A DNA stretch of 64,000 nt from Streptomyces sp. ISL-12 (GTDB taxonomy: Bacteria; Actinomycetota; Actinomycetes; Streptomycetales; Streptomycetaceae), in assembly GCF_018614415.1 (NCBI RefSeq), contig NZ_JAGGOO010000110.1:62001-126000 (forward strand), given 5' to 3'. Below are positions 1-64,000 of this stretch, piece after piece. The notes beneath the pieces are model-generated. The model did no database searches. It worked only from the letters and a program-made list of their open reading frames with translations, and had not been told where the DNA came from. A program made the translations under genes and the position numbers. Every line of letters starts with the position of its first letter. The first letter of the stretch is position 1.

Positions 1-1
1 G

Positions 2-1849
2 GTGGGCGCGACGGAGGACGAGGTCCGCGCGGCCCTGGCCGAGCTGTACGCCGAGGGGGCGCTGCGGCACGGGCCCGGGCCGGACCACTGGAGGTTCCGG
101 GTGCCGCTGCTCGCGTCCGCGCTGATCACCTGTCTCGGGCCGTACGAGCGGCGCAGGCTCGCCCAGCTGGCGGTCACCGCGATCTGGGCGGGCACCGCCG
201 TCGCGGACGACCGGTACCTCGCGGAGCAACTGGTCGCCGCCGGCCGGTTCGTGGACTCCGGGCGGGCCTCCGTCGAACTGCTCGCCAAGGGCACCGCCGC
301 CATGCTGGACGACGGATACCACGCGGAGCGCTGGCTGCGCGCCGCCCTCGACCTGATCGCCGAGCCGGAGCGGCGCGCCCACGCGCTGGTCATGCACGCC
401 TCGACCTGTCTGATCCATCTGCGGTACGGCGAGGCGCTGGAGAGCGCGTCGACGGTCATGTCCGAGTACGCCGACCTGGTCTCCCCCGAGACCCTGCTCG
501 AGATGGAACTGGTCTACGTGGCCTCGCTCGGCGGGACCTCGGACATGGCGGCACTCGCCGAGATCTGTGACGGCGGCTGGCGCTCGCTGCCGGGCAGAGA
601 GGGGCACCGGGCCCTCACCCGCTGCATCGCGCTGTGCCATCTCGACCGCTGGCGGGAGGCGGACGAGCATCTGGAGGCCCAGCGGCACACCTGGAGCCGT
701 GACAACGATGTCGTGACCGCGTTGGGGCTGCTGTTCAGCGAGTGCGTCCAGGCGATCCTCGGCAGGACCGAGCTGTTCGAGCGGGCCGTCGCCGCGCCGA
801 CCCGGTGGCCCTTGTGGACGCAAGGGGTGCGGCACCGCTTCGAGCGGCTGTCGCAGCTGGCCCGGGTACTGATGCTGCTCGGTGATCCGGACCGGGCGGA
901 GGAGGTGCTGGCGGTGCACCGGCTGCCGTCCGCCTACCGGCCCGTTCCCGACCGGGTGGTCGCGGACAGCCAGAGCGGGCACTGGGACCGGGCGCTCGGT
1001 CTGGCCCTGGAGAGTCTGGCCGTCGGGCTGTCGATCGGCGATCTGCCCACCCACACCCTGATGTGCCGGGAGACGAGCGTCATCCTCGGTGCGCGCGGCC
1101 GGCTGGCCGGGGCGCGCGAGGTGATCGAGCGGGCGCGGACCGTGCAGCCCGTGATGCTCCATCTGCTGGCCGCGCCGGAGTCGTACCTGGAACGCGCCCT
1201 GGGCGCGGCCGACCGGGCCGACCAGGTCGTCACGGACGCGCTCGCCGTGGCCGTCGAACGCGGTCTGGTCGCCGGCACGGACGACCTGTGGCTGCTGCGG
1301 GCCGAGTCGGACATGGCGGCGGGCGACCTGGCGGCGGCGGAGCGGTGCGCGGACGAGGCACACAAGGTCGCCGAGCTGCTCGGCACCGGCCGGGCCCGGC
1401 TGTCCCACCTGCTCACCGCCGCCGTGGTGCACCACGACCGCGAGTCCGCGACCGCCGCGGTACGGCTCGCACGCAAGCGCGCACAGCCGCTGGAGCAGGC
1501 CGACACGCTCGCCGCGGTGGTCCGGTACGGGCTGGCCGATCCGTCGTTGCTGCACGAGGCGTACGCGCTGTACGGCGACCTCGACGCGCTGCTGCGCAGG
1601 GCACAGCTGCGGAACCTGATGCGCGCCCACAAGGTCGCCGTGCCGGGCCGGAGCTTCACCATCGCCGAGAACGAGCGGCTGCTGGCCACCCTGGTCACCG
1701 AGGGGCTGACCAACCGGGAACTGGCGGTCGCGCTCGGGTGCAGCGAGAAGAGCGTGGAGAGCCGGCTGGGCAGACTGTTCAAACGCACCGGGTTCCGTTC
1801 GCGGGTCGAACTCGCCTCCGCGATGCTGACCGGTGAGTACGCCGCCTGA
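2..1849 (+). CDS. LuxR-family (LAL-type) transcriptional regulator, 5' truncated
   Basis: This is the C-terminal 615 or so residues of a large LuxR regulator; the frame is open at the left window edge, so the true start and any N-terminal AAA/NB-ARC ATPase domain lie outside. The middle is a long alpha-helical, TPR-like stretch rich in Ala, Leu and Arg. The last 60 residues form a LuxR-type helix-turn-helix (ENERLLATLVTEGLTNREL followed by a GCSEKSVESRLGR recognition region). Layout and length fit the LAL family (MalT-like ATPase, TPR core, C-terminal HTH), which often activates secondary metabolism or sugar use. Its target cannot be told from the sequence. It converges on the damaged PPOX gene 50 bp downstream. 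Confidence 0.85.
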   Translation: MGATEDEVRAALAELYAEGALRHGPGPDHWRFRVPLLASALITCLGPYERRRLAQLAVTAIWAGTAVADDRYLAEQLVAAGRFVDSGRASVELLAKGTAAMLDDGYHAERWLRAALDLIAEPERRAHALVMHASTCLIHLRYGEALESASTVMSEYADLVSPETLLEMELVYVASLGGTSDMAALAEICDGGWRSLPGREGHRALTRCIALCHLDRWREADEHLEAQRHTWSRDNDVVTALGLLFSECVQAILGRTELFERAVAAPTRWPLWTQGVRHRFERLSQLARVLMLLGDPDRAEEVLAVHRLPSAYRPVPDRVVADSQSGHWDRALGLALESLAVGLSIGDLPTHTLMCRETSVILGARGRLAGAREVIERARTVQPVMLHLLAAPESYLERALGAADRADQVVTDALAVAVERGLVAGTDDLWLLRAESDMAAGDLAAAERCADEAHKVAELLGTGRARLSHLLTAAVVHHDRESATAAVRLARKRAQPLEQADTLAAVVRYGLADPSLLHEAYALYGDLDALLRRAQLRNLMRAHKVAVPGRSFTIAENERLLATLVTEGLTNRELAVALGCSEKSVESRLGRLFKRTGFRSRVELASAMLTGEYAA

Positions 1850-1901
1850 CACGGCTTCCCGGCCGGGCCCTGGGCCCCTGTCCTGACGACCAGCCGTTTC
1901 C

Positions 1902-2394
1902 TCACACCCGGCCGTCGACGTCCAAGGCCGTCCCGTACAGCCGCTCCGCCCTCGGCCGGATGACGATCCTGCGCTCGGCGGCCAACTGCTCGAGGAACGC
2001 TTCCTCGTCCTCCGGCTTCGCGGCCGTCGGGACCATCGCGAGCAGTTCCCGCCCGACCGCGTCGCCGGGGACCGTCGTGATCCCGGATGCCTCCGCCGGA
2101 CCCTCGGCGACGGCGAACGACCAGACGTCACCGCCCTGCACGTGCAGCGCCGCGCGCGGGTTGCGCCGCAGGTGCTTGACCTTGACCCGGTCAGCCGTGG
2201 TGGACAGCCGCACGACGCGGGCCTCGGGGTCCCATCTGTAGAGCATGGTGGTCAGGTGCGGGTGGCCGCTCTGCTTGACCGTGGCGAGGGTCCCGAACCG
2301 CTGCTCGGCGAGCAGACCGGAGGGCTTCGCCGGACAGGGGGCGAGGCGCTGGTCCTAGAGATGCTGCGCTCAACTCCCTTGTCCTCCCTGGCAT
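1902..2394 (-). pseudogene. PPOX-class (F420/FMN split-barrel) oxidoreductase, frameshifted
   Basis: The uninterrupted 114-residue frame from 1902 to 2246 (MLYRWDPEARVV onward) is the body of a PPOX-class flavin/F420 split-barrel protein. It lacks the conserved N-terminal strand. That part lies upstream in two frames: LLAEQRFGTLATVKQSG continues in frame with MLYRW but is preceded by a TAG stop, while a normal family N-terminus ending PLSGEALR (ATG at 2394) sits in the +1-shifted frame. One extra base (or two missing) at about 2316-2320 would restore a protein of roughly 160 aa. This is either a recent pseudogene or a sequencing error. Family members act as F420H2- or FMN-dependent reductases; the substrate is unknown. 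Confidence 0.7.
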
Positions 2395-2421
2395 TCCAGG
2401 TCCGTCGCGGCAGCCCGCGAC

Positions 2422-2438
2422 CGGTATCGCTCATACCG
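2422..2438. promoter_or_regulatory. Inverted repeat upstream of the PPOX gene
   Basis: CGGTAT and ATACCG are separated by 5 bp, forming a 17-bp dyad just upstream (minus strand) of the reconstructed PPOX start at 2394. The size suits a TetR- or MarR-type operator. The regulator is not identified. Confidence 0.4.
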
Positions 2439-2513
2439 TTCCCCCTCGGACCTGCGACGGGATCGCTCACCACGCCGAGAGCCCCGCACCCGCATCAGGG
2501 GGAAGCCCCCCAG

Positions 2514-2541
2514 CCGGTCGCCGGGCACGGCCGGCGACCGG
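2514..2541 (-). terminator. GC-rich hairpin downstream of the oxidoreductase remnant
   Basis: An 11-bp perfect stem, CCGGTCGCCGG (2514-2524) with CCGGCGACCGG (2531-2541), has a 6-nt loop. It starts 16 bp past the oxidoreductase stop. There is no U-tract, as is usual for Streptomyces terminators. Confidence 0.5.
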
Positions 2542-2556
2542 GCCGGGCCGGGCCGG

Positions 2557-3274
2557 TCAGGGAGCGAGCACGACCGTCTTTCCGGTCAGCCGCCCGGCGC
2601 CGGCGTCCTCGTGCACGGCGGCCAGCTCGGTCACCGAGCGGTGGGCGACGACGTGGAGTCGGAGCTTGCCGGCGTCCACCTTGCCGACCAGCTCGGCCAG
2701 TTGCGCCCCGTCGCCGCGGACGAACAGGTTCGCGCCGCGCACCCCCCGGGCGGGGTCCTCGGGAACCGGGCCGGCCGTGCTCGCGGCGACTCCGCCGTCG
2801 GCGACGTAGGCCGTCAGCCGGGCGAGTTCCTCCGGGGAGACACGCACGTGGTTCACCACGACCTGGAACGGACCGCCCACGGCCGCCGGACCCGCGGCGA
2901 GGTCGAGCGGGCCGACGACCCGGTGCGCGCCGTAGCCCCGCAGGCGGTCGGCGTGGTGCGGCGCGGCCACCGCGGTCACCCGCGCCCCCGCGTCGACGGC
3001 GAGCTGCACCACCAGGCTCCCCACGCCGCCCCCGGCCCCGTTGACCAGAACGGACTGGCCGGACCGCACCTCGCCGAGCTCGAAGACCGTCTGCCAGGCC
3101 GCCAGGCCGGTCAGCGGCAGTGCCGCGGCGTCGGCCAGTTCGGTCGTCGACCGGGTTGAACGACGTCGCCGCCACCCGCACCAGCACCTGCCCGGTGCCG
3201 GGAACCGGACGGTCGACGTCCTCGTAGCGCAGGACCTCGGTGCTGCCGAACTCGTGGAAACGCATGGCCTTCAT
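2557..3274 (-). pseudogene. Zinc-type NADPH:quinone oxidoreductase (MDR family) with internal deletion
   Basis: The start is ATG at 3274 with a GGAGGAA ribosome site. The first 44 residues (MKAMRFHEFG through AATSFNPVDD) match the N-terminus of MDR quinone oxidoreductases. At about 3141-3143 the frame changes and the protein resumes at ELADAAALPLTGLAAW, followed by the Rossmann NADPH site (NGAGGGVGSLVVQLA) and a normal C-terminus ending at 2557. Roughly 70 residues normally present between these blocks (GroES-like fold, up to VGDxV and EY motifs) are missing, with a frame change. Only about 238 residues remain, against about 310 for the family, so the gene is probably dead. It sits between the dioxygenase and PPOX genes on the same strand. 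Confidence 0.75.
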
Positions 3275-3356
3275 GGCACTTTCCTCCAGGATGTGACGGG
3301 TGCCGTCGCCAGGGGATCGAGGCGATCGGACGGAAACGAGGAGCACTCCGAGGTGC

Positions 3357-4235
3357 TCAGGTCAGCTGCACCGACCGGATGGAATTGCCCATCACCACGC
3401 GGTCGATGGCGCTGACGGCACTGGCGGGCTCGTCGGCGGCACCGACGGCGACCAGCAACGGGACGAAGTGCTCGGCCGTCGGATGGGCGACGGCGGCGCC
3501 GGGTGCCTTGGACCGGTAGTCGGCCAGGGCGTCGGCGTCGCCGCGGGCCAGGGCGTCGACGGCCCACGCGTCGAAGGCCGTGGTGGCCGCGGCGAGATCC
3601 GGCCGCCGGAAGACGGCGAAGCTGTGCGTCATGAAGCCCGAGCCGAGGACGAGGACGCCTTCGTCCCGCAGAGCCCGCAGGCGCGCACCGAGCTTCAGCA
3701 GGGCGTCGGGATCCAGACTGGGCATCGACAGCTGCACGACCGGTACGTCCGCCGCGGGGTACATGGCCATCAGCGGGATGAAGGCACCGTGGTCGAGACC
3801 ACGGCCGGCGAACTCGTGCACCGGCGTCCGGCCCAGCAGACCCGACAGCCGTCGCCCCAGGTCGGTGGCGTCCGGGGTCGCGTAGGGCAGGGTCCTGTAG
3901 CGGGGATGGAAACCGCTGAAGTCGTAGAACAGCGGGGTACCGGCGGCGGTACCGGACATCGCGGCCGGGGCCTGTTCCCAGTGGGCCGAGACGACGACGA
4001 TCGCCCGGGGCTTGGGCATCGACTGCGCCCACTCGAAGAGGTCACCGAGCCACCGCGGGTCATCGAGGGTGAACGGGGCCCCGTGACTGACGAACAGGCC
4101 GGGCAGAGGACCGTCCGACGGCTCCCACAGCCGCTGCCGGCGCGCCTGCGGCAGCACCCGGGCCAGCAGCTCGTCGTACGCCGCGGCCGGAGCGGATGAG
4201 GGAACGAGGGAGGTCAGGCTACTCATGGAGGTCAT
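3357..4235 (-). CDS. Class III extradiol dioxygenase (DODA/LigB family)
   Basis: This is a 292-aa protein when started at ATG 4235, which has AAGGAG about 9 bp upstream; an upstream in-frame ATG at 4265 lies inside the operator. Family marks are LFVSHGAPF near the N-terminus, VVVSAHWE, GLDHGAFIPL and LGSGFMTHS; their histidines supply the metal site of the DODA (4,5-DOPA extradiol dioxygenase-like, YgiD) group. Such enzymes open catecholic rings, although many bacterial members have no known substrate. It is divergent from the MarR gene and lies directly over two of the four MarR-type palindromes, so it is probably the main target of that regulator. The downstream oxidoreductase and PPOX remnants may belong to the same transcript. 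Confidence 0.85.
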   Translation of the reverse strand: MTSMSSLTSLVPSSAPAAAYDELLARVLPQARRQRLWEPSDGPLPGLFVSHGAPFTLDDPRWLGDLFEWAQSMPKPRAIVVVSAHWEQAPAAMSGTAAGTPLFYDFSGFHPRYRTLPYATPDATDLGRRLSGLLGRTPVHEFAGRGLDHGAFIPLMAMYPAADVPVVQLSMPSLDPDALLKLGARLRALRDEGVLVLGSGFMTHSFAVFRRPDLAAATTAFDAWAVDALARGDADALADYRSKAPGAAVAHPTAEHFVPLLVAVGAADEPASAVSAIDRVVMGNSIRSVQLT

Positions 4236-4250
4236 GAAAATCGACTCCTT

Positions 4251-4346
4251 CACTTGCCCGAGCAAGTGTCTTGACTTGCCCAGGCAAGTGAAAAGCTACC
4301 TCGCGAAAGCTTGCCCAGGCAAGTGATCCCGCTTGCCTGGGCAAGT
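4251..4346. promoter_or_regulatory. Four-copy palindromic operator array between dioxygenase and marR
   Basis: Four copies of a 16-18 bp palindrome of core CTTGCCYRGGCAAG lie at 4251-4268, 4274-4290, 4309-4325 and 4331-4346. The first has CGAG in place of CAGG or TGGG at the centre; the others are near-perfect. Spacings between copies are 22, 35 and 22 bp, so there are two pairs, each on one face of the helix, one pair next to each divergent start. This is the expected form of an autoregulated MarR operator set. Confidence 0.85.
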
Positions 4347-4358
4347 ATGATGGGGTTC

Positions 4359-4829
4359 ATGAACACCGAGTCACCCTGGCTCGACGATGACGAGCAGGCC
4401 CTGTGGCAGGCGCTCCTCACCGTCGTCATCGCCCTCCCCGCGGCCCTCGACCGTCAGCTGCAGCGCCAGTCGGGCATCTCCAACTTCGAGTACGGAGTGC
4501 TGGCCCGGCTCTCCATGGCCGACGAGCACACGATGCGCCTCAGCGACCTCGCCCGGGACTGCGACAGCACCCAGCCCCGCTTGTCCAAGGTGATGGACCG
4601 CTTCGAGGCCCGCGACTGGGTCGGCCGACGGCCCGATCCCGAAGACGGCCGGTACACCCTCGCCACCCTCACCGACACAGGCCGGCAGAAGCTCGTCGAG
4701 GCGGCGCCCGAACACGTCGCACAGGTCAAGCGGCTCGTCTTCGATCCGCTCACCGCCGCCCAGCGCCGCCACCTCGGGACCGCGCTGCCCCGCATCGCCG
4801 CCACCGTGCGCCGGGAACTCGACCTCTGA
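4359..4829 (+). CDS. MarR-family transcriptional regulator
   Basis: About 156 aa from ATG 4359 (MNTESPWLDDDEQALW); in-frame ATGs at 4347 and 4350 are possible alternatives. The winged helix is clear: LSDLARDCDSTQPRLSKVMD as recognition region, then a wing ending RRPDPEDGRYTLATLT. MarR proteins bind short palindromes as dimers and release them on contact with small phenolic or drug-like ligands. The four palindromes immediately upstream and the divergent dioxygenase make it the likely local repressor of itself and of the minus-strand oxidative genes. The ligand is unknown, perhaps a catechol or quinone given the enzyme partners. Confidence 0.88.
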   Translation: MNTESPWLDDDEQALWQALLTVVIALPAALDRQLQRQSGISNFEYGVLARLSMADEHTMRLSDLARDCDSTQPRLSKVMDRFEARDWVGRRPDPEDGRYTLATLTDTGRQKLVEAAPEHVAQVKRLVFDPLTAAQRRHLGTALPRIAATVRRELDL

Positions 4830-4922
4830 GCACCGCCTCGAAGGACATCTCGTCCGAACGGTCCGCGGTCAAGGACGGCCGGCCCTCGGGCTGATTCCCC
4901 GACCGGTCCCCAAGAACGGTCG

Positions 4923-4956
4923 AGGGCCGGTTTCGGATCTCTCCGAAACCGGCCCT
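4923..4956. terminator. Strong hairpin terminator between marR and tRNA-Pro
   Basis: A 14-bp perfect stem, AGGGCCGGTTTCGG (4923-4936) with CCGAAACCGGCCCT (4943-4956), has a 6-nt loop. It lies between the converging marR gene and the tRNA gene and probably stops transcription from both sides. Confidence 0.8.
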
Positions 4957-4975
4957 GACCTGCGACTGTCTCCAG

Positions 4976-5049
<74 letters not shown>

Positions 5050-5136
5050 ATGCGGTCGTGCACGGCGTTCCGTGCGATCACGCGGTCAATACCTTACCGC
5101 ACGCCCCGGGGTGCCCCGGAAACGGCACCGGCGCGG

Positions 5137-5148
5137 CACAATCGGCGC
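5137..5148 (+). promoter_or_regulatory. -10 element for a leaderless transcript of the DUF309 gene
   Basis: CACAAT (5137-5142) sits exactly 6 nt before the ATG at 5149 and there is no ribosome-binding site, the geometry of leaderless mRNAs in Streptomyces. No clear -35 was seen. Confidence 0.45.
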
Positions 5149-5655
5149 ATGGACAGCGCATCTGCCGACGGGGACCGCGACCGCGACGACGAGGGCCGGG
5201 CGCGCAACGCCCGGCCGAGGGACGGGCTCGGCAGGCCCCTGCCGTACGGCGCGGACGGCGTGCCCCGGCAGCCCGAGGGCGTGGTGCGGGCACCCGAGGA
5301 GACGGTCGTGGAGGCGCAGCGGCTGCTGGACGAGGGGAAGCCGTTCCACGCGCACGAGGTGTTCGAGGACGCCTGGAAGTCGGGACCGGAGGAGGACCGG
5401 GAGCTGTGGCGGGGCCTGGCGCAGCTCGCGGTGGGGCTGACGCACGCGGCCCGCGGCAACGTCACGGGCGGGCCCCGGCTGCTGCGGCGCGGCGCCGGCG
5501 CCGTCGAGGCGTGGGCGGCCGGGGCCGCGCGGTGGCGGCCGTACGGGATCGACCTCGCCTCGGTCGCCGGGTGGGCGCGGGAGCTGGCCGGGGGCGTGGA
5601 GCGCGGCGGCACACCCGTGGACGCGGCGGCACGCGCACCCCGGCTGCGCGGCTGA
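5149..5655 (+). CDS. DUF309 domain-containing protein
   Basis: A 168-aa protein with a hydrophilic N-terminal 50 residues. The DUF309 core begins about residue 58 and shows the family signature HAHEVFEDAWKSGPEEDREL followed by WRGLAQLAVGLTHAARGN. The fold is a small helical bundle; its biochemical role is unknown. The start ATG at 5149 was chosen because a -10-like hexamer lies 6 nt upstream and no better start exists. It is followed after 24 bp by the CobF gene in the same direction, but no functional link is evident. Confidence 0.85.
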   Translation: MDSASADGDRDRDDEGRARNARPRDGLGRPLPYGADGVPRQPEGVVRAPEETVVEAQRLLDEGKPFHAHEVFEDAWKSGPEEDRELWRGLAQLAVGLTHAARGNVTGGPRLLRRGAGAVEAWAAGAARWRPYGIDLASVAGWARELAGGVERGGTPVDAAARAPRLRG

Positions 5656-5679
5656 ACGGGCGTACGGCAGACTCGGGGC

Positions 5680-6456
5680 GTGCGGAAGATCCATGTCATC
5701 GGTATCGGCGCGGGCGACCCCGAGCAGCTCACCCTCCAGGCGGTGCGGGCCATGCGGGGCACCGACGTGTTCTTCGTCCTGGACAAGGGCGAGGTGAAGG
5801 CCGACCTCACGCGGCTGCGCCACGACATGCTCCAGGCACATGTGCCGCAGGGGACGTACCGCGTCGTCGAGGCGCGTGATCCGGAGCGGGACCGGTCGGC
5901 GGGCGGCAGCGCCTACTCCCCCGCCGTCGAGGACTGGCGCACCGCCCGCGCCGACGTCTACGAGCGGCTGATCGCCGAGGAACTGGGCGAGGACGAGACC
6001 GGCGCCTTCCTGGTGTGGGGCGACCCGGCGCTGTACGACAGCACGCTGGGCATCCTGGAGGAGGTGCTGGAGCGGGGGTCGGTGGAGTTCGGCTACGAGG
6101 TCGTCCCGGGGATCAGCAGTGTCTCGGCGCTGGCCGCCCGGCACCGCACCGGGCTGAACCGGGTCGCCCGGCCGGTGCAGATCACCACCGGGCGGCGGCT
6201 GGCCGAGGAGGGCTTCCCCGACGGGGTGGACGACGTGGTGGTGATGCTGGACGCCCGGCAGGCCTTCCGGGCCTGTGCCGACCAGGACGTCCACATCTAC
6301 TGGGGTGCCTACCTCGGCACGCCCGACGAGATCCTCGACTCCGGTCCGGTCGCCGAGGCGGCGCCGCGGATCGAGCGGCTGCGCGCCGAGGCCCGGGAGC
6401 GCAAGGGCTGGATCATGGACACGTATCTGCTGCGCCGCGCCCCGGGCAGCAGGTAG
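5680..6456 (+). CDS. cobF: Precorrin-6A synthase (deacetylating)
   Basis: A 258-aa SAM-dependent methyltransferase of the tetrapyrrole methylase (class III) fold, with GTG start at 5680. CobF methylates C-1 of precorrin-5 with loss of the C-20-derived acetyl group in the aerobic cobalamin pathway. Visible family marks are the N-terminal IHVIGIGAGDPEQLTLQAV, the central VWGDPALYDSTLGILEEV and VVPGISSVSALAARH, and the C-terminal YWGAYLGTPDEI. Length and motif order are normal. No other cob genes are adjacent, so it is an isolated copy, as often in Streptomyces. It reads on the same strand as the DUF309 gene just upstream. Confidence 0.9.
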   Translation: MRKIHVIGIGAGDPEQLTLQAVRAMRGTDVFFVLDKGEVKADLTRLRHDMLQAHVPQGTYRVVEARDPERDRSAGGSAYSPAVEDWRTARADVYERLIAEELGEDETGAFLVWGDPALYDSTLGILEEVLERGSVEFGYEVVPGISSVSALAARHRTGLNRVARPVQITTGRRLAEEGFPDGVDDVVVMLDARQAFRACADQDVHIYWGAYLGTPDEILDSGPVAEAAPRIERLRAEARERKGWIMDTYLLRRAPGSR

Positions 6457-6516
6457 GGGCACCCGGCCGGACCGGGCCCGCATGCGTGGCCGGGCCGGCG
6501 ATGTGATCGTGTCCGT

Positions 6517-8598
6517 GTGACCGTCGCCGAGGAGAGCCCACGCACCGCCGCCGCCCAGCCGCCGGTACTGGACCCGCGGCGGCGCAACGTCGTCTTCGTC
6601 ACGATCGTGCTGGGCATGCTGCTCGCGGCCCTGGACCAGACGATCGTCGGCACCGCCCTGCCGACGATCGTCTCGGACCTCGGCGGGGCCGAGCACATGT
6701 CCTGGGTGGTCACCTCCTATTTGCTCGCCGAGACCGTCGCGACGGTGCTGGTGGGCAAGTTCGGCGACCTGTTCGGACGCAAGATCGTCTTCCAGGTCTC
6801 GGCGATCGTGTTCATCGTGGGTTCGTTCCTGTGCGGGCTGGCCACGAACATGACCCTGCTGATCGTCTGGCGGGCGATGCAGGGGGTGGGCGCGGGCGGG
6901 CTGATGGTGACCGCGATGGCGCTGATCGCCGACGTGATCCCGCTGCGCGAGCGCGGCAAGTACCAGGGCGCCATCGGGGCCGTGTTCGGCGTGGCCACGG
7001 TCATCGGGCCGCTGCTCGGCGGGCTGTTCACCGACCATCTGTCCTGGCGGTGGGCGTTCTACGTCAACGTCCCCATCGCGGTCGTGGTCGTGCTCGCCGC
7101 CGCCCGCACCATTCCAGTGGTGAAGTCGGTGCTCCGGCCGGTCATCGACTATCTGGGCATCGCGCTGGTCGCGATCGGCGCCAGCGCGCTGATCCTGGCG
7201 ACCAGCTGGGGCGGCAACCAGTACGCCTGGGGCTCACCGGTGATCATCGGGCTGTTCGCCGGCGGGGTGGCCGCGCTGGCGCTGTTCTGCTGGGCGGAGA
7301 GCCGGGCGGCCGAGCCGATGCTGCCGATGCGGCTGTTCGCCAACCCGGTGTTCACGGTCTGCTCGATCCTCAGCTTCATCGTCGGCTTCGCCATGCTCGG
7401 GGCGATGACGTACCTGCCGAGCTACCTCCAGTACGTCGACGGCGACTCGGCCACGGTCTCGGGGGTGCGGACGCTGCCGATGGTGATCGGGCTGCTCGCC
7501 TTCTCCATCCTCAGCGGCACCGTGGTCAGCCGGACGGGACGGTACCGGCTGTTCCCGATCGCCGGTGCCCTGGTGATGGCGCTCGGCCTGTACCTGATGT
7601 CCCTGATGGGTCCGGACACCGGCGCGGCGCTGGAGTCGCTGTACATGTTCGTGCTCGGCGCCGGCATCGGGCTGTGCATGCAGGTGCTGATCATCGCCGT
7701 GCAGAACACCGTCGAGTACGCCGAACTGGGCACCGCCACCTCGGGCGTGACCTTCTTCCGTACGCTCGGCTCCTCCTTCGGCACCGCCGTCTTCGGCACC
7801 ATCTACGCCAACTCCCTCACCCCCAACCTGCGGGACGGGATCGCCTCCGCCGCGGCGACCGGTACCGCCGATCCGGCCGCCATCAGCCGGGCGGCGACCA
7901 GCCCGGAGGGCGTGCACGGGCTGCCGTCCGAGGCGGCCTCGCCGATCATCGGTGCCTACGCGGACACCATCCAGACCGTCTTCCTGTGGACGGTGCCGGT
8001 CGCGGGCCTCGGCTTCGTCGTCGCCCTGTTCCTCAGACAGGTGCGGTTGCGCGACAGCGCGCGGGCCGGGTCCACCGACATGGGCGAGGGCTTCGCCTCA
8101 CCGAACGACACCGACTCCCGGCGGGTGCTCGAAGCGTCCGTGGGGAAGATCATCGGCGGTACGCGGCTGGAGACCGCGCGCCGGATCATCGCGGACAGCG
8201 ACACCCGGCTGGACGTCGCGGGGGCGTGGGCGGTGATGCAGGTCGAGCTGTTCACGCGGCTGGTCGGACACGCCAGTCTCGGTCTGATCGCCACGCGTCA
8301 CCGGGTGCCCCCGGAGGTGCTGCTGCCGGTGTTCGACCGGATGGTGGAGGAGGGCTATCTGACCCGGGACGGTTCGCTGCTCTCGCACACCGGGGCGGGC
8401 GCCCGTGAGGCCGCGGTGATCGCGCGGGCCTGGACGACGTGGCTGGAGGACCGGGTGGCGGGGGACATCGGCCGTCCCGGTGACGCGGAGATCCGGGCGG
8501 CGGTCGACGCGATCGCCAAGCGGCTGCTGGTGGAGGACCTGAGCAGCGGGCTGCCGCAGCGGGTACGACGGCCGGCCGGCGCGACGGCGGGCCGTTGA
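6517..8598 (+). CDS. DHA2-family (EmrB/QacA) 14-TM drug exporter with C-terminal extension
   Basis: A 693-aa protein (GTG start at 6517). Residues about 25-520 are a 14-segment major facilitator of the DHA2 type, with motif C-like and A-like elements: [19 protein letters not shown], then [17 protein letters not shown] in the first loop. Typical members end near residue 500-550; here about 160 soluble residues follow ([16 protein letters not shown] to the C-terminus). Their composition resembles a winged-helix fold, including a [22 protein letters not shown] stretch. This extension occurs in some actinobacterial DHA2 exporters. The role is probably proton-driven export of a hydrophobic or cationic drug at the cytoplasmic membrane; the substrate is unknown. 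Confidence 0.88.
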
Positions 8599-8607
8599 CC
8601 TCCGGGT

Positions 8608-9384
8608 CTACCGCAGCAGCAGTTGCAGGCCGCCGAGGACCGTCGCCGCGATGACGAGCCGCTCGAAGAGTCTCTGGTTGATCCGGTTCACCGCCCACTT
8701 GCCGAGCAGCGCGCCGGGCACCACGAACACGACGAGCGCGGCGTCGAGCAGCAGCGAGTACCCGTCGATCAGGCCGAGCCCCACGCTGAACGGCAGCTTG
8801 GAGACGTTGACGATCAGGAAGAAGAAGGCGGAGGTGCCGAGGAAGCCCAGCTTCCGGAAGCCCGCGGAGAGCAGGTACATCGACATCACCGGGCCGCCCG
8901 CGTTGGCGACCATGGTGGTGAAGCCGCCCAGCACACCGTACGAGCGGGCCTTGAGCCGGCCGGTCCGGGTGGCGGTGCCCTCCTCCGGCCGCTCCCGCTC
9001 CCCGGCCGTCCGCCGCCGCCACACCGTCACCGCGGCCATCACGAGCAGGATGACGCCGATCGACGTCCGCACCGCGCCGTCGCCGGCCCACATCAGGAAG
9101 AGGGTGCCGGCGACCACCCCGGCCCCGACCGCCGGGAACAGTCGCCACAGCGTGGGCCAGTGCGCGTGCCGCCGGTAGGTGAGCACGGCCAGCACGTCCC
9201 CGGCGATCAGCACCGGCAGCAGGACGCCGGTGGAGGCGCGGGCGGGCAGCAGCGCCGCGAAGATCGCGAGGCTGACCGTGTTGGCGCCGCTGACGGCCGT
9301 CTTGGAGAAGCCGACGAGCAGGGCCGCGAGGGCGAGCGCCGCGAACTCCCAGCCGGTGAGGTGCCAGTGCGTCATCATGTCCAT
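8608..9384 (-). CDS. TauE/SafE-family (sulfite exporter-like) membrane permease
   Basis: A 258-aa integral membrane protein with seven to eight hydrophobic segments, two homologous halves and the family feature LVGFSKTAVSGANTVSLAIF near the N-terminus. The second half contains GGFTTMVANAGGPVMSMYLL, the internal repeat of the same motif. Members of TauE/SafE move sulfonates, sulfite or other small anions, but function is rarely proven. It converges with the MFS gene (9 bp between stops) and reads in the same direction as the acyl-CoA ligase, whose stop lies 49 bp upstream. The start is ATG 9384 (MDMMTHWHLTG); the ATG at 9378 or 9375 is equally possible. Confidence 0.82.
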   Translation of the reverse strand: MDMMTHWHLTGWEFAALALAALLVGFSKTAVSGANTVSLAIFAALLPARASTGVLLPVLIAGDVLAVLTYRRHAHWPTLWRLFPAVGAGVVAGTLFLMWAGDGAVRTSIGVILLVMAAVTVWRRRTAGERERPEEGTATRTGRLKARSYGVLGGFTTMVANAGGPVMSMYLLSAGFRKLGFLGTSAFFFLIVNVSKLPFSVGLGLIDGYSLLLDAALVVFVVPGALLGKWAVNRINQRLFERLVIAATVLGGLQLLLR

Positions 9385-9433
9385 TACGAGGACAGATGGT
9401 ATGCGCAGCCGCCGGGAAAGGTGGCACGCGCAG

Positions 9434-10945
9434 CTAGCCGGCGGCGTACCGCACCCGCAGTTCCCGCTTGAGCACCTTCATGCTGGGGCCGAGCGGCAGC
9501 GCGTCGGCGAACTCCACGCGGCGCGGGTACTTGTGCCGGCCGAGGTGCTCCTTGGACCACTCGGTGAGGCCGGCGGCGTCCGGGCTCGCGCCGGGCACGG
9601 GCACGACGACGGCGCACACCTCCTCGCCGTGCAGGTCGTCCGGGAGTCCGATGACGGCGACCTGCGCGACGCCGGGGTGGCGGACGAGGACCTCCTCGAC
9701 CTCGCGCGGGTAGACGTTGTAGCCGCCGCGGATGATGACGTCCTTCTTGCGGTCGACGATGCGCAGGAAGCCCTCACCGTCCTTGGTGCCGAGGTCGCCG
9801 GTGCGGAACCAGCCGTCGACGAGTGCCTCGGCGGTGGCCTCGGGGCGGCCGAGGTAGCCGGAGAAGACGTTGTGGCCGCGGATGACGACCTCGCCGAGTT
9901 CGCCGGGCGGCAGCAGTTCGATGCGGCCCTCCACCTCGGCGCGGGCGATCTCCACGTCGACGCCCCACAGGGGGTGGCCGATGGTGCCGGGCCGGGCGCC
10001 GAACACCGGCTGGTTGACGGCCGCCGCCGGCGAGGTCTCCGACAGCCCGTATCCCTCGTAGATCCTGGCGCCGAACGCCGCCTCGAACCGCTCCAGCACG
10101 GCGACCGGCAGCGAGGCGCCGCCCGAGACGCACACCCGCAGGGCGGGCAGCGCCTCGGCCTCGGCCGCCGCGGCGGCGAGGGCGACGAACATGGTGGGCA
10201 CCCCGTGGAAGGTGTCGACCTTCTCCCGCACCATCAGCTCGATCGCGCGCGCCGCGTCGAACCTCGGCAGCAGCACGAGGGTGGCCCCGGCCCGCCAGAC
10301 GGAGTTCATGGATACGGTCTGCCCGAAGGCGTGGAAGAGCGGCAGCGCGCCGAGCGCGATGTCGTCGGGCCGGATGTCGTTGGCGTCGAAGGCGTTGACG
10401 GTGGCGTTCATCACCAGGTTGAAGTGGCTGAGCACGGCGCCCTTGGGGACGCCGGTGGTGCCGCTGGTGTAGAAAACGACGGCGGGGTCGTCGGCCTCGC
10501 GGGTGACGTACGAGGTGAGCGGCTCGGCGCCGGCGGCCAGCTCGGTGAACTCCGCGCCGAGGGTGACGACCCGCACCCCGGCCGCGCGGGCCGCCGCCGT
10601 GCCCGTCTCCGCCTGCGCCGGGTGGCACAGCAGCAGGGTGGCGCCGCTGTCGCTGAGGACGTGCTCGACCTCCTCGGCCGACAGCAGCAGGTGGACCGGG
10701 ACGACCACACCGCCGGCCGCGGCGACCGCGTAGTACGCCTGCGGGAACTCGGCGGTGTTGGGCGCCATCAGCGCGACGCGGTCCCCCGGGCGGACACCGA
10801 GCCCCGCCAGCGCCCCGGCGCGGGCGAGGGCGCGCTGCCACAGCTCGGCGAAGGTGAGCCGCAGGCCGCCTTCGACCAGGGCCTCCTTGTGCGGGCGGCG
10901 CCGGGCGTTCTCGGCGAGGATCGCGGCGACGGAGAGGGTTGCCAT
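9434..10945 (-). CDS. Long-chain fatty-acid-CoA ligase-like AMP-forming enzyme
   Basis: A 503-aa ANL-superfamily ligase. The P-loop region FYTSGTTGVPKGAVLSH, the ATP motif YEGYGLSETSP, the hinge WFRTGDLGTKDGEG and the C-terminal RKKDVIIRGGYNVYPREVEE with the following catalytic Lys region are all intact. It would activate a carboxylic acid, probably a medium or long fatty acid, as acyl-adenylate and transfer it to CoA. The start is ATG 10945 (MATLSVAAILAENA). It is transcribed alone or with the TauE gene. The divergent intergenic region toward the hydrolase gene contains a palindrome that could be a TetR (FadR-like) site. It is 25 kb from the NRPS cluster, so a role in priming that assembly line is only a remote possibility. 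Confidence 0.88.
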   Translation of the reverse strand: MATLSVAAILAENARRRPHKEALVEGGLRLTFAELWQRALARAGALAGLGVRPGDRVALMAPNTAEFPQAYYAVAAAGGVVVPVHLLLSAEEVEHVLSDSGATLLLCHPAQAETGTAAARAAGVRVVTLGAEFTELAAGAEPLTSYVTREADDPAVVFYTSGTTGVPKGAVLSHFNLVMNATVNAFDANDIRPDDIALGALPLFHAFGQTVSMNSVWRAGATLVLLPRFDAARAIELMVREKVDTFHGVPTMFVALAAAAAEAEALPALRVCVSGGASLPVAVLERFEAAFGARIYEGYGLSETSPAAAVNQPVFGARPGTIGHPLWGVDVEIARAEVEGRIELLPPGELGEVVIRGHNVFSGYLGRPEATAEALVDGWFRTGDLGTKDGEGFLRIVDRKKDVIIRGGYNVYPREVEEVLVRHPGVAQVAVIGLPDDLHGEEVCAVVVPVPGASPDAAGLTEWSKEHLGRHKYPRRVEFADALPLGPSMKVLKRELRVRYAAG

Positions 10946-11038
10946 GGGATGTTGCTCCGTTTCCTTGCGGCTCTGCAGGGTCGGGAACGGGCCGTACGAG
11001 CGGGGTCAGGTCGGGTCCGGTCCACGGCGACCGTTAAT

Positions 11039-11049
11039 TAGCACTGCTA
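11039..11049. promoter_or_regulatory. Short palindrome TAGCACTGCTA in the divergent promoter region
   Basis: TAGCA-C-TGCTA is a perfect 5+5 dyad in an AT-rich patch (TTAATTAGCACTGCTAGT) between the ligase and hydrolase genes. Its form resembles operators of TetR regulators of fatty-acid genes. No cognate regulator lies next to it. Confidence 0.45.
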
Positions 11050-11126
11050 GTTTTGGACTATAGACCGCCCGGCCGCTCCCTGGGAAGATCCCTCCCGGAC
11101 CCTTCACCGACGCAGCCGGAGGACCG

Positions 11127-11936
11127 ATGCCCCAGGCCCGTGAGCACACCCTGACCGGAACCCGGGGACGGATCGCCGTCCACGAGTGGCCCGCCGCGCA
11201 CCCCCGGTACGTGGCGCTGCTGGCGCACGGGTACGGCGAGCACCTCGGCCGCTACGAGGAGGTCGCCGGCGTGCTGAGCGCGCACGGCGCGGCCGTGTAC
11301 GGGCCCGACCACCTCGGGCACGGGAAGTCCGACGGCGAGCGGGTGCTGATCGAGGACTTCGAGGACGTCGTCACCGATGTGCGCGCCGTGGCGGAGCTGG
11401 CCCGGACCGCCCACCCGGGTCTGCCGGCCGTGCTCGTCGGACACTCCATGGGCGGCCTGATCGCCGCCCGCTACGCCCAGCGCCACCCCGAGGACCTCAC
11501 CGCGCTGGTGCTGTCCGGCCCGGTGATCGGCGACTGGGAGCTGCCCCGCCGGCTGCTCGCCCTGGACGAGATCCCCGACACGCCGATCAGCCCGGGCGCG
11601 CTCTCCCGGGACCCGGCGGTCGGGGCGGTGTACGCCGCGGACCCGCTGGTGTGGCACGGCCCGATGAAGCGGCCGACGGTGGAGGCGTTCGTACGGACGC
11701 TGGCCACCGTCGCCGACGGCGGCACCGCCGGCCGGCTCCCGCTGCTGTGGCTGCACGGCGACGACGACCGCCTGGTACCGCTGTCCGGCAGCCGCCCCGG
11801 CGTCGAGCGGCTGTCCGGCGGGGAGCTGACGGAGCGGATCTATCCGGGCGCCCGGCACGAGGTGTTCCTGGAGACGCACCGCGCCGAGGTGTTCGCGGAC
11901 CTGACCGCCTTCCTGGACGGCGTGCTCGCCCGCTGA
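11127..11936 (+). CDS. Alpha/beta hydrolase, monoacylglycerol lipase-like
   Basis: A 269-aa serine hydrolase of the Hydrolase_4 family. The oxyanion region LLAHGYGEHLGRYEEVA, the nucleophile elbow VLVGHSMGGLIAARYA (Ser about 112), an acid in LHGDDDRLVP and the His in YPGARHEVFLE form the expected triad. GPDHLGHGKSDGER matches the monoacylglycerol lipase signature. The likely reaction is hydrolysis of monoacylglycerols or similar esters in the cytoplasm; there is no signal peptide. It is divergent from the acyl-CoA ligase, so released fatty acids could be re-activated by that enzyme, but this pairing is inference. Confidence 0.85.
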   Translation: MPQAREHTLTGTRGRIAVHEWPAAHPRYVALLAHGYGEHLGRYEEVAGVLSAHGAAVYGPDHLGHGKSDGERVLIEDFEDVVTDVRAVAELARTAHPGLPAVLVGHSMGGLIAARYAQRHPEDLTALVLSGPVIGDWELPRRLLALDEIPDTPISPGALSRDPAVGAVYAADPLVWHGPMKRPTVEAFVRTLATVADGGTAGRLPLLWLHGDDDRLVPLSGSRPGVERLSGGELTERIYPGARHEVFLETHRAEVFADLTAFLDGVLAR

Positions 11937-11947
11937 CCCGTCCGGTT

Positions 11948-11971
11948 GTTTGCGCAGGTACCGCCGGGGCA
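11948..11971 (+). promoter_or_regulatory. SigB-like stress promoter upstream of dps
   Basis: GTTT (11948-11951), a 14-bp spacer and GGGGCA (11966-11971) resemble the Streptomyces SigB/general-stress consensus GNNTN14-16GGGTAC. It lies about 160 bp before the dps start, in a 195-bp region with no gene. A stress-controlled Dps would be in keeping with this, but the match is partial. Confidence 0.4.
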
Positions 11972-12131
11972 CACGGGTGTCCATGGAGCGGTCGGGCCGC
12001 AGGCCCCGCCGGGGAGGACATCGCACCCCACGTCCCCCTGGGCGGGGCCGCGCCCGGACCCGGCGACCGCCGCCGTCCGGCGCCCGGCACGCTCCCGACC
12101 ACACCATCGACGCCGCGAGGAGCAGCACCGT

Positions 12132-12614
12132 ATGACTGTCGTGAAGAGCACGATTCCGGAGTCGGCCCGCCAGGTCACCTGGGAGGCGTTGCAGAGCACG
12201 CTCGTGGATCTTCTCGGGCTCTCCCTGATCGGGAAGCAGGTGCACTGGAACATCGTGGGACCCCGGTTCCGTTCGATCCACCTCCAGCTCGACGAGGTCG
12301 TCTCGACGGCCCGGGAGTTCGCGGACACCGTCGCCGAGCGCTCGGCGGCCCTCGGGATGCCGGCCGACGGCCGTCCGGAGACGATCGCGTCCGCGTTCAC
12401 GCTGCCGTCCCCGAAGGACGGCTGGGTGCGGGACGAGGACGCCGTCGCGCTGATGACCGAGACGCTGGAGGCGGCCATCGTCCGGCTCCGGGAGCGGATC
12501 AAGGCCACCGACGAGCCCGACCCGGTCACCCAGGACCTGCTGATCTCCATCACCGCCGAACTGGAGAAGCAGCGCTGGATGTTCGACGCCGAGAACTGGC
12601 CGAAGGAGGACTGA
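12132..12614 (+). CDS. Dps-family DNA-protection/ferritin-like protein
   Basis: A 160-aa protein started at ATG 12132, with GAGGAG about 9 bp upstream. The conserved ferroxidase and dimer-interface block is present: GKQVHWNIVGPRFRSIHLQL then DEVVSTAREFADTVAER, and the C-terminal ITAELEKQRWMFDAENW. Dps dodecamers oxidise and store iron with hydrogen peroxide and may coat DNA in stress or stationary phase. There is no long Lys-rich tail, so DNA binding may be weak. It precedes DUF3140 and an HhH-type protein on the same strand, a set consistent with DNA or oxidative-stress protection, and a SigB-like promoter sits upstream. Confidence 0.9.
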   Translation: MTVVKSTIPESARQVTWEALQSTLVDLLGLSLIGKQVHWNIVGPRFRSIHLQLDEVVSTAREFADTVAERSAALGMPADGRPETIASAFTLPSPKDGWVRDEDAVALMTETLEAAIVRLRERIKATDEPDPVTQDLLISITAELEKQRWMFDAENWPKED

Positions 12615-12683
12615 CCGGCGCGGCCCGCCGTCATCCCACCTCACCGCACACACGCACGCACGCACCACGAAAAGGGGCACCTC

Positions 12684-13016
12684 ATGGCCGACGCCCTGGA
12701 ACTCGACGCGCTGTGGGAGGACTTCCACCGCGTGGTGAACATGACCTCCGCCGAGCTGTCCGCCTGGCTGCGGGTCAGCGACGCCGGCGAGACGACCGAG
12801 CCGCTGCCGGACCGGGCGGGATCGTCCACCGGGCAGCACGTCCTCGCCATCCTCCAGAAACGCCGTACCGACCTCACCGAGGACGATCTGGGCGTGATGC
12901 GGGCGGTGATGGACACGGTCACCGAGCAGACGGACGTGGAGAACGAGCCCGCGGCCGAGGACACCGAGCGCCGGCACCGGCTGATGACCCTGGGCCACGA
13001 CCCGCTCAAGGGGTAG
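12684..13016 (+). CDS. DUF3140 family protein
   Basis: A 110-aa acidic soluble protein. The block LWEDFHRVVNMTSAELSAWL, followed by TGQHVLAILQKRRTDLTEDD and LMTLGHDPLKG, matches DUF3140, a family predicted to be DNA-associated but without proven function. The start is ATG 12684 with an AAAAGGGG ribosome site. Its stop is 2 bp before the GTG of the next gene, so the two are translationally coupled. Confidence 0.85.
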   Translation: MADALELDALWEDFHRVVNMTSAELSAWLRVSDAGETTEPLPDRAGSSTGQHVLAILQKRRTDLTEDDLGVMRAVMDTVTEQTDVENEPAAEDTERRHRLMTLGHDPLKG

Positions 13017-13018
13017 CC

Positions 13019-13666
13019 GTGGACCGCGACGCGCGCGTCGTGCGCGAACTCGTCGGCGCGCACGGGCGGACGTACGCCGAGGAGGCGGGCATCCGGCTGA
13101 AGGACACCCCGCAGCCGCTCTACCACCTGCTGGTCCTGGCCCATCTGCTCAGCGCCCGGATCCGCGGCTCGGTCGCCGTGGCCACCGCCCGCGCCCTGCG
13201 CGAGGCGGGGCTGCGGGACCCCCGCCGGATGGCGGAGGCCACCTGGCAGGAACGGGTGGACGCGCTGGGCCGGGGCGGCTACCGGCGCTACGACGAACGC
13301 ACCGCCACCCAGCTCGGCGAGGAGGCGGAGCTGCTCAACGACCGCTGGGGCGGGGACCTGCGCCGGCTCCGGAAAGAGGCGGACGGCGACGTGTCCGCGC
13401 TGCGCCGGCTGCTCCAGGAGTTCACCGGGGCCGGGCCGACCGGCGCCGACATCTTCCTGCGCGAGGTCCAGCGGGTCTGGCCGGAGGCCGCGCCGTATCT
13501 GGACCGCAAGGCGTCGCAGGGCGCGGAACGCCTGGGGCTGCCCACGGCCCCCGGCCGCCTGCTGGCCGCCGCCGGGACGACGGACCCGGCGGTGCTCGCC
13601 GCCGCGCTGGTCCGGGCGTCGGTGGACGAGAAGGTGGCGGAGGACGTCCGGCAGCGGGCCGGGTGA
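13019..13666 (+). CDS. HhH-GPD-like endonuclease/DNA glycosylase family protein
   Basis: A 215-aa protein from GTG 13019, coupled to the DUF3140 gene. The body is helical, and the segment LRRLLQEFTGAGPTGADIFLREVQ resembles the helix-hairpin-helix and following aspartate of the HhH-GPD superfamily. The usual catalytic Lys and iron-sulfur cysteines of endonuclease III are not evident, so catalysis may be absent or different. Proteins of this type are annotated as putative endonucleases in many Streptomyces genomes. Together with Dps and DUF3140 it suggests a DNA-protection group; the activity is unproven. Confidence 0.65.
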   Translation: MDRDARVVRELVGAHGRTYAEEAGIRLKDTPQPLYHLLVLAHLLSARIRGSVAVATARALREAGLRDPRRMAEATWQERVDALGRGGYRRYDERTATQLGEEAELLNDRWGGDLRRLRKEADGDVSALRRLLQEFTGAGPTGADIFLREVQRVWPEAAPYLDRKASQGAERLGLPTAPGRLLAAAGTTDPAVLAAALVRASVDEKVAEDVRQRAG

Positions 13667-13721
13667 TGTGCGCCGGGCAAGGTCTCGGCGTGACGTACTC
13701 CCCGGCGGCGGGCGCTGAAAG

Positions 13722-13733
13722 TATGATCAAGCG
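13722..13733 (+). promoter_or_regulatory. -10 element TATGAT for a leaderless transcript
   Basis: TATGAT (13722-13727) lies exactly 6 nt before ATG 13734 and no ribosome-binding site is present, so the transcript probably starts at the A of the start codon. The spacing is the same as at 5137-5148. Confidence 0.55.
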
Positions 13734-14270
13734 ATGTCTGACATGACCGAAACCACGCCGGGCTGGCTGACGACCGACGAGCTCGAATCGGCGCGCGCCC
13801 GCATGCCCATCCTGTACGTCGAGGCCGTGCCCGTGCGGGTCGACGACAGCGGCGAAGTCACCAGCGTCGGCCTGCTGCTGCGCATCGGGCCCGACGGAAC
13901 GGTCAGCCGGACCCTGGTCTCGGGCCGGGTACTGCACCACGAGCGGGTCCGCGACGCCCTGCTGCGCCACCTGGAGAAGGACCTCGGCCCGGTGGCGCTG
14001 CCCCGGGTCCCGGCCTCGCTCCAGCCGTTCACGGTGGCCGAGTACTTCCCGACCCAGGGCGTCACCCCGTACCACGACCCGCGGCAGCACGCGGTGTCCC
14101 TCGCCTACGTCGTGCCGGTGACCGGCGACTGCCGGCCCCGGCAGGACGCGCTCGACCTGGTCTGGTTCAGCCCCCAGGAGGCGCTGTCACCGGCGGTGCA
14201 GAGCGAGATGCCCGGCGGTCACGGCGTCCTGCTGAAGCAGGCGCTGGCGCATGTGGGCTGCGTGGCCTGA
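13734..14270 (+). CDS. NUDIX hydrolase-like protein (DUF4916)
   Basis: A 178-aa protein, mainly beta-rich, with a NUDIX-like fold: VEAVPVRVDDSGEVTSVGLL at the start of the core, a degenerate loop around LRHLEKDLGPVALPRV, and SLAYVVPVTGDCRPRQDALD-like strands at the end. The canonical GX5EX7REUXEEXGU box is not intact, so metal-dependent phosphohydrolase activity is doubtful. This matches DUF4916, which is common in Streptomyces and of unknown function. The leaderless-type -10 upstream decides the start at 13734. Confidence 0.72.
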   Translation: MSDMTETTPGWLTTDELESARARMPILYVEAVPVRVDDSGEVTSVGLLLRIGPDGTVSRTLVSGRVLHHERVRDALLRHLEKDLGPVALPRVPASLQPFTVAEYFPTQGVTPYHDPRQHAVSLAYVVPVTGDCRPRQDALDLVWFSPQEALSPAVQSEMPGGHGVLLKQALAHVGCVA

Positions 14271-14273
14271 CGC

Positions 14274-15548
14274 TCAGTGGGCGGCCCGGCGACCGCCCTC
14301 CGGTTCGCCGTGCCCCTGCCAGGGGCGGGCGAGTCCCACGAGGGCGAGGGCCGCCGCGGCGGCGCTGATCAGCATGATCGTCGCCATCGGCCGCGAGCTG
14401 TCCTCCCCGAAGAGCCCGACCAGCGGCGAGGCGACGGCGCCGAAGAGGAACTGGAACCCGCCGAGCAGCGCGGAGGCAGCTCCCGGGGCGTGCCGGGCCA
14501 GCGCCTGGCCGACGCTCATGGTGCCGGGGAAGACCATGCCCATGCCGAAGCAGGTCACGAACAGCGTCGCCCAGGTACCGGCGAGGGTCTCCCCCGCGGT
14601 GACGACCAGCAGCAGCTGCGCCAGCGCACCGAGCACCACGACGCCGACGCCCGCGGAGATCAGGGTGTTCAGCCGCAGCCGTCCGGCCAGCCGGGAGAAG
14701 ACGAAGCCCGCGAGCAGGAGACCGATGGCGTTGGTGGCGAAGACGAGGGAGTACAGCGTCGAGGAGACGCCGTGTATCTCCTCGAAGACGAAGCTCGAAC
14801 CGCTGATGTAGGAGAACAGCGCGGCCGAGACGCAGGCGAGGACGAGCACGTACCCCATGAAGGGCCGGTCGCCGAGGAGGGCTCCCATGGCGCGGAAGGT
14901 GCTGGAGACGCCGCCGCCGTGCCGCCGCTCGGGCGGCAGGGTCTCGGGGACGGTCCGCACCACCGCGAGCAGCAGCAGGACGCCCATGACGGTGAGGACG
15001 GCGAAGACCGCGCGCCAGGTGGAGACCGACAGGACGGCTCCGCCGAGCACCGGCGCGGCGACCGGGGCGACGCCCATGATCTGGGAGAGGACCGCGAAGT
15101 AGCGGGGCAGGTCGGCGCCCTGGAAGCGGTCGGTGAGGACGGCCCGGGCCAGCACCATGCCCGCCGCCGCGGCCACGCCCTGGAGGAAGCGGGCGACGGT
15201 CAGCAGGGTGACGTCGGGGGCGACGGCGCAGAGCACGGAGAAGACGACGAAGCCGGCGGTGCCCGCGACGAGCAGCCGGCGGCGGCCGACGCTGTCGCTG
15301 ACCGGTCCGATCAGCAACTGCCCGACGACCAGGCCGGCGAGGAACGCCGTCATGGTCAGCTGTACGGCCGAGCTGCTCGTGCCGAGCGCCTCCCCCATGG
15401 CGGGGAAGCCCGGCACGTACATGTCGGTGGCGAGCGGGGCCACGGCGGTCAGCGCGGCCAGGACGGTGACCAGCAGGACGGGGCGCACGACGGGGGCGGC
15501 ATCCGGAACGGCGGACGCGGTGGTTCGTGAGGGGGACGGCGATACCAT
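14274..15548 (-). CDS. Bcr/CflA-type MFS multidrug exporter (DHA1)
   Basis: About 424 aa with twelve predicted membrane segments. The N-terminal motif ATDMYVPGFPAMGEALG followed by GPVSDSVGRRRLLVAG is the Bcr/CflA signature. The start is ATG 15548 (MVSPSPSRTT), or ATG 15554 two codons earlier; longer in-frame extensions run through the divergent marR gene and are unlikely. Homologues export bicyclomycin, chloramphenicol or cysteine-like solutes by proton antiport. It is divergent from a MarR gene with a palindrome between them, so it is probably a regulated drug-efflux pump. Confidence 0.87.
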   Translation of the reverse strand: MVSPSPSRTTASAVPDAAPVVRPVLLVTVLAALTAVAPLATDMYVPGFPAMGEALGTSSSAVQLTMTAFLAGLVVGQLLIGPVSDSVGRRRLLVAGTAGFVVFSVLCAVAPDVTLLTVARFLQGVAAAAGMVLARAVLTDRFQGADLPRYFAVLSQIMGVAPVAAPVLGGAVLSVSTWRAVFAVLTVMGVLLLLAVVRTVPETLPPERRHGGGVSSTFRAMGALLGDRPFMGYVLVLACVSAALFSYISGSSFVFEEIHGVSSTLYSLVFATNAIGLLLAGFVFSRLAGRLRLNTLISAGVGVVVLGALAQLLLVVTAGETLAGTWATLFVTCFGMGMVFPGTMSVGQALARHAPGAASALLGGFQFLFGAVASPLVGLFGEDSSRPMATIMLISAAAAALALVGLARPWQGHGEPEGGRRAAH

Positions 15549-15568
15549 GGACATAACGGTAACCAATA

Positions 15569-15582
15569 GTTCACCGGTTAAC
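15569..15582. promoter_or_regulatory. Palindromic operator between the MFS exporter and marR
   Basis: GTTCACCGGTTAAC is a 14-bp near-perfect dyad with one mismatched pair, preceded by a related GGTAACC. It lies in the 66-bp gap between the divergent exporter and MarR genes, where a MarR dimer would block both promoters. Confidence 0.6.
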
Positions 15583-15614
15583 ATAATGCGTCCTGCCCAG
15601 TGAGAGGCGGTCCC

Positions 15615-16109
15615 ATGTTCCCCTCCCCCGCTGAGACCCGGGCCCAGTGGGCGGCCCGGCTCCCGGGAGTCGACACCTCGCCGATGGAGGTCGTGGCCGC
15701 GCTCAAGCACGCGGTCGGGCTGCTCGACCAGACCCTCGACCCGCTCTACGAGGGCGCCGGTCTCACCCCGGCCGAGATCGGCACCCTGGTGCCGCTGCGG
15801 CACGCCACCCGGCCGGTCATCGCCCGCCGGCTCGCCGAACGCCTGGGCCTGTCGCCGGCGGGGGTCAGCAAGACGCTGGCCAAACTGGAGAAGCGCGGAC
15901 TGATCGCGCGTACGCCGAACCCGGCCGACCGGCGTTCGGTGCTGGTGACCATCACCGAGGAGGGCGCCCGGACGGTGGACGACCTCTTTCCCCGGCAACT
16001 GGCCGCCGAGGGGGAGCTGCTGGCGGGGCTCGGGGCGGACCGGGAGTGGGTCCTGGGGGCGCTGCGGCGGCTGGTGGAGGTCATGGAGGGCAACCGCCGC
16101 CGGTCGTGA
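15615..16109 (+). CDS. MarR-family transcriptional regulator
   Basis: A 164-aa protein from ATG 15615, which has an AGAGGCGG ribosome-site-like stretch; GTG 15600 is an alternative. The winged helix is clear: VIARRLAERLGLSPAGVSK as HTH, LAKLEKRGLIARTPN, and the wing arginine pattern NPADRRSVLVTIT. Helical dimerisation segments flank it. It probably represses itself and the divergent Bcr-type exporter through the palindrome between them. The inducer is unknown. Confidence 0.87.
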   Translation: MFPSPAETRAQWAARLPGVDTSPMEVVAALKHAVGLLDQTLDPLYEGAGLTPAEIGTLVPLRHATRPVIARRLAERLGLSPAGVSKTLAKLEKRGLIARTPNPADRRSVLVTITEEGARTVDDLFPRQLAAEGELLAGLGADREWVLGALRRLVEVMEGNRRRS

Positions 16110-16110
16110 G

Positions 16111-16497
16111 TCAGTCGCCGTCCTCGTGACTGAGCTGGGGGTCCAGGTCGTCGCGGAGCAGGCCCCGGCTGCCGGTCTGCCCGGTGCGGTAGGCGGAGCG
16201 GGCCACCAGGTGCGAGGCGACCGGGCCGGTCAGGAACTGGAAGAACGCGATCAGCGCCAGGGTGCCCAGGTCGATGCCGTTGCGCAGCCGCAGCGCCACA
16301 CCGGCCAGGACCAGCAGCAGGCCGAGGGTCTGCGGCTTGGTCGCGGCGTGGCTGCGGGAGAGCACGTCGGGGAAGCGGAGCATGCCGATCACGCCGAGCA
16401 GGCTCTGGAAGCAGCCGAGCAGCAGCAGGAACGCGCCGACGAGGTCGGCGGCCTCGGCCCAGGGATGCACGGCGTTCGCGGCGTGTACGGCGTTCAC
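16111..16497 (-). CDS. mnhG: Na+/H+ antiporter subunit G (MrpG/MnhG)
   Basis: A 128-aa protein with three membrane helices. The conserved segment LLGVIGMLRFPDVLSRSHAA followed by TKPQTLGLLLVLAG is diagnostic of MrpG/PhaG. It is the last gene of a six-gene Mrp operon on the minus strand; its start overlaps the stop of mnhF by 4 bp. Subunit G helps form the membrane domain of the heteromeric Mrp cation/proton antiporter used in pH and sodium homeostasis. It ends 2 bp from the converging marR stop. Confidence 0.92.
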   Translation of the reverse strand: MNAVHAANAVHPWAEAADLVGAFLLLLGCFQSLLGVIGMLRFPDVLSRSHAATKPQTLGLLLVLAGVALRLRNGIDLGTLALIAFFQFLTGPVASHLVARSAYRTGQTGSRGLLRDDLDPQLSHEDGD

Positions 16498-16811
16498 CGG
16501 TGGTCCTCCGTGCCGTCCGGCCGGACGGTGGGCCGGTCGCGTACGGCGATGAACCGGGCGATGCCCACCGAGCCGGTGAAGCCGAGGAAGGCCAGGACCA
16601 GCATGACGGGGAAGTAGAACGCGTCGCCGTCGTGGGCGGCCTTGGCGCCGATGCCGGCGATGATCAGCGCGGCGGCGACGTCCAGGGCGACCGCCCGGTC
16701 CAGCATCGAGGGTCCCCGCCAGATGCGGAACAGCAGCAGGGCGCCCGCGACCAGGATCATCACGACCGAGGCGATGAGCATGCCCTCCTCGACGGCGTGC
16801 AGGGTGTTCAC
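16494..16811 (-). CDS. mnhF: Na+/H+ antiporter subunit F (MrpF/MnhF)
   Basis: A 105-aa, three-helix membrane protein from GTG 16811. The block LLFRIWRGPSMLDRAVALDV is typical of MrpF. It overlaps both neighbours by 4 bp (mnhE upstream, mnhG downstream), so it is translated from the polycistronic Mrp message. Homologues are required for assembly and have been linked to bile salt and sodium efflux; here it is simply part of the antiporter complex. Confidence 0.92.
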   Translation of the reverse strand: MNTLHAVEEGMLIASVVMILVAGALLLFRIWRGPSMLDRAVALDVAAALIIAGIGAKAAHDGDAFYFPVMLVLAFLGFTGSVGIARFIAVRDRPTVRPDGTEDHR

Positions 16812-17413
16812 GGCGACTGGCCCCCTTCCGGTGCTGGTACGGGTTGGGTGACGAGGGCGATGTCCCCGGCGGTGCCGAAGGCGCGGGCGACGAGTTCCTC
16901 CACGCGCCACACCTGCCGCCTGGCGCTCTCGATCGCGCCGGGGTCGTCGGCGTCCAGGACGTGGACGAACAGGGTGGCGGTCGCGCGCCGCACCTCGATG
17001 ATCGAGCCGCCGGGGACGTTGGAGACGGCGACGGCGGTGGCGGTGAGCATCAGGTCGCTGCGGCCGCGCAGCGGTACGGCGACGACCGCCGCGTGGTACG
17101 GGTCCTCGCCGAAGATCTGGCGGGTGACCCGGAGGCTGGAGGAGAACATGTCGTGGAGCAGGAAGGCGCCGAGCCGGAGGATGCCCAGCGGGCGCAGGCG
17201 CAGCCCGAGGTCGACGGCGGGCAGCGGGAAGGCGAGGCAGACGGCGACCGCGACGAGGACGCCGTTGACGAGGTTGGCCCAGGACAGGGTGCCCCACAGC
17301 AGCGTCCAGATGACGGTGAGCCAGGCGATGAGCGGCAGGTCGAGCACGCGCCGGCCGGTGCCGACGCGCAGGGACCAGCTGTACGGGGAGCGGTGGCGGA
17401 AGAGGTCGCTCAT
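16808..17413 (-). CDS. mnhE: Na+/H+ antiporter subunit E (MrpE/MnhE)
   Basis: A 201-aa protein from ATG 17413. Two N-terminal membrane helices (about residues 28-70) are followed by a cytosolic domain containing RSDLMLTATAVAVSNVPGGS and the MrpE hallmark of short beta strands. Slightly longer than Bacillus MrpE (about 158 aa) because of N- and C-terminal extensions, as usual in actinobacteria. It overlaps mnhD by 4 bp at the start and mnhF by 4 bp at the end. Confidence 0.9.
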   Translation of the reverse strand: MSDLFRHRSPYSWSLRVGTGRRVLDLPLIAWLTVIWTLLWGTLSWANLVNGVLVAVAVCLAFPLPAVDLGLRLRPLGILRLGAFLLHDMFSSSLRVTRQIFGEDPYHAAVVAVPLRGRSDLMLTATAVAVSNVPGGSIIEVRRATATLFVHVLDADDPGAIESARRQVWRVEELVARAFGTAGDIALVTQPVPAPEGGQSP

Positions 17414-19098
17414 CGGCCGAGCACCGCCTCGATGTAGGGGGTGCGGGCGAGGAGTTCGGCGGCGGCGTGGTCGGTGAAGGTGGTCAGGGGGCCGCCGAGC
17501 ACGGTGTAGAGCAGACCGAGGGTGACGGCGGCGCAGGTGGCGGCGACCATGGGCCACGGCAGGTGCTTGGTGGTGGTGATGGACTGCCCCAGGAAGCTCG
17601 CGGGCACCACGGCCCCGGCGGGGACGTGCCGCCGGGCCCCGGAGCCGGTTCCGGCCCCGGCCACCGCCCTGGCCCTGGCCCTTCCCCGTCTCCGCCTGGA
17701 CCTCTCCGCCTCGTCGTCGTCCGTGTCCTCGTCGTCCTCCGCAGACTCCAGGACGACGCCCTCCTCCGCGAAGCCGGGCGGGGCGTCCCGCCAGAAGGCC
17801 AGGTTCCACACCTTGGCCATCACGTAGAGGGTGAGCAGGCTGGTGGCGGCGGACCCGGCGACCAGCAGCCAGGCCCAGCCGCCGCCGTCCGCGACACCGG
17901 CCCGCATCAGGCCGACCTTGCCGATGAACCCGGACAGCGGCGGGATGCCCGCGAGGTTCATGGCCGGCACGAAGAACAGCACGGCCAGCAGCGGTGCCGA
18001 CTTGGCGAGGCCGCCGAGGCGGGTGAGTTCGGTGCTGCCGGCCCGCCGCTCGACGAGCCCGGCGACGAGGAACAGGGTGGTCTGCACGGTGATGTGGTGG
18101 GCGACGTAGACGATCGCGCCGCTGAGCGAATCGCGCCCGGCGAGGCCGATGCCGAAGACCATGTAGCCGATGTGGCTGATGAGGGTGAAGGACAGGACGC
18201 GTTTGAGGTCGGTCTGGGCTACCGCGCCGAGGACGCCGATGGCCATCGAGGCGAGCGCGGCCAGCATCAGCAGGTCGCCGAGGCGGTGCCCGGGGAAGAG
18301 CAGGGTCTGGGTGCGCAGCATCGAGTAGACGCCGACCTTGGTGAGCAGGCCGGCGAAGACGGCGGTGACCGGGGCGGGCGCGGTCGGGTAGGAGTCGGGC
18401 AGCCAGGCGGCGAGCGGGAAGACGGCCGCCTTGATGGCGAAGACGGTCAGCAGCATGGCCTCCAGCAAGGTGCGGACCCCGATCGGGACCTCTTGGAGGC
18501 GTCCGGCGAGCTGCGCGAAGTTGACGGTGCCGGCGACCGCGTAGGTCATGGCGATGCCGACGAGGAACAGCAGTGAGGAGAAGAGAGAGATGATCACGTA
18601 CGTGGAGCCGGCCCGGACGCGGGTGGCGGTGCCGCCGATGGTGAGCAGCACGAAGCTGGCCACGAGCATGATCTCGAAGCCGACGTAGAGGTTGACGAGG
18701 TCGCCCGCGAGGAAGGTGCAGGAGACGCCTGCGACCAGGATCAGGTAGGCGGGATGGAAGACGCCGAACGGGGTCTGGTCGTCGCGGTCGGCCATTCCCT
18801 GGCCCAGCGAGTACAGGTGGACGAGCAGGGTGACGGCGCTGGAGACGGTGAGCATCAGGCCGGCCAGCCGGTCGGCTACGAGGGTGATGCCGATCGGCGG
18901 GGGGAAGTCGCCGAGGTCGACGTGGAGCGGGCCCTGCCGGTCGGCGGCGATCATCAGGGCCACGGAGAGCACGAAGACCACGCCGAGCACGGCGAGGCTG
19001 ACCAGGCGCTGGAAGCGCTGGAGCCGCGGTCCGATGGCCAGCTTCAGGCCGGTGACGAACAGGGGCAGCAGCACGGGGAGGGGGACTAGGGCGTTCAC
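17410..19098 (-). CDS. mnhD: Na+/H+ antiporter subunit D (MrpD/MnhD)
   Basis: A 562-aa proton-pumping-type membrane subunit related to complex I ND2/ND4/ND5, with about 14 helices. Characteristic parts are LLTVFAIKAAVFPLAAWLPD and LKRVLSFTLISHIGYMVFG, which carry the Lys and His residues of the proton path. Between helices 13 and 14 (about residues 440-500) there is a charged insert, acidic then Arg-rich (EDDEDTDDDEAERSRRRRGR), not found in compact MrpD proteins. It is presumably a cytosolic loop. The gene overlaps mnhC and mnhE by 4 bp each. Confidence 0.92.
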   Translation of the reverse strand: MNALVPLPVLLPLFVTGLKLAIGPRLQRFQRLVSLAVLGVVFVLSVALMIAADRQGPLHVDLGDFPPPIGITLVADRLAGLMLTVSSAVTLLVHLYSLGQGMADRDDQTPFGVFHPAYLILVAGVSCTFLAGDLVNLYVGFEIMLVASFVLLTIGGTATRVRAGSTYVIISLFSSLLFLVGIAMTYAVAGTVNFAQLAGRLQEVPIGVRTLLEAMLLTVFAIKAAVFPLAAWLPDSYPTAPAPVTAVFAGLLTKVGVYSMLRTQTLLFPGHRLGDLLMLAALASMAIGVLGAVAQTDLKRVLSFTLISHIGYMVFGIGLAGRDSLSGAIVYVAHHITVQTTLFLVAGLVERRAGSTELTRLGGLAKSAPLLAVLFFVPAMNLAGIPPLSGFIGKVGLMRAGVADGGGWAWLLVAGSAATSLLTLYVMAKVWNLAFWRDAPPGFAEEGVVLESAEDDEDTDDDEAERSRRRRGRARARAVAGAGTGSGARRHVPAGAVVPASFLGQSITTTKHLPWPMVAATCAAVTLGLLYTVLGGPLTTFTDHAAAELLARTPYIEAVLGR

Positions 19099-19859
19099 GG
19101 CGATCCTTCCTCGCCCGCGCCCTGGGGGTCGTCGGGCTGGTCGGGACCCTTCGCCGGGTCCCCGGACTCCTCGGACTCCTCGTCGGGCTCGTGGCCGGTC
19201 TCACCGGGGTCGTTGGAGGGCCCGGCGTCCCGGGCGGGGGCGGGGCCGGGGCGGCCGGCCGCGTCGGTGGAGCCCTGTTCCGCGCCCGCGCGGTAGTCCT
19301 CCGGGTCGGCGCCGAGGATGTCGTTCCACAGGTTCCCGGAGACGTCGTTGGCACGGGCCTGGTAGGCGCGCTCCTCCCGCATCCGCTCCCGCAGCCGCCT
19401 GCGCGCGGCCCGGTAGCGTTCGCGCTGCTCACGGGTGGTGCCGCGCTCGGCACGGGCCCGGCGGTAGCTCGCCCGCAGTTCGCCGCGCCGGTCCAGGAAC
19501 TCGGCGCGCAGCGCGACCAGCCGGTCCTCGGTGTCGTCGCTGATCTCGTCGGAGCCGGTGACCTGGTGGCTGCGGTAGGCCATGGAGAGCAGGAACGCGG
19601 TGGTGGCGAGGGTGATGACGATGGCGGTGAGGGCGATGGCCTGGGGCAGCGGGTCGGTGACGCGGTTGCGGATGACGTTCGGGTAGAGCAGCGGGGCCTC
19701 GCCGGCGCTGCCGGTCGAGGCGAGCACCAGCAGGTTGACGCCGTTGCCGAGGACGACGGCGCCGAGCAGGATGCGGGTCAGCGACCGGGTCAGCAGCAGG
19801 ACGCCGCCGACGGCGCTGAGGACCGCGGCGGTCACCAGCAGGGAGAGGCTGACGGTCAT
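19095..19859 (-). CDS. mnhC: Na+/H+ antiporter subunit C (MrpC/MnhC) with long charged tail
   Basis: A 254-aa protein from ATG 19859. The first 105 residues are a normal NuoK-like MrpC with three helices (SRSLTRILLGAVVLGNGVNL-like core; LPQAIALTAIVITLATTAFL). The remaining 145 residues are hydrophilic: an Arg-rich coiled segment with RERYRAARRRLRERMREER, then an acidic Pro/Asp/Glu tail. MrpC is usually 110-150 aa, so the tail roughly doubles it. It overlaps mnhA upstream and mnhD downstream. The tail could tether the complex to a cytosolic partner; this is inference. Confidence 0.88.
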   Translation of the reverse strand: MTVSLSLLVTAAVLSAVGGVLLLTRSLTRILLGAVVLGNGVNLLVLASTGSAGEAPLLYPNVIRNRVTDPLPQAIALTAIVITLATTAFLLSMAYRSHQVTGSDEISDDTEDRLVALRAEFLDRRGELRASYRRARAERGTTREQRERYRAARRRLRERMREERAYQARANDVSGNLWNDILGADPEDYRAGAEQGSTDAAGRPGPAPARDAGPSNDPGETGHEPDEESEESGDPAKGPDQPDDPQGAGEEGSP

Positions 19860-22774
19860 GCCGGGTCCGCCCCTCGCCGTGCGGCGCGCTGGGCGGCGGC
19901 CCGTTCGATGTGCCGGTCGATGCGGGCGCCGAGGGCGCGCACGATGTCCAGGACGACGCCGAGGACCAGCAGGTAGACGCCGCAGTCGAAGAGGACGGCG
20001 GTGGACAGGTGGGCGTCGCCCCACACCGGCAGCCGGCCGTGCCAGGTCCAGCCGTGCAGCACGGTGCCCTCGGCGAGGCCGCCGAGCGCCACGCCCGTGG
20101 ACAGGAACAGGCCGAGGCCGGTGAACAGGCCCGGCGCGAAGGGCGCGGCGTCGGCGAGTTCGTGCCGTCCGCCCGCGAGGTAGCGGGTGATGAAGGCGAC
20201 CCCGGCGACCAGACCGGCGACGAAGCCGCCGCCCGGCAGGTTCTCCGCGCACATCAGCAGGTAGACGGAGAGGACGAGGATGGGGTGGTAGATGAGGCGG
20301 GCGACCACTTCGAGGACGATGGAGCGGCGCTCGGGGGCGAGGGTGTCGCCGGCCGCGAGCCAGGTCCGCTCCGGCGCGCTCTCGTCGCCGCTGGGCAGGC
20401 CCACGAGGGCGCCCGAGGCCACGCTGCCGTCGGTGCGCAGGGCGGCCTCCGGGTGGTCGCCGGGCAGTGGCAGGACGGGCTGGTCGGCGCCGTCGGTGCG
20501 GCGGTGCAGGTAGATCAGGCTGGTCACGCCGACGGCGGCGACGGCCAGCACGGCGGACTCGCCCATGGTGTCCCAGGCCCGCAGGTCCACCAGGATGGTG
20601 GCGACGACGTCCTTGAGGCCGTGGTGGGCGACCTCCTCGACCATGGCCTGCCCGGCGGAGTCGCCGCCCCGGCGGTGCCCGGCCATGATCCAGACGACGA
20701 AGGCGACGGCGGCGCCGCCCGCCAGCGCCACCGGCATCCGCAGCAGGCGCCGCAGCGGGACGAAGTTCTCCTCGAACAGCACGGGCATCCGGCGCAGCAC
20801 CAGCACGAAGACGATCATGGAGACGGTCTCGACGCAGAACTGGGTGAGGGCGAGGTCGGGGGCGCCCTGGAGGACGAAGAGCAGCGCGGTGCCGTAACCG
20901 GTCAGCCCGGCGAGCACGACCGCCTTCATCCTGCGCCGCACGCCCAGGCAGAGCAGGGCTACGGCGCAGGTCATGAGCCCGGCCGCGGCCTGCGCCGGGG
21001 TGTCCCACGGGCGCGGGGCGGGGGTCGCGTCCCAGGGCGCGTCGACGACGAGGACGGCGATCTGCCCGGCCAGCACCACGCTCATGGTCGTCACCAGGTA
21101 CACCGACAGCGAGCCGCGCTGGACGAAGCCGGTGCACTGCAGGGCGGTCCGTTCCAGGGCGAGCAGCAGCCTGCCGAAGTTCCGGTCGGCGGAGCGCCAG
21201 GCGAGTTTCTCCCCGACGCGCACGACGGGAGCGGCGGCGAGGAACAGCAGGACCCCGCCGGCCCAGGCGGCGCAGGAGAGCAGGAAGGCGAGCCCCGCGC
21301 CGTGCCAGAGCGCGAGGTGGTACGGGTGCGCGGGCGCGGGGAACTGCCCGGCGTACGCACCGGACAGCCCTTGCAGCCACCCCGCTTCGGCGCCGAGGAG
21401 CAGTCCGGCGAGGGCGAGCACGGCGGGCGGCGCGAGGAAGGCCGGTGCGACGGCGTGGGCGCCGGTGTCGGGGAGGCCGGGCTTGCGGGCGAAGGCGCCC
21501 CACAGGTAGCGCAGGGTGTAGGCGGTGGTCAGCGCCGAGCCGGCGACCATCGCGGCGAGCGCCCACCGGTCGGCGGTGTCCCCGTCCAGCAGGGTCTGGA
21601 AGGCGGCCTCCTTCGCGGCGAAGCCGAGCAGCGGCGGTACGGCGGCCATGGACAGTCCGGCGAGGACGGCGACCGCGCACACCCCGGGCAGCCGCCGCCC
21701 GAGCCCGGACAGGCGCCGCAGGTCACGGGTGCCGGTGGCGTGGTCGACGATGCCGGTGACCAGGAACAGCGGCGCCTTGAACAGGGCGTGGCCGAGGATC
21801 ATGGCGGTGGCGGCGAGGCCGGTGTCGTGGCGGCCCGCGCCGGTGAGGACGGTGAGGAAGCCGAGCTGGCTGACGGTGCCGTGGGCGAGGACCAGTTTGA
21901 GGTCGTGCAGGCGCAGCGCCCGCCAGCCGCCGAGCAGCATCGTGGCGCTGCCGAGGACCAGCAGCAGCGGGCGCCAGGGCGTGACCTCGGCGAAGGCGGG
22001 GGCGAGCCGGGCGACGAGGTAGACGCCGGCCTTGACCATCGCGGCGGCGTGCAGATAGGCGCTGACCGGGGTGGGCGCGGCCATCGCGTTGGGCAGCCAC
22101 AGGCTGAACGGCCAGACCGCCGACTTGGCGAGGGCGCCGACGAGGATCAGCACGACGGCCGTGGACAGCGCGCCGGAGGCGGGCGGCGGGTCGGCGAGGA
22201 TCACGGAGATCCGGAAGGTGCCCGCCTGCTGACCCAGCAGCAGGAACCCGACCAGCATGGTCAGTCCGCCGAGCGTGGTGACCGTGAGGGCCTGCAGGGC
22301 GCTGCGCCGGTTGCGCTTGTGGTCGCTGGTCTGGCCGATCAGCAGGTACGAGAAGACGGTCGTCAGTTCCCAGAAGACGTAGAGCAGGATCAGGTCGTCG
22401 GCGAGGACCAGTCCGAGCATCGCCCCGGCGAAGGCGAGCAGGCTGCCCGCGAAGCGGCCGAGCTGGGGCGCGCGGTCCTCGAAGTAGGAGGCGCAGTAGA
22501 CGAGGACCAGGGTGCCGACGCCGGCGGCGAGCAGCACCATGAGTTCGGCGAGGGCGTCCAGGCGCAGTGCCCAGTCCACGCGGTAGTCGGGCAGCCAGGT
22601 CGCTGCGGTGGTGTCGGCGCCGCCCGCGGTCACCGTGCTCCACCGGAGGGCCGCCCAGACGGTGGCGGCGGCGGGCGGCAGGGCCAGGACCAGGAAGGCA
22701 CGGGCCCCGCACCACCGCACGAGCGGCGCGGCGCACAGGGCGAGCGCGAAGTGGCACAGGACCAGCGCGGTCAT
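19856..22774 (-). CDS. mnhA: Na+/H+ antiporter subunit A, fused A/B type (MrpA/MnhA)
   Basis: A 972-aa membrane protein, first gene of the Mrp operon. Residues 1-650 or so form the ND5-like proton channel (LIGQTSDHKRNRRSALQALT; GALAKSAVWPFSLWLPNAMA; LHDLKLVLAHGTVSQLGFLT). The C-terminal third has the MrpB-type domain (RRSIVLEVVARLIYHPILVL; NLPGGGFVAGLVAGVAFITR), which explains why no separate mnhB exists. This A/B fusion is standard in actinobacteria. The complex exchanges cytoplasmic Na+ for H+. A 17-bp dyad lies in the 144-bp upstream region. Confidence 0.93.
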   Translation of the reverse strand: MTALVLCHFALALCAAPLVRWCGARAFLVLALPPAAATVWAALRWSTVTAGGADTTAATWLPDYRVDWALRLDALAELMVLLAAGVGTLVLVYCASYFEDRAPQLGRFAGSLLAFAGAMLGLVLADDLILLYVFWELTTVFSYLLIGQTSDHKRNRRSALQALTVTTLGGLTMLVGFLLLGQQAGTFRISVILADPPPASGALSTAVVLILVGALAKSAVWPFSLWLPNAMAAPTPVSAYLHAAAMVKAGVYLVARLAPAFAEVTPWRPLLLVLGSATMLLGGWRALRLHDLKLVLAHGTVSQLGFLTVLTGAGRHDTGLAATAMILGHALFKAPLFLVTGIVDHATGTRDLRRLSGLGRRLPGVCAVAVLAGLSMAAVPPLLGFAAKEAAFQTLLDGDTADRWALAAMVAGSALTTAYTLRYLWGAFARKPGLPDTGAHAVAPAFLAPPAVLALAGLLLGAEAGWLQGLSGAYAGQFPAPAHPYHLALWHGAGLAFLLSCAAWAGGVLLFLAAAPVVRVGEKLAWRSADRNFGRLLLALERTALQCTGFVQRGSLSVYLVTTMSVVLAGQIAVLVVDAPWDATPAPRPWDTPAQAAAGLMTCAVALLCLGVRRRMKAVVLAGLTGYGTALLFVLQGAPDLALTQFCVETVSMIVFVLVLRRMPVLFEENFVPLRRLLRMPVALAGGAAVAFVVWIMAGHRRGGDSAGQAMVEEVAHHGLKDVVATILVDLRAWDTMGESAVLAVAAVGVTSLIYLHRRTDGADQPVLPLPGDHPEAALRTDGSVASGALVGLPSGDESAPERTWLAAGDTLAPERRSIVLEVVARLIYHPILVLSVYLLMCAENLPGGGFVAGLVAGVAFITRYLAGGRHELADAAPFAPGLFTGLGLFLSTGVALGGLAEGTVLHGWTWHGRLPVWGDAHLSTAVLFDCGVYLLVLGVVLDIVRALGARIDRHIERAAAQRAARRGADPA

Positions 22775-22832
22775 ACGGGCCCGCCCGCGGGGACGGGAAC
22801 GGCGACGGCGCGAGGACAGGACACCTGACAGT

Positions 22833-22849
22833 GATATATCGGATATGTC
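22833..22849. promoter_or_regulatory. 17-bp dyad upstream of the Mrp operon
   Basis: GATATATC-G-GATATGTC is a near-perfect palindrome with one mismatched pair, in an AT-rich patch about 60 bp before the mnhA start. It could be an operator overlapping the Mrp promoter. No cognate regulator is adjacent. Confidence 0.5.
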
Positions 22850-22918
22850 GCCCGGCTGCCCAGGCGCGCCGCAGCCGCCCCGACGGTGACCCTCGGTCCT
22901 CCCGCACGACGGCGACGC

Positions 22919-24928
22919 TCAGTCCTCCCGCACGACGGCGACCTCACCTCCCGGCAGGGCGAGGTGGCCGGCCAGCTCCCGGTCCCGGATCAGGTCCCGG
23001 CCGCGTACCGGTATCTCGACGTCCTGTCCGGTGTGGTTGATGAGGAAGAGGAAGCGGGTGCCGTCCGGCCGGTGGCGGCGTACCGCCTCGACGCCGGCGG
23101 GCAGCCCCGGCAGCTCGGGAGCCACGCCCGCCTCGTCCAGCAGGGAGCGGACCAGCCGGCGCACGCCGTCCTCGTCAGGCCGGGCTGCGACGTACCACGC
23201 GGCGCCCCGTCCCACCGCCCTGCGGGTCACCGCAGGGCGGCCGGTGAGCGGTCCGTCCGCCCAGGTGCGCACGGCGGTGGCGCCCGTCAGGTGGGTCTTC
23301 TCGCTCCACAGGTCGGCGGTGGAGCCGTCGTCGAGGGTGTGGGTCTCGCCCTCCTGGAGCGGCCAGAACTCCTCGGTGCGCACGCCCAGCAGCTCCCGGA
23401 ACGCGCCCGGGTAGCCGCCCGGCCGTACGTGGTCGTGCTCGTCGACGATGCCGCTGAGGAAGGTGAGCAGCACCGAGGCGCCGGCGGTGGCCGCGTCGGC
23501 GATCCGGGCGGCCGTGCGGTCCGTGACGCTGTAGAGGGTCGGCGCGATCACGGCGCGGTAGCCGTCGAGTGCGGTGTCGGCGGAGACGACGTCGGCCGTC
23601 ACGCCCAGCTCCCACAGCGCCCGGTACCAGCGCAGCAGCTCGCTCTGGTAGTCGAGGGCCTCGGTGGGCCGGCCGTCCTGTTCGGCGGCCCACCAGGACG
23701 GATAGTCGAAGACCAGGGCGACGTCGGCGCGCACCCGGCTGCCGCGCACCTCGGCCAGGGCCTTCAGGCGCCGGCCGAGTTCGACGGTGTCGCGGAACAC
23801 GTCGGTGTCCCGGCCGGCGTGCGGGACCATCGCCGAGTGGTACTTCTCCGCGCCGGCCAGGGACTGCCGCCACTGGAAGAACATCACCGCGTCGGCGCCG
23901 CGCGCCACATGGGCGAGGGAGTTGCGGAACATCTCGCCGGGGCCCTTCGGCCGGTTGCGGGGCTGCCAGTTGACCGCGGACGTGGAGTGTTCCATGAGGA
24001 TCCAGGGGGCGCCGCCCGCGACGCCGCGGCTGAGGTCGGCGGAGAGGGCGAGTTCGATGTGCGCCTCGGGGTCCGCGGCGACCAGGTAGTGGTCGTTGGC
24101 CACCACGTCCATCTCGGCCGACCAGGAGAAGTAGTCCACCCACTTGTTGCGGGTGTTCATCATGAAGTTGGTGGTCGTGGGCACGTGCGGGGTGACCTGG
24201 CGCAGTACGTCGCGCAGTGCCCGGTAGTGGGCCAGGTGCTCGTCGGAGGAGAAGCGCGCGAAGTCGAGCCGCTGGGTGGGGTTGACGAAGGTCGGCGCGG
24301 CCAGCGGCGGCAGGACCTCGTCGAACGTGTCGTAACGCTGGGACCAGAAGGCTGTTCCCCAGGCCGCGTTGAGGGCGTCGACGGTGCCGTAACGCTTCTC
24401 CAGCCAGGCGCGGAACGCGGTGGCCGAGGCGTCGGAGTAGTCGTGCGGGACGTGGCAGCCCAGTTCGTTGTCCACGTGCCACAGCGCGAGGGCGGGGTGG
24501 TCGCCGTAGCGCTCGGCCATGGTGCGGGTCATGCGGAGCGCGTACGCGCGGAAGACGGGCGAGGCGATGGCGTACGACTGGCGGGCGCCCTGGTGCAGCA
24601 CGGTGCCCTCGGCGGTGCGGGGCAGGATCTCCGGGTGCGCGCGGGTCAGCCAGGGCGGGGGTGAGGCCGTGGCGGTGGCGAGGGCGACGCGGATACCGGC
24701 CGCGTGCAGCCGGTCCAGGACCTGGTCGAGCCAGGCGAAGTCGTGGACGCCCTCGCGCGGTTCGAGCAGGGCCCAGGAGAAGATGCCGACGCTGAGCAGG
24801 CCGACGCCGGCCTCACGCATCAGCTCGATGTCCTCCAGCTGGATGTCCAGGGGCCATTGCTCGGGGTTGTAGTCACCGCCGTAGGCGATGCCGGGGACGT
24901 CGAGGGGCCAGGGCTGTCGGGTCGTCAT
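22919..24928 (-). CDS. Beta-galactosidase, glycoside hydrolase family 42
   Basis: A 669-aa cytoplasmic enzyme with no signal peptide. The N-terminal TIM barrel shows YGGDYNPEQWPLDIQLEDIE and the acid/base Glu in ALWHVDNELGCHVPHDYSD; the nucleophile Glu lies in APWILMEHSTSAVNWQPRN. A trimerisation domain (LVFDYPSWWAAEQDGRP) and a C-terminal beta domain ending in LINHTGQDVEIPVRGRDL follow, the standard GH42 order. Expected activity is hydrolysis of terminal beta-galactosides, often from plant galactans. The gene is 46 bp downstream of the LysR gene on the same strand; no sugar transporter is adjacent. Confidence 0.93.
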   Translation of the reverse strand: MTTRQPWPLDVPGIAYGGDYNPEQWPLDIQLEDIELMREAGVGLLSVGIFSWALLEPREGVHDFAWLDQVLDRLHAAGIRVALATATASPPPWLTRAHPEILPRTAEGTVLHQGARQSYAIASPVFRAYALRMTRTMAERYGDHPALALWHVDNELGCHVPHDYSDASATAFRAWLEKRYGTVDALNAAWGTAFWSQRYDTFDEVLPPLAAPTFVNPTQRLDFARFSSDEHLAHYRALRDVLRQVTPHVPTTTNFMMNTRNKWVDYFSWSAEMDVVANDHYLVAADPEAHIELALSADLSRGVAGGAPWILMEHSTSAVNWQPRNRPKGPGEMFRNSLAHVARGADAVMFFQWRQSLAGAEKYHSAMVPHAGRDTDVFRDTVELGRRLKALAEVRGSRVRADVALVFDYPSWWAAEQDGRPTEALDYQSELLRWYRALWELGVTADVVSADTALDGYRAVIAPTLYSVTDRTAARIADAATAGASVLLTFLSGIVDEHDHVRPGGYPGAFRELLGVRTEEFWPLQEGETHTLDDGSTADLWSEKTHLTGATAVRTWADGPLTGRPAVTRRAVGRGAAWYVAARPDEDGVRRLVRSLLDEAGVAPELPGLPAGVEAVRRHRPDGTRFLFLINHTGQDVEIPVRGRDLIRDRELAGHLALPGGEVAVVRED

Positions 24929-24974
24929 CTGCCCGATCCTCGCAGCAAGATCGGCCCGGGGCGAGGGTGCGTGA

Positions 24975-25892
24975 TCACCCCTCGGGCACGTCGGCCAGCA
25001 GCCGTCCGACCCGGGCGGCCGTCTCGCGCAGCCAGATGTGGGCCGCGTCGTGGGTGTGCACCGGGTGCCACCACAGCGCCTCCCGCAGCGGCACCGCCTC
25101 GTACGGCGGCTCCACGGTCCGTACGGCGGCCAGCGGGGCCAGCAGCCGGGCCAGGCGGGCCTGGACCAGGGCGATACGGCGGGTGCCGGCCACCAGCAGG
25201 GGCAGCAACTGGAAGCTGTCGACGGAGACTTCGGCGTGCGGCTCGATGCCGAGCATGCCGAGCTGGCGTACGGCCGGGGCGTCGTAGGTGCGCAGGTAGG
25301 TGACCCAGGGCAGCCGGGAGAGGTCGTCCTCGGTGAGCCGGTCGCCGACGTCCGGGTGGTCCGCGCAGACGAGGAAGACCCAGCGGTCGTCGTAGAGGTC
25401 GGTGGCGGGGAAGCCGCTGATGACGCCGTGCGGCATGAGCAGGCCGTCGGTGGCGCTGAGCAGGGTCGCGGTGTCGTCGGTCACGCCGGACGGGGTCTGG
25501 GTGAAGCGCAGCCGGATGCCGGGGGCCTCCTCGTGCACGACGCGGGCCAGCGCGGTGCCGAAGACGGCGACGGCGTAGTCGGAGGCGAACAGCCGGAACT
25601 CGCGCCTCTCCGCGGCCGGGTCGAAGTCGGCCTGGCTGGCGAAGAGGCGTTCCAGCACGTCGTAGGCGGTGGCGGTGCGGTCCAGGAGGACCTGGCCGAG
25701 GGCGGTGAGTTCGTAGTGGCCGCCGACGCGGGCGAGCAGGTCGTCGGAGAAGTGGCGGCGCAGCCGGGCCAGGGCCGCGCTCATGGCGGGCTGGCTGAGT
25801 CCGACGCGCTGCCCGGCGCGGGTGACGTTGCGTTCCTCCAGCAGGGCGCGCAGGGCGACGACGAGGTTGAGGTCGAGGCGGGCGAGGTTCAC
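24975..25892 (-). CDS. LysR-family transcriptional regulator
   Basis: A 305-aa protein from GTG 25892, with GGGAG 8 bp upstream; a longer in-frame extension lies over the promoter. The HTH is LDLNLVVALRALLEERNVTR followed by AGQRVGLSQPAMSAALARLR. The effector domain contains RRFRLFASDYAVAVFGTALA-like and FQLLPLLVAGTRRIALVQAR-like strands, of the NodD/LinR-related subgroup that responds to aromatic or phenolic ligands. It is divergent from the aromatic catabolic operon at 26067, and a large dyad lies between them, so it is probably its activator. Confidence 0.88.
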   Translation of the reverse strand: MNLARLDLNLVVALRALLEERNVTRAGQRVGLSQPAMSAALARLRRHFSDDLLARVGGHYELTALGQVLLDRTATAYDVLERLFASQADFDPAAERREFRLFASDYAVAVFGTALARVVHEEAPGIRLRFTQTPSGVTDDTATLLSATDGLLMPHGVISGFPATDLYDDRWVFLVCADHPDVGDRLTEDDLSRLPWVTYLRTYDAPAVRQLGMLGIEPHAEVSVDSFQLLPLLVAGTRRIALVQARLARLLAPLAAVRTVEPPYEAVPLREALWWHPVHTHDAAHIWLRETAARVGRLLADVPEG

Positions 25893-25975
25893 CGGGCGCT
25901 CCCTTGCATCCGTTGCTTCCGCTGTTTCCGTCGCTTGCGCTTGCTGTCCCTGCCTCCACGGCTCCGACCAGTGAG

Positions 25976-26014
25976 AATAGATCACATGGATGGCCGCTAT
26001 CCACACAATCTATT
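25976..26014. promoter_or_regulatory. 39-bp LysR-type dyad controlling the catabolic operon
   Basis: Two nested inverted repeats share one axis at 25995: outer arms AATAGAT (25976-25982) and ATCTATT (26008-26014), inner arms TGGAT (25987-25991) and ATCCA (25999-26003). The size and position, midway between the divergent LysR and operon starts, fit a LysR recognition site. Confidence 0.75.
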
Positions 26015-26066
26015 TCCCTGATCACGGGCGGCGGGTCCAGATTAGTGCCACCGCAATCAGGAGGAC

Positions 26067-27086
26067 ATGTCCGTGAAACCTGAACCCTCGTCGCCCTCGG
26101 CACCGTCGCCCGCGCTCTTCGCGGGTCCCTTCGCCCTCGGCACGCTGTCGGCCCCGGACGGGCCGGCCTTCCCCGCCCTCGTCACCCCCGATCGCCAGGC
26201 GCTCGATCTGCGGGCCGCCCTCGGCGACGACCGGCTGACCACCCGGGAACTGCTGGAGAGTTGGGAGTCCGCGCTGCCGCGGCTGCGGGCGCTGGCCGGT
26301 GACGCCGGTCAGGTCCGGCGGCCGCTGGCCGAGTTCCGGGTGCACGCGCCCATCGAGCCGCGCCAGGTGTTCCAGTCCGGGGCGAACTACCGGCAGCACG
26401 TCATCGACCTGCACGTCGCGCACCGTGCCCCGGGTGACGACCGGCCCGAGGCGGAGCGGCGTGCGGAGGCCGCCGAGATCATGGACCGGCGGGCGGCGCG
26501 CGACCTGCCGTACGTGTTCATCGGCCTGCCGAGCGCGATCACCGGCCCGTACGACGACGTCGTCCTGCCCGCCTGGGCCGAACAGCCCGACTGGGAACTG
26601 GAGTTGGCGGCGGTCATCGGCCGGCCGGCCCACCGGGTGTCCGTCGCGGAGGCGCTGGACCACGTCGCCGGGTACACGATCGCCAACGACCTGACCGACC
26701 GCGCCACCGTCTTCCGCCGGGACATGCCGCAGATCGGCACCGACTGGCTGCGCAGCAAGAACGCCCCCGGGTTCACCCCGCTCGGCCCGTGGATCGTGCC
26801 CGCCGAGTCGGTCACCGACCCCGGCGACCTGCGCCTCGTACTCAAGCTGAACGGCGAGACCATGCAGGACGAGTCCACCGCGGACATGCTCTTCAGCCTG
26901 GCGCGCATGGTCTCCTACGCCTCGCAGACCGCCCGGCTCCTCCCCGGCGACCTGGTGCTCACCGGCTCCCCGGCCGGCAACGGCATGCACTGGGGCCGGC
27001 TGCTGCGCGACGGCGACGTGATGGACGCCTCCATCACCGGGCTCGGCGCCCAGCGCACCCGGTGCGTCGCCGAGGAGGCGTCGTGA
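26067..27086 (+). CDS. Fumarylacetoacetate hydrolase (FAH) family protein
   Basis: A 339-aa protein of the FAH superfamily. The active-site region shows QVFQSGANYRQHVIDLHV, the metal ligands in DWELELAAVIGRPAHRVS and the typical DLVLTGSPAGNGMHWGRLL. Members hydrolyse or decarboxylate oxo-acid products of ring cleavage with Mg2+ or Mn2+. The ATG at 26067 lies only 2 bp from a GGAGG; GTG 26073 (two codons later) has ideal spacing of 8 and may be the true start. First gene of a seven-gene operon; its stop overlaps the next start (GTGA). The operon has a second FAH protein at 31190. Confidence 0.85.
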   Translation: MSVKPEPSSPSAPSPALFAGPFALGTLSAPDGPAFPALVTPDRQALDLRAALGDDRLTTRELLESWESALPRLRALAGDAGQVRRPLAEFRVHAPIEPRQVFQSGANYRQHVIDLHVAHRAPGDDRPEAERRAEAAEIMDRRAARDLPYVFIGLPSAITGPYDDVVLPAWAEQPDWELELAAVIGRPAHRVSVAEALDHVAGYTIANDLTDRATVFRRDMPQIGTDWLRSKNAPGFTPLGPWIVPAESVTDPGDLRLVLKLNGETMQDESTADMLFSLARMVSYASQTARLLPGDLVLTGSPAGNGMHWGRLLRDGDVMDASITGLGAQRTRCVAEEAS

Positions 27087-28045
27087 CCCCGGACCGCACC
27101 GACCCGGAGGGCTCGATCGCCCGGGCGGCGAAGGCGTACTCCAACTGGGGCCGCTGGGGCGCGGACGACGTGCTCGGCACCTTGAACTTCCTCGACGAGG
27201 CCAAGCGCCGCGAGGGCGCCGCACTGGTCCGGCGGGGCGTGAGCTTCTCCCTGTCGCAGCGCTTCGACATGGACGGCCCGCAGCAGGGCTGGCGGCGGCG
27301 CACCAACCCGGTGCACACCATGCTGGACACCGGCACCGACGCGGCCCTCGGCAACCAGGGGTTCCCGCACGGCCTCGGCGGCGCCGACGACGTGATCGCG
27401 ATGCCGCTGCAGTGCTCCACGCAGTGGGACGGGCTCGGGCACATCTTCGATCACGGCAAGGCGTGGAACGGGCGGGACGCGGCGCGCACGGTCACCTCGG
27501 ACGGCGACCTCGTCACCGGCATCGAGCACATGGCCCCGCACGTCGCCGGGCGCGGTGTGCTGCTGGACGTCGGCCGGGTGGTCGGGGCGGACGGGGAGCT
27601 GCCCGACGGCTTCGCGATCACCGAGGAGCACCTGACGGCGACCGCCGAGGCGCACGGGGTGAGGGTCGGCCGCGGGGACATCGTCGTCGTCCGCACCGGC
27701 CGGCTCACCCGGGCCCGCCGTGCGGGCTGGGGCGAGTACGCGGGCGGTCCGGCACCCGGACTGTCGTTCACCACGGCCGGCTGGCTGCACCGCACCGAGA
27801 TCGCCGCGATCGCCACCGACACCTGGGGTTTCGAGGTCCGCCCCAACGAGTTCGAGCACGCCTTCCAGCCGCTGCACCAGGTCGCCATCCCCAACATGGG
27901 CCTGCTGATCGGGGAGATGTGGGACCCGGACGCGCTCGCCGAGGACTGCGCGGCCGACGGCGAGTACGCCTTCTGGCTCACCGCCGCTCCCCTGCCCGTC
28001 ACCGGCGCGGTCGGCTCCCCCGTCAACCCGATCGCCGTCAAGTAG
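27083..28045 (+). CDS. Cyclase/kynurenine formamidase-like metal hydrolase
   Basis: A 320-aa protein from GTG 27083, overlapping the previous stop, with GAGGAGG upstream. The cyclase family (PF04199) motif is QCSTQWDGLGHIFDHG, where His and Asp residues bind metal, and the C-terminal part has FAHxxxHQVAIPNMGLLIGEM-like features. Relatives include kynurenine formamidase and isatin hydrolase. In this operon it could hydrolyse an amide or lactone intermediate. Substrate not known. Confidence 0.82.
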   Translation: MTPDRTDPEGSIARAAKAYSNWGRWGADDVLGTLNFLDEAKRREGAALVRRGVSFSLSQRFDMDGPQQGWRRRTNPVHTMLDTGTDAALGNQGFPHGLGGADDVIAMPLQCSTQWDGLGHIFDHGKAWNGRDAARTVTSDGDLVTGIEHMAPHVAGRGVLLDVGRVVGADGELPDGFAITEEHLTATAEAHGVRVGRGDIVVVRTGRLTRARRAGWGEYAGGPAPGLSFTTAGWLHRTEIAAIATDTWGFEVRPNEFEHAFQPLHQVAIPNMGLLIGEMWDPDALAEDCAADGEYAFWLTAAPLPVTGAVGSPVNPIAVK

Positions 28046-28069
28046 CCGGTGCAACGAAGGAGTTCCCCC

Positions 28070-29200
28070 ATGAGCGAAGCCCGCACGGTCCTGGTGATCG
28101 GCGGCGGTGCGGCCGGCAACGCCGTGACGGTCCTGCTGCGCCGCGCCGGTGTCACCGTGTCCCTGGTCGAGGCCAGGGACGACTGGAACGCGACCCGCGG
28201 CTCCGGCATCACCCTCCAGGGCAACGCCCTGCGCGTCCTGCGCGAACTGGGCGTCTGGGACCAGGTGGAGGCGTCCGGCTTCGGTTTCGGTTCGCTGGGC
28301 ATCACCACCCCCGACGGCACCGTCCTGCACGTCCAGGACGACCTGCGCACCGGCGGCGACGACCTGCCCGCCACCGTCGGCATGCAACGGCCCCGGCTCC
28401 AGCAGATCCTCATCGAGGCGGTGCGCGCCAGTGGCGCGTCGGTCCGCCTGGGCACCACCGCCGAGATCCTGCACCAGGACGCCGACGGCGTCCGCGTCCG
28501 CCTGAGCGACGGCTCCGAGCACCGCTACGACCTGGTGGTCGCCGCCGACGGCATGGGCTCCGCGACCCGGGCCGCGATCGGCATCACCGACAAGCCGGAG
28601 CCGACCGGCATGGCCATCTGGCGGGTCGCCGTGCCACGTCCGGCGGGCGTGACCCGTACCGACGTCGCCTACGGCGGCCCGGCCTACATCGCCGGCTACT
28701 GCCCCACCAGCGAGACGACGATCTACGCGTACGTCGTCGAGGACAACCGCGACCGCGCCGCCATCCCGCCGGACACGTACGCGGACGAGATGCGGCGCCT
28801 CACCGGCCACTACGGCGGCCACTGGCCGGAGATCACCGCGCACATCACCGACCCGGCCGGGGTCAACTACACGTGGTTCGACCGGATGCTGGTGGAGGGC
28901 TCCTGGCACCGCGGCCGGGTCGTGCTGGCCGGTGACGCCGCGCACTGCTGTCCGCCCACCCTCGCGCAGGGCGCCGCGATGTCCCTGGAGGACGCCTGGG
29001 TGCTGGCGCAGCTGCTCACCGCCGCCGACACCTGGGACGACGCGCTGTTCCAGGCCTACTACGAGCGGCGGATCACCCGGGTGCGGGCGGTCGTCGAGGC
29101 GTCCGTCCAGATCGGGCGGTGGCAGCTCGACGGGGTGCGCGACGCCGACGTCCCGGGCCTGATGGCCCGCACCATGACCGTGCTCCGGGAGCTGCCGTGA
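28070..29200 (+). CDS. FAD-dependent aromatic monooxygenase (PHBH/UbiH-like)
   Basis: A 376-aa flavoprotein from ATG 28070 with GAAGGAG upstream. The dinucleotide motif VLVIGGGAAGNAVTVLLRR begins at residue 7, the DG motif is VVAADGMGSATRAAIG, and the GD motif is VVLAGDAAHCCPPTLAQGAA. This is a single-component class A hydroxylase using NAD(P)H and O2. It would add a hydroxyl to an aromatic acid and so generate the catecholic substrate for the extradiol dioxygenase at 30223. Confidence 0.88.
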   Translation: MSEARTVLVIGGGAAGNAVTVLLRRAGVTVSLVEARDDWNATRGSGITLQGNALRVLRELGVWDQVEASGFGFGSLGITTPDGTVLHVQDDLRTGGDDLPATVGMQRPRLQQILIEAVRASGASVRLGTTAEILHQDADGVRVRLSDGSEHRYDLVVAADGMGSATRAAIGITDKPEPTGMAIWRVAVPRPAGVTRTDVAYGGPAYIAGYCPTSETTIYAYVVEDNRDRAAIPPDTYADEMRRLTGHYGGHWPEITAHITDPAGVNYTWFDRMLVEGSWHRGRVVLAGDAAHCCPPTLAQGAAMSLEDAWVLAQLLTAADTWDDALFQAYYERRITRVRAVVEASVQIGRWQLDGVRDADVPGLMARTMTVLRELP

Positions 29201-30216
29201 ACACCGCGGAAACGTACGGGCCGGCGCCCACCGTCGACGTGCACGCGCACGTCCTGCTGCCCGAGGTGGAGGCCCTGGTCGACGGCGCCCCGGGGCTCGC
29301 CGAGGCACGCGCGCTGGACGCCCGCCGCAACGGGCCCGCCGCCCTCGCCGTCAGCGGCCCGATGGTCCGCGACCGCCTCCCGAGGCTGACCGACGTGACC
29401 GTGCGGCTCGCGGCGATGGACGCCCAGGGCGTCGACGTCCAACTGGTCAGCCCCTCCCCCTCGCACTACCACTACTGGGCCGACGAGGAACTCGCCGGCA
29501 AGGTGTTCCGGCTGGCCAACGAGGCGACGGCAGCGCACTGTTCGGCCGCGCCCGGCCGGCTGCGCGGGCTGGGACTCGCCCCGCTCCAGCATCCGGCGCT
29601 CGCGGTCCGGGCCCTCGACCACGCCCTGGAGCAGGGCCTCGCCGGGGTGGAGATCTCCAGCCACGCCCCCGGCCGGGAGCTGTCCGACCCCGCCTACGAG
29701 CCCTTCTGGTCCCGGGCCGAGGAGACCGGCGCGCTGGTCTTCCTGCACCCCTTCGGCTGCACCCTCGACGAACGCCTCGACCAGTGGTACCTGTCCAACA
29801 CCGTCGGACAGCCGGTCGAGAACGCCGTCGCCCTCTCCCACCTGATCTTCTCCGGGGTCCTCGACCGCCACCCGGACCTGACGCTGATCGCCGCGCACGG
29901 CGGCGGCTATCTGCCCACCCACATCGGCCGCTCCGACCACGCCTGGTCGGCCCGCTCCGACGCGGGCGCCGGCTGCGCCCGCCTGCCCAGCAGCTACCTG
30001 AAACGGCTCTACTTCGACTCCCTCGTCCACGACCCGCACGTCCTGCGGGAGCTGGTGCGGGCCGCCGGGGCCGACCGGGTGCTGCTCGGCTCGGACTTCC
30101 CGTTCGACATGGGCACCGAGGACCCCCTCGGCGCACTGCGCGCCGCGCGGCTGTCCGAGGCCGACTTCGACGCCGTACGCGGCGGGAACGCCACCGCTCT
30201 CCTCCGGAAGGGATGA
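29197..30216 (+). CDS. Amidohydrolase-2 family (ACMSD-like) decarboxylase/hydrolase
   Basis: A 339-aa protein from GTG 29197, overlapping the previous stop by 4 bp. The metal site is visible: VDVHAHVLLPE near the N-terminus, LVFLHPFG, the AAHGGGYLPTHIG loop and the catalytic Asp in LLGSDFPFDMG. This is the signature of the aminocarboxymuconate-semialdehyde decarboxylase branch. In ring-cleavage pathways such enzymes remove a carboxyl group from an aromatic or semialdehyde intermediate. The substrate here is unknown. Confidence 0.85.
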   Translation: MNTAETYGPAPTVDVHAHVLLPEVEALVDGAPGLAEARALDARRNGPAALAVSGPMVRDRLPRLTDVTVRLAAMDAQGVDVQLVSPSPSHYHYWADEELAGKVFRLANEATAAHCSAAPGRLRGLGLAPLQHPALAVRALDHALEQGLAGVEISSHAPGRELSDPAYEPFWSRAEETGALVFLHPFGCTLDERLDQWYLSNTVGQPVENAVALSHLIFSGVLDRHPDLTLIAAHGGGYLPTHIGRSDHAWSARSDAGAGCARLPSSYLKRLYFDSLVHDPHVLRELVRAAGADRVLLGSDFPFDMGTEDPLGALRAARLSEADFDAVRGGNATALLRKG

Positions 30217-30222
30217 CACACC

Positions 30223-31155
30223 ATGCGTCTGCTCACCCACCTGCGCCACGTCGACCTCGCGGTGCCCGACTACGACAAGCAGCTCGACTTCTACGCCGGC
30301 GTCTGGGGTCTGACCAAGGTCGCCGAGGACTCCGGCCTCTCCTTCCTGGCGGCCGAGGGCTCCCCCGAGCAGTACGTCGTCCGGCTGCGCAAGGCCGAGG
30401 AGAAGCGCCTCGACCTGGTCTCCTACGGGGCCGCTTCGGCCGCCGACGTGGACACGCTCGCCGAACGGCTCCTCGCGGGCGGCGTCCAGCTGATCACCCG
30501 GCCGGGCACGGTGGACACCCCCGGCGGCGGTTACGGCTTCCGGTTCTTCGACGTCGACGGCCGCACCATCGAGGTCCTGGCCGACGTCGAGGTCCGGCAG
30601 CACCGCAAGATCGAGGAGAAGGAGGCGATCCCGGTCAAGCTCTCCCACGTCGTCCTCAACTCCCCCGACCTGAACCGCACCCGCGAGTGGTACGAGCGCC
30701 ACCTCGGCTTCGCCCTGTCGGACACGCTGTCCTCCCCGCACATGGGCGAGGTCATGCACTTCATGCGGATCAGCAACCAGCACCACTCGATGGCCATCGC
30801 CCAGGGCCCGCACACCGCCCTGCACCACGTCTCCTTCGAGATGCGCGGCCTGGACGAGTACATGCGCGGCTCGGGACGGGTGATGCGCGCCGGCTTCCGG
30901 AAGATCTGGGGTCCGGGCCGGCACATGGCCGGGGACAACACGTTCACGTACTTCCTCGACCCGCACGGCAACACCGTCGAGTACACCACCGAGCTGGAGA
31001 TCCTCGACGAGGACACCTGGCACCCGCACGTGTACGACTTCTCCCAGCCCGAGGTCACCGACCAGTGGGGCACGGCCAACCCCATGAACGAACTGGTCGC
31101 CAAGGAGTCCTTCAACGACCCCGACCGCGGCGTCTTCGTCGCGCCCCCGGTCTGA
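30223..31155 (+). CDS. Type I extradiol (VOC) ring-cleavage dioxygenase
   Basis: A 310-aa protein with two vicinal-oxygen-chelate repeats. The N-terminal one (HVDLAVPDYDKQLDFYAGVW) has no complete metal site; the C-terminal one carries His in LSHVVLNSPDLNRTREWYER, His in TALHHVSFEMRG and Glu in DPHGNTVEYTTELE, the Fe(II) triad. It should cleave a catechol-type ring by meta (extradiol) attack. It lies 6 bp after the amidohydrolase stop and is the centre of the predicted pathway. The catechol substrate cannot be named from sequence. Confidence 0.87.
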   Translation: MRLLTHLRHVDLAVPDYDKQLDFYAGVWGLTKVAEDSGLSFLAAEGSPEQYVVRLRKAEEKRLDLVSYGAASAADVDTLAERLLAGGVQLITRPGTVDTPGGGYGFRFFDVDGRTIEVLADVEVRQHRKIEEKEAIPVKLSHVVLNSPDLNRTREWYERHLGFALSDTLSSPHMGEVMHFMRISNQHHSMAIAQGPHTALHHVSFEMRGLDEYMRGSGRVMRAGFRKIWGPGRHMAGDNTFTYFLDPHGNTVEYTTELEILDEDTWHPHVYDFSQPEVTDQWGTANPMNELVAKESFNDPDRGVFVAPPV

Positions 31156-31189
31156 TCCTCCCCCGCCTACCGGAAAGCAGAGGCGCGCC

Positions 31190-32161
31190 ATGCGTTTCGC
31201 CGCCTACGAACACCACCACGAGCGCCGGGTGGCCGTCGTGGAGGAGGACGGCACCCTCTTCCCGCTGCCCGGCGTCACCTCGCTCACCGGCCTGCTCGCC
31301 GAGACCGGCGGCCTGCCCGGGCTGCTCGCCGCCGGTGCCGCCGCGCTCGGCGCGCCGCCCGGCCCCCGGGTCTCCGGGGTACGGCTGCTCCCTCCCCTGC
31401 GGCCCGCGTCCGTACGGGACTTCGTCACCTTCGAGGAGCACGTCGAGGGCGTACGCCGCTCCGTCGACGGCGTCGCCGGGGTGCCCGAGCAGTGGTACGC
31501 GGCGCCGACGTTCTACTTCACCAACCCGCACGCGGTCTACGGCCACCAGGACACCGTTCCGGTGCCGCCGGGCTCGGCCGTGCTCGACTTCGAGCTGGAG
31601 GTGGGCGCGGTGATCGGCCGGGAGGGCGCCGACCTCACCCCGGAGCAGGCCCGCGACCACATCGTCGGCTACACCGTGTTCAACGACTGGTCCGCGCGCG
31701 ACCTCCAGGGCGCGGAGATGAAGGTGGGCCTCGGCCCCTGCAAGGGCAAGGACACCGCCACCACCCTCGGCCCGTACCTCGTCACCGCCGACGAGCTGGA
31801 GCCGTACCGGGACGGCGACGGTTTCCTGCGGCTGGCCCTGACCGCCGAGGTCAACGGGGAGAAGGTCGGTGAGGACCTGCTGTCCAACATGAGCTGGACC
31901 TTCGAGGAGATGACCGCCTACGCCTCGCGCGGCACCCGGGTCGTCCCGGGTGACGTCCTCGGCTCGGGCACCTGCGGCAACGGCGGCTGCCTCGCCGAAC
32001 TGTGGGGACGGCGGGGCGAGCGGACCCCGCCGCCGCTGCGGCCAGGCGACACCGTCACGCTCACCGTCGAGGGCCTCGGCACCCTGGCCAACACCGTCGT
32101 ACCCGGCCCGGAGCCCGTCCCGCTGCCGGCCGGACGGCGGCGTGGCCGGGAGCGGCCGTGA
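31190..32161 (+). CDS. FAH-family hydrolase (fumarylacetoacetase-like), second copy
   Basis: A 323-aa protein. Active-site signatures are VLDFELEVGAVIGREGADL (metal ligands), VGYTVFNDWSARDLQGAEM and LGSGTCGNGGCLAELWG near the C-terminus. It is closer to fumarylacetoacetases than the first FAH protein, with a KGKDTATTLGPYLVTADEL loop. It would hydrolyse a C-C bond in the dioxoacid made after ring opening. Its stop overlaps the GTG of the SDR gene by 4 bp. Confidence 0.85.
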   Translation: MRFAAYEHHHERRVAVVEEDGTLFPLPGVTSLTGLLAETGGLPGLLAAGAAALGAPPGPRVSGVRLLPPLRPASVRDFVTFEEHVEGVRRSVDGVAGVPEQWYAAPTFYFTNPHAVYGHQDTVPVPPGSAVLDFELEVGAVIGREGADLTPEQARDHIVGYTVFNDWSARDLQGAEMKVGLGPCKGKDTATTLGPYLVTADELEPYRDGDGFLRLALTAEVNGEKVGEDLLSNMSWTFEEMTAYASRGTRVVPGDVLGSGTCGNGGCLAELWGRRGERTPPPLRPGDTVTLTVEGLGTLANTVVPGPEPVPLPAGRRRGRERP

Positions 32162-32913
32162 GGAGGCTGGAGGGCAAGGTCGTCGTGGTCACGGGTGCCG
32201 CCCGTGGCCAGGGCGCCGCCGAGGTGGCGGCCCTCGCCCGGGAGGGCGCCCGGGTCATCGCGACCGACGTGTCACCGGCGGGCGGCTGCCGCCGCCTCGA
32301 CGTCAGCAGCGACCGTGAGTGGTCCCTGCTGGCAGCCGAGTTGGCGGAGACGTACGGGCAGGTGCACGGCCTGGTGAACAACGCGGGCGTCACCTGGCGG
32401 GCCCGGGTCGGTGACGTACGGGCCGAGGACTTCGAGCGGGTCCACTCGGTCAACGTCACCGGTCCGCTGCTCGGCATCCAGCGGCTGAGCCCGCTGATGC
32501 CGCCCGGCTCCTCGATCGTCAACGTCGGCTCCTCCGCCGCGCTCACCGCGCACTACCCGGTCGCCTACACGGCGAGCAAGTGGGGTCTGCGGGGCCTGTC
32601 GAAGGCGGCGGCGCTGGAGCTGGGCCCGCGCGGCATCCGGGTGAACACGGTCCACCCCGGTCACATCGAGACCGAGATGACCGCCTCCGCCGCTCCGGCG
32701 TTCCGCGCGGCCAACGTCCGCGAGACCCCGCTGGGCCGCACGGGCACGGTCGACGAGGTGGCGCCGCTGGTGGTGTTCCTGCTGTCGGACGAGTCGTCGT
32801 TCATCACCGGCGCGGAGATCCCGGTGGACGGCGGGCTGACCGCGCACGGCGGCGTCAAGTCGGTCTCCGACGCGCTGCGCCCGCAGCCGCCGCCCGGTCC
32901 CGGCGCACCGTAG
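32158..32913 (+). CDS. Short-chain dehydrogenase/reductase (SDR)
   Basis: A 251-aa classical SDR from GTG 32158. The cofactor site is VVVTGAARGQGAAEVAAL, the NNAG motif LVNNAGVTW, the catalytic Ser in VGSSAALTAH and Tyr-Lys in PVAYTASKWGLRG. The C-terminus has the usual SFITGAEIPVDGGL. It is the last gene of the catabolic operon and probably oxidises or reduces an alcohol intermediate. It reads into the MFS gene after 36 bp, but that gene has its own promoter and operator. Confidence 0.88.
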   Translation: MRRLEGKVVVVTGAARGQGAAEVAALAREGARVIATDVSPAGGCRRLDVSSDREWSLLAAELAETYGQVHGLVNNAGVTWRARVGDVRAEDFERVHSVNVTGPLLGIQRLSPLMPPGSSIVNVGSSAALTAHYPVAYTASKWGLRGLSKAAALELGPRGIRVNTVHPGHIETEMTASAAPAFRAANVRETPLGRTGTVDEVAPLVVFLLSDESSFITGAEIPVDGGLTAHGGVKSVSDALRPQPPPGPGAP

Positions 32914-32914
32914 T

Positions 32915-32942
32915 GTACGTTCGTACGCTCTACGGGTAGGGT
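32915..32942 (+). promoter_or_regulatory. Promoter with TetR-type operator for the MFS gene
   Basis: GTACG-TT-CGTAC (32915-32926), extended to GTACGTTCGTACGCTCT, is followed by -10-like TAGGGT (32937-32942), 7 nt before ATG 32950, so the transcript is probably leaderless. The dyad overlaps the -35 position. The identical 17 bp recur at 34175-34191. Confidence 0.75.
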
Positions 32943-32949
32943 CGCGGCC

Positions 32950-34146
32950 ATGACAGTCGACACACCGGTCCGGCCCTCCGCGGCGGAGCGGCGGGCCCGT
33001 ATCGCCGTCGCCCTGCTGTTCCTCACCAACGGCGCCGTGTTCGCCAACCTGCTGCCGCGCTACCCGGAGATCAAGGCCGGTCTCGGGATGAGCAACGCCG
33101 TCTACGGGCTGGCCGTCGCCGCGTTCCCGGCCGGCGCCATCGTGGCGGGACCGGCGGCCGGCGCGCTCGTGCGCAGGTTCGGATCGGCGCGGGTCGCCGT
33201 CGGCTGCACCCTGCTGACCGCCCTCGGCGCCCTCGCCGCGGGTACCGCCGGCTCGGTGCCGGTGTTCGCGGCGGCCCTGTTCCTGGCGGGGGCGATGGAC
33301 GCGGTCACCGACGTCGCGCAGAACGCGCACGGCCTGCGCGTACAGCGCCGCTACGGACGTTCCGTCATCAACTCCTTCCACGCGAGCTGGTCCGTCGGCG
33401 CGGTCACCGGAGGCGCCATGGCCGCCGGGGCCATCGCCCTGGACCTGACGCGCGGACAGCATCTGACGGTCTCGGCGGTCGTCTTCGGCGCCGTCGCCTG
33501 CCTCGCCCTGCGGCACTGCCTGCCCGGACCCGACACCGGACCGGAGGCCGACGGCCCCGAGAACCGGCAGCCACGGCACCCGGGCACCGCCCGCCGTACC
33601 GCCTACGTGCTGACCGCCCTCGTCCTGATCGCCACCGCCGGCACCCTCGTCGAGGACGCCGGGAACTCCTGGGCCGCCCTCTACCTCTCCGGCTCCCTGC
33701 ACTCGTCGGCGGCGCTCGCGGCCACCGGCTACATCGCCCTGGTGGGCGCCCAGTTCGTCGGCCGCGTCATCGGCGACCGGCTCGTCGACCGCTTCGGGCA
33801 GCGCGCCGTGGCCCGGGCCGGCGGCCTGATCACCGCGGCCGGCATGGGCCTGGCCCTGGCGGTGCCCACCCTCCCCGGCACCATCGCCGGCTTCGCCGCC
33901 GCCGGGTTCGGCGTCGCCACCCTCGTACCCGCCGCGATGCACGAGGCCGACGCGCTGCCCGGCCTCAGACCCGGCTCGGGGCTGACGATCGTCTCCTGGC
34001 TCATGCGCCTGGGCTTCCTGCTCTCCCCTCCCGTCGTCGGCCTCGTCGCCGACGCCGCCGGCCTGCGGCTGGGCCTGCTGGTGGTACCGCTGGCCGGGGT
34101 CCTCGTGGTGCTGTTCGCCGGGGTGCTGCGGTCACGCGAGCGCTGA
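32950..34146 (+). CDS. MFS transporter (12-TM, YbjJ/fucose-permease-like)
   Basis: A 398-aa membrane protein with twelve helices. The N-terminal pattern FLTNGAVFANLLPRYPEIKA followed by AVAAFPAGAIVAGPAAGALV is that of the FucP/YbjJ subgroup with a variant motif A. It lacks a clear drug-exporter signature. It is controlled by the operator at 32915-32931 that also precedes the acetyltransferase gene, so the TetR gene two positions downstream is the probable regulator. Substrate may be a sugar or an inhibitor; unknown. Confidence 0.85.
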   Translation: MTVDTPVRPSAAERRARIAVALLFLTNGAVFANLLPRYPEIKAGLGMSNAVYGLAVAAFPAGAIVAGPAAGALVRRFGSARVAVGCTLLTALGALAAGTAGSVPVFAAALFLAGAMDAVTDVAQNAHGLRVQRRYGRSVINSFHASWSVGAVTGGAMAAGAIALDLTRGQHLTVSAVVFGAVACLALRHCLPGPDTGPEADGPENRQPRHPGTARRTAYVLTALVLIATAGTLVEDAGNSWAALYLSGSLHSSAALAATGYIALVGAQFVGRVIGDRLVDRFGQRAVARAGGLITAAGMGLALAVPTLPGTIAGFAAAGFGVATLVPAAMHEADALPGLRPGSGLTIVSWLMRLGFLLSPPVVGLVADAAGLRLGLLVVPLAGVLVVLFAGVLRSRER

Positions 34147-34174
34147 GCGCACTCCGGTACGCCCGTGCTGGAAG

Positions 34175-34204
34175 GTACGTTCGTACGCTCTCGCGGTGTA
34201 CGCT
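34175..34204 (+). promoter_or_regulatory. Second copy of the shared TetR-type operator and promoter
   Basis: GTACGTTCGTACGCTCT (34175-34191) is identical to the copy upstream of the MFS gene. A -10-like TACGCT (34199-34204) lies 7 nt before the acetyltransferase ATG at 34212, the same leaderless geometry. Confidence 0.75.
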
Positions 34205-34211
34205 CGCACCC

Positions 34212-34796
34212 ATGGCGACGACGGACCACTTCGCGGGGGACCCGCGCACCAACCTGGAACGCATGCGGGCGGGCGACCTCTACATCGCCGACGACCCGGA
34301 GATCGCCCGCCGCCAGCAGCGGGCCGTACACCTGGCCGCCCGCTACCAGGCCGCCTACGCCGAGGACGCCGACGCGGCCCGTCCGCTCCTCGCCGAACTG
34401 CTCGGCGCGCTCGGCGAGGAGGCACACGTACGGCCGCCCCTGTACGTCGACTACGGCAGCAACATCACGATCGGTGCCCGTACCTTCGTCAACTACCACC
34501 TCACCGCCCTGGACGTCGCCGCCGTCACCATCGGCGCGGACTGCCAGATCGGGCCGAACGTCCAGTTGCTCACCCCGACCCACCCGCTGGAGCCGGGGCC
34601 CCGCCGCGACAAGCTGGAGGCCGCCCGGCCGATCACCATCGGCGACAACGTGTGGCTCGGCGGCGGCGCGATCGTACTGCCCGGCGTGACCATCGGGGAC
34701 AACTCCGTCATCGGCGCCGGCGCCGTCGTCACCAAGGACGTCCCCGCGGACGTCGTCGCCGTCGGCAATCCCGCCCGCGTGGTACGGAGTCTGTGA
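34212..34796 (+). CDS. Sugar O-acetyltransferase (maltose/galactoside acetyltransferase family)
   Basis: A 194-aa left-handed beta-helix (LbH) acyltransferase. The N-terminal Mac domain has MRAGDLYIADDPEIARRQQR, and the hexapeptide repeats include ITIGARTFVNYHLTALDVA and VWLGGGAIVLPGVTIGDN. The catalytic His lies in LLTPTHPLEPGPRR. It transfers acetyl from acetyl-CoA to a sugar hydroxyl, often as a detoxification step. It shares its operator with the MFS gene and precedes the TetR gene by 10 bp, so the three form one regulon. Confidence 0.9.
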   Translation: MATTDHFAGDPRTNLERMRAGDLYIADDPEIARRQQRAVHLAARYQAAYAEDADAARPLLAELLGALGEEAHVRPPLYVDYGSNITIGARTFVNYHLTALDVAAVTIGADCQIGPNVQLLTPTHPLEPGPRRDKLEAARPITIGDNVWLGGGAIVLPGVTIGDNSVIGAGAVVTKDVPADVVAVGNPARVVRSL

Positions 34797-34806
34797 GTCT
34801 GTCGCC

Positions 34807-35412
34807 ATGGCCACCGGACACACCGACCCCCAGCGCCGCGAACGCATCCTCGCCGCGACCCTCGACCTCATCGCCGACGAGGGGGTCGCCGGCGTCTCCC
34901 ACCGGAAGATCGCCGCACGCGCCGGCGTGCCCCTGGGGTCGATGACCTACCACTTCGACGGCATGGACCGCCTGCTGAGTGAGGCGTTCCGCCGCTTCAC
35001 CGACCACATCGTCGAACTCTTCGACGCCCATCTCGGCGCCCCGGCCGACCGCGACCAGGCCAGGGCGGCGGTGACCGACCTGATCCACGTCCTGTCGGAG
35101 GGCAGCCAACGCGACCTCGTCCTCACCCAGGAGCTGTACACCCTCGCCGCCCGGCGCCTCGCCTACCGGGAACTCACCCACACGTGGATGGCCCGCAGCC
35201 GCGTCCACCTGGAGAAGCACTTCGACCCGGACACCGCCCGGCAACTGGACGCGCTCATCGAGGGCCTGACCCTCCACCGCGCGCTCGCCCAGCACCCCCA
35301 CGACCGGGCCCTGACCCTGGAAGCCGTCACCCGTATCACCACGCCCGGCGCACCGGGTACACCGGGTTCACCGGGCGCCGCCCCCGCCACCCCCGGCGGC
35401 CGGGCCACCTGA
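34807..35412 (+). CDS. TetR-family transcriptional regulator
   Basis: A 201-aa protein from ATG 34807. The HTH is LIADEGVAGVSHRKIAARAG followed by VPLGSMTYHFDGMDRLL, the classical TetR pattern. The C-terminus has a low-complexity Pro/Gly/Ala/Thr tail (GAPGTPGSPGAAPATPGG). It is co-transcribed with the acetyltransferase gene, and the two identical dyads at 32915 and 34175 are its likely targets, giving negative feedback. It is the closest regulator to the NRPS cluster, but nothing links it to that cluster: none of its operators lie there. Confidence 0.87.
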   Translation: MATGHTDPQRRERILAATLDLIADEGVAGVSHRKIAARAGVPLGSMTYHFDGMDRLLSEAFRRFTDHIVELFDAHLGAPADRDQARAAVTDLIHVLSEGSQRDLVLTQELYTLAARRLAYRELTHTWMARSRVHLEKHFDPDTARQLDALIEGLTLHRALAQHPHDRALTLEAVTRITTPGAPGTPGSPGAAPATPGGRAT

Positions 35413-35414
35413 CC

Positions 35415-35453
35415 GCCCGTGCGGCACGGACCTGACCGCTGTGCCGCACGGGC
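35415..35453. terminator. Hairpin after the TetR gene
   Basis: A 13-bp perfect stem, GCCCGTGCGGCAC (35415-35427) with GTGCCGCACGGGC (35441-35453), has a 13-nt loop. It starts 3 bp after the tetR stop and ends transcription from the left. Confidence 0.75.
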
Positions 35454-35506
35454 CCGCACCGTCCCGTTACAGCGTCTCCGGGTCGCCCCACGGTGGGGGA
35501 ACGGTC

Positions 35507-35542
35507 AGGGGCCGGTCCCGGACGGCTCCGGGACCGGCCCCT
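35507..35542. terminator. Strong hairpin ending the NRPS operon
   Basis: A 15-bp perfect stem, AGGGGCCGGTCCCGG (35507-35521) with CCGGGACCGGCCCCT (35528-35542), has a 6-nt loop. It lies 12 bp past the MbtH-gene stop and probably terminates the long minus-strand biosynthetic message. With the hairpin at 35415 it marks the left edge of the cluster. Confidence 0.85.
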
Positions 35543-35554
35543 GGGGCCCGTCGG

Positions 35555-35776
35555 CTACGCCTCCCTCATGGCCGCGACCAGGCCGGCGGGGCGCATGTCG
35601 GTCCAGTTCTTCTCGATGTGCTCCAGGCATTCCTGGCGGCCGGCCGGGCCGTGCGCCGTGCTCCAGCCCTGCGGGACGTCGATCGACACCGGCCACAGCG
35701 AGTACTGGTTCTCGTCGTTGACAAGGGCCAGGTACTGGGCGTTCTCGTCCTCGAAGGGGTTGCTCACGTTGCTCAT
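35555..35776 (-). CDS. MbtH-like NRPS adenylation-domain partner
   Basis: A 73-aa protein from ATG 35776, with GAGGAG 7 bp upstream; an ATG at 35803, overlapping the NRPS stop, is an alternative. The MbtH signature is NPFEDENAQYLALVNDENQY followed by SLWPVSIDVPQGW, including the conserved Trp residues that grip the A domain, and it ends EHIEKNWTDMRPAGL. MbtH proteins activate and stabilise adenylation domains, especially those for Tyr and Hpg-type residues. It is the last gene of the NRPS operon. Confidence 0.93.
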   Translation of the reverse strand: MSNVSNPFEDENAQYLALVNDENQYSLWPVSIDVPQGWSTAHGPAGRQECLEHIEKNWTDMRPAGLVAAMREA

Positions 35777-35799
35777 CTTCCGCTCCTCATCATCGATGT

Positions 35800-38700
35800 T
35801 CATCCGAGTTCGGCGAGGCGGGCGGCCAGGACCGGACCGATGGCGGCCAGGGACTCGGGCCGGGTCATGTCCTCGTGGCCGCAGTGGACGAGGTGCTCCT
35901 CGACGCTTCCCGCCACGTGCGGATGCCACAGCCGCGCCGTCAGGCCGTGGCCTTCCGGCTTCCGGGTGGCACGGAAGAGCAGCAGCGTTCCGTGGAAGAC
36001 GCCGGGGGTGAAGTGCGCGGCCGCCCTGGTGTTGCGTTCGTAGGCCCGTGTCAGGCGCTCCGCGAGGCCGGCCGGCCACTCGGCGTCCGAGGAGCCCGCC
36101 ATCTCCCTGCGCACCGCCTGGCCGGGCGATCCCGACGGCAGTTCCCCGACGTCGTGAAGCGGGTAGGCGTCCAGGACGGCGAGCAGGCCGACCCGCTTGC
36201 CCCGGCGCTCCAGCCGCACGGCGATCTCATGGGCGATCAGGCCCCCGACCGACCAGCCGACGAGGTGGTACGGACCGTCGGGGCACACCTCCAGCATCCT
36301 GGCGAGGTGGTCCTCCGCCATCTCACCGATGCTGTCCGGACCGTGGGCCGGAGGGTCGGCGACGGCCCGCGATTGCAGACCGAGGACCGGACGGTCGGCC
36401 GGGATGTGCGCCGTGAGTCCGGAGAACGACCAGGCCAGGCCGCCCGCCGGATGCACGCAGAACAGCGGCGGCAGGCCGCCGCCCGACCGGAGGGGATGCA
36501 GCGCCTCGAAGTCTCCACCGGCACCGCGCACCTGGTCGGTCGTCGCGGCGAGCCGGGCCGGCGTGGGCGCCTCGAACAGCTGCCGCAGGCCCACCTCGAC
36601 GCCGAGGACCGAACGCAGCCGGCTGAGCAGCTTGGCCGCGAGCAGGGAATGGCCGCCGAGTTCGAAGAAGTCGTCCTCGACCGAGACCTCCGGCACCCCC
36701 AGCACCTCGGCGAACACCCCGCACAGCGCCTTCTCCCGCTCGTCCCGCGGCTCGCGCCCGCCGGCCGTGCCGAGGTCGGGCGCCGGCAGGGCCGTGCGGT
36801 CGAGTTTGCCGTTCGGGGACAGCGGAAGGGCCTCCAGGACGACGATCGCGGTGGGCACGAGATAGGCCGGCAGCGTCGAGGCGAGCTGCCGCCTCAGCGC
36901 CGACGGGTCGGGAACGGCGCCGGGCTCGGGCACCACGTAGGCCAGCAGCCGGTCGTCCCGGACGACGGCGGCCGCCTGGGCGACGCCGGGCAGCGCGGCC
37001 AGTTCGGCCTCCACGTGGCCGGGCTCGACCCGGAACCCCCGCACCTTGACCTGGTCGTCGGACCGCCCGAGGAAGTGCAGCCGGCCGTCGCCGTCATGGC
37101 GTACGAGGTCTCCGGTGCGGTACATCCGCGTCCCCGCCGTGCCGTACGGGTCGGCGACGAACCGCGACGCGGTCAGGGCCGGCCGGCCCAGGTAACCGCG
37201 GGCGAGTGCCGGGCCGCTGACGTACAGCTCCCCCGGAACACCGGTCGGGACCGGGCGCAGCGAGGGGTCGAGGACACGCAGCCCCACCCCGTCGACGCCC
37301 GTGCCGATCGTGGCAGGCCCGTCCGGGTCCAGCGGCTCGCTCATGGTGGCGCAGACCGTGGTCTCGGTGGGTCCGTACGCGTTGAGCAGGCGGACCCGGC
37401 CGGCCAGCCGGCGAACGGCGTCGCGGGGCAGCGCGTCGCCCGCGACGGCCAGGGTGGTCAGGGCCGCCAGGCTGTCGTCGGACATCAGCGGCAGGGCGGC
37501 CGGGGGGAGGGTCAGATGGCTGACGGAACGCGCTGCGAGCAGTTGTGCCAGCGGGGCGCCCGGCATCAGTTCCTCCTGCGGGGCCACCACGAGCGCGGCG
37601 CCGGCGAGCAGGGCCATGCACAGTTCGGAGAAGGCGGCGTCGAAGCTCGGTGACGCGAACTGCAGGACCCTGCTGCGTTCGTCCACCACGAACCTGGCGA
37701 TCTGGCTCCCGGCGAGCCCGGCGATGCCCGCGTGCGTCACGACGACGCCGTTGGGGCGGCCCGTCGAGCCGGAGGTGTGGATGACATAGGCCGGGTGACC
37801 GGGTGCCAGGGCCGCGAGCCGGTCGCCGGGGGCCAGGTCGGTGCCGGACTCCCGGGCGATCCGGGCGGCCGTCTCCGGGTCACCGAGCAGGTCCGGGTCC
37901 ACGACCAGGTCCGGCCGGGCGTCGTCGAGCACGAGCCGGACGCGCTCGGCGGGGTATGCCGGATCGACCGGGAGGAAGGCGGCACCGGACTTCAGCACCG
38001 CCAGTGTCGCCACGACCTGCTCCACGGACCGTGGCAGGCGCAGCGCCACCAGGCCCTCGGGGCCGGCGCCGGCCGCGACGAGGTACCGGGCCAGCCGGTT
38101 CGCACGCCGGTTCAGCTCGGTGTAGCTGATCTCGTCGTCGCCGCAGACCAGCGCGGTACGGTGCGGAGTGCGCCGCACCTGTGCCTCGAACAGGTCGGGG
38201 AACACCGCCGGCCGGGGACCGGCCGTCCCGGACCGCAGGGTCTCCAGCAGCGCGTCCTCGCCCGGCAGCAGGATGTCGGCCGAGCTGATCGGCGCCTCGG
38301 GCCGGACTGCGACGTGCCGCAGCAGTCCGACGAACCGCTCGGCCATGCCCTCGGCCGTGGAGCGGTCGAACAGGTCGCTGCTGTACCGGAGCACACCGCG
38401 CATCCCCCGGGCCCCGGTGGCGTCGCGCTCCTCGACCAGATCGAACTCGAGGTCGAACTTGGCGGCGGGCACCTCGACCTCGTGGGCCTCGGCCCGGATA
38501 CCGGCCAGTGCGGGGAGCGCCGCCGAGCCGTTGCGCAGCGCGATCATCACCTGGAAGAGCGGGTGACGGGCCGGGGCCCGCTCGGGGTTGAGCGCCTCGA
38601 CCAGCGTCTCGAAGGGCACGTCCTGGTGGGCGTAGGCGGTCAGCGCCGTCTTGCGCGCCCGCTCGACCAGCTCGCCGAAGCCGGGATCGCCGTGCGCGTC

Positions 38701-41700
38701 GAGGCGCAGCACCAGCGTGCCGGCGAAGAAGCCCACCAGGTCGTCCAGCGCCTCGTCGGTCCGCCCGGAGACCGGTGTCCCCAGGGGGATGTCGGCACCC
38801 GCGCCGAGGCGGACGAGCAACGCCGCGACCGCCGCGTTCATCACCATGAACGTGCTGGCACCGAAGGTGCCCGCCAGCTCCGTGAGCCGCCGGTGCGTCG
38901 TGGCGTCCACGTCGAAGCGGACCGCGCCGCCCCGGTGTCTGGGCACCGCCGGCCGGGGGCGGTCCACCGGGAGCGTGAGCTCGGCGGGCAGCCCGGCCAG
39001 TTCGTCGCGCCAGAACGCCAGTTGGCGCGTCAGGGGGCTGTTCTCGTCGGTCTCGGTGCCGAGGCGGTCGCGCTGCCAGATCGCGAAGTCGGCGTACTGC
39101 ACCGGCAACGGCGGGAACGGGGGTTCACCGCCGTTCGTCCTGGCGCGGTAGGCGGTCGACAGATCGCGCAGCAGCACCTCGGTGGACCCGCCGTCCGTCG
39201 CGACGTGGTGGAACACGAACAGCAGCACGTGCTCGTCGGGCTCCCGGACGATCAGGGTCACGCGGACCGGGATCTCCCGGGCCAGGTCGAAGCCGCGGGC
39301 GGCGAGGGTGGTCAACTCCCGCTCCAGCGTGGCGTCGTCGGCACCGCCGTGGTCCACGACGTCCAGGTCCGGCCAGGTCTCGGCCACGACCTGCCGCGGC
39401 TCGCCCTCACTCTCCGGGAAGACGGTCCGCAGGCTCTCGTGCCGCCGGATCACGTCGCGGACCGCGGCCGCGAGCGCCGTACGGTCGAGGGCACCCGACA
39501 GCCGGACGGCGACCGGCACGTTGTAGGTGGCGGACGGCCCCTCCAGACGGTTCAGGAACCACAGGCGGCGCTGAGCGAACGACAGCGGGACGGTCCGCGG
39601 GCGCGGCATCGGCGCCAGCGGCACGCTCGTGTGGTCCGACTCGCCGATGCGGACGGCCAGTTCCTCGACGGTCGGTGCTTCGAAGACGGTCCGCAGCGGC
39701 AGGTCGACGCCGTACCGGGCCCTGATCCGGTTGGTGAGCTTCACCGCCATCAGCGAGTGGCCGCCGATGTCGAAGAAGCTCTCGTCCACGCCGACCGCGC
39801 CGGCACCGGCGAGCTCGGCGAAGACCGCGCACAGTTGCTCCTCCAGTGGGGTGCGGGGCTCGCGACGGGAGCGCTCGCCGGACCCGGGGTCCGGTGCGGG
39901 CAGCGCCTTGCGGTCGAGTTTGCCGCTGGACGTAAGCGGCAGCGACCCCATGGTCACGATCACGCCCGGCACCATGTGGCCGGGCAGCACCGAGGCCAGG
40001 TCGCGGCGCAGCCGCGCGGTGTCCACCGAGGCGTCCGGGGCGGGGACCACGTAACCGACCAGCCGCTGGTCGCCGCCGGCCGTGCCACGCACCGCGGCGG
40101 CCGCCTCGGCCACGCCCGGCATGCGGCGCAGCGCGGTCTCGACCTCGCCCGGTTCGACGCGGAACCCGCGGATCTTCACCTGGTCGTCCACGCGCCCCAG
40201 GTAGTCGATCTGCCCGTCGGTGGTCCACCGCACCAGATCGGCGGTGCGGTACATGCGGCTCCCCGGCTCGCCGAACGGGTCGGCGACGAAGCGCTCGGCG
40301 CTCAGCGCGGGCCGGCCGAGGTAGCCGCGGGCCACGCCGGAGCCGGCGATGTAGAGCTCTCCGGGGACCCCGGCCGGCACCGGCTGCAGACGGTCGTCGA
40401 GGACGTACACCCGGGTGTGGGTCAGCGGGCGGCCGATCAGCGGCCGGCCGGCGCCGCCGTCCGCGTACCAGGCGGTCGAGTAGACCGTGGCCTCGGTGGG
40501 GCCGTAGATGTTCGCCACGGCGCAGCCCGGGACGGAGCGCCGGATCTGCTCCACGACCTCCTCGGTCAGCGCCTCGCCCGCCAGCACCATTCGGTCCACC
40601 GCCAGTACCGGCTCGTCCGTGGCCGGCACCGGTTCCGCCGCGGCCTGCCGCAGCAGCACCGAGACGACCGACGGCACACCGCTCGCCAGGCTTCCGGTGA
40701 ACGGCCGGTCCGCGACCGCCAGCAGGTCCCGCGCCACCTCGACGCTGCCGCCCGCGGCGAGCGGGGCGAAGATCTCGAAGACCGAGACGTCGAAGCTGAG
40801 CGAGGTCGCGGCGAGCACCCGGGCCAGGCCGTCGCGCCCGAAGGCGGCCACCGCCCAGGCGACCAGGGCGGCCATGCTGCGCCGGGAGACCACGACGCCC
40901 TTGGGCCGGCCCGTGGAGCCCGACGTGTGGATGACGTAGGCGGCTCGGTCCGGGTGCTGCCCGGCGTCGCCGAGGCGGTCCGGGGAGAGGGCGTCGACCG
41001 TGCCGCGTTCCTCGGGGTCGTCCAGTACGAGCCTGGTCACGCCGGGGGCCTCCGGCAGGAGTGCGGCGACGTCGGACGTCGTCACGAGCAGGACCGGTGA
41101 CACGTCCGCGAGCACGTACGCGTTGCGCGCCGCCGGGTAGCCCGGGTCGACGGGCAGGTAGGCCGCTCCGGACTTCAGCACCGCGAGCAGCACGGCGATC
41201 GTCTCCGCGGAGCGAGGCACGGCGACCGCCACGAACCGCTCCGGTCCCGCGCCGAGGCGCACGAGCCTGCGTGCCAGCCGGTTCGCCTCGGCGTCCAGCC
41301 GGGCGTAACTCCACTCGGCTCCCTGGCACACCACCGCCACGGCCTCGGGCCGCTCGGCGACGCGGGCCTCGAACAGGGCGACCGGGTCCCCGCCGGGAGC
41401 GGTGGCGGGGCCGGCCGACGGGGCCGGCAGGGCGTTCCCGTGGTGCAGGAGCCTCTCCCGCTCCCCCGGTTCCAGGATGTCGACGGCCCCGATGCGGACC
41501 TGCTGGTCCCGTGCCACGGCCGCCAGGAAACGCACCAGCCGGCCGGTCAGGCGCCCGACGCTCTCCGGGTCGAACAGATGGGTGCGGAAGACCACCCTGC
41601 CCCGCATCCCGTCGGGCGCCCTGTCCGGCGTCAGCCGTTCGCGCAGCTCGATGTCGAGGTCGAACTTGGCCCGGTCCGGGCGGACCTCGAGGGCCTCGGC

Positions 41701-44700
41701 GACCAGGCCGGGCAGCGCGAGGTCCGGCTCGACGTTGTTCTGCAGGGTGAGCATCACCTGGAACAGCGGGTGACGCCCCATCGACCGCGGCGGGTTCAAC
41801 ACCTCCACGAGCCGCTCGAACGGCACGTCCTGGTTCGCGTAAGCGGCCAGGCTGTTGCGACGGACCCGCTCCAGGAGGTCGGCGAAGGCCGGGTCCCCGC
41901 CGGTGTCGACGCGGTGGACCAGGGTGTTGACGAAGAAGCCGACCAGGTCGTTCAGGGCCGCGTCGCCGCGCCCGGCGATCGGGCCGCCGAGGGGGATGTC
42001 GGTTCCGGCACCGAGCCGGGTCAGCACCGCGGCCAGTGCGGCCTGGACCACCATGTAGAGGCTGACGTTGTGGCGGCCCGCGAGTTCCCTGAGTCCGGCG
42101 TGCAGTTCCCGGGGGACGGTGAACGTGGTCACCGCGCCGGCGTGGCCGGCGGCCGCCGACCGGGGGCGGTCCGCCGGAAGCGCCAGTTCGGTGGGCAGCC
42201 CGGCCAGCGTCTCGGCCCAGTAGGCGGTCTGCCGGGCGAGCTCGCCGGCCGGGTCGTCGTCGGCGCCCAGCAGCGACCGCTGCCAGAGGGTGTAGTCGGC
42301 GTACTGCACCGGCAGCGGGGTGAAGTCCGGGGCGCGTCCGGCGAGCCGCGCCGTGTACGCGGTGACCAGGTCGCGGGCCAGCGGAGCCATCGACCAGCCG
42401 TCCGCCGCGATGTGGTGCACCACGACGAGCAGTACGTGCTCGTCCGCACCGGTCTCGAACAGGGTGGCCCGGATCGGCACCTGGTGTGCGAGGTCGAAGT
42501 CCTCGGCGGCGGCCTCGGCGAGCACCCGGGCGAGATCGGTTCCGGCGGCCCGCGCCGGCGGCAGTTCGACGGCCACGTCGTCCAGGACGACCTGGCACGG
42601 TTCTCCGTCGCTGTCGTGGAAGACGGTGCGCAGGCTCTCGTGCCGTGCGACGACGTCCTGGAGCGCGGCCTCGAGAGCGGGCCGGTCCAGCGATCCGGTC
42701 AGGCGCAGCGCCATCGGGATGTTGTAGACGCCGGTCGGTCCTTCGAGGCGGTGCAGGAACCACAGACGGCGCTGCGCCGGGGACAGCGGGACGACCGCGG
42801 GGCGTTCGGCCGCCGTCAGCAGCGGCCGGCCGGCCCGCTCCGCGGACGCGATCACGCGGGCCAGGTCACTGACGCGGGGCGTCTCGAAGACAGCCCGTAC
42901 CGAGAGTTCGGCGCCGAAGACCGAACGGACCGAGTTGACCAGGCGGATGGCGAGCAGCGAGTGGCCGCCGAGGGCGAAGAAGTCGTCGTCGGCACCGACC
43001 CGCGGCAGCCCGAGGACCTGCCCGAACAGCGTGCACAGCTGTTCCTCGTACGCGTCGCCCGGAGCCCGGCCCGAGGCCTCGCCGGCGAAGTCCGGCGTGG
43101 GCAGCGCGGCCCGGTCGAGCTTGCCGTTCGCGGTGACCGGGAGGGCGTCCAGGACCACGAACATGGACGGCACCATGTAGTCGGGGAGCCGCCCGGAGAG
43201 GTGGCCGCGGAGCAGCAGGCCGAGTCCGCCGGACTCGCGGAACGTCACCGGGCTGTTGATCAGCGGGCCGGTCCGGGTCCTCGAAGGGGTCTGGGGCGGC
43301 CGGGTCGGGACCGGCATGTCGTCGGGGAACGTCCCGGTGTCCAGCAGGAGATGGTCGAGCGCGCCGTGGTCGGCGTCCGTCGCGGACCAGGTGGTGACCG
43401 TACGGTAGCCGTGTCCGGCGGCGAACCTCTCGACCTCGGCGGGGTCGACGCCCGTCGGCCGCGCGAGTGCCGCGCGGACATCGTCGAGGCTGTCACCGGC
43501 ACACAGCACACGTGCGGCGGCGGCCTCGTGGGCGACCCTGCGGTTCGGCACCCCGACCAGGCGCAGCGCGGTGGGCCGTTCGCGCTCCAGCAGGGCGGCG
43601 GTCCCTTCGAGACCGCCCGCCTCGGTCCATGGCACCAGGCGGGCGTCGACCGGCGTGACGGTCCTCTTGTGCAGCACGACGTCGTAGCGGTACCGGCTCA
43701 GCTCGTTGTGGAACTCCGCGCGCTTGACGCGGACGTCCACGCAGCCGACGTCCGGGAAGACGTCGCCGAGGGTGTGGAAGTACTCGGGAGTGACCAGGAG
43801 TTCCTTCTCGCGCACCACCCGGCGGTCGACGGCACGCCGCAGTGCCGCGGCGTCGCCGGCCGTCGCGCCCGCGGCCTCCACGGCGGTGTGGAACGGCCTC
43901 AGCAGGCCCAGGTGGCGGATGTCGCCGAGGAAGACCGCACCGCCGGGAACGAGCAGTTCCACCACCTGGCGCAGCACCGATTCCAGGTACTCGGCGTTCG
44001 GGAAGTACTGGACGACGGAGTTGACGATCACCGTGTCGAAGAACCCCGTGGGCAGGCCGGACATGTCGTCGGCGCCCTGCTGCCGCAGCCGCACCACGTC
44101 CGCCAGCTCCGGCCGGGCCGCGACCTCGCGGCGCAGTGTCCCGATCGCCTCGGCGGAGAAGTCGGTGCCCCAGTACGCCTCGCGGCCGGCGGCGAGCTGC
44201 GACAGGATCAGACCGCTGCCGACGCCGATCTCCAGCACCCGCCGGGGCGTCAGGGACCTGATGCGCCCGACCGTGGCGGCCTGCCACTCCGTCATCTGCT
44301 CCAGGGGGATCGGCTCGCCGTCGTAGCTGCTGTTCCAGCCGGAGAAGTCCTTGCCGAACGCGGCCTGCGGCGCGGCGCCGTACATCGTGTCGTAGATCTG
44401 CCGCCACTCGGCGACCTGCGCGCGCTTGCCCTCCTCGAGCCGGTCCTCCTGCGCGGCCCAGTCCGGCACCACGTATCCGACGAGCCGGGTCTGCCCGGTG
44501 TGGTCCTCGCGGGCCAGCACCTCGACCTGGGCGACCGCCGGGTGACGGCTCAGTTCGGCGGCCACCTCGCCCGGTTCGACCCGGAAGCCGCGCACCTTGA
44601 CCTGGTCGTCGGCGCGGCCGGCGAACTCCAGCTGCCGCGCGTGGTTCCAGCGGCCGAGGTCGCCGGTGCGGTACATCCGGGTGCCGGCGGGGCCGTACGG

Positions 44701-47700
44701 CGAGGCGACGAACCGTTCCGCGGTCAGGCCGGGGCGGGACAGGTAGCCTCGCGCCAGGCCCGTGCCCTCGATGTAGATCTCGCCGACCACTCCCGGCGGG
44801 ACCGGGCTCAGCCGCTCGTCGAGCACATGGATCCGGGCACCCGCGAGTGCGTGGCCGAGGGGCAGCCGGCTGCCGGCGGTGTACGGCGCGCCGACCTCGA
44901 ACTGCGCGGCGCACAGGGTGGTCTCGGTCGGTCCGTAGAGCTGCCGGAAGACCACGCCGGGGCAGGCGCGCAGCAGGTTCTCGACGGCGGACGGCGGGAC
45001 CACGTCGCCGCCGGCCAGGACCTCGGACACCCCGGCCAGGCATTCCGGCGCCTCCTCGGCGACCACCCGGAACAGGCCGGCGGTGAAGTGGACGGAGGTG
45101 ATCCGCTCGGTTTCGATCAGCCGCGCCAGTTCGTCGGTGCCGAGCCTGCCGCCGGGTGCGAGGACCACACAGCCGCCCTGGGTGAGCGGGACCCACAGTT
45201 CGTAGTCGGAGATGTCGAACGCGTGGGGAGCGTGCATCAGCACCCGCTCGTGCCGGCCGCTGTGCCAGCCGGGGTCCTCGACGAGGGCGAGCAGCCCGGA
45301 GTGCGGGACCGCGACGCCCTTCGGCGTGCCCGTCGATCCCGAGGTGTACATCACGTAGGCCAGCTGCCCGGGGTCCGTGACGCCGGGCGGCGGGACGGCC
45401 GCCGGACCGGCCGGCGGGTCCGACGGCGTGACGAGCAGGACCTGCCGGTCCCCGGCCACGTCGTGGACGTCGCCGGTACCGTCGGCCAGCACCAGGCCGA
45501 CGCCCGCGTCGTCCAGGATCCACCGGAGCCTCTCCGCCGGATACGCCTCGTGCAGCGGGACGTGGACGCATCCCGCCTTGAGCACGCCGAGGACGGCGAC
45601 GACGAGTTCCGGCGAGCGTTCCAGGAACACCCCGACCGGGGTCTCGGGCCCCGCCCCGGCAGCGGCGAGACGCTCCGCGACCGCGTCGGACCGCACGTCG
45701 AGTTCCTGGTACGTCAGGGCGCGCGGCCCCGCCTTGACGGCGACGGCCCGCGGCCGGGACCGCACCTGGTCGCGGATGAGGTCCAGTACGGTGCGCCGCG
45801 GCGGAGCGGGGAAGGCGCCGCGGGCGGCCAGCCACTCGCGTTCGGAGTCCGACAGGACGTCGAGGGCGCCGATCCTGGCCTGCGGGTCGGCGGCGAACGC
45901 TTCCAGCACGGCCACGAGCCGGTCCGCGATCTCCGCGACGGTCCCGGTCTCGAACAGGTCGACGGCGAACTCGACCGCTCCCCCGATGCCCAGCGGCCGG
46001 CCGTCCTCCCCGAACCGCTCGCGCAGGTTGAACGCGAGGTCGAACTTGGCGGACACCGTGGCGTCCGGCTCGACCGTGGCGTCCAGGCCGGGGAAGTCGA
46101 GCGTGGCCGCCGCGTTGTTCTGCAGGGCCAGGAAGACCTGGAAGAGCGGGTGCCGGGCCAGCGAGCGTACCGGGTTGAGCACCTCCACCAGCCGCTCGAA
46201 GGGCACGTCCTGGTTAGCGTAGGCGGCCAGGTCCGTCTCCCGGACGCGGGCCAGCAGTTCGGCGACGGTCGGGTCGCCGGAGGTGTCCGTCCGCAGCACG
46301 AGGGTGTTGACGAAGAAGCCGATGAGGTCGTCCAGAGCGGCGTCGGTGCGCCCGGCGACCGGTGTGCCCAGCGGGATGTCGCAGCCGCCGCCCAGCCGGG
46401 TGATCAGGGAGGCGACGGCGGCCTGGAGGACCATGAACAGGCTGACCCCGTGTTCCCTGGCGAGGTGGAGCAGGCGCCCGTGCAGCTGAGCCGGGACCCG
46501 TACCTCGACCGTGCCGGCGGTGGAGCCCAGCACGGCCGGCCGGGTGCGGTCGGCCGGCAGGTCCAGGTCCAGCGGCACACCGGCCAGTGCCCGCTTCCAG
46601 AACTCGGTCTGCCGGGCTATGGGGCTGTCGGGGTCGTCCTCCGTCCCGAGCAGGTCCCGCTGCCACAGTGTGTAGTCGCTGTACTGCACGGGCAGCGGAC
46701 GCCAGTCGGGCGCCCGTCCGTCTACGCGCGCCGCGTACGCCGTCGCGAGGTCACGTGACAGGGGGAGCATCGACCAGCCGTCGCCCGCGATGTGGTGCAT
46801 GACCAGCAGCAGCAGGTGCTCGGCCGGAGCGGCTTCGAAGACGTGGACCCGGATCGGCAGGTCGGCGGCCAGGTCGAAGCCGCGTCCGGCGATCTCGGCC
46901 GCAGCGGTGCGCGACGCCTCCTCGCCGAGGGGGAGGAACTCGACCAGCGGCCGGGCGTCCGCCGCTTCGACGATCCGCTGCGCCGGGATCCCGTCGGCCT
47001 CGACGAACAGGGTGCGCAGCGACTCGTGGCGCGACACGAGGTCGTGGACCGCGGTGGTCAGCGCGTCACGGTCGAGGTCGCCGCGGACCCGGATCACCCG
47101 GGAGACGTTGTAGGCGGAGGCTCCGGGGTCCATCTCCTGCAGGAACCACATGCGCTGCTGCGCGTAGGACAGCGGGACGGCCGCGGGACGGTCCTGGGCG
47201 CGGCGCAGGGCCGTGCGTGCGCGGCCGGCGCCGGCCAGCCGCGCGGCCAGTCCCTCGGGCGTGGCCGTCTCGAAGACGGCACGGATCGGCAGCTCGACGC
47301 CGAAGGCCACGCGGACCCGGCCGACCAGGCGGGTGGCCAGCAGGGAGTGCCCGCCGAGGCGGAAGAAGTCGTCGTCGGCGCCGACCCGTTCGAGGCCGAG
47401 CAGCTCCGCGAAGACCGCGCACAGGATCTCCTCCTGCGGCGTGCGGGGGGCACGTCCGGTGCGCCCGCCGGCCAGGTCCGGTGCCGGCAGTGCCGCGCGG
47501 TCCAGCTTCCCGCTGAAGGTCAGCGGGATCGCGTCCAGGCTCACCACGGCCGTGGGGACCATGTACTCGGGCAGCACCTCGGCCGCCCCGCGCCGGATGC
47601 CGGCGGGGTCCGGTGCCGCGCCGGCCGCGGGCACGACGTACCCGACGATGCCGGGTCCGCCCGGCAGGTCGTCGCGCAGCACCGCGACGGCCGCCAGTAC

Positions 47701-50367
47701 CCCGGGCTGGCCGGCCAGGACCGCCTGGATCTCGCCGAGTTCGATCCGGAACCCGCGCAGCTTCACCTGGGCGTCGGCACGTCCGACGTACTGGAGCTGC
47801 CCGTCCGGCCGCCAGTACGCCACGTCTCCTGTCCGGTACATCCGCTCTCCGGGCGGGCCGAACGGGTCGGCGACGAAGCGCTCCGAGGTCAGCCCGGCGC
47901 GTCCCAGGTAGCCGCGGGCGAGGAGGGGGCCCGACACGTACATCTCGCCGGGGACGCCGACGGGTGCCGGGCGCAGCCATGCGTCGAGGACGTAGATGCC
48001 GGTGTTCCAGTACGGCCGGCCGATCGGGACGGGGCCGCCGGGGAGCTCGGTGCCCGCGGGGATCCGGTGTTCCGCGCAGTTGACCGTGACCTCGGTGGGA
48101 CCGTAGGCGTTGATCAGCTCCACCTCGGGGTGGGCCGAGCGCCACGCGCTGACGGCCTCGCCGTACAGCGCCTCGCCGCCGAGCATGAGGGTGTCCGAGG
48201 GCGAGAAGCCGGCCGGGAGTTCGTCGAGGATCGGCAGATGGCTGGGGGTCGCCTTCAGGAAGCGCGGTGGGGAGGGAACTACCTGGGGCTGGGTCCCGGC
48301 GAGGTCGAGCACCCCGACGCGGACGCTGCCGCCGCCCACCAGCGGCGGGTAGATCGATGTGACGGTGGCGTCGAAGGAGATCGACGCGTGCAGCAGGGTG
48401 CTGCCGGTCGCGCTGGGTCTGCCCGCGGCCGGGTAGGCAGCGCCGGCCCAGGAGGCGTAGGCGGCCAGCGCCGCGTGCGGGACGCCGACGCCCTTGGGGC
48501 GTCCGGTCGACCCCGAGGTGTAGATGACGTAGGCCAGCTGCTGCGGTCGCGGCGACGCGGGCGGTGGCGTCGGCTCGTCGGCGGCGAGCCGGCGGGCGGT
48601 GCCGGGGTCGTCGAGCAGCAGCACCGGCGGGCAGGACCGCGGCAGCCGGCCGGCGAGGGAGGCGACGGTGACCACGACGGCCGGGCGGGAGTCGTCGAGC
48701 AGGTAGGCGATGCGCTCGGTGGGGTAGTCGGCGTCGACCGGGACATAGGCCGCGCCGGACTTCAGGGCTGCCAGCGGTGCCGCGACCAGGTCGGCCGTCC
48801 TGGGCAGCATCACCGCCACGAGCCGCTCCGGTCCGGCACCCCGCTCCGCCAGGAGCGCGGCGAGCCGGTCGGTCCGGGCGTCCAGTCGGGCGTATGTCAG
48901 CGTCTCGGGGCCGCAGATCACCGCCGCGGCGTCGGGGGTGGCCGCCGCCTGGGCGCGGAAGCGGTCGACGACGCCTTCGAAGGGGACGTCGCGCGGGGCG
49001 CCGTTCCACTGGCGCAGCACCAGGTCGCGTTCGGCGGCGTCGGTCAGCTCGGCCCTGGAGAGGGCCAGGTCCGGGCGGAGCGCGAACGTGGTGAGCAGCC
49101 GGGTGAACCGGGTCGCGATCGCCTCGGCCGTGGCACGGTCGAACAGGTCCGACCGGAAGTCCAGACGGCAGCGCAGTCCGGCGGGCTCGCCCGCGTCGGT
49201 GAACCGCTCATGGATGTGCACCGCCAGATCGAAGCGTGCCACCGGGAGCTGCCGCTGCTCGGCCGTGACCGCCAGGCCCGGCAGCTTCGGCGTCACCGCC
49301 GTGTTGTTCTGCACGGCCAGCAGCACCTGGAACAGCGGGTGACGGGACGTCGAACGCCGCGGGTTGATCGCCTCCACCAGCCGCTCGAACGGCACGTCCT
49401 GGTGGCTCAGGGCCCCCAGGGCGAACCGGCGGACCCGGCCGACGAGGTCGGCGAAGGCCGGGTCGCCGGAGGTGTCGGCGCGCACCACCAGGGTGTTCAC
49501 GAAGAACCCGACCAGGTCTTCCAGCGCTTCCTCGGTGCGTCCGGCGACCGGGACACCGATCGGGATGTCGTCTCCGGCGCCGAGCCGGGTCAGCAGAGCG
49601 CTGAGGCCCGCGTGGAGCACCATGAACATGCTGGCCCCGCGCTCGCGGGCCAGCGCGGCGAGACCGCGGTGGGTGTCCGCGTCGACGTCGAACGGCACGA
49701 AGCCGCCCTCGCGCGCCGACCGGGTACCGCGCGGACGGTCGAACGGCAGCGCCAGTTGGTCCGGCAGGCCGGCCAGCGCGGTCCGCCAGTGGGTGAGCTG
49801 CCGGGACAGGCGGCTCGACGGGACGTCCTCGTCGCTGAGGAGATCCCGTTGCCAGAGCGCGTAGTCGGCGTACTGCACCGGCAGCGGCTCCCAGTCAGGC
49901 GCCGATCCGTTCCTGCGGGCGGTGTAGGCGGTGGCGATGTCGCGGGCCAGGGGGGCCATCGACCAGCCGTCGCCCGCGATGTGATGGACGACCAGCAGCA
50001 GCACGTGCTCGGCGGGGCCGAGTGCGAACAGGGTGGCTCGCAGGGGGATCTCCCGCGCGAGGTCGAACGGCCGCGCCGCGGCCTCGTCGAGGAGCCGTTC
50101 CAGTTCCCCGGCGCCGGCCGGCACGACCGGCAGCCCGATGTCCTGCGCCGGTTCCAGGATCACCTGCTCCGGCTCGCCGTCGTGGTCGTGGAAGACCGTG
50201 CGCAGCGCCTCGTGCCGCTCGACCAGGTCGGTCAGGGCCGCCCGCAGCGCGGCGCGGTCCAGCTCACCGCTCAGCCGCACCTGGAGCGGGAGGTGGTAGG
50301 CGACGCCGCCCTCCCCCATCTGTTCCAGGAACCACAGCCGGCGCTGCGCGAACGAGAGCGGGATCAT
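35800..50367 (-). CDS. Four-module NRPS, C-A-T / C-A-MT-T / C-A-T / C-A-T-TE (AryD-like)
   Basis: A 4855-aa megasynthase. Condensation HHxxxDG motifs lie near residues 128, 1191, 2650 and 3718; carrier serines (LGGHSL) near 1005, 2461, 3529 and 4565; a SAM methyltransferase ([11 protein letters not shown]) near 2042, inserted in the second A domain; a thioesterase ([11 protein letters not shown]) near 4700. My reading of the ten-residue pockets: module 1 DATKMGAVNK (unassigned, Asp/Asn-like K278), module 2 DIYHLGLLCK (Hpg), module 3 DVFSVAIVYK (perhaps Ala), module 4 DASTAAAVCK (Tyr). No epimerisation domain is present. Architecture and the Hpg(N-Me)-X-Tyr order match AryD of arylomycin biosynthesis. 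In module 4 the A3 motif reads STGRPNG, Asn replacing the usual Lys. The start at ATG 50367 overlaps the preceding stop region through AGGAG. Confidence 0.95.
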
Positions 50368-50376
50368 GCTGTGCTC

Positions 50377-53300
50377 CTAGGAGACTCGTCGGGCGCGGGG
50401 CACCAGGGCGGGGCGGGGCGGTTCGGCGGCGGCCGCCGCGAGCCCGGCGGCCACATGCTCGTCAAACAGCCGTGCGATCGTCTGGGCGTCGAACAGCGCG
50501 CGCAGGTCGAGGTCGATGCCGAGCGCGGAACGCACGCGGCTGATCAGCTTGACCGCGGTCAGCGAGTTGGCGCCGAGGGCGAAGAAGTCGTCGTCGATGC
50601 CGACCTCCGGCAAGCCCAGCAGGTCGGCGGCGATGGCGCAGAAGGTCGCCTCGGCCTCGGTCCGCGGGCCGCGGCCGGCCGCCTCGGGGGCGGGACCGGG
50701 GTCCGGCAGGGCGCGGCGGTCTAGCTTGCCGTTGGGGTTGAGCGGCAGCCGGTCGAGGACGACGCCCGCCGAGGGGACCATGTAGGGCGGGAGTTCGGCG
50801 CCGAGGCGGGCCGCGAGTTCGGGCCACTGCGGGGTGGCCCCCTCGTCGGGGACCACGTAGGCGACCAGCTGCTTGACGTCGGCGGATTCGCCGCGGGCCA
50901 GGACGACCGCGTGGCGGACGCCGGGCAGCCGGCCGAGCACGGTCTGCACCTCGCCGGGCTCCACTCTCAGACCCCTGACCTTGACCTGGTCGTCGGCCCG
51001 CCCGAGGTGTTCCACCGCACCGTCGCGGGTCCACCGGCCCAGGTCGCCGGTGCGGTACATCCTGGCGCCGGGGCCGCCGAAAGGGCTGGCGACGAAGCGG
51101 TCGGCGGTCAGGTCCGGGCGTCCCAGGTAGCCGCGGGCCAGGCCGACGCCCTCGACATAGATCTCGCCGACCGCGCCGACCGGCACCGGCCGCAGCCGGT
51201 CGTCGAGAAGGTGGACCCTGGTGTTCGGCAGGGGTCTGCCGACCGGCGGCGCGCCCGGCTCCCCGCCGTCGGCGCCGCCGTCGGAGAACCACGCGGTCGC
51301 GTAGACGGTGACCTCGGTCGGGCCGTAGAGGTTCGCGATCCGGCAGCCCGGCACGGCCTGCCGGACCCGGGCCACCAGGGACTCGGTCAGCGCCTCACCC
51401 GTGAAGCCGATCGTCTTGGCGTCGAGGCCGACACCGGGCCCGCTCAGCAGGGTCGACATCACGGACGGCACCGAGCCGGCGTATCCGCCGGACAGCACCC
51501 GCCCGCCGAGGGCCAGCGGTCCCGACAGCAGTTCGACGCAGCCGCCGGCCAGCAGCGGCGCGAAGATCTCCAGCGTCGATGGGTCGAAGCTGAGCGAGGT
51601 CGCCGCGAGCGTGTGTGCCAGGGTGTCGGCGCCGAGGGCCTCGACGGCCCAGCCGATGAAGTTCACCATGCTGCGCCGCGAGACGACGACGCCCTTGGGG
51701 CGTCCGGTGGAGCCCGAGGTGAAGATGGCGTAGGCCGGGTTGTCCGGACGCAGGGGCGTGGTCCGGTCGGCGTCGGTGAGGCGTCCGGCGGGGCGGGCCG
51801 CGAGGTCCCGCGCCACCTCGGGATCGTCCAGGAGCAGCCGAGTGGTCTTCGGCGCCGCCCCCAGCACGGACTCGGTGTCGCGGGTGGCGATGGTCAGCAC
51901 GGGGTCCGACAGTTCGAGCATGTACGCGATCCGCTCGGCCGGATAGGTCACGTCCAGCGGTACGTACGCCGCGCCGCTCTTGAGGACTGCGAGCAGGGTG
52001 ACGAGCATGTCGGGGCTGCGCGGCAGGGCCAGGGCCACGAACCGCTCGGGGCCCGCCCCCGCCTCGACGAGCCTCCGGGCCAGCCGGTTCGCGCGGGCGT
52101 CGAGGTCGGCGTAGCCGAGTGACTCGCCGTCGTGGAGCACCGCGACGGCCCGCGGAGCGCGGTCGGCCTGTGCCTCGACGAGTTCCGAGATGTCGGCTTC
52201 CGGGACCGCCCGCTCGGGCCCGTACCAGCCGCCGAGCAGGTTCGTACGCTCGTCCGGCAGCAGGAAGTCCAGTGCGCCGACCGGTGTGTCGGGGTCGGCC
52301 TCGGAGAGTTCCGTCAGCAGCACCGCCAGGCGGTCGCGGTGGGCTTCGAGCACCGGCGTGTCGTACAGCCGCGGGTTCGCGTCGAGGCACACGCGCAGCC
52401 CCGGGACGCTGGCACCGCTGTAGACCGCGAGGTTGAAGTCCTCGACGGGACCGTTCGACAGGATGTTGACGCTCGAGCTGGCCTGCCCGAACGTCAGGTC
52501 GTCCTGGAAGCGCAGGACGTCGACCGAAGGCCCGTACAGCCGCTGTCCGCCGGCCAGCTTCAGGTCGCGCCGCAGGTCCTCGAAGCGGTAGCGCTGGTGC
52601 GCCAGCGCCTGTTTGATCTCGTCGGCGGTGCGTCGCAGGAAGGCACCCACGCCCAGGTCCAGGTCGACGTCCAGCCGCAGCGGCACCACGTTCGCCGCCA
52701 TGCCGACCGTGCGCTTCTGGACGGCCCCGAAACGGGCGGCGACCGGCAGGCCGATGACGACCTCCCGGGTCCCGCGCATCCGGCCCAGGTACACCGCCAT
52801 CGCCGCGCAGATCGCCACCGAGTGGGTGGTGCGCACGCCGCGCGTCAGCTTCTGCAGCCTGTCCAGGACCTCGGCACCGATCTCCGCGGTCACGCGCAGG
52901 AAGGTGTGCGCGGGCAACGCCGTGGTGTCCGCGAGTCCCTGCACCTCGCCGGCTCCGGCCATCCGCTCCGTCCAGAAGGCGCGGTCGGCCGCGAACCGGT
53001 CCGAGGCGCGGTATTCGGCGTCCGCGTCCAGCAGGCTCGCGGCCGGGCCGAGGGCGGTGTCCTGGACCGGCTCCCCGGCGGCCATGGCGTTGTAGATGTC
53101 CGCGACCCGGCCGGCGACCAGCGAGGAGGAGTAGCCGTCGCAGACGATGTGGTGGGCGCGGTTGAACCAGAACCAGCGGTCCTCCGCGGCGCGGAACAGC
53201 AGGCAGGAGTAGAGGGGGTCCTGCTCCAGGTCGACGGGCCGGGCCATCTCCTCCCGCATCACGGCCTCGGCCGCGGCCCGCGGATCGGTCTCGCCACTGA

Positions 53301-53562
53301 CATCCACCAGAGGCATCGACCACTCGCGCTCCGCCGGGACCTGCGTCGGGCCGTCCGCCGTCTCCACGAAGCGGACGTGGACGGCCTCGCTCTCCTCGAC
53401 CGCCCGCGACACGGCCGCCCGCAGCAGGTCCGGGTCGACCGGGCCGGTGATGTCGAGGTACTGGCAGCCGGAGAAGATCGGGTTCGCCCGGTCCAGCCGC
53501 TGGGCGAACCACATGCCGGCCTGGGCCCCTGACAGGGGAAGCGGAGTCGTCGTGCGGGTCAT
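50377..53562 (-). CDS. Single-module NRPS (C-A-T) with EntF/DhbF-like condensation domain
   Basis: A 1061-aa protein from ATG 53562. The C domain (residues 1-430; HHIVCDG near 136; PLSGAQAGMWFAQRLDRANP at the N-terminus) is of the EntF/DhbF type that accepts a chain or acyl group from a separate carrier protein, not the usual LCL form of the next protein. The A domain (A3 motif near 613) has pocket DPLGGTLVYK, which matches no code I know. The carrier motif is DDFFALGANSLTAVKL near 990. There is no E or MT domain. The upstream donor (acyl ligase, carrier) is not in the window, so chain initiation is probably encoded beyond the right edge. Stop TAG overlaps the ribosome site of the four-module NRPS 9 bp downstream. 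Confidence 0.93.
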   Translation of the reverse strand: MTRTTTPLPLSGAQAGMWFAQRLDRANPIFSGCQYLDITGPVDPDLLRAAVSRAVEESEAVHVRFVETADGPTQVPAEREWSMPLVDVSGETDPRAAAEAVMREEMARPVDLEQDPLYSCLLFRAAEDRWFWFNRAHHIVCDGYSSSLVAGRVADIYNAMAAGEPVQDTALGPAASLLDADAEYRASDRFAADRAFWTERMAGAGEVQGLADTTALPAHTFLRVTAEIGAEVLDRLQKLTRGVRTTHSVAICAAMAVYLGRMRGTREVVIGLPVAARFGAVQKRTVGMAANVVPLRLDVDLDLGVGAFLRRTADEIKQALAHQRYRFEDLRRDLKLAGGQRLYGPSVDVLRFQDDLTFGQASSSVNILSNGPVEDFNLAVYSGASVPGLRVCLDANPRLYDTPVLEAHRDRLAVLLTELSEADPDTPVGALDFLLPDERTNLLGGWYGPERAVPEADISELVEAQADRAPRAVAVLHDGESLGYADLDARANRLARRLVEAGAGPERFVALALPRSPDMLVTLLAVLKSGAAYVPLDVTYPAERIAYMLELSDPVLTIATRDTESVLGAAPKTTRLLLDDPEVARDLAARPAGRLTDADRTTPLRPDNPAYAIFTSGSTGRPKGVVVSRRSMVNFIGWAVEALGADTLAHTLAATSLSFDPSTLEIFAPLLAGGCVELLSGPLALGGRVLSGGYAGSVPSVMSTLLSGPGVGLDAKTIGFTGEALTESLVARVRQAVPGCRIANLYGPTEVTVYATAWFSDGGADGGEPGAPPVGRPLPNTRVHLLDDRLRPVPVGAVGEIYVEGVGLARGYLGRPDLTADRFVASPFGGPGARMYRTGDLGRWTRDGAVEHLGRADDQVKVRGLRVEPGEVQTVLGRLPGVRHAVVLARGESADVKQLVAYVVPDEGATPQWPELAARLGAELPPYMVPSAGVVLDRLPLNPNGKLDRRALPDPGPAPEAAGRGPRTEAEATFCAIAADLLGLPEVGIDDDFFALGANSLTAVKLISRVRSALGIDLDLRALFDAQTIARLFDEHVAAGLAAAAAEPPRPALVPRARRVS

Positions 53563-53616
53563 CTCATCTCACCTTCGGTGGACGCTGAGCGGATCAGGTA
53601 CGACGGAAACGGCCGG

Positions 53617-54783
53617 TCAGGCGACGAGGGAGGCCAGGCGGTCGACGACCTCGGCGGGGCTGGGCATAACCCGTATCTCTTCCTGGACCTCGTGGGCCGC
53701 GGTCCGGAAGGCCGGCTCGTCGAGCACCCGGGCCAGGTTCTGCCGCACCTCGGCCGCGCTGATCCGGTCCGGGGGCACCAGGGCCGCGACCCCACGGGCG
53801 GCCAGCACCCGGGCGTTGGCGGGCTGGTCGGCGGTCTGCGGCAGCACGACCTGCGGCACGCCGAGGGCGAGGCTCGTCATGGAGGTGCCGGCCCCGGCGT
53901 GGTGGACGACGGCCGAGCAGGTCGGCAGCAGCGCACCGAGCGGCATCCAGCCGACGACGCGCACGGCCTCCGGCAGCTCGCCGATCCCCTCCAGGTCGCT
54001 CTCCCCCATCGCCACGACGACCTCGACGCCCAGACCGGCGAGTTCGACGAGGATCTCCCTCACCACCGCGACATAGAGCTGCTTGAGCTCCGAACCGGCC
54101 GGGAGGTTGCCGAGAACGCTGCCCATCGTGACGCAGACCCGCGGCCTGCCGGGGGCGGCCAGCACCCAGTCCGGGAGGACCCGGCCCTCGTTGTAGGGCA
54201 CGTAGCGCAGCGGCCACTGGGTACGGGTGTCCCCTCCGCCCAGGCCGGCCGGCCTGATGTCCAGCACGGCGGCCGGTTCCCTCCAGGGCTCGCCGATGCC
54301 CAGGCGTTCACGGGTGGGCAGCAGGTACTCCGCGACGGCTCTCCGGTACGTCACCGCCTGCTCGTCGGGGCCGGCCCAGGCGAGCCGGACGCTCTGCTCG
54401 ACGTACGGGATGCCCAGCCGGGTCGCGACCAGTTCGCCGGCTCCCTGTTCGAGGGTGGACACCACCAGGTCCGGCCGGAAGGCCTCGGCGGCCCGCAGCA
54501 GGCCGTCGGCCATCGCCTCGCCGAACATGCCCATGCCGCTGCGCCGGGGCCGCTGCCCGTCGGGGGCGGCCTGGACGGCCTGACTCGCCGCCAGGAAGTC
54601 GGCGTGCACATCGGTGCCCGGGGCCGCGTCCACGGTCCAGAAACCACCGGCGGCCACCGACCGTGACGTGCCGCCGGTGTTCATCACGAGGACCTCGTGT
54701 CCCGCGGCCCGCAGGGCCCAGGCCAGGGGCACGGTGGGCAGGAACAGCCCGGCTCCGGGCGCGGCCGTCGACAGGACGCGCAT
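53617..54783 (-). CDS. GT-B glycosyltransferase (natural-product type, EryCIII/MGT-like)
   Basis: A 388-aa protein. The N-terminal PGAGLFLPTVPLAWALRAAG is the acceptor domain start of GT1 enzymes; the donor-binding block is VVHHAGAGTSMTSLALGVPQ followed by VLPQTADQPANARVLAARG, normal for enzymes using NDP-sugars on antibiotic aglycones. The ATG at 54783 shares its A with the stop of the P450 (TGATG), so the two are translationally coupled. No NDP-deoxysugar genes occur in the window, so the sugar either comes from primary metabolism or is encoded farther right. Glycosylated arylomycins with a deoxymannose are known, which fits. Confidence 0.9.
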   Translation of the reverse strand: MRVLSTAAPGAGLFLPTVPLAWALRAAGHEVLVMNTGGTSRSVAAGGFWTVDAAPGTDVHADFLAASQAVQAAPDGQRPRRSGMGMFGEAMADGLLRAAEAFRPDLVVSTLEQGAGELVATRLGIPYVEQSVRLAWAGPDEQAVTYRRAVAEYLLPTRERLGIGEPWREPAAVLDIRPAGLGGGDTRTQWPLRYVPYNEGRVLPDWVLAAPGRPRVCVTMGSVLGNLPAGSELKQLYVAVVREILVELAGLGVEVVVAMGESDLEGIGELPEAVRVVGWMPLGALLPTCSAVVHHAGAGTSMTSLALGVPQVVLPQTADQPANARVLAARGVAALVPPDRISAAEVRQNLARVLDEPAFRTAAHEVQEEIRVMPSPAEVVDRLASLVA

Positions 54784-56012
54784 CAGCGGTCCGCCACGCG
54801 GCAGGTGACCGGGAGCTGGACCGGACCGATGAGGCCGACCGAGGGGTGCAGGACGGTGCCGTCGACAACCGTGATGTCCCGGGTGCGGCTGAGGACGCCC
54901 TCGACCGCGATCCGGCTCTCCAGCCGGGCCAGCGGAGCGCCGAGGCAGAAGTGGATGCCCTTGCCGAACGCGCGGTGCGGATTGGGGTCGCGGTGGATGT
55001 CGAACCGGGCCCCGTCGCTGAAGACCCGCTCGTCACGGTTGGCGGAGGCCAGCCAGACGCAGACGTTCCCGCCGGCCGGGATCTCCGTGCCGCCCAGCAC
55101 GGTGTCCACGGTGGCCACCCGCTGGTCGCGGACCAGCGCCGGACGCCAGCGCAGCACCTCCTCGATGGCCGGCGGCAGCAGACCGGGGTCCGCGCGCACC
55201 TCCGCCAACGCCTCGGGGTGTTCCAGCAGGCACGTCACGGTGTTGCCGACCATCAGGGAGGTCGACATGTGACCCGCGATCAGGAACATGGCGATGACCC
55301 CGAAGATCTCGTCGTCGGCCAGTCGCCTGCCCTCGACCTCGACCCGGGCCAGCGTCGAGGTCAGGTCGTCGCGGGGGTCGGTGCGCCGGTCGGCGATGTG
55401 TGCCATCAGGTAGTCGCTGGCCTCGGTGAGCAGCTCGCCGATCCTGCGCATCGCGGCCTCGTCGACCGTGCCCAGCTCACCGAACGGCCGGGAGCCGATC
55501 AGGCCGTCGGACCAGGTCCAGAACACCTTGTGGTCGGCCTCGGGGATGCCGAACAGCTCGGCGATCACCGCGGCGCTCAGCTGGCTGGCGAAGTCCTGGG
55601 CGAGGTCGAACCGGACCTCGTCACCGGGGCCGGCCTCGCCGAGGACCGTGTCCAGCAGGTTGTCGGAGAGTACGCGGATACGCGGTTCGAGGCGGGTGAT
55701 GACGCCCGGGGTGAAGGCCTTGTTGACCAGGCTCCGCATCCTGGTGTGCAACGGCGGGTCGACCCCGATGAAGTTGCCGCGGGCGGCCTGTGCCAGCCTC
55801 TTCTGGTCCTCCGGGATCAGCGCCGTCTTGTCGCTGCTGAAGGTCTCGTGGTCCGAGAGGACCGCCATCGCCTCGTCGTAGCGGAAAACCTCCCAGACAT
55901 TGGGCTGGCTGCTCGCTCCGGCCGCCTCGTGGGCACGGCGGTCCTCGAAGTAGGCGAACAGCCCCTTGATCCGTGCGTCGGCGGGCAGCTTGGTCAGGGC
56001 TTCGAAGTCCAT
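54783..56012 (-). CDS. Cytochrome P450 of the NRPS cluster (possible biaryl cross-linker)
   Basis: A 409-aa soluble bacterial P450. The heme Cys lies in FGKGIHFCLGAPLARLE, the ExxR motif in IEEVLRWRP. The I-helix reads FLIAGHMSTSL near residue 243, so the usual acid-alcohol pair (D/E-T) is replaced by Met-Ser; this changes proton delivery and occurs in some cross-linking and non-hydroxylating P450s. In the arylomycin pathway a P450 (AryC) forms the biaryl C-C bond between Hpg and Tyr, and this gene occupies the equivalent place. Hydroxylation of another residue is the alternative. GGGGAGG precedes the ATG. Confidence 0.92.
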   Translation of the reverse strand: MDFEALTKLPADARIKGLFAYFEDRRAHEAAGASSQPNVWEVFRYDEAMAVLSDHETFSSDKTALIPEDQKRLAQAARGNFIGVDPPLHTRMRSLVNKAFTPGVITRLEPRIRVLSDNLLDTVLGEAGPGDEVRFDLAQDFASQLSAAVIAELFGIPEADHKVFWTWSDGLIGSRPFGELGTVDEAAMRRIGELLTEASDYLMAHIADRRTDPRDDLTSTLARVEVEGRRLADDEIFGVIAMFLIAGHMSTSLMVGNTVTCLLEHPEALAEVRADPGLLPPAIEEVLRWRPALVRDQRVATVDTVLGGTEIPAGGNVCVWLASANRDERVFSDGARFDIHRDPNPHRAFGKGIHFCLGAPLARLESRIAVEGVLSRTRDITVVDGTVLHPSVGLIGPVQLPVTCRVADR

Positions 56013-56063
56013 GGCGGGTTCCTCCCCGGCGACGCGCGGACGCGTCCGGTCGATGAATGACGT

Positions 56064-56531
56064 TCAGGTGCGCGGGGCGGGACCGCTCTCCGCGGATCGG
56101 GCGACGACCCTGTCGCCGCGTACCAGGCCCGATCCGGCCGGGGCCCCGGCCGGATCGGCGCCCACGGCGTCGATCCGGTTACCGGCGTCGACGAAGACGA
56201 CGCGCGGCTGGAACGAGCGCGCCATCTCCTCGGCCACGGCCGAGTAGGAGATGACGATCACGAGGTCCCCGGGGGCCACGAGGCGGGCCGCCGCGCCGTT
56301 GACCCCGATCACGCCGCTGTCCCGATCCCCGGTGATGACGTAGGTGGAGAACCGGTTGCCGTTGTCGATGTCGACGACGTCGACCTTCTCCCCGGGCAGC
56401 AGGTCCGCCGCCTCCATCAGCGCGGCGTCGATCGTGATCGAGCCGACGTAGTGCAGGTCCGACTGCGTGACCGTGGCTCGGTGGATCTTGGACTTCAGCA
56501 TGTCCCTGAAGGCGACTGGCGTCGTAGCCAT
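56064..56531 (-). CDS. panD: Aspartate 1-decarboxylase (pyruvoyl-dependent)
   Basis: 155 aa from ATG 56531 with GGGGGAGG upstream. PanD self-cleaves between Gly and Ser to make a pyruvoyl group: the site is [10 protein letters not shown]. The substrate Lys ([11 protein letters not shown]), Arg (NRFSTYVI) and Asn ([10 protein letters not shown]) are present, so it should be active. The C-terminus is about 25 residues longer than E. coli PanD. It is the first gene of the leftward biosynthetic operon, unusual for a CoA-pathway enzyme. It probably supplies beta-alanine to the product, but no A domain in the window has a beta-alanine pocket. Decarboxylation of cysteate to taurine is a speculative alternative given the gene at 61827. 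Confidence 0.92.
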
Positions 56532-56703
56532 CCGGACGGCCTCCCCCGTGAGTTGGTCTGGATCGCCTGGGCACGCTACGGGCGGTGGATCACCGCGGGC
56601 AGCACCGATCAGGTACACCGATCGGGCACCCCGCTCGGCGCAGTGCCCGGCCGCCCCCGCTTGGGATAGTCGAGTGATCGTTCTGGCGTAGAGACGGGGA
56701 GCA
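56532..56703. promoter_or_regulatory. Divergent promoter region of the NRPS cluster, with direct repeat
   Basis: A 172-bp gap separates panD (leftward) and the hydroxymandelate synthase (rightward). It contains two direct copies of CACCGATC at 56603-56610 and 56616-56623, 13 bp apart, and a GGGGAG ribosome site before ATG 56704. I see no secure -35/-10. As the only divergent start in the cluster it is the likely control point; no pathway regulator is encoded in the window. Confidence 0.6.
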
Positions 56704-57798
56704 ATGAGCACTCACGTGACCGCGGGCGAGGACCTGGATCTCGCGTATGTCGAGTTGTACGTGGCCGACCTGGAAGCCGAGCGCGACGTCTTCGTGGAGC
56801 TGTACGACTTCGAGGTCGTCGGCACGGCCGGCTCGTCCGCACAGGGCTTCCGGAGCGTGGCACTGACGCAGGGCGGCTCCATGCTCGTGCTCACCCAGGG
56901 GCTGGCCGACGAGCACCCCGCCTCCTTGTACGTCCTCTCCCACGGTGACGGCGTGGCCGACATCGCGATGCGCACCGCCGACGTACCCGGCGTCTTCGCG
57001 GCCGCGGTGGCGGCGGGCGCGACGCCGGTGGCGGAGCCGCGTGCCGGCGCGGACGGCCTGTTCACCGCGACGATCCGGATGCTCGGTGATGTCACCCACA
57101 CCCTGGTGCAGACGTCCCCCACCGGGCAGGGCGGTCCGCCGGCAGGGTTCACGCCCGCGGCACAGGGACAGGCACAGGCACGGACGCCTCGGCGCCCCGG
57201 GGACGCTCTGCGCCTCGACGTGGTGGACCACTTCGCGGTCTGCGTGCCGGCCGGGACCCTGGACCGGACGATCTCCCTGTACGAGTCCGCCCTCGGCTTC
57301 CGGCAGACCTTCGAGGAACGGATCACCGTCGGTGCCCAGGCGATGGAGTCCAAGGTGGTGCAGAGCGCCTCGTCCACCGTGACCTTCACGATCCTCGAAC
57401 CGGACCCGGAGCTGGAGGCCGGGCAGATCGACGAGTTCCTGAAGAACCACGGCGGCGCGGGCATCCAGCACGTGGCCTTCGCCACCGACGACATAGCCCG
57501 GACCGTCGCTTCGATGCAGCGCCGCGGCGTCGAGTTCCTCTCGACCCCGGGCGCGTACTACGACCTGCTGCCGGACCGGATCCTGCCCGGCACCCACGGC
57601 GTCGACGAGCTGCGGAAGCTGAACATCCTGGTCGACGAGGACCAGGGCGGGGAACTGTTCCAGATCTTCACCCGCTCGAGCCATCCCCGCCGCACCCTGT
57701 TCTACGAGGTGATCGAGCGGGCCGGCGCCCGGCTCTTCGGCTCCAACAACATCAAGGCCCTGTACGAGGCGGTCGAACACGGGCGCTCGGGGAACTAG
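56704..57798 (+). CDS. hmaS: 4-hydroxymandelate synthase (HmaS)
   Basis: A 364-aa Fe(II) dioxygenase of the HPPD/HmaS family with two VOC domains. The metal ligands are His in [12 protein letters not shown], His in [13 protein letters not shown] and Glu in [11 protein letters not shown]. The C-terminal [14 protein letters not shown] has Ile where HPPD has Phe (GNFKALFE), as in HmaS. It converts 4-hydroxyphenylpyruvate to 4-hydroxymandelate, step 1 of Hpg synthesis, while HPPD would make homogentisate. The two next genes complete the pathway, which settles the assignment. First gene of the rightward operon. Confidence 0.93.
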
Positions 57799-57803
57799 CG
57801 CCG

Positions 57804-58898
57804 ATGGCACCGACAACGGACGCGGGCAGCGTCGCGGACCTCGAACCCGCGGCCCGGGAGCGGCTGGCCGGGGACATCTGGGACTTCATCGCCGGCGGCA
57901 GCGGCGACGAGACCACCCTGGCCGCGAACCGCGCCGCGCTGGACCGCATCACACTCGTCCCGCGTGTGCTGCGCGACCTGTCGGAGCGTGATACGCGGTG
58001 CGAGCTGTTCGGGTTCCGCGCGTCGGTACCGGCCGCCGTCGCACCCCTCGCCTACCACCGGCTCGTCCACCCGGACGGTGAGGTGGCCACCGCCCGTGCC
58101 GCCAGGCGCGCCGGTGTCCCCCTGACCGTGTCCACCATGAGCAGCACGTCGCTGGAGCAGGTCACCGACGCCGGGGGAACGGTCTGGTTCCAGCTCTACC
58201 CGCTGCGGGACCGGCAGCGGACCCGCGCGCTCGTCCGCCGGGCGGAGGACGCCCGGTGCGCGGCGCTGATGGTCACGGTCGACGTGCCGTGGATGGCGCG
58301 GCGGCCCCGGGACATCCGCAACAGCTTCAGCCTCCCGCCCCATGTCAGGGCCCCGCTGCTGGGGGACGAGGACGGGGCGCCGGACGCCCGCAGCAGGGTT
58401 CCGCACGCCTCGGCGGTGGCCGAGCACACCCGGGCCGCCTTCGCCCCGTTCACCTGGGCAGACCTGGCCGAGCTGCGCCGGGCGACATCGCTCCCGTTGA
58501 TCGTGAAGGGTGTTCTCGCGCCCGACGACGCCGTACGGGCCGTCGAGGCCGGCGCGGACGGCGTCGTCGTCTCCAACCACGGTGGCCGCCAGCTCGACGG
58601 CGCGATCCCCACCGCCGACGCGCTGGGCGCGGTGTGCGAGGCCGTCGGCGGGCGCGGGACGGTCCTGTTCGACAGCGGAGTGCGTTCCGGGACCGACGTC
58701 CTGCGTGCCCTGGCCTGCGGCGCCGACGCCGTACTGGTCGGCCGCCCGGTGCTGTGGGGCCTGGCCGTCGGGGGCGAGGCCGGTGTGCACCGCGTACTGA
58801 CGTTGCTGCGGCGGGAGTTCACCGACGCCCTGGGCCTCGCGGGATGTCCCGACCCGGCCGCGGCCCGGGAACTGGCGATATGGAGGCGACCGGCGTGA
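57804..58898 (+). CDS. hmo: 4-hydroxymandelate oxidase (Hmo), FMN-dependent
   Basis: A 364-aa FMN alpha-hydroxy-acid oxidase. The FMN/active-site segments are LIVKGVLAPDDAVRAVEAG, VVVSNHGGRQLDGAIPTAD (catalytic His) and FDSGVRSGTDVLRALACGAD. It oxidises 4-hydroxymandelate to 4-hydroxyphenylglyoxylate, the second step of Hpg formation. It begins 5 bp after the hmaS stop and its own stop lies inside the start region of the aminotransferase gene, so the three are coupled. Lactate oxidase-like homologues differ in context. Confidence 0.92.
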   Translation: MAPTTDAGSVADLEPAARERLAGDIWDFIAGGSGDETTLAANRAALDRITLVPRVLRDLSERDTRCELFGFRASVPAAVAPLAYHRLVHPDGEVATARAARRAGVPLTVSTMSSTSLEQVTDAGGTVWFQLYPLRDRQRTRALVRRAEDARCAALMVTVDVPWMARRPRDIRNSFSLPPHVRAPLLGDEDGAPDARSRVPHASAVAEHTRAAFAPFTWADLAELRRATSLPLIVKGVLAPDDAVRAVEAGADGVVVSNHGGRQLDGAIPTADALGAVCEAVGGRGTVLFDSGVRSGTDVLRALACGADAVLVGRPVLWGLAVGGEAGVHRVLTLLRREFTDALGLAGCPDPAAARELAIWRRPA

Positions 58899-60220
58899 TG
58901 GCGACAGTCGCCGTGGCGGATCTGCACGCGTCCTTGGCCGACCCGGCCCTGGACTCGATGAACTTCCTGAACGAGATCGCGAACGACTACCCGGACGCCG
59001 TCTCGTTCGCCCCGGGCCGGCCCTACGAGGGGTTCTTCGACACCGCGCTCATCCACGACTACCTGCACCGTTTCGAGCAACACCTGCTCGTGGAGCGGGG
59101 GTTCGCCCCCGAGCAGGTGTGCCGGGTCCTGTTCCAGTACGGACGTACCAAGGGCGTCATCGACGACCTGGTCACCAGGCACCTGGAGATCGACGAGGGG
59201 ATCCACGCCGAGCCGGAGTCCGTCGTCGTCACCGTGGGGTGCCAGGAGGCGATGTTCCTCGTCCTGCGGGCGCTGCGGGCCGACGACCGGGACGTCCTGC
59301 TCACGGTGACCCCGGCCTACGTGGGCATCGTCGGCGCCGCGCGACTGGCCGACATGCCGGTGGTCGGCGTGGACGGCGGGCCGGCCGGGATCGACCTGCC
59401 CGCGCTGGCCGGGACGGTACGGCGGCTGAGGGCCGAGGGCCGCCGTCCGCGCGCCTGCTACGTCGTGGCCGACCACTCCAACCCCTCCGGTGTCAGCCTC
59501 TCCCCCGCCGACCGCCGGGCGCTGCTCGCCCTGGCCGCCGCCGAGGACTTCCTGATCCTGGAAGACAATCCGTACGGGCTCTTCTCGGCCGACGACGAGC
59601 GGCCGCCGACGCTCAAGGCGATCGACTCGGGGCGGCGCGTCGTCTATCTCGGTTCCTTCGCCAAGACGGGCATGCCCGGGGCCCGCGTGGGCTACGTGGT
59701 CGCCGATCAGCCGGTGGCCGGTGGCGGCCTGCTCGCCGACCAGCTCGCCAAGCTCAAGAGCATGCTGACCGTCAACACCTCTCCGATCGCCCAGGCGGTG
59801 ATCGCGGGCAAGCTCCTGGCCCACGGCTGCAGTCTGGTGAAGGCCAACCAGCCGGAGATCGCCGTCTACCGGCGCAACCTGACGCGTCTTCTGGAAGGCC
59901 TGGCCCGCCGGTTCCCGGCCGACGGCCCCTCGGGCATCGGCTGGAACCGCCCGCGCGGCGGCTTCTTCCTCGTGCTGTCGGTGCCGTTCGAGGCGGACGA
60001 CTCCCTGCTGGAGCGGTCCGCCCGTGAGTTCGGCGTCCTGTGGACGCCCATGCGGCACTTCACCACGGGTGCGGCCGCCCGGTGTGCGATCCGCCTGTCG
60101 TTCAGCGTCCTCACCCCCGAACAGATCGACGAGGGACTGGACCGCTTCGCCGCCCTGGCGGCCTCGACCACCCGAAGAGGTGACCTACGACCTCGCGACA
60201 CGGACACTCCCCTTCGGTGA
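58898..60220 (+). CDS. hpgT: 4-hydroxyphenylglycine aminotransferase (HpgT)
   Basis: A 440-aa fold-type I PLP aminotransferase. The PLP Lys is in YLGSFAKTGMPGARVGYVVA, the Asn/Tyr region in ILEDNPYGLFSADDE and the substrate Arg in CAIRLSFSVLTPEQIDEGLD. It transfers an amino group (usually from Tyr) to 4-hydroxyphenylglyoxylate, giving L-Hpg. The start is ATG 58898 or GTG 58895, which has GGAGG at a spacing of 8; the hmo stop overlaps this. Together with HmaS and Hmo it supplies the Hpg loaded by module 2 of the large NRPS. Prephenate dehydrogenase is not encoded in the window, so hydroxyphenylpyruvate comes from primary metabolism. Confidence 0.92.
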   Translation: MATVAVADLHASLADPALDSMNFLNEIANDYPDAVSFAPGRPYEGFFDTALIHDYLHRFEQHLLVERGFAPEQVCRVLFQYGRTKGVIDDLVTRHLEIDEGIHAEPESVVVTVGCQEAMFLVLRALRADDRDVLLTVTPAYVGIVGAARLADMPVVGVDGGPAGIDLPALAGTVRRLRAEGRRPRACYVVADHSNPSGVSLSPADRRALLALAAAEDFLILEDNPYGLFSADDERPPTLKAIDSGRRVVYLGSFAKTGMPGARVGYVVADQPVAGGGLLADQLAKLKSMLTVNTSPIAQAVIAGKLLAHGCSLVKANQPEIAVYRRNLTRLLEGLARRFPADGPSGIGWNRPRGGFFLVLSVPFEADDSLLERSAREFGVLWTPMRHFTTGAAARCAIRLSFSVLTPEQIDEGLDRFAALAASTTRRGDLRPRDTDTPLR

Positions 60221-60279
60221 GCCGGACAATGGCTCGACATGCGACGCGTGTCGCAGGCGAAGAGGGAGGAATCAAGCAG

Positions 60280-61167
60280 GTGTTGACTTTGAAGGCAGTG
60301 AGCAAACGCTACCGGCGCGGCCGTCCGGTGCTCGTCGACGTCGACTTCCGGACGTCGCCGGGTGCCGTCCAGGCCGTCACCGGCGGCAACGGCTCGGGCA
60401 AGTCGACGCTGCTGCGGATCCTGGCGGGCGTCTCACGGCCGACCTCCGGCACCCGCTCCGGTGATCCGGGGGTCATCGGCTACGTACCGGACCGCTTTCC
60501 GGCGGGCACCCGGCTGTCGGCCCGTTCCTACCTCGCGCACATGGGACGCGTCAAAGGGCTGCCGAGCAGGCGTGCCGTGGCCCGGGGTACCGAACTGCTC
60601 TCCCGCTTCGATCTGGTGGGCGGATTCGAGACGCCGATCCGTGACCTGTCCAAGGGCAACGCGCAGAAGGTCGCCGTGGCGCAGGCCCTGCTGGTGCCGC
60701 CGCGGTTGCTGATCCTCGACGAGCCGTGGTCGGGCCTGGACGCCTCGACGCACGGCGTGCTGGCATCGGTCATCACGGAGGTCGCCTCCGGCGGCGGGAC
60801 CGTGGTCTTCACCGACCACCGGGAGGCCGTGACCCGGTCCGTGGCGACCGAGGTCTACCGCATCGAGGCGGGGCGGCTCGGCGAGGCGTCGGCCGTGGCG
60901 CCGGACACGGCGGATCCTCGGGCCTCGGTGTCGGAGGTCGTACTGCGCGCGCCGGGCCCCTGGCCCGCCGCGCTCGTCGACGCCCTGACGAGGGCGGAGG
61001 GCGTGCGGTCGGTGACCCCCGAAGGGGAGCACGGTGTCCGGGTCCGGGTGCCGCGCGGCCACTGCGACACGCTGCTGCTCACGGCGCTCCACGCCGGCTG
61101 GTCCGTCGACGCGCTCCGGCACGACGTCGTCGTCCCCGCCCCGGCGGACGGGCGGGTGACCCGATGA
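60280..61167 (+). CDS. ABC transporter ATP-binding protein
   Basis: A 295-aa ATPase when started at GTG 60280 (VLTLKAVSKRY), which has GGGAGGA 9 bp upstream; GTG 60217, overlapping the hpgT stop, and ATG 60229 are longer alternatives. Walker A is GGNGSGKSTLL, the signature LSKGNAQKVA, Walker B LLILDEPWSGLD and the switch His in VVFTDHREA. A 70-aa C-terminal region follows. It pairs with the six-helix permease encoded immediately downstream (4-bp overlap). The pair may export the peptide or give self-protection. No regulatory site is visible. Confidence 0.92.
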   Translation: MLTLKAVSKRYRRGRPVLVDVDFRTSPGAVQAVTGGNGSGKSTLLRILAGVSRPTSGTRSGDPGVIGYVPDRFPAGTRLSARSYLAHMGRVKGLPSRRAVARGTELLSRFDLVGGFETPIRDLSKGNAQKVAVAQALLVPPRLLILDEPWSGLDASTHGVLASVITEVASGGGTVVFTDHREAVTRSVATEVYRIEAGRLGEASAVAPDTADPRASVSEVVLRAPGPWPAALVDALTRAEGVRSVTPEGEHGVRVRVPRGHCDTLLLTALHAGWSVDALRHDVVVPAPADGRVTR

Positions 61168-61820
61168 CCGCCCTGTACCGCTACAACATGGCCACCGTGC
61201 TGCACTCCCAGCGTTATGTGCCGCCCCTGGTGTTCTTCCTCGGCCTGCTCGCCATTCTCACCAGCAGCGACAACGGCCCGCTGCTGGAGGTGTACCAGGC
61301 CGCCGCCGGGTCCGTGCTGGCCTGCGCGACCTGGATCGCCGCCGCGGTGGTCAACGTGGAGGAGCCCGTCGGACGGGCCATGGTCGTGGTGAACGCGCGC
61401 CGTTCGCGCGACGTGCTCGTCGCCGCCGTCGCCGCCTCGGCCACCTTCTGCGTCGGCATGACCTTGATCGGCCTGGTCTATCCGGTCGTCTCCGGCTCGC
61501 ACACCGTCACCTGGCAGGCGGTGGCGCTCGGCGCCGCCGCACAGCTGATCTGTGCCTGCGTCGGCATCGGGCTGGGACTGCTGTGCTCACGGCTGGTGAT
61601 CGGCCGGCCGGGCTTCTCGGTGGTGGCCGGGCTCGCGCTGGTGCTCGCGGTGATCCTCGCCAAACCGGTGCCGCCGGTCTATCCGATGCTGCGCTCCATG
61701 TCCGGCGACCGCAGCCCGGCCGACCTGGTGCTGCCGTTCGCCGGCTACGGCCTGGCCGGCCTTGCCGTACTGGCCGCGGCCACGGCAGTGACGCAGTACA
61801 TCGCCACCCGAGGGGACTGA
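61164..61820 (+). CDS. ABC transporter membrane permease
   Basis: A 218-aa protein from ATG 61164, overlapping the ATPase stop (ATGA). Six hydrophobic segments at roughly residues 17-35, 43-65, 83-110, 115-140, 148-166 and 190-213. It is short, as in two-component antibiotic exporter and self-resistance permeases (ABC-2-like). Without a known substrate it is best called the permease partner of the ATPase at 60280. It is coupled to both neighbours, with 6 bp before the cysteate synthase-like gene. Confidence 0.85.
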   Translation: MTALYRYNMATVLHSQRYVPPLVFFLGLLAILTSSDNGPLLEVYQAAAGSVLACATWIAAAVVNVEEPVGRAMVVVNARRSRDVLVAAVAASATFCVGMTLIGLVYPVVSGSHTVTWQAVALGAAAQLICACVGIGLGLLCSRLVIGRPGFSVVAGLALVLAVILAKPVPPVYPMLRSMSGDRSPADLVLPFAGYGLAGLAVLAAATAVTQYIATRGD

Positions 61821-61826
61821 GGGGAC

Positions 61827-63086
61827 ATGAGGGCGTATCGCCTGGTGTGTTGCGCGTGCGGCACCGAGTACGACGACGACGGGCTGCGGCTCGCGTGCGA
61901 TGCGCCCCATGAGCCCTCGCTGCTGCGCACCGTGTACCAGGCGTCGGGTCTGCACGCGAGGCATCCGGCTCCGGCCGGCAGCGTCTTCCGCTTCGCCTGG
62001 CTGCCGGTGGTCCGCGCGATACCCGGCTCGCCGGGGCCGGTCGCCTGCCGGGCCGAGGAACTCGGCCGTGCTCTCGGGCTGTCGGACCTGTGGATCTCCT
62101 TCAGCGGCCACTGGCCCGAGCGCGGCGCGCTGCTGCCGACCGGCACGTTCAAGGACCTGGAGGCCGGCGTGGTCCTGGGCCGCCTCCCGGACGATCCGCC
62201 GGTGCTGGTGCTCGCCTCCGCGGGCAACACCGCCGCCGCCTTCGCCGCCGCGTGCGTCCGGGAGGGGGCGAGGTGCCTGATCGTCGTTCCCTCGTACGCC
62301 GTGGGGGCGGTGTCCGCCGCGGCCGGACGGGCCGACGGCGTGGGGCTGATCGTGGTCGAGGGCGGAACGTACGACGACGCGATCGCCCTGGCCGAGGCGG
62401 TGGGTGCCCTGGACGGTTTCCGGCCGGAGGGCGGGATACGCAACGTCGGGCGGCGTGACGGCCTGGCGACCTGCCTGTTGTCGGTCTTCGAGGCGTCGGG
62501 ACGGCTGCCCCGCCACTACGTCCAGGCGGTGGGCAGCGGCGCGGGAGCGGTGGCCGCGCACGAGGCGGCCGGACGCCTGCGGAAGCACGGCTGCCCCGAC
62601 CCGCTGCCCCGCCTCCTCCTGTGCCAGAACGCCCCTTACGCACCTCTGCGCGACGCCTGGCACGGCCGGCGGACCCTGGCACCCGCCGGACCCGTCGTCG
62701 CCCCGGAGCTGACGAACGGCCGGCCTCCTTTCGCCGTGCGCGGCGGCGTACGGGAGGCGCTGGTCGAGAGTGGCGGAACGGTGGTCGTCGCGGGGGGCGA
62801 CGAGGCCCGGCGCGCCATGGCCCTGTTCGAGCGGACCGAGGGCGTCGACATCGAGCCCGCGGCCGGGGTGGCGCTGGCGGGTCTGGCCAAGGCCGTCCGC
62901 GCCGGGCGCATCGGCACGGACGACATGGTGCTGCTCAACATCACCGGTGGCGGCCGGCGCCGCCTGTGCGCCGGGTCCGGGACCGTGCCGGTGCGGCCGG
63001 ACGTCTCGGTCGACGTCGTCGAGACCCGCGACCCCGCCCTGCTCGAGATCGCGGCGAAGAGCGTCGCCGACGCGTTCCTGGCGTGA
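61827..63086 (+). CDS. Cysteate synthase-like PLP enzyme (threonine synthase family)
   Basis: A 419-aa fold-type II PLP enzyme. The N-terminal CCACGTEYDDDG zinc-like Cys pair, the segment DLWISFSGHWPERGALLP, the PLP-Lys motif GTFKDLEAG, VLASAGNTAAAFAA, GGIRNVGRRDGLAT and QAVGSGAGAVAAHEAA follow the order seen in methanogen cysteate synthase (TIGR03844-type), a paralogue of threonine synthase. That enzyme makes L-cysteate from O-phosphoserine and sulfite. Threonine synthase is the main alternative, but the WPERGA and GGIRNV-type motifs favour the cysteate branch. A cysteate supply enzyme in an NRPS cluster suggests a sulfonated residue. It starts 6 bp after the permease stop. Confidence 0.75.
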   Translation: MRAYRLVCCACGTEYDDDGLRLACDAPHEPSLLRTVYQASGLHARHPAPAGSVFRFAWLPVVRAIPGSPGPVACRAEELGRALGLSDLWISFSGHWPERGALLPTGTFKDLEAGVVLGRLPDDPPVLVLASAGNTAAAFAAACVREGARCLIVVPSYAVGAVSAAAGRADGVGLIVVEGGTYDDAIALAEAVGALDGFRPEGGIRNVGRRDGLATCLLSVFEASGRLPRHYVQAVGSGAGAVAAHEAAGRLRKHGCPDPLPRLLLCQNAPYAPLRDAWHGRRTLAPAGPVVAPELTNGRPPFAVRGGVREALVESGGTVVVAGGDEARRAMALFERTEGVDIEPAAGVALAGLAKAVRAGRIGTDDMVLLNITGGGRRRLCAGSGTVPVRPDVSVDVVETRDPALLEIAAKSVADAFLA

Positions 63087-63107
63087 CGCGACCCCTCTGG
63101 AGGAACT

Positions 63108-64000
63108 GTGAGAATCGCTGTTGCCGGAGCCTCCGGCGCGCTCGGTTCGGCCGTCGTCGGGGACCTGAGGACGGCCGGCCACGACGTGTCCCGGCTGGTA
63201 CGGGGCCAGGCCCACGCCGCGGACGAGATCGGCTGGGACCCTTCCTACGGCCGCATCGCCCCCGGGACCCTCTACGGCTTCGACGCGGTCGTGAATCTCT
63301 ACAGCACCGGGCTGGCCGGCAAACGCTGGAACGCGGCGCGGAAGCGGAAGATCCACGACAGCCGTGTGGTGGCCGCTCGCACCCTGGCCTCGGCCGTCGC
63401 CGAATCGGGTGTGCCGGTGTTCCTGAGCGGATCGGAGACCGCCTACTACGGGGACACCGGAACCGTCGAGGTCGACGAGAGCGCCGGGAGCGGAACGGGT
63501 TTCCACGCGGAGCTGTGCCGCGACTGGGAGGCCGCCGCGAGCAAGGCCGAGGGCTCCGGCACCCGCGTCGTGCTGCTGCGTCTGGGTACGGTGCTCGCGG
63601 CGGACAGCGGCATCATCAAGGTCATGACACCGGCGTTCCGGGCGTTCCTCGGCTTCCGTTTCGGGCGGGGCGACCACTGTCTGTCGTGGGTGGCCGAGGA
63701 CGACGCGGTCGCCGCGGTGCGGTTCGTCCTGGAGAACGAGTCGGTCGCGGGGCCGGTCAACGTCACGGCGCCCGGGGCCGCCGTTCAGCGCGAGTTCGCC
63801 GCCGCGCTGGGCCGGGCCCTCCGCCGCCCGGTGCCCTGGAGCCTGCCGCGCCCGGTGCTGAGGTCCGCGCTCGGTGAGTACGCGGACGGCTTCTTCACCG
63901 GCCGGCGCGCGGTTCCGTCGGTCCTCACCGCCGCGGGGTTCGGCTTCCGCCACCCGGACCTCGATGGCGCGATCGCGGCGCTGTTCAGGGCAGGGACCTG
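63108..64000 (+). CDS. TIGR01777-family epimerase/NAD-dependent protein, 3' truncated by the window
   Basis: The GTG start at 63108 has GGAGGAACT upstream, 21 bp after the cysteate synthase-like stop. About 297 residues are visible and the frame runs off the right edge. The SDR-type fold begins VAGASGALGSAVVGDL; RKRKIHDSRVVAARTLA and FLSGSETAYYGDTG are characteristic of the TIGR01777 (SulA/YfcH-like) proteins, and a DUF1731-like C-terminal part (YADGFFTGRRAVPSVL) is present. The function of this family is not known. Spacing suggests it is part of the rightward biosynthetic operon. Confidence 0.8.
   Translation, partial: MRIAVAGASGALGSAVVGDLRTAGHDVSRLVRGQAHAADEIGWDPSYGRIAPGTLYGFDAVVNLYSTGLAGKRWNAARKRKIHDSRVVAARTLASAVAESGVPVFLSGSETAYYGDTGTVEVDESAGSGTGFHAELCRDWEAAASKAEGSGTRVVLLRLGTVLAADSGIIKVMTPAFRAFLGFRFGRGDHCLSWVAEDDAVAAVRFVLENESVAGPVNVTAPGAAVQREFAAALGRALRRPVPWSLPRPVLRSALGEYADGFFTGRRAVPSVLTAAGFGFRHPDLDGAIAALFRAGT

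Follow-up and report, generated by a model that had tools for sequence, protein, structure and literature searches.

A Probable L-Cysteate-Loading Nonribosomal Peptide Gene Cluster in Streptomyces sp. ISL-12

A nonribosomal peptide gene cluster of Streptomyces sp. ISL-12 encodes a predicted cysteate synthase, and we consider it likely that the cysteate made by this enzyme is loaded by module 1 of the larger synthetase, NRPS2, into the peptide. The stretch of DNA analyzed here, termed the window, covers 64,000 nt of an 8.39-Mb genome assembled in 217 contigs (G000:C14:62001-126000). That the peptide may contain L-cysteate had been suggested in an earlier note on this DNA. It is now the best reading, with good though indirect support, because the family model and the predicted fold identify the enzyme as a cysteate synthase and a pocket with Lys278 and Ala236 accompanies the gene in several cluster types.

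In the proposed pathway, the product of the gene at 61827-63086 would form free L-cysteate from O-phosphoserine and sulfite, a reaction suggested by its sequence family. Module 1 of NRPS2 would then activate L-cysteate and place it second in a peptide of five residues. Within the pocket, Asp235 would hold the amino group and Lys278 would pair with the side-chain acid, and the replacement of Leu by Ala at position 236 would make room for the larger sulfonate. We infer this substrate and this role of residue 236, as well as a product of the order and structure X1 (possibly acylated), L-Cya, N-Me-Hpg, a small residue (perhaps Ala) and Tyr. The thioesterase would release the peptide, which the P450 and the glycosyltransferase probably alter.

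Identity and Distribution of the Cysteate Synthase

The NCBIfam model for cysteate synthase, TIGR03844, matches the product of 61827-63086 with 351.5 bits (E 5.1e-105), above its curated equivalog cut-off of 324.9, whereas the best-scoring threonine synthase family model, with a cut-off of 421, gives 70.2 bits. The top solved relative by sequence is 9k3c, designated 'Cysteate synthase' (E 7.1e-78), and threonine synthases of solved structure follow at E 3.6e-22 or worse. The fold model, built from an alignment of 18 relatives, has a mean pLDDT of 88.1 and a pTM of 0.90. It superimposes on 9k3c, which is CapA2 of Alistipes finegoldii, with TM 0.91/0.89 and 39% identity in the structural alignment; threonine synthases among the fold matches listed stay at or below TM 0.72 when scaled by query length and 0.76 when scaled by target length. 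K109 is unchanged in all 18 aligned sequences and common to 9k3c. Judged by family model and predicted fold, the gene product is a cysteate synthase, and the resemblance pointed out in the earlier note is borne out by the TIGR03844 score and by 9k3c in both sequence and fold.

The accompanying statement that such genes are rare outside coenzyme M pathways does not hold. Among 391 Streptomycetales genomes, 18 carry the gene above the cut-off, and NRPS genes lie within ~20 kb around it at 15 of the 17 panel loci other than the window. Sulfonolipid synthesis in Bacteroidetes also begins with a cysteate synthase (PMC11211663, excerpt). Further relatives, 39-44% identical, occur in Cyanobacteria and spirochaetes (L129, L130, L134, L136, L138; L135, L141, L145, L150). 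At one panel locus (L058 3626-10720, genome G385), NRPS domains run into the cysteate synthase within a single open frame of 2365 residues, which is either a fusion or a sequence error; the frames of the related genome G208 differ.

Organization of the Gene Cluster

The assembly line of the window comprises 1 + 4 modules. Genes are arranged in a leftward group (PanD, P450, glycosyltransferase, NRPS1, NRPS2) and a rightward group that extends from the dioxygenase to the TIGR01777 oxidoreductase (Table 1).

Table 1. Features of the window that belong to or adjoin the predicted cysteate peptide cluster
Feature	Position	Strand	Remarks
NRPS2, four modules C-A-T / C-A-MT-T / C-A-T / C-A-T-TE	35800..50367	-	Pfam; domain order inferred from positions
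NRPS2 module 4 A domain	36787..38208	-	Pocket DASTAAAVC; TE next
NRPS2 module 3 A domain	39901..41388	-	Pocket DVFLVAIVY; by eye residue 278 is Ser, uncertain
NRPS2 module 2 A domain	44401..45789	-	Pocket DIYHLGLLC; then methyltransferase domain, ~43933-44238
NRPS2 module 1 A domain	47488..48972	-	Pocket DATKMGAVN; predicted L-cysteate
NRPS1, one module C-A-T	50377..53562	-	
EryCIII-like glycosyltransferase	53617..54783	-	
Cytochrome P450	54783..56012	-	
Second PanD (aspartate 1-decarboxylase family)	56064..56711	-	PF02261; likely start is an internal ATG near 56531
4-Hydroxyphenylpyruvate dioxygenase family, HmaS-like by context	56704..57798	+	TIGR01263 322.2 bits, cut-off 277
FMN-dependent dehydrogenase, Hmo-like by context	57804..58898	+	PF01070
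Aminotransferase, HpgT-like by eye from translation	58895..60220	+	
ABC transporter ATPase	60217..61167	+	PF00005
Probable membrane subunit of ABC transporter, hydrophobic on inspection	61164..61820	+	No Pfam match; kept in orthologous clusters
Cysteate synthase (predicted PLP enzyme)	61827..63086	+	419 aa, ATG start; TIGR03844, 9k3c, K109
TIGR01777-family oxidoreductase	63108..64000	+	Ends one base beyond the window

We take the pocket of module 2 to be Hpg-type; pockets like it, DIFHLGLLC, recur in related NRPSs. The A domain of module 3 presumably selects a small, Ala-like residue. That of module 4 has a pocket that we take to be Tyr-type, for which related NRPSs show DASTVAAVC. The dioxygenase-family, FMN dehydrogenase and HpgT-like aminotransferase genes presumably constitute the set needed for 4-hydroxyphenylglycine, in agreement with the Hpg-type pocket DIYHLGLLC. 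Two Catenulispora clusters carry copies of the aminotransferase with 79% identity.

The orthologous Catenulispora cluster (L055/L080) displays the same gene order, with a cysteate synthase 66% identical to that of the window and other cluster genes 64-86% identical. Here too, the TIGR01777 gene adjoins the cysteate synthase. Cysteate synthase and NRPS are thus found together in a conserved cluster, from one orthologue of which the synthase has been deleted. The L080 record is that of Catenulispora pinisilvae NH11 and represents the same cluster as L055. Adjoining the NRPS genes in the window is an aromatic-degradation-like gene run (26067-34143) with two FAA hydrolases, a cyclase, an FAD monooxygenase, an amidohydrolase, an extradiol dioxygenase-like gene, an SDR and an MFS gene.

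The Pocket of Module 1

With GrsA numbering placed by way of conserved motifs, the module 1 pocket reads D235 A236 T239 K278 M299 G301 A322 V330 N331. The same motif-based numbering returns the four residues that had been read before, D-A-T-K at 235/236/239/278. The argument then drawn from Lys278 stands in part: an acid-type pocket is present, but Lys278 by itself does not separate Asp, Asn and cysteate, because DLTKVGEVG and DLTKxGAVN are both common. Across the sequences compared, position 236 is the informative position of Lys278 pockets. It is also the only position that separates the window pocket from DLTKxGAVN, a common and presumably Asp-type pocket. We know of no product for the Ala322/Asn331 background of the window pocket, and a literature search for the pocket strings gave no match. 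Module 1 combines Lys278 with a residue other than Leu at 236, as is the case in other cysteate synthase clusters.

Co-occurrence of the Pocket and the Gene

The panel consists of 391 Streptomycetales genomes, the window's own included. A DATK domain is present in 14 of the 18 genomes with a cysteate synthase above the cut-off and in 2 of the 373 others, so that 14 genomes have both, 4 and 2 are discordant and 371 have neither (Fisher p 2e-20, with clusters shared among species and hence non-independent). In one genome (G291), the DATK domain lies on a contig other than that of the cysteate synthase. Among the remaining cysteate synthase genomes, G208 and G385 carry DSTK in addition to DLTKVGEVG, G013 carries DFTKVGHIG ~43 kb from the gene, and G132 has no such Lys278 pocket in the ~80 kb read. 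DATK occurs without a cysteate synthase in G011, discussed below, and in G345, a draft genome with DATKMGHVG on a contig of 7 kb.

A search profile, A2, was made of nine pockets from cysteate synthase loci (eight DATK, one DITK) and gave 85 matches in 65 of the 391 genomes at E<=1e-40; the threshold and make-up of the profile favor near relatives, and the counts cover matches at that threshold. Pockets could be read in 84 of the 85, namely in 83 of 84 fetched loci (L160-L209 and L273-L306, with L292 unreadable) and at G320:7607924. These are 16 DATK, 67 DLTK and 1 DMTK, meaning that Leu236 is found in 67 of the 68 Lys278 pockets other than DATK. Six of the 67 DLTK pockets are from cysteate synthase genomes (two each in G385 and G320, one each in G208 and G032). 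DLTKMGHVG, the Leu236 counterpart of DATKMGHVG, is present in G090, G137, G280, G330, G361 and G371, all without a cysteate synthase, and DLTKxGAVN in many genomes without the gene.

The named loci are the best 80 of 300 matched relatives from a collection of 84,980 species, and several coincide with records of the panel genomes. Together with L272 they make 81 loci, of which 19 show DATK and 2 DITK (L085, L097) by pattern reading; profile reading adds DSTK in L120 and L127, which pattern reading missed. Since DITK accompanies the gene in L085 and L097 and DFTK in G013, Ala236 is, by these readings, not the sole pocket accompanying cysteate synthase. With the profile, an A domain was found within the stretch (<=10 kb on each side) at 36 of the 80 named loci and none at 44, the stretches often being short; 14 of the 36 have no Lys278 pocket within that distance. 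Codes of DATA or DATP in L082, L087, L092 and L094 were rejected as alignment shifts, their sequences carrying Lys278 (partly by eye).

The domain tree of the 83 read pockets and L272 rests on 109-110 columns, and several long branches meet in it. On this tree Ala236 requires 4 changes, or 5 with residue 236 masked, and supported branches force at least 4. The residue thus occupies four separate places, which the tree does not sort into gains and losses: the window clade (G000, G005, G011), G164 with L272, G320, and an HVG group of eleven. In four independent pairs, the gene tracks Ala236 in 2.6 on average (median p 0.25, too few pairs), and 0.0 on average oppose the link (1 pair in 2 of 200 pairings). 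In L272 (Streptomyces sp. NBC_01340), the cysteate synthase adjoins a DATKIGAVN domain on a 1.7-Mb linear plasmid record.

Loss of the Gene in Catenulispora

Two Catenulispora genomes differ at this locus. The cluster of G005, whose cysteate synthase matches that of L080, is whole. G011 has the orthologous cluster with a DATKLGAVN module, and no cysteate synthase above the cut-off was found anywhere in its genome. The two clusters are ~95.5% identical over 11.8 kb and are distinguished by a single large gap of 1266 bp, which removes the cysteate synthase and leaves its last codons (L222, G011:C257 11123-11211 versus L055 15491-16756). The gap shows that the cysteate synthase belonged to the cluster before its loss. 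Unless the draft assembly is wrong there, the aligned sequences make the G011 deletion a natural knock-out and show that one lineage has managed without the enzyme. With one cluster that has the gene and one that lacks it, the role of the sulfonate becomes directly testable.

PanD in the Cluster

The cluster PanD scores 167.8 bits against PF02261 (cut-off 25) and keeps YVGS as in the chromosomal copy; its Gly-Ser we take to be the PanD processing site. It heads the leftward NRPS operon and is conserved in the two Catenulispora clusters, and the genome has another PanD on contig C158. In a tree computed without L243 and without the PanD of L112, a branch of 0.83 (support 100/99) clearly separates the clade of cluster copies from the chromosomal PanDs in the comparison.

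In a study of M. tuberculosis PanD, L-cysteate is listed as a strong inhibitor with a relative rate of 0.40, and a 1946 report cited there had cysteic acid blocking pantothenic acid synthesis (PMC3461031, excerpt). Such inhibition, along with the divergence of the cluster copy, suggests self-resistance, a role to which we give a low probability. Cysteate would act as a PanD antimetabolite, and the diverged cluster PanD would keep beta-alanine and pantothenate flowing, giving self-resistance to the precursor and not to the product, with Ala236 plus Lys278 as a repeatedly evolved cysteate code; as a whole, this scheme is conceivable but doubtful. A rival reading of the cluster PanD is the formation of taurine from cysteate. 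Within the stretches read, PanD was found near the cysteate synthase at 1 of 17 panel loci (L055) and at 2 of 80 named loci (L080, which is the same cluster, and L112). Its restriction to the orthologous clusters and L112 counts against both self-resistance and taurine formation as a rule.

A general partnership of PanD and cysteate synthase was rejected: two copies are present in 4 of the 18 cysteate synthase genomes (G000, G005, G132, G180), G320, also a cysteate synthase genome, has no PanD, and genomes with a second copy turn up here and there across the panel. Use of beta-alanine as a unit by the NRPSs is likewise unsupported, because all five A domains of the cluster carry Asp235. In Saccharothrix tamanrassetensis (L112 9971-12812), the cysteate synthase lies ~1 kb from PanD, beside deoxysugar genes, and no A domain was found within the stretch examined.

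Alternative Explanations

The cluster could also be explained by loading of L-aspartate on module 1, with cysteate serving otherwise, for instance converted by the cluster PanD to taurine that is then attached to the peptide. The window pocket is one position off the presumably Asp-type DLTKxGAVN, G011 retains a DATK module in the absence of the synthase, the cluster includes PanD, and Saccharothrix L112 also has cysteate synthase and PanD close together. We nevertheless regard this as unlikely. Of the 16 panel genomes with this Ala236, 14 also have the cysteate synthase, and the other two are the G011 deletion and the G345 draft. The taurine branch is further disfavored by the scarcity of PanD near the synthase (1/17 panel and 2/80 named loci), by the persistence of PanD in G011 where the synthase is gone, and by the description of cysteate as a PanD inhibitor (PMC3461031, excerpt). 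A literature search on cysteate, taurine and NRPS in Streptomyces returned no match.

Sequence families cannot prove the nucleophile, and the evidence on this point is the family; a relative of cysteate synthase might join another nucleophile to O-phosphoserine and yield a different acidic amino acid. This seems very improbable to us, as the score exceeds the equivalog cut-off, and the motifs RRDG, VGSG, QNAP and NITGGG are common to the enzyme and 9k3c but altered in threonine synthases (by eye). In addition, a cysteate peptide has been published from S. lincolnensis (known from its citation in PMC12858407, excerpt), a species that carries this pair of genes at L106. There is hardly any chance that the gene is a mere neighbor outside the cluster. 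It does lie towards the distal end of the rightward operon, but it starts 6 bases past the stop of the membrane protein gene, in another bacterial family it again sits between the genes for the membrane protein and the TIGR01777 oxidoreductase, and most other panel loci (15/17) have NRPS genes in the surrounding 20 kb. Incorporation of L-cysteate by module 1 thus stays the preferred reading.

Comparison with Known Systems

The comparison with arylomycin made in the earlier note was not established. The last three modules of the arylomycin NRPS specify N-Me-Hpg, a small residue and Tyr, and by its predicted codes the window would do the same. In contrast, arylomycin has Gly where the window has the acid-type pocket, the predicted window product would have one fewer residue, and no close P450 link was seen among the matches listed. 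No arylomycin cluster was recognised among the relatives fetched through the P450 and the methyltransferase module: the nearest non-orthologues of the P450 among the matches listed are at most 47% identical, and the relatives of the methyltransferase module are Hpg-rich NRPSs, which presumably are complestatin-like.

The window enzyme belongs to the same family as the Bacteroidetes CapA2 (9k3c, Alistipes) and adopts the same predicted fold (TM 0.91), but at 39% identity, and in that system cysteate enters a lipid (PMC11211663, excerpt). Cysteate synthases of Methanosarcinales, which serve coenzyme M, were retrieved by the window query with those of related archaea and placed in the same tree. 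There they group with other phyla, away from the actinomycete sequences. This tree was built by a quick method and has branches of length 10 for two outgroup rows, and we disregard its deep order.

Cysteate-containing nonribosomal peptides are already known as a kind, as published examples show. One is stenothricin, an octapeptide with Dhb and cysteic acid, which is like the predicted window product in its cysteate residue and unlike it in length and other residues (PMC10880069, excerpt). Another comes from Streptomyces lincolnensis (Wang et al. 2018, J Org Chem, cited for Cya biosynthetic enzymes in an excerpt of PMC12858407). The window scaffold is absent among the cysteate peptides that the literature search turned up. 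A cysteic acid module is predicted as Asp in PMC12858407 (excerpt), so predictors can read such a Lys278 pocket as Asp. A cysteate synthase beside a Lys278 pocket with a residue other than Leu236 would offer a usable rule for finding sulfonate-bearing peptides, and, if true, an Ala236 plus Lys278 cysteate code could locate them in genomes.

The published S. lincolnensis cluster is assumed here to be locus L106. Like the window, this locus pairs a cysteate synthase with a DATK module, DATKMGHVG, ~4.6 kb behind the gene. This module follows one with DAYWWGGTF, whereas DATKMGAVN of the window precedes an N-methylating Hpg-type module. In contrast to L106, the window also has Hpg genes, a P450, a glycosyltransferase and PanD, and would therefore add a predicted Hpg/Tyr-type peptide to the small group of cysteate peptides.
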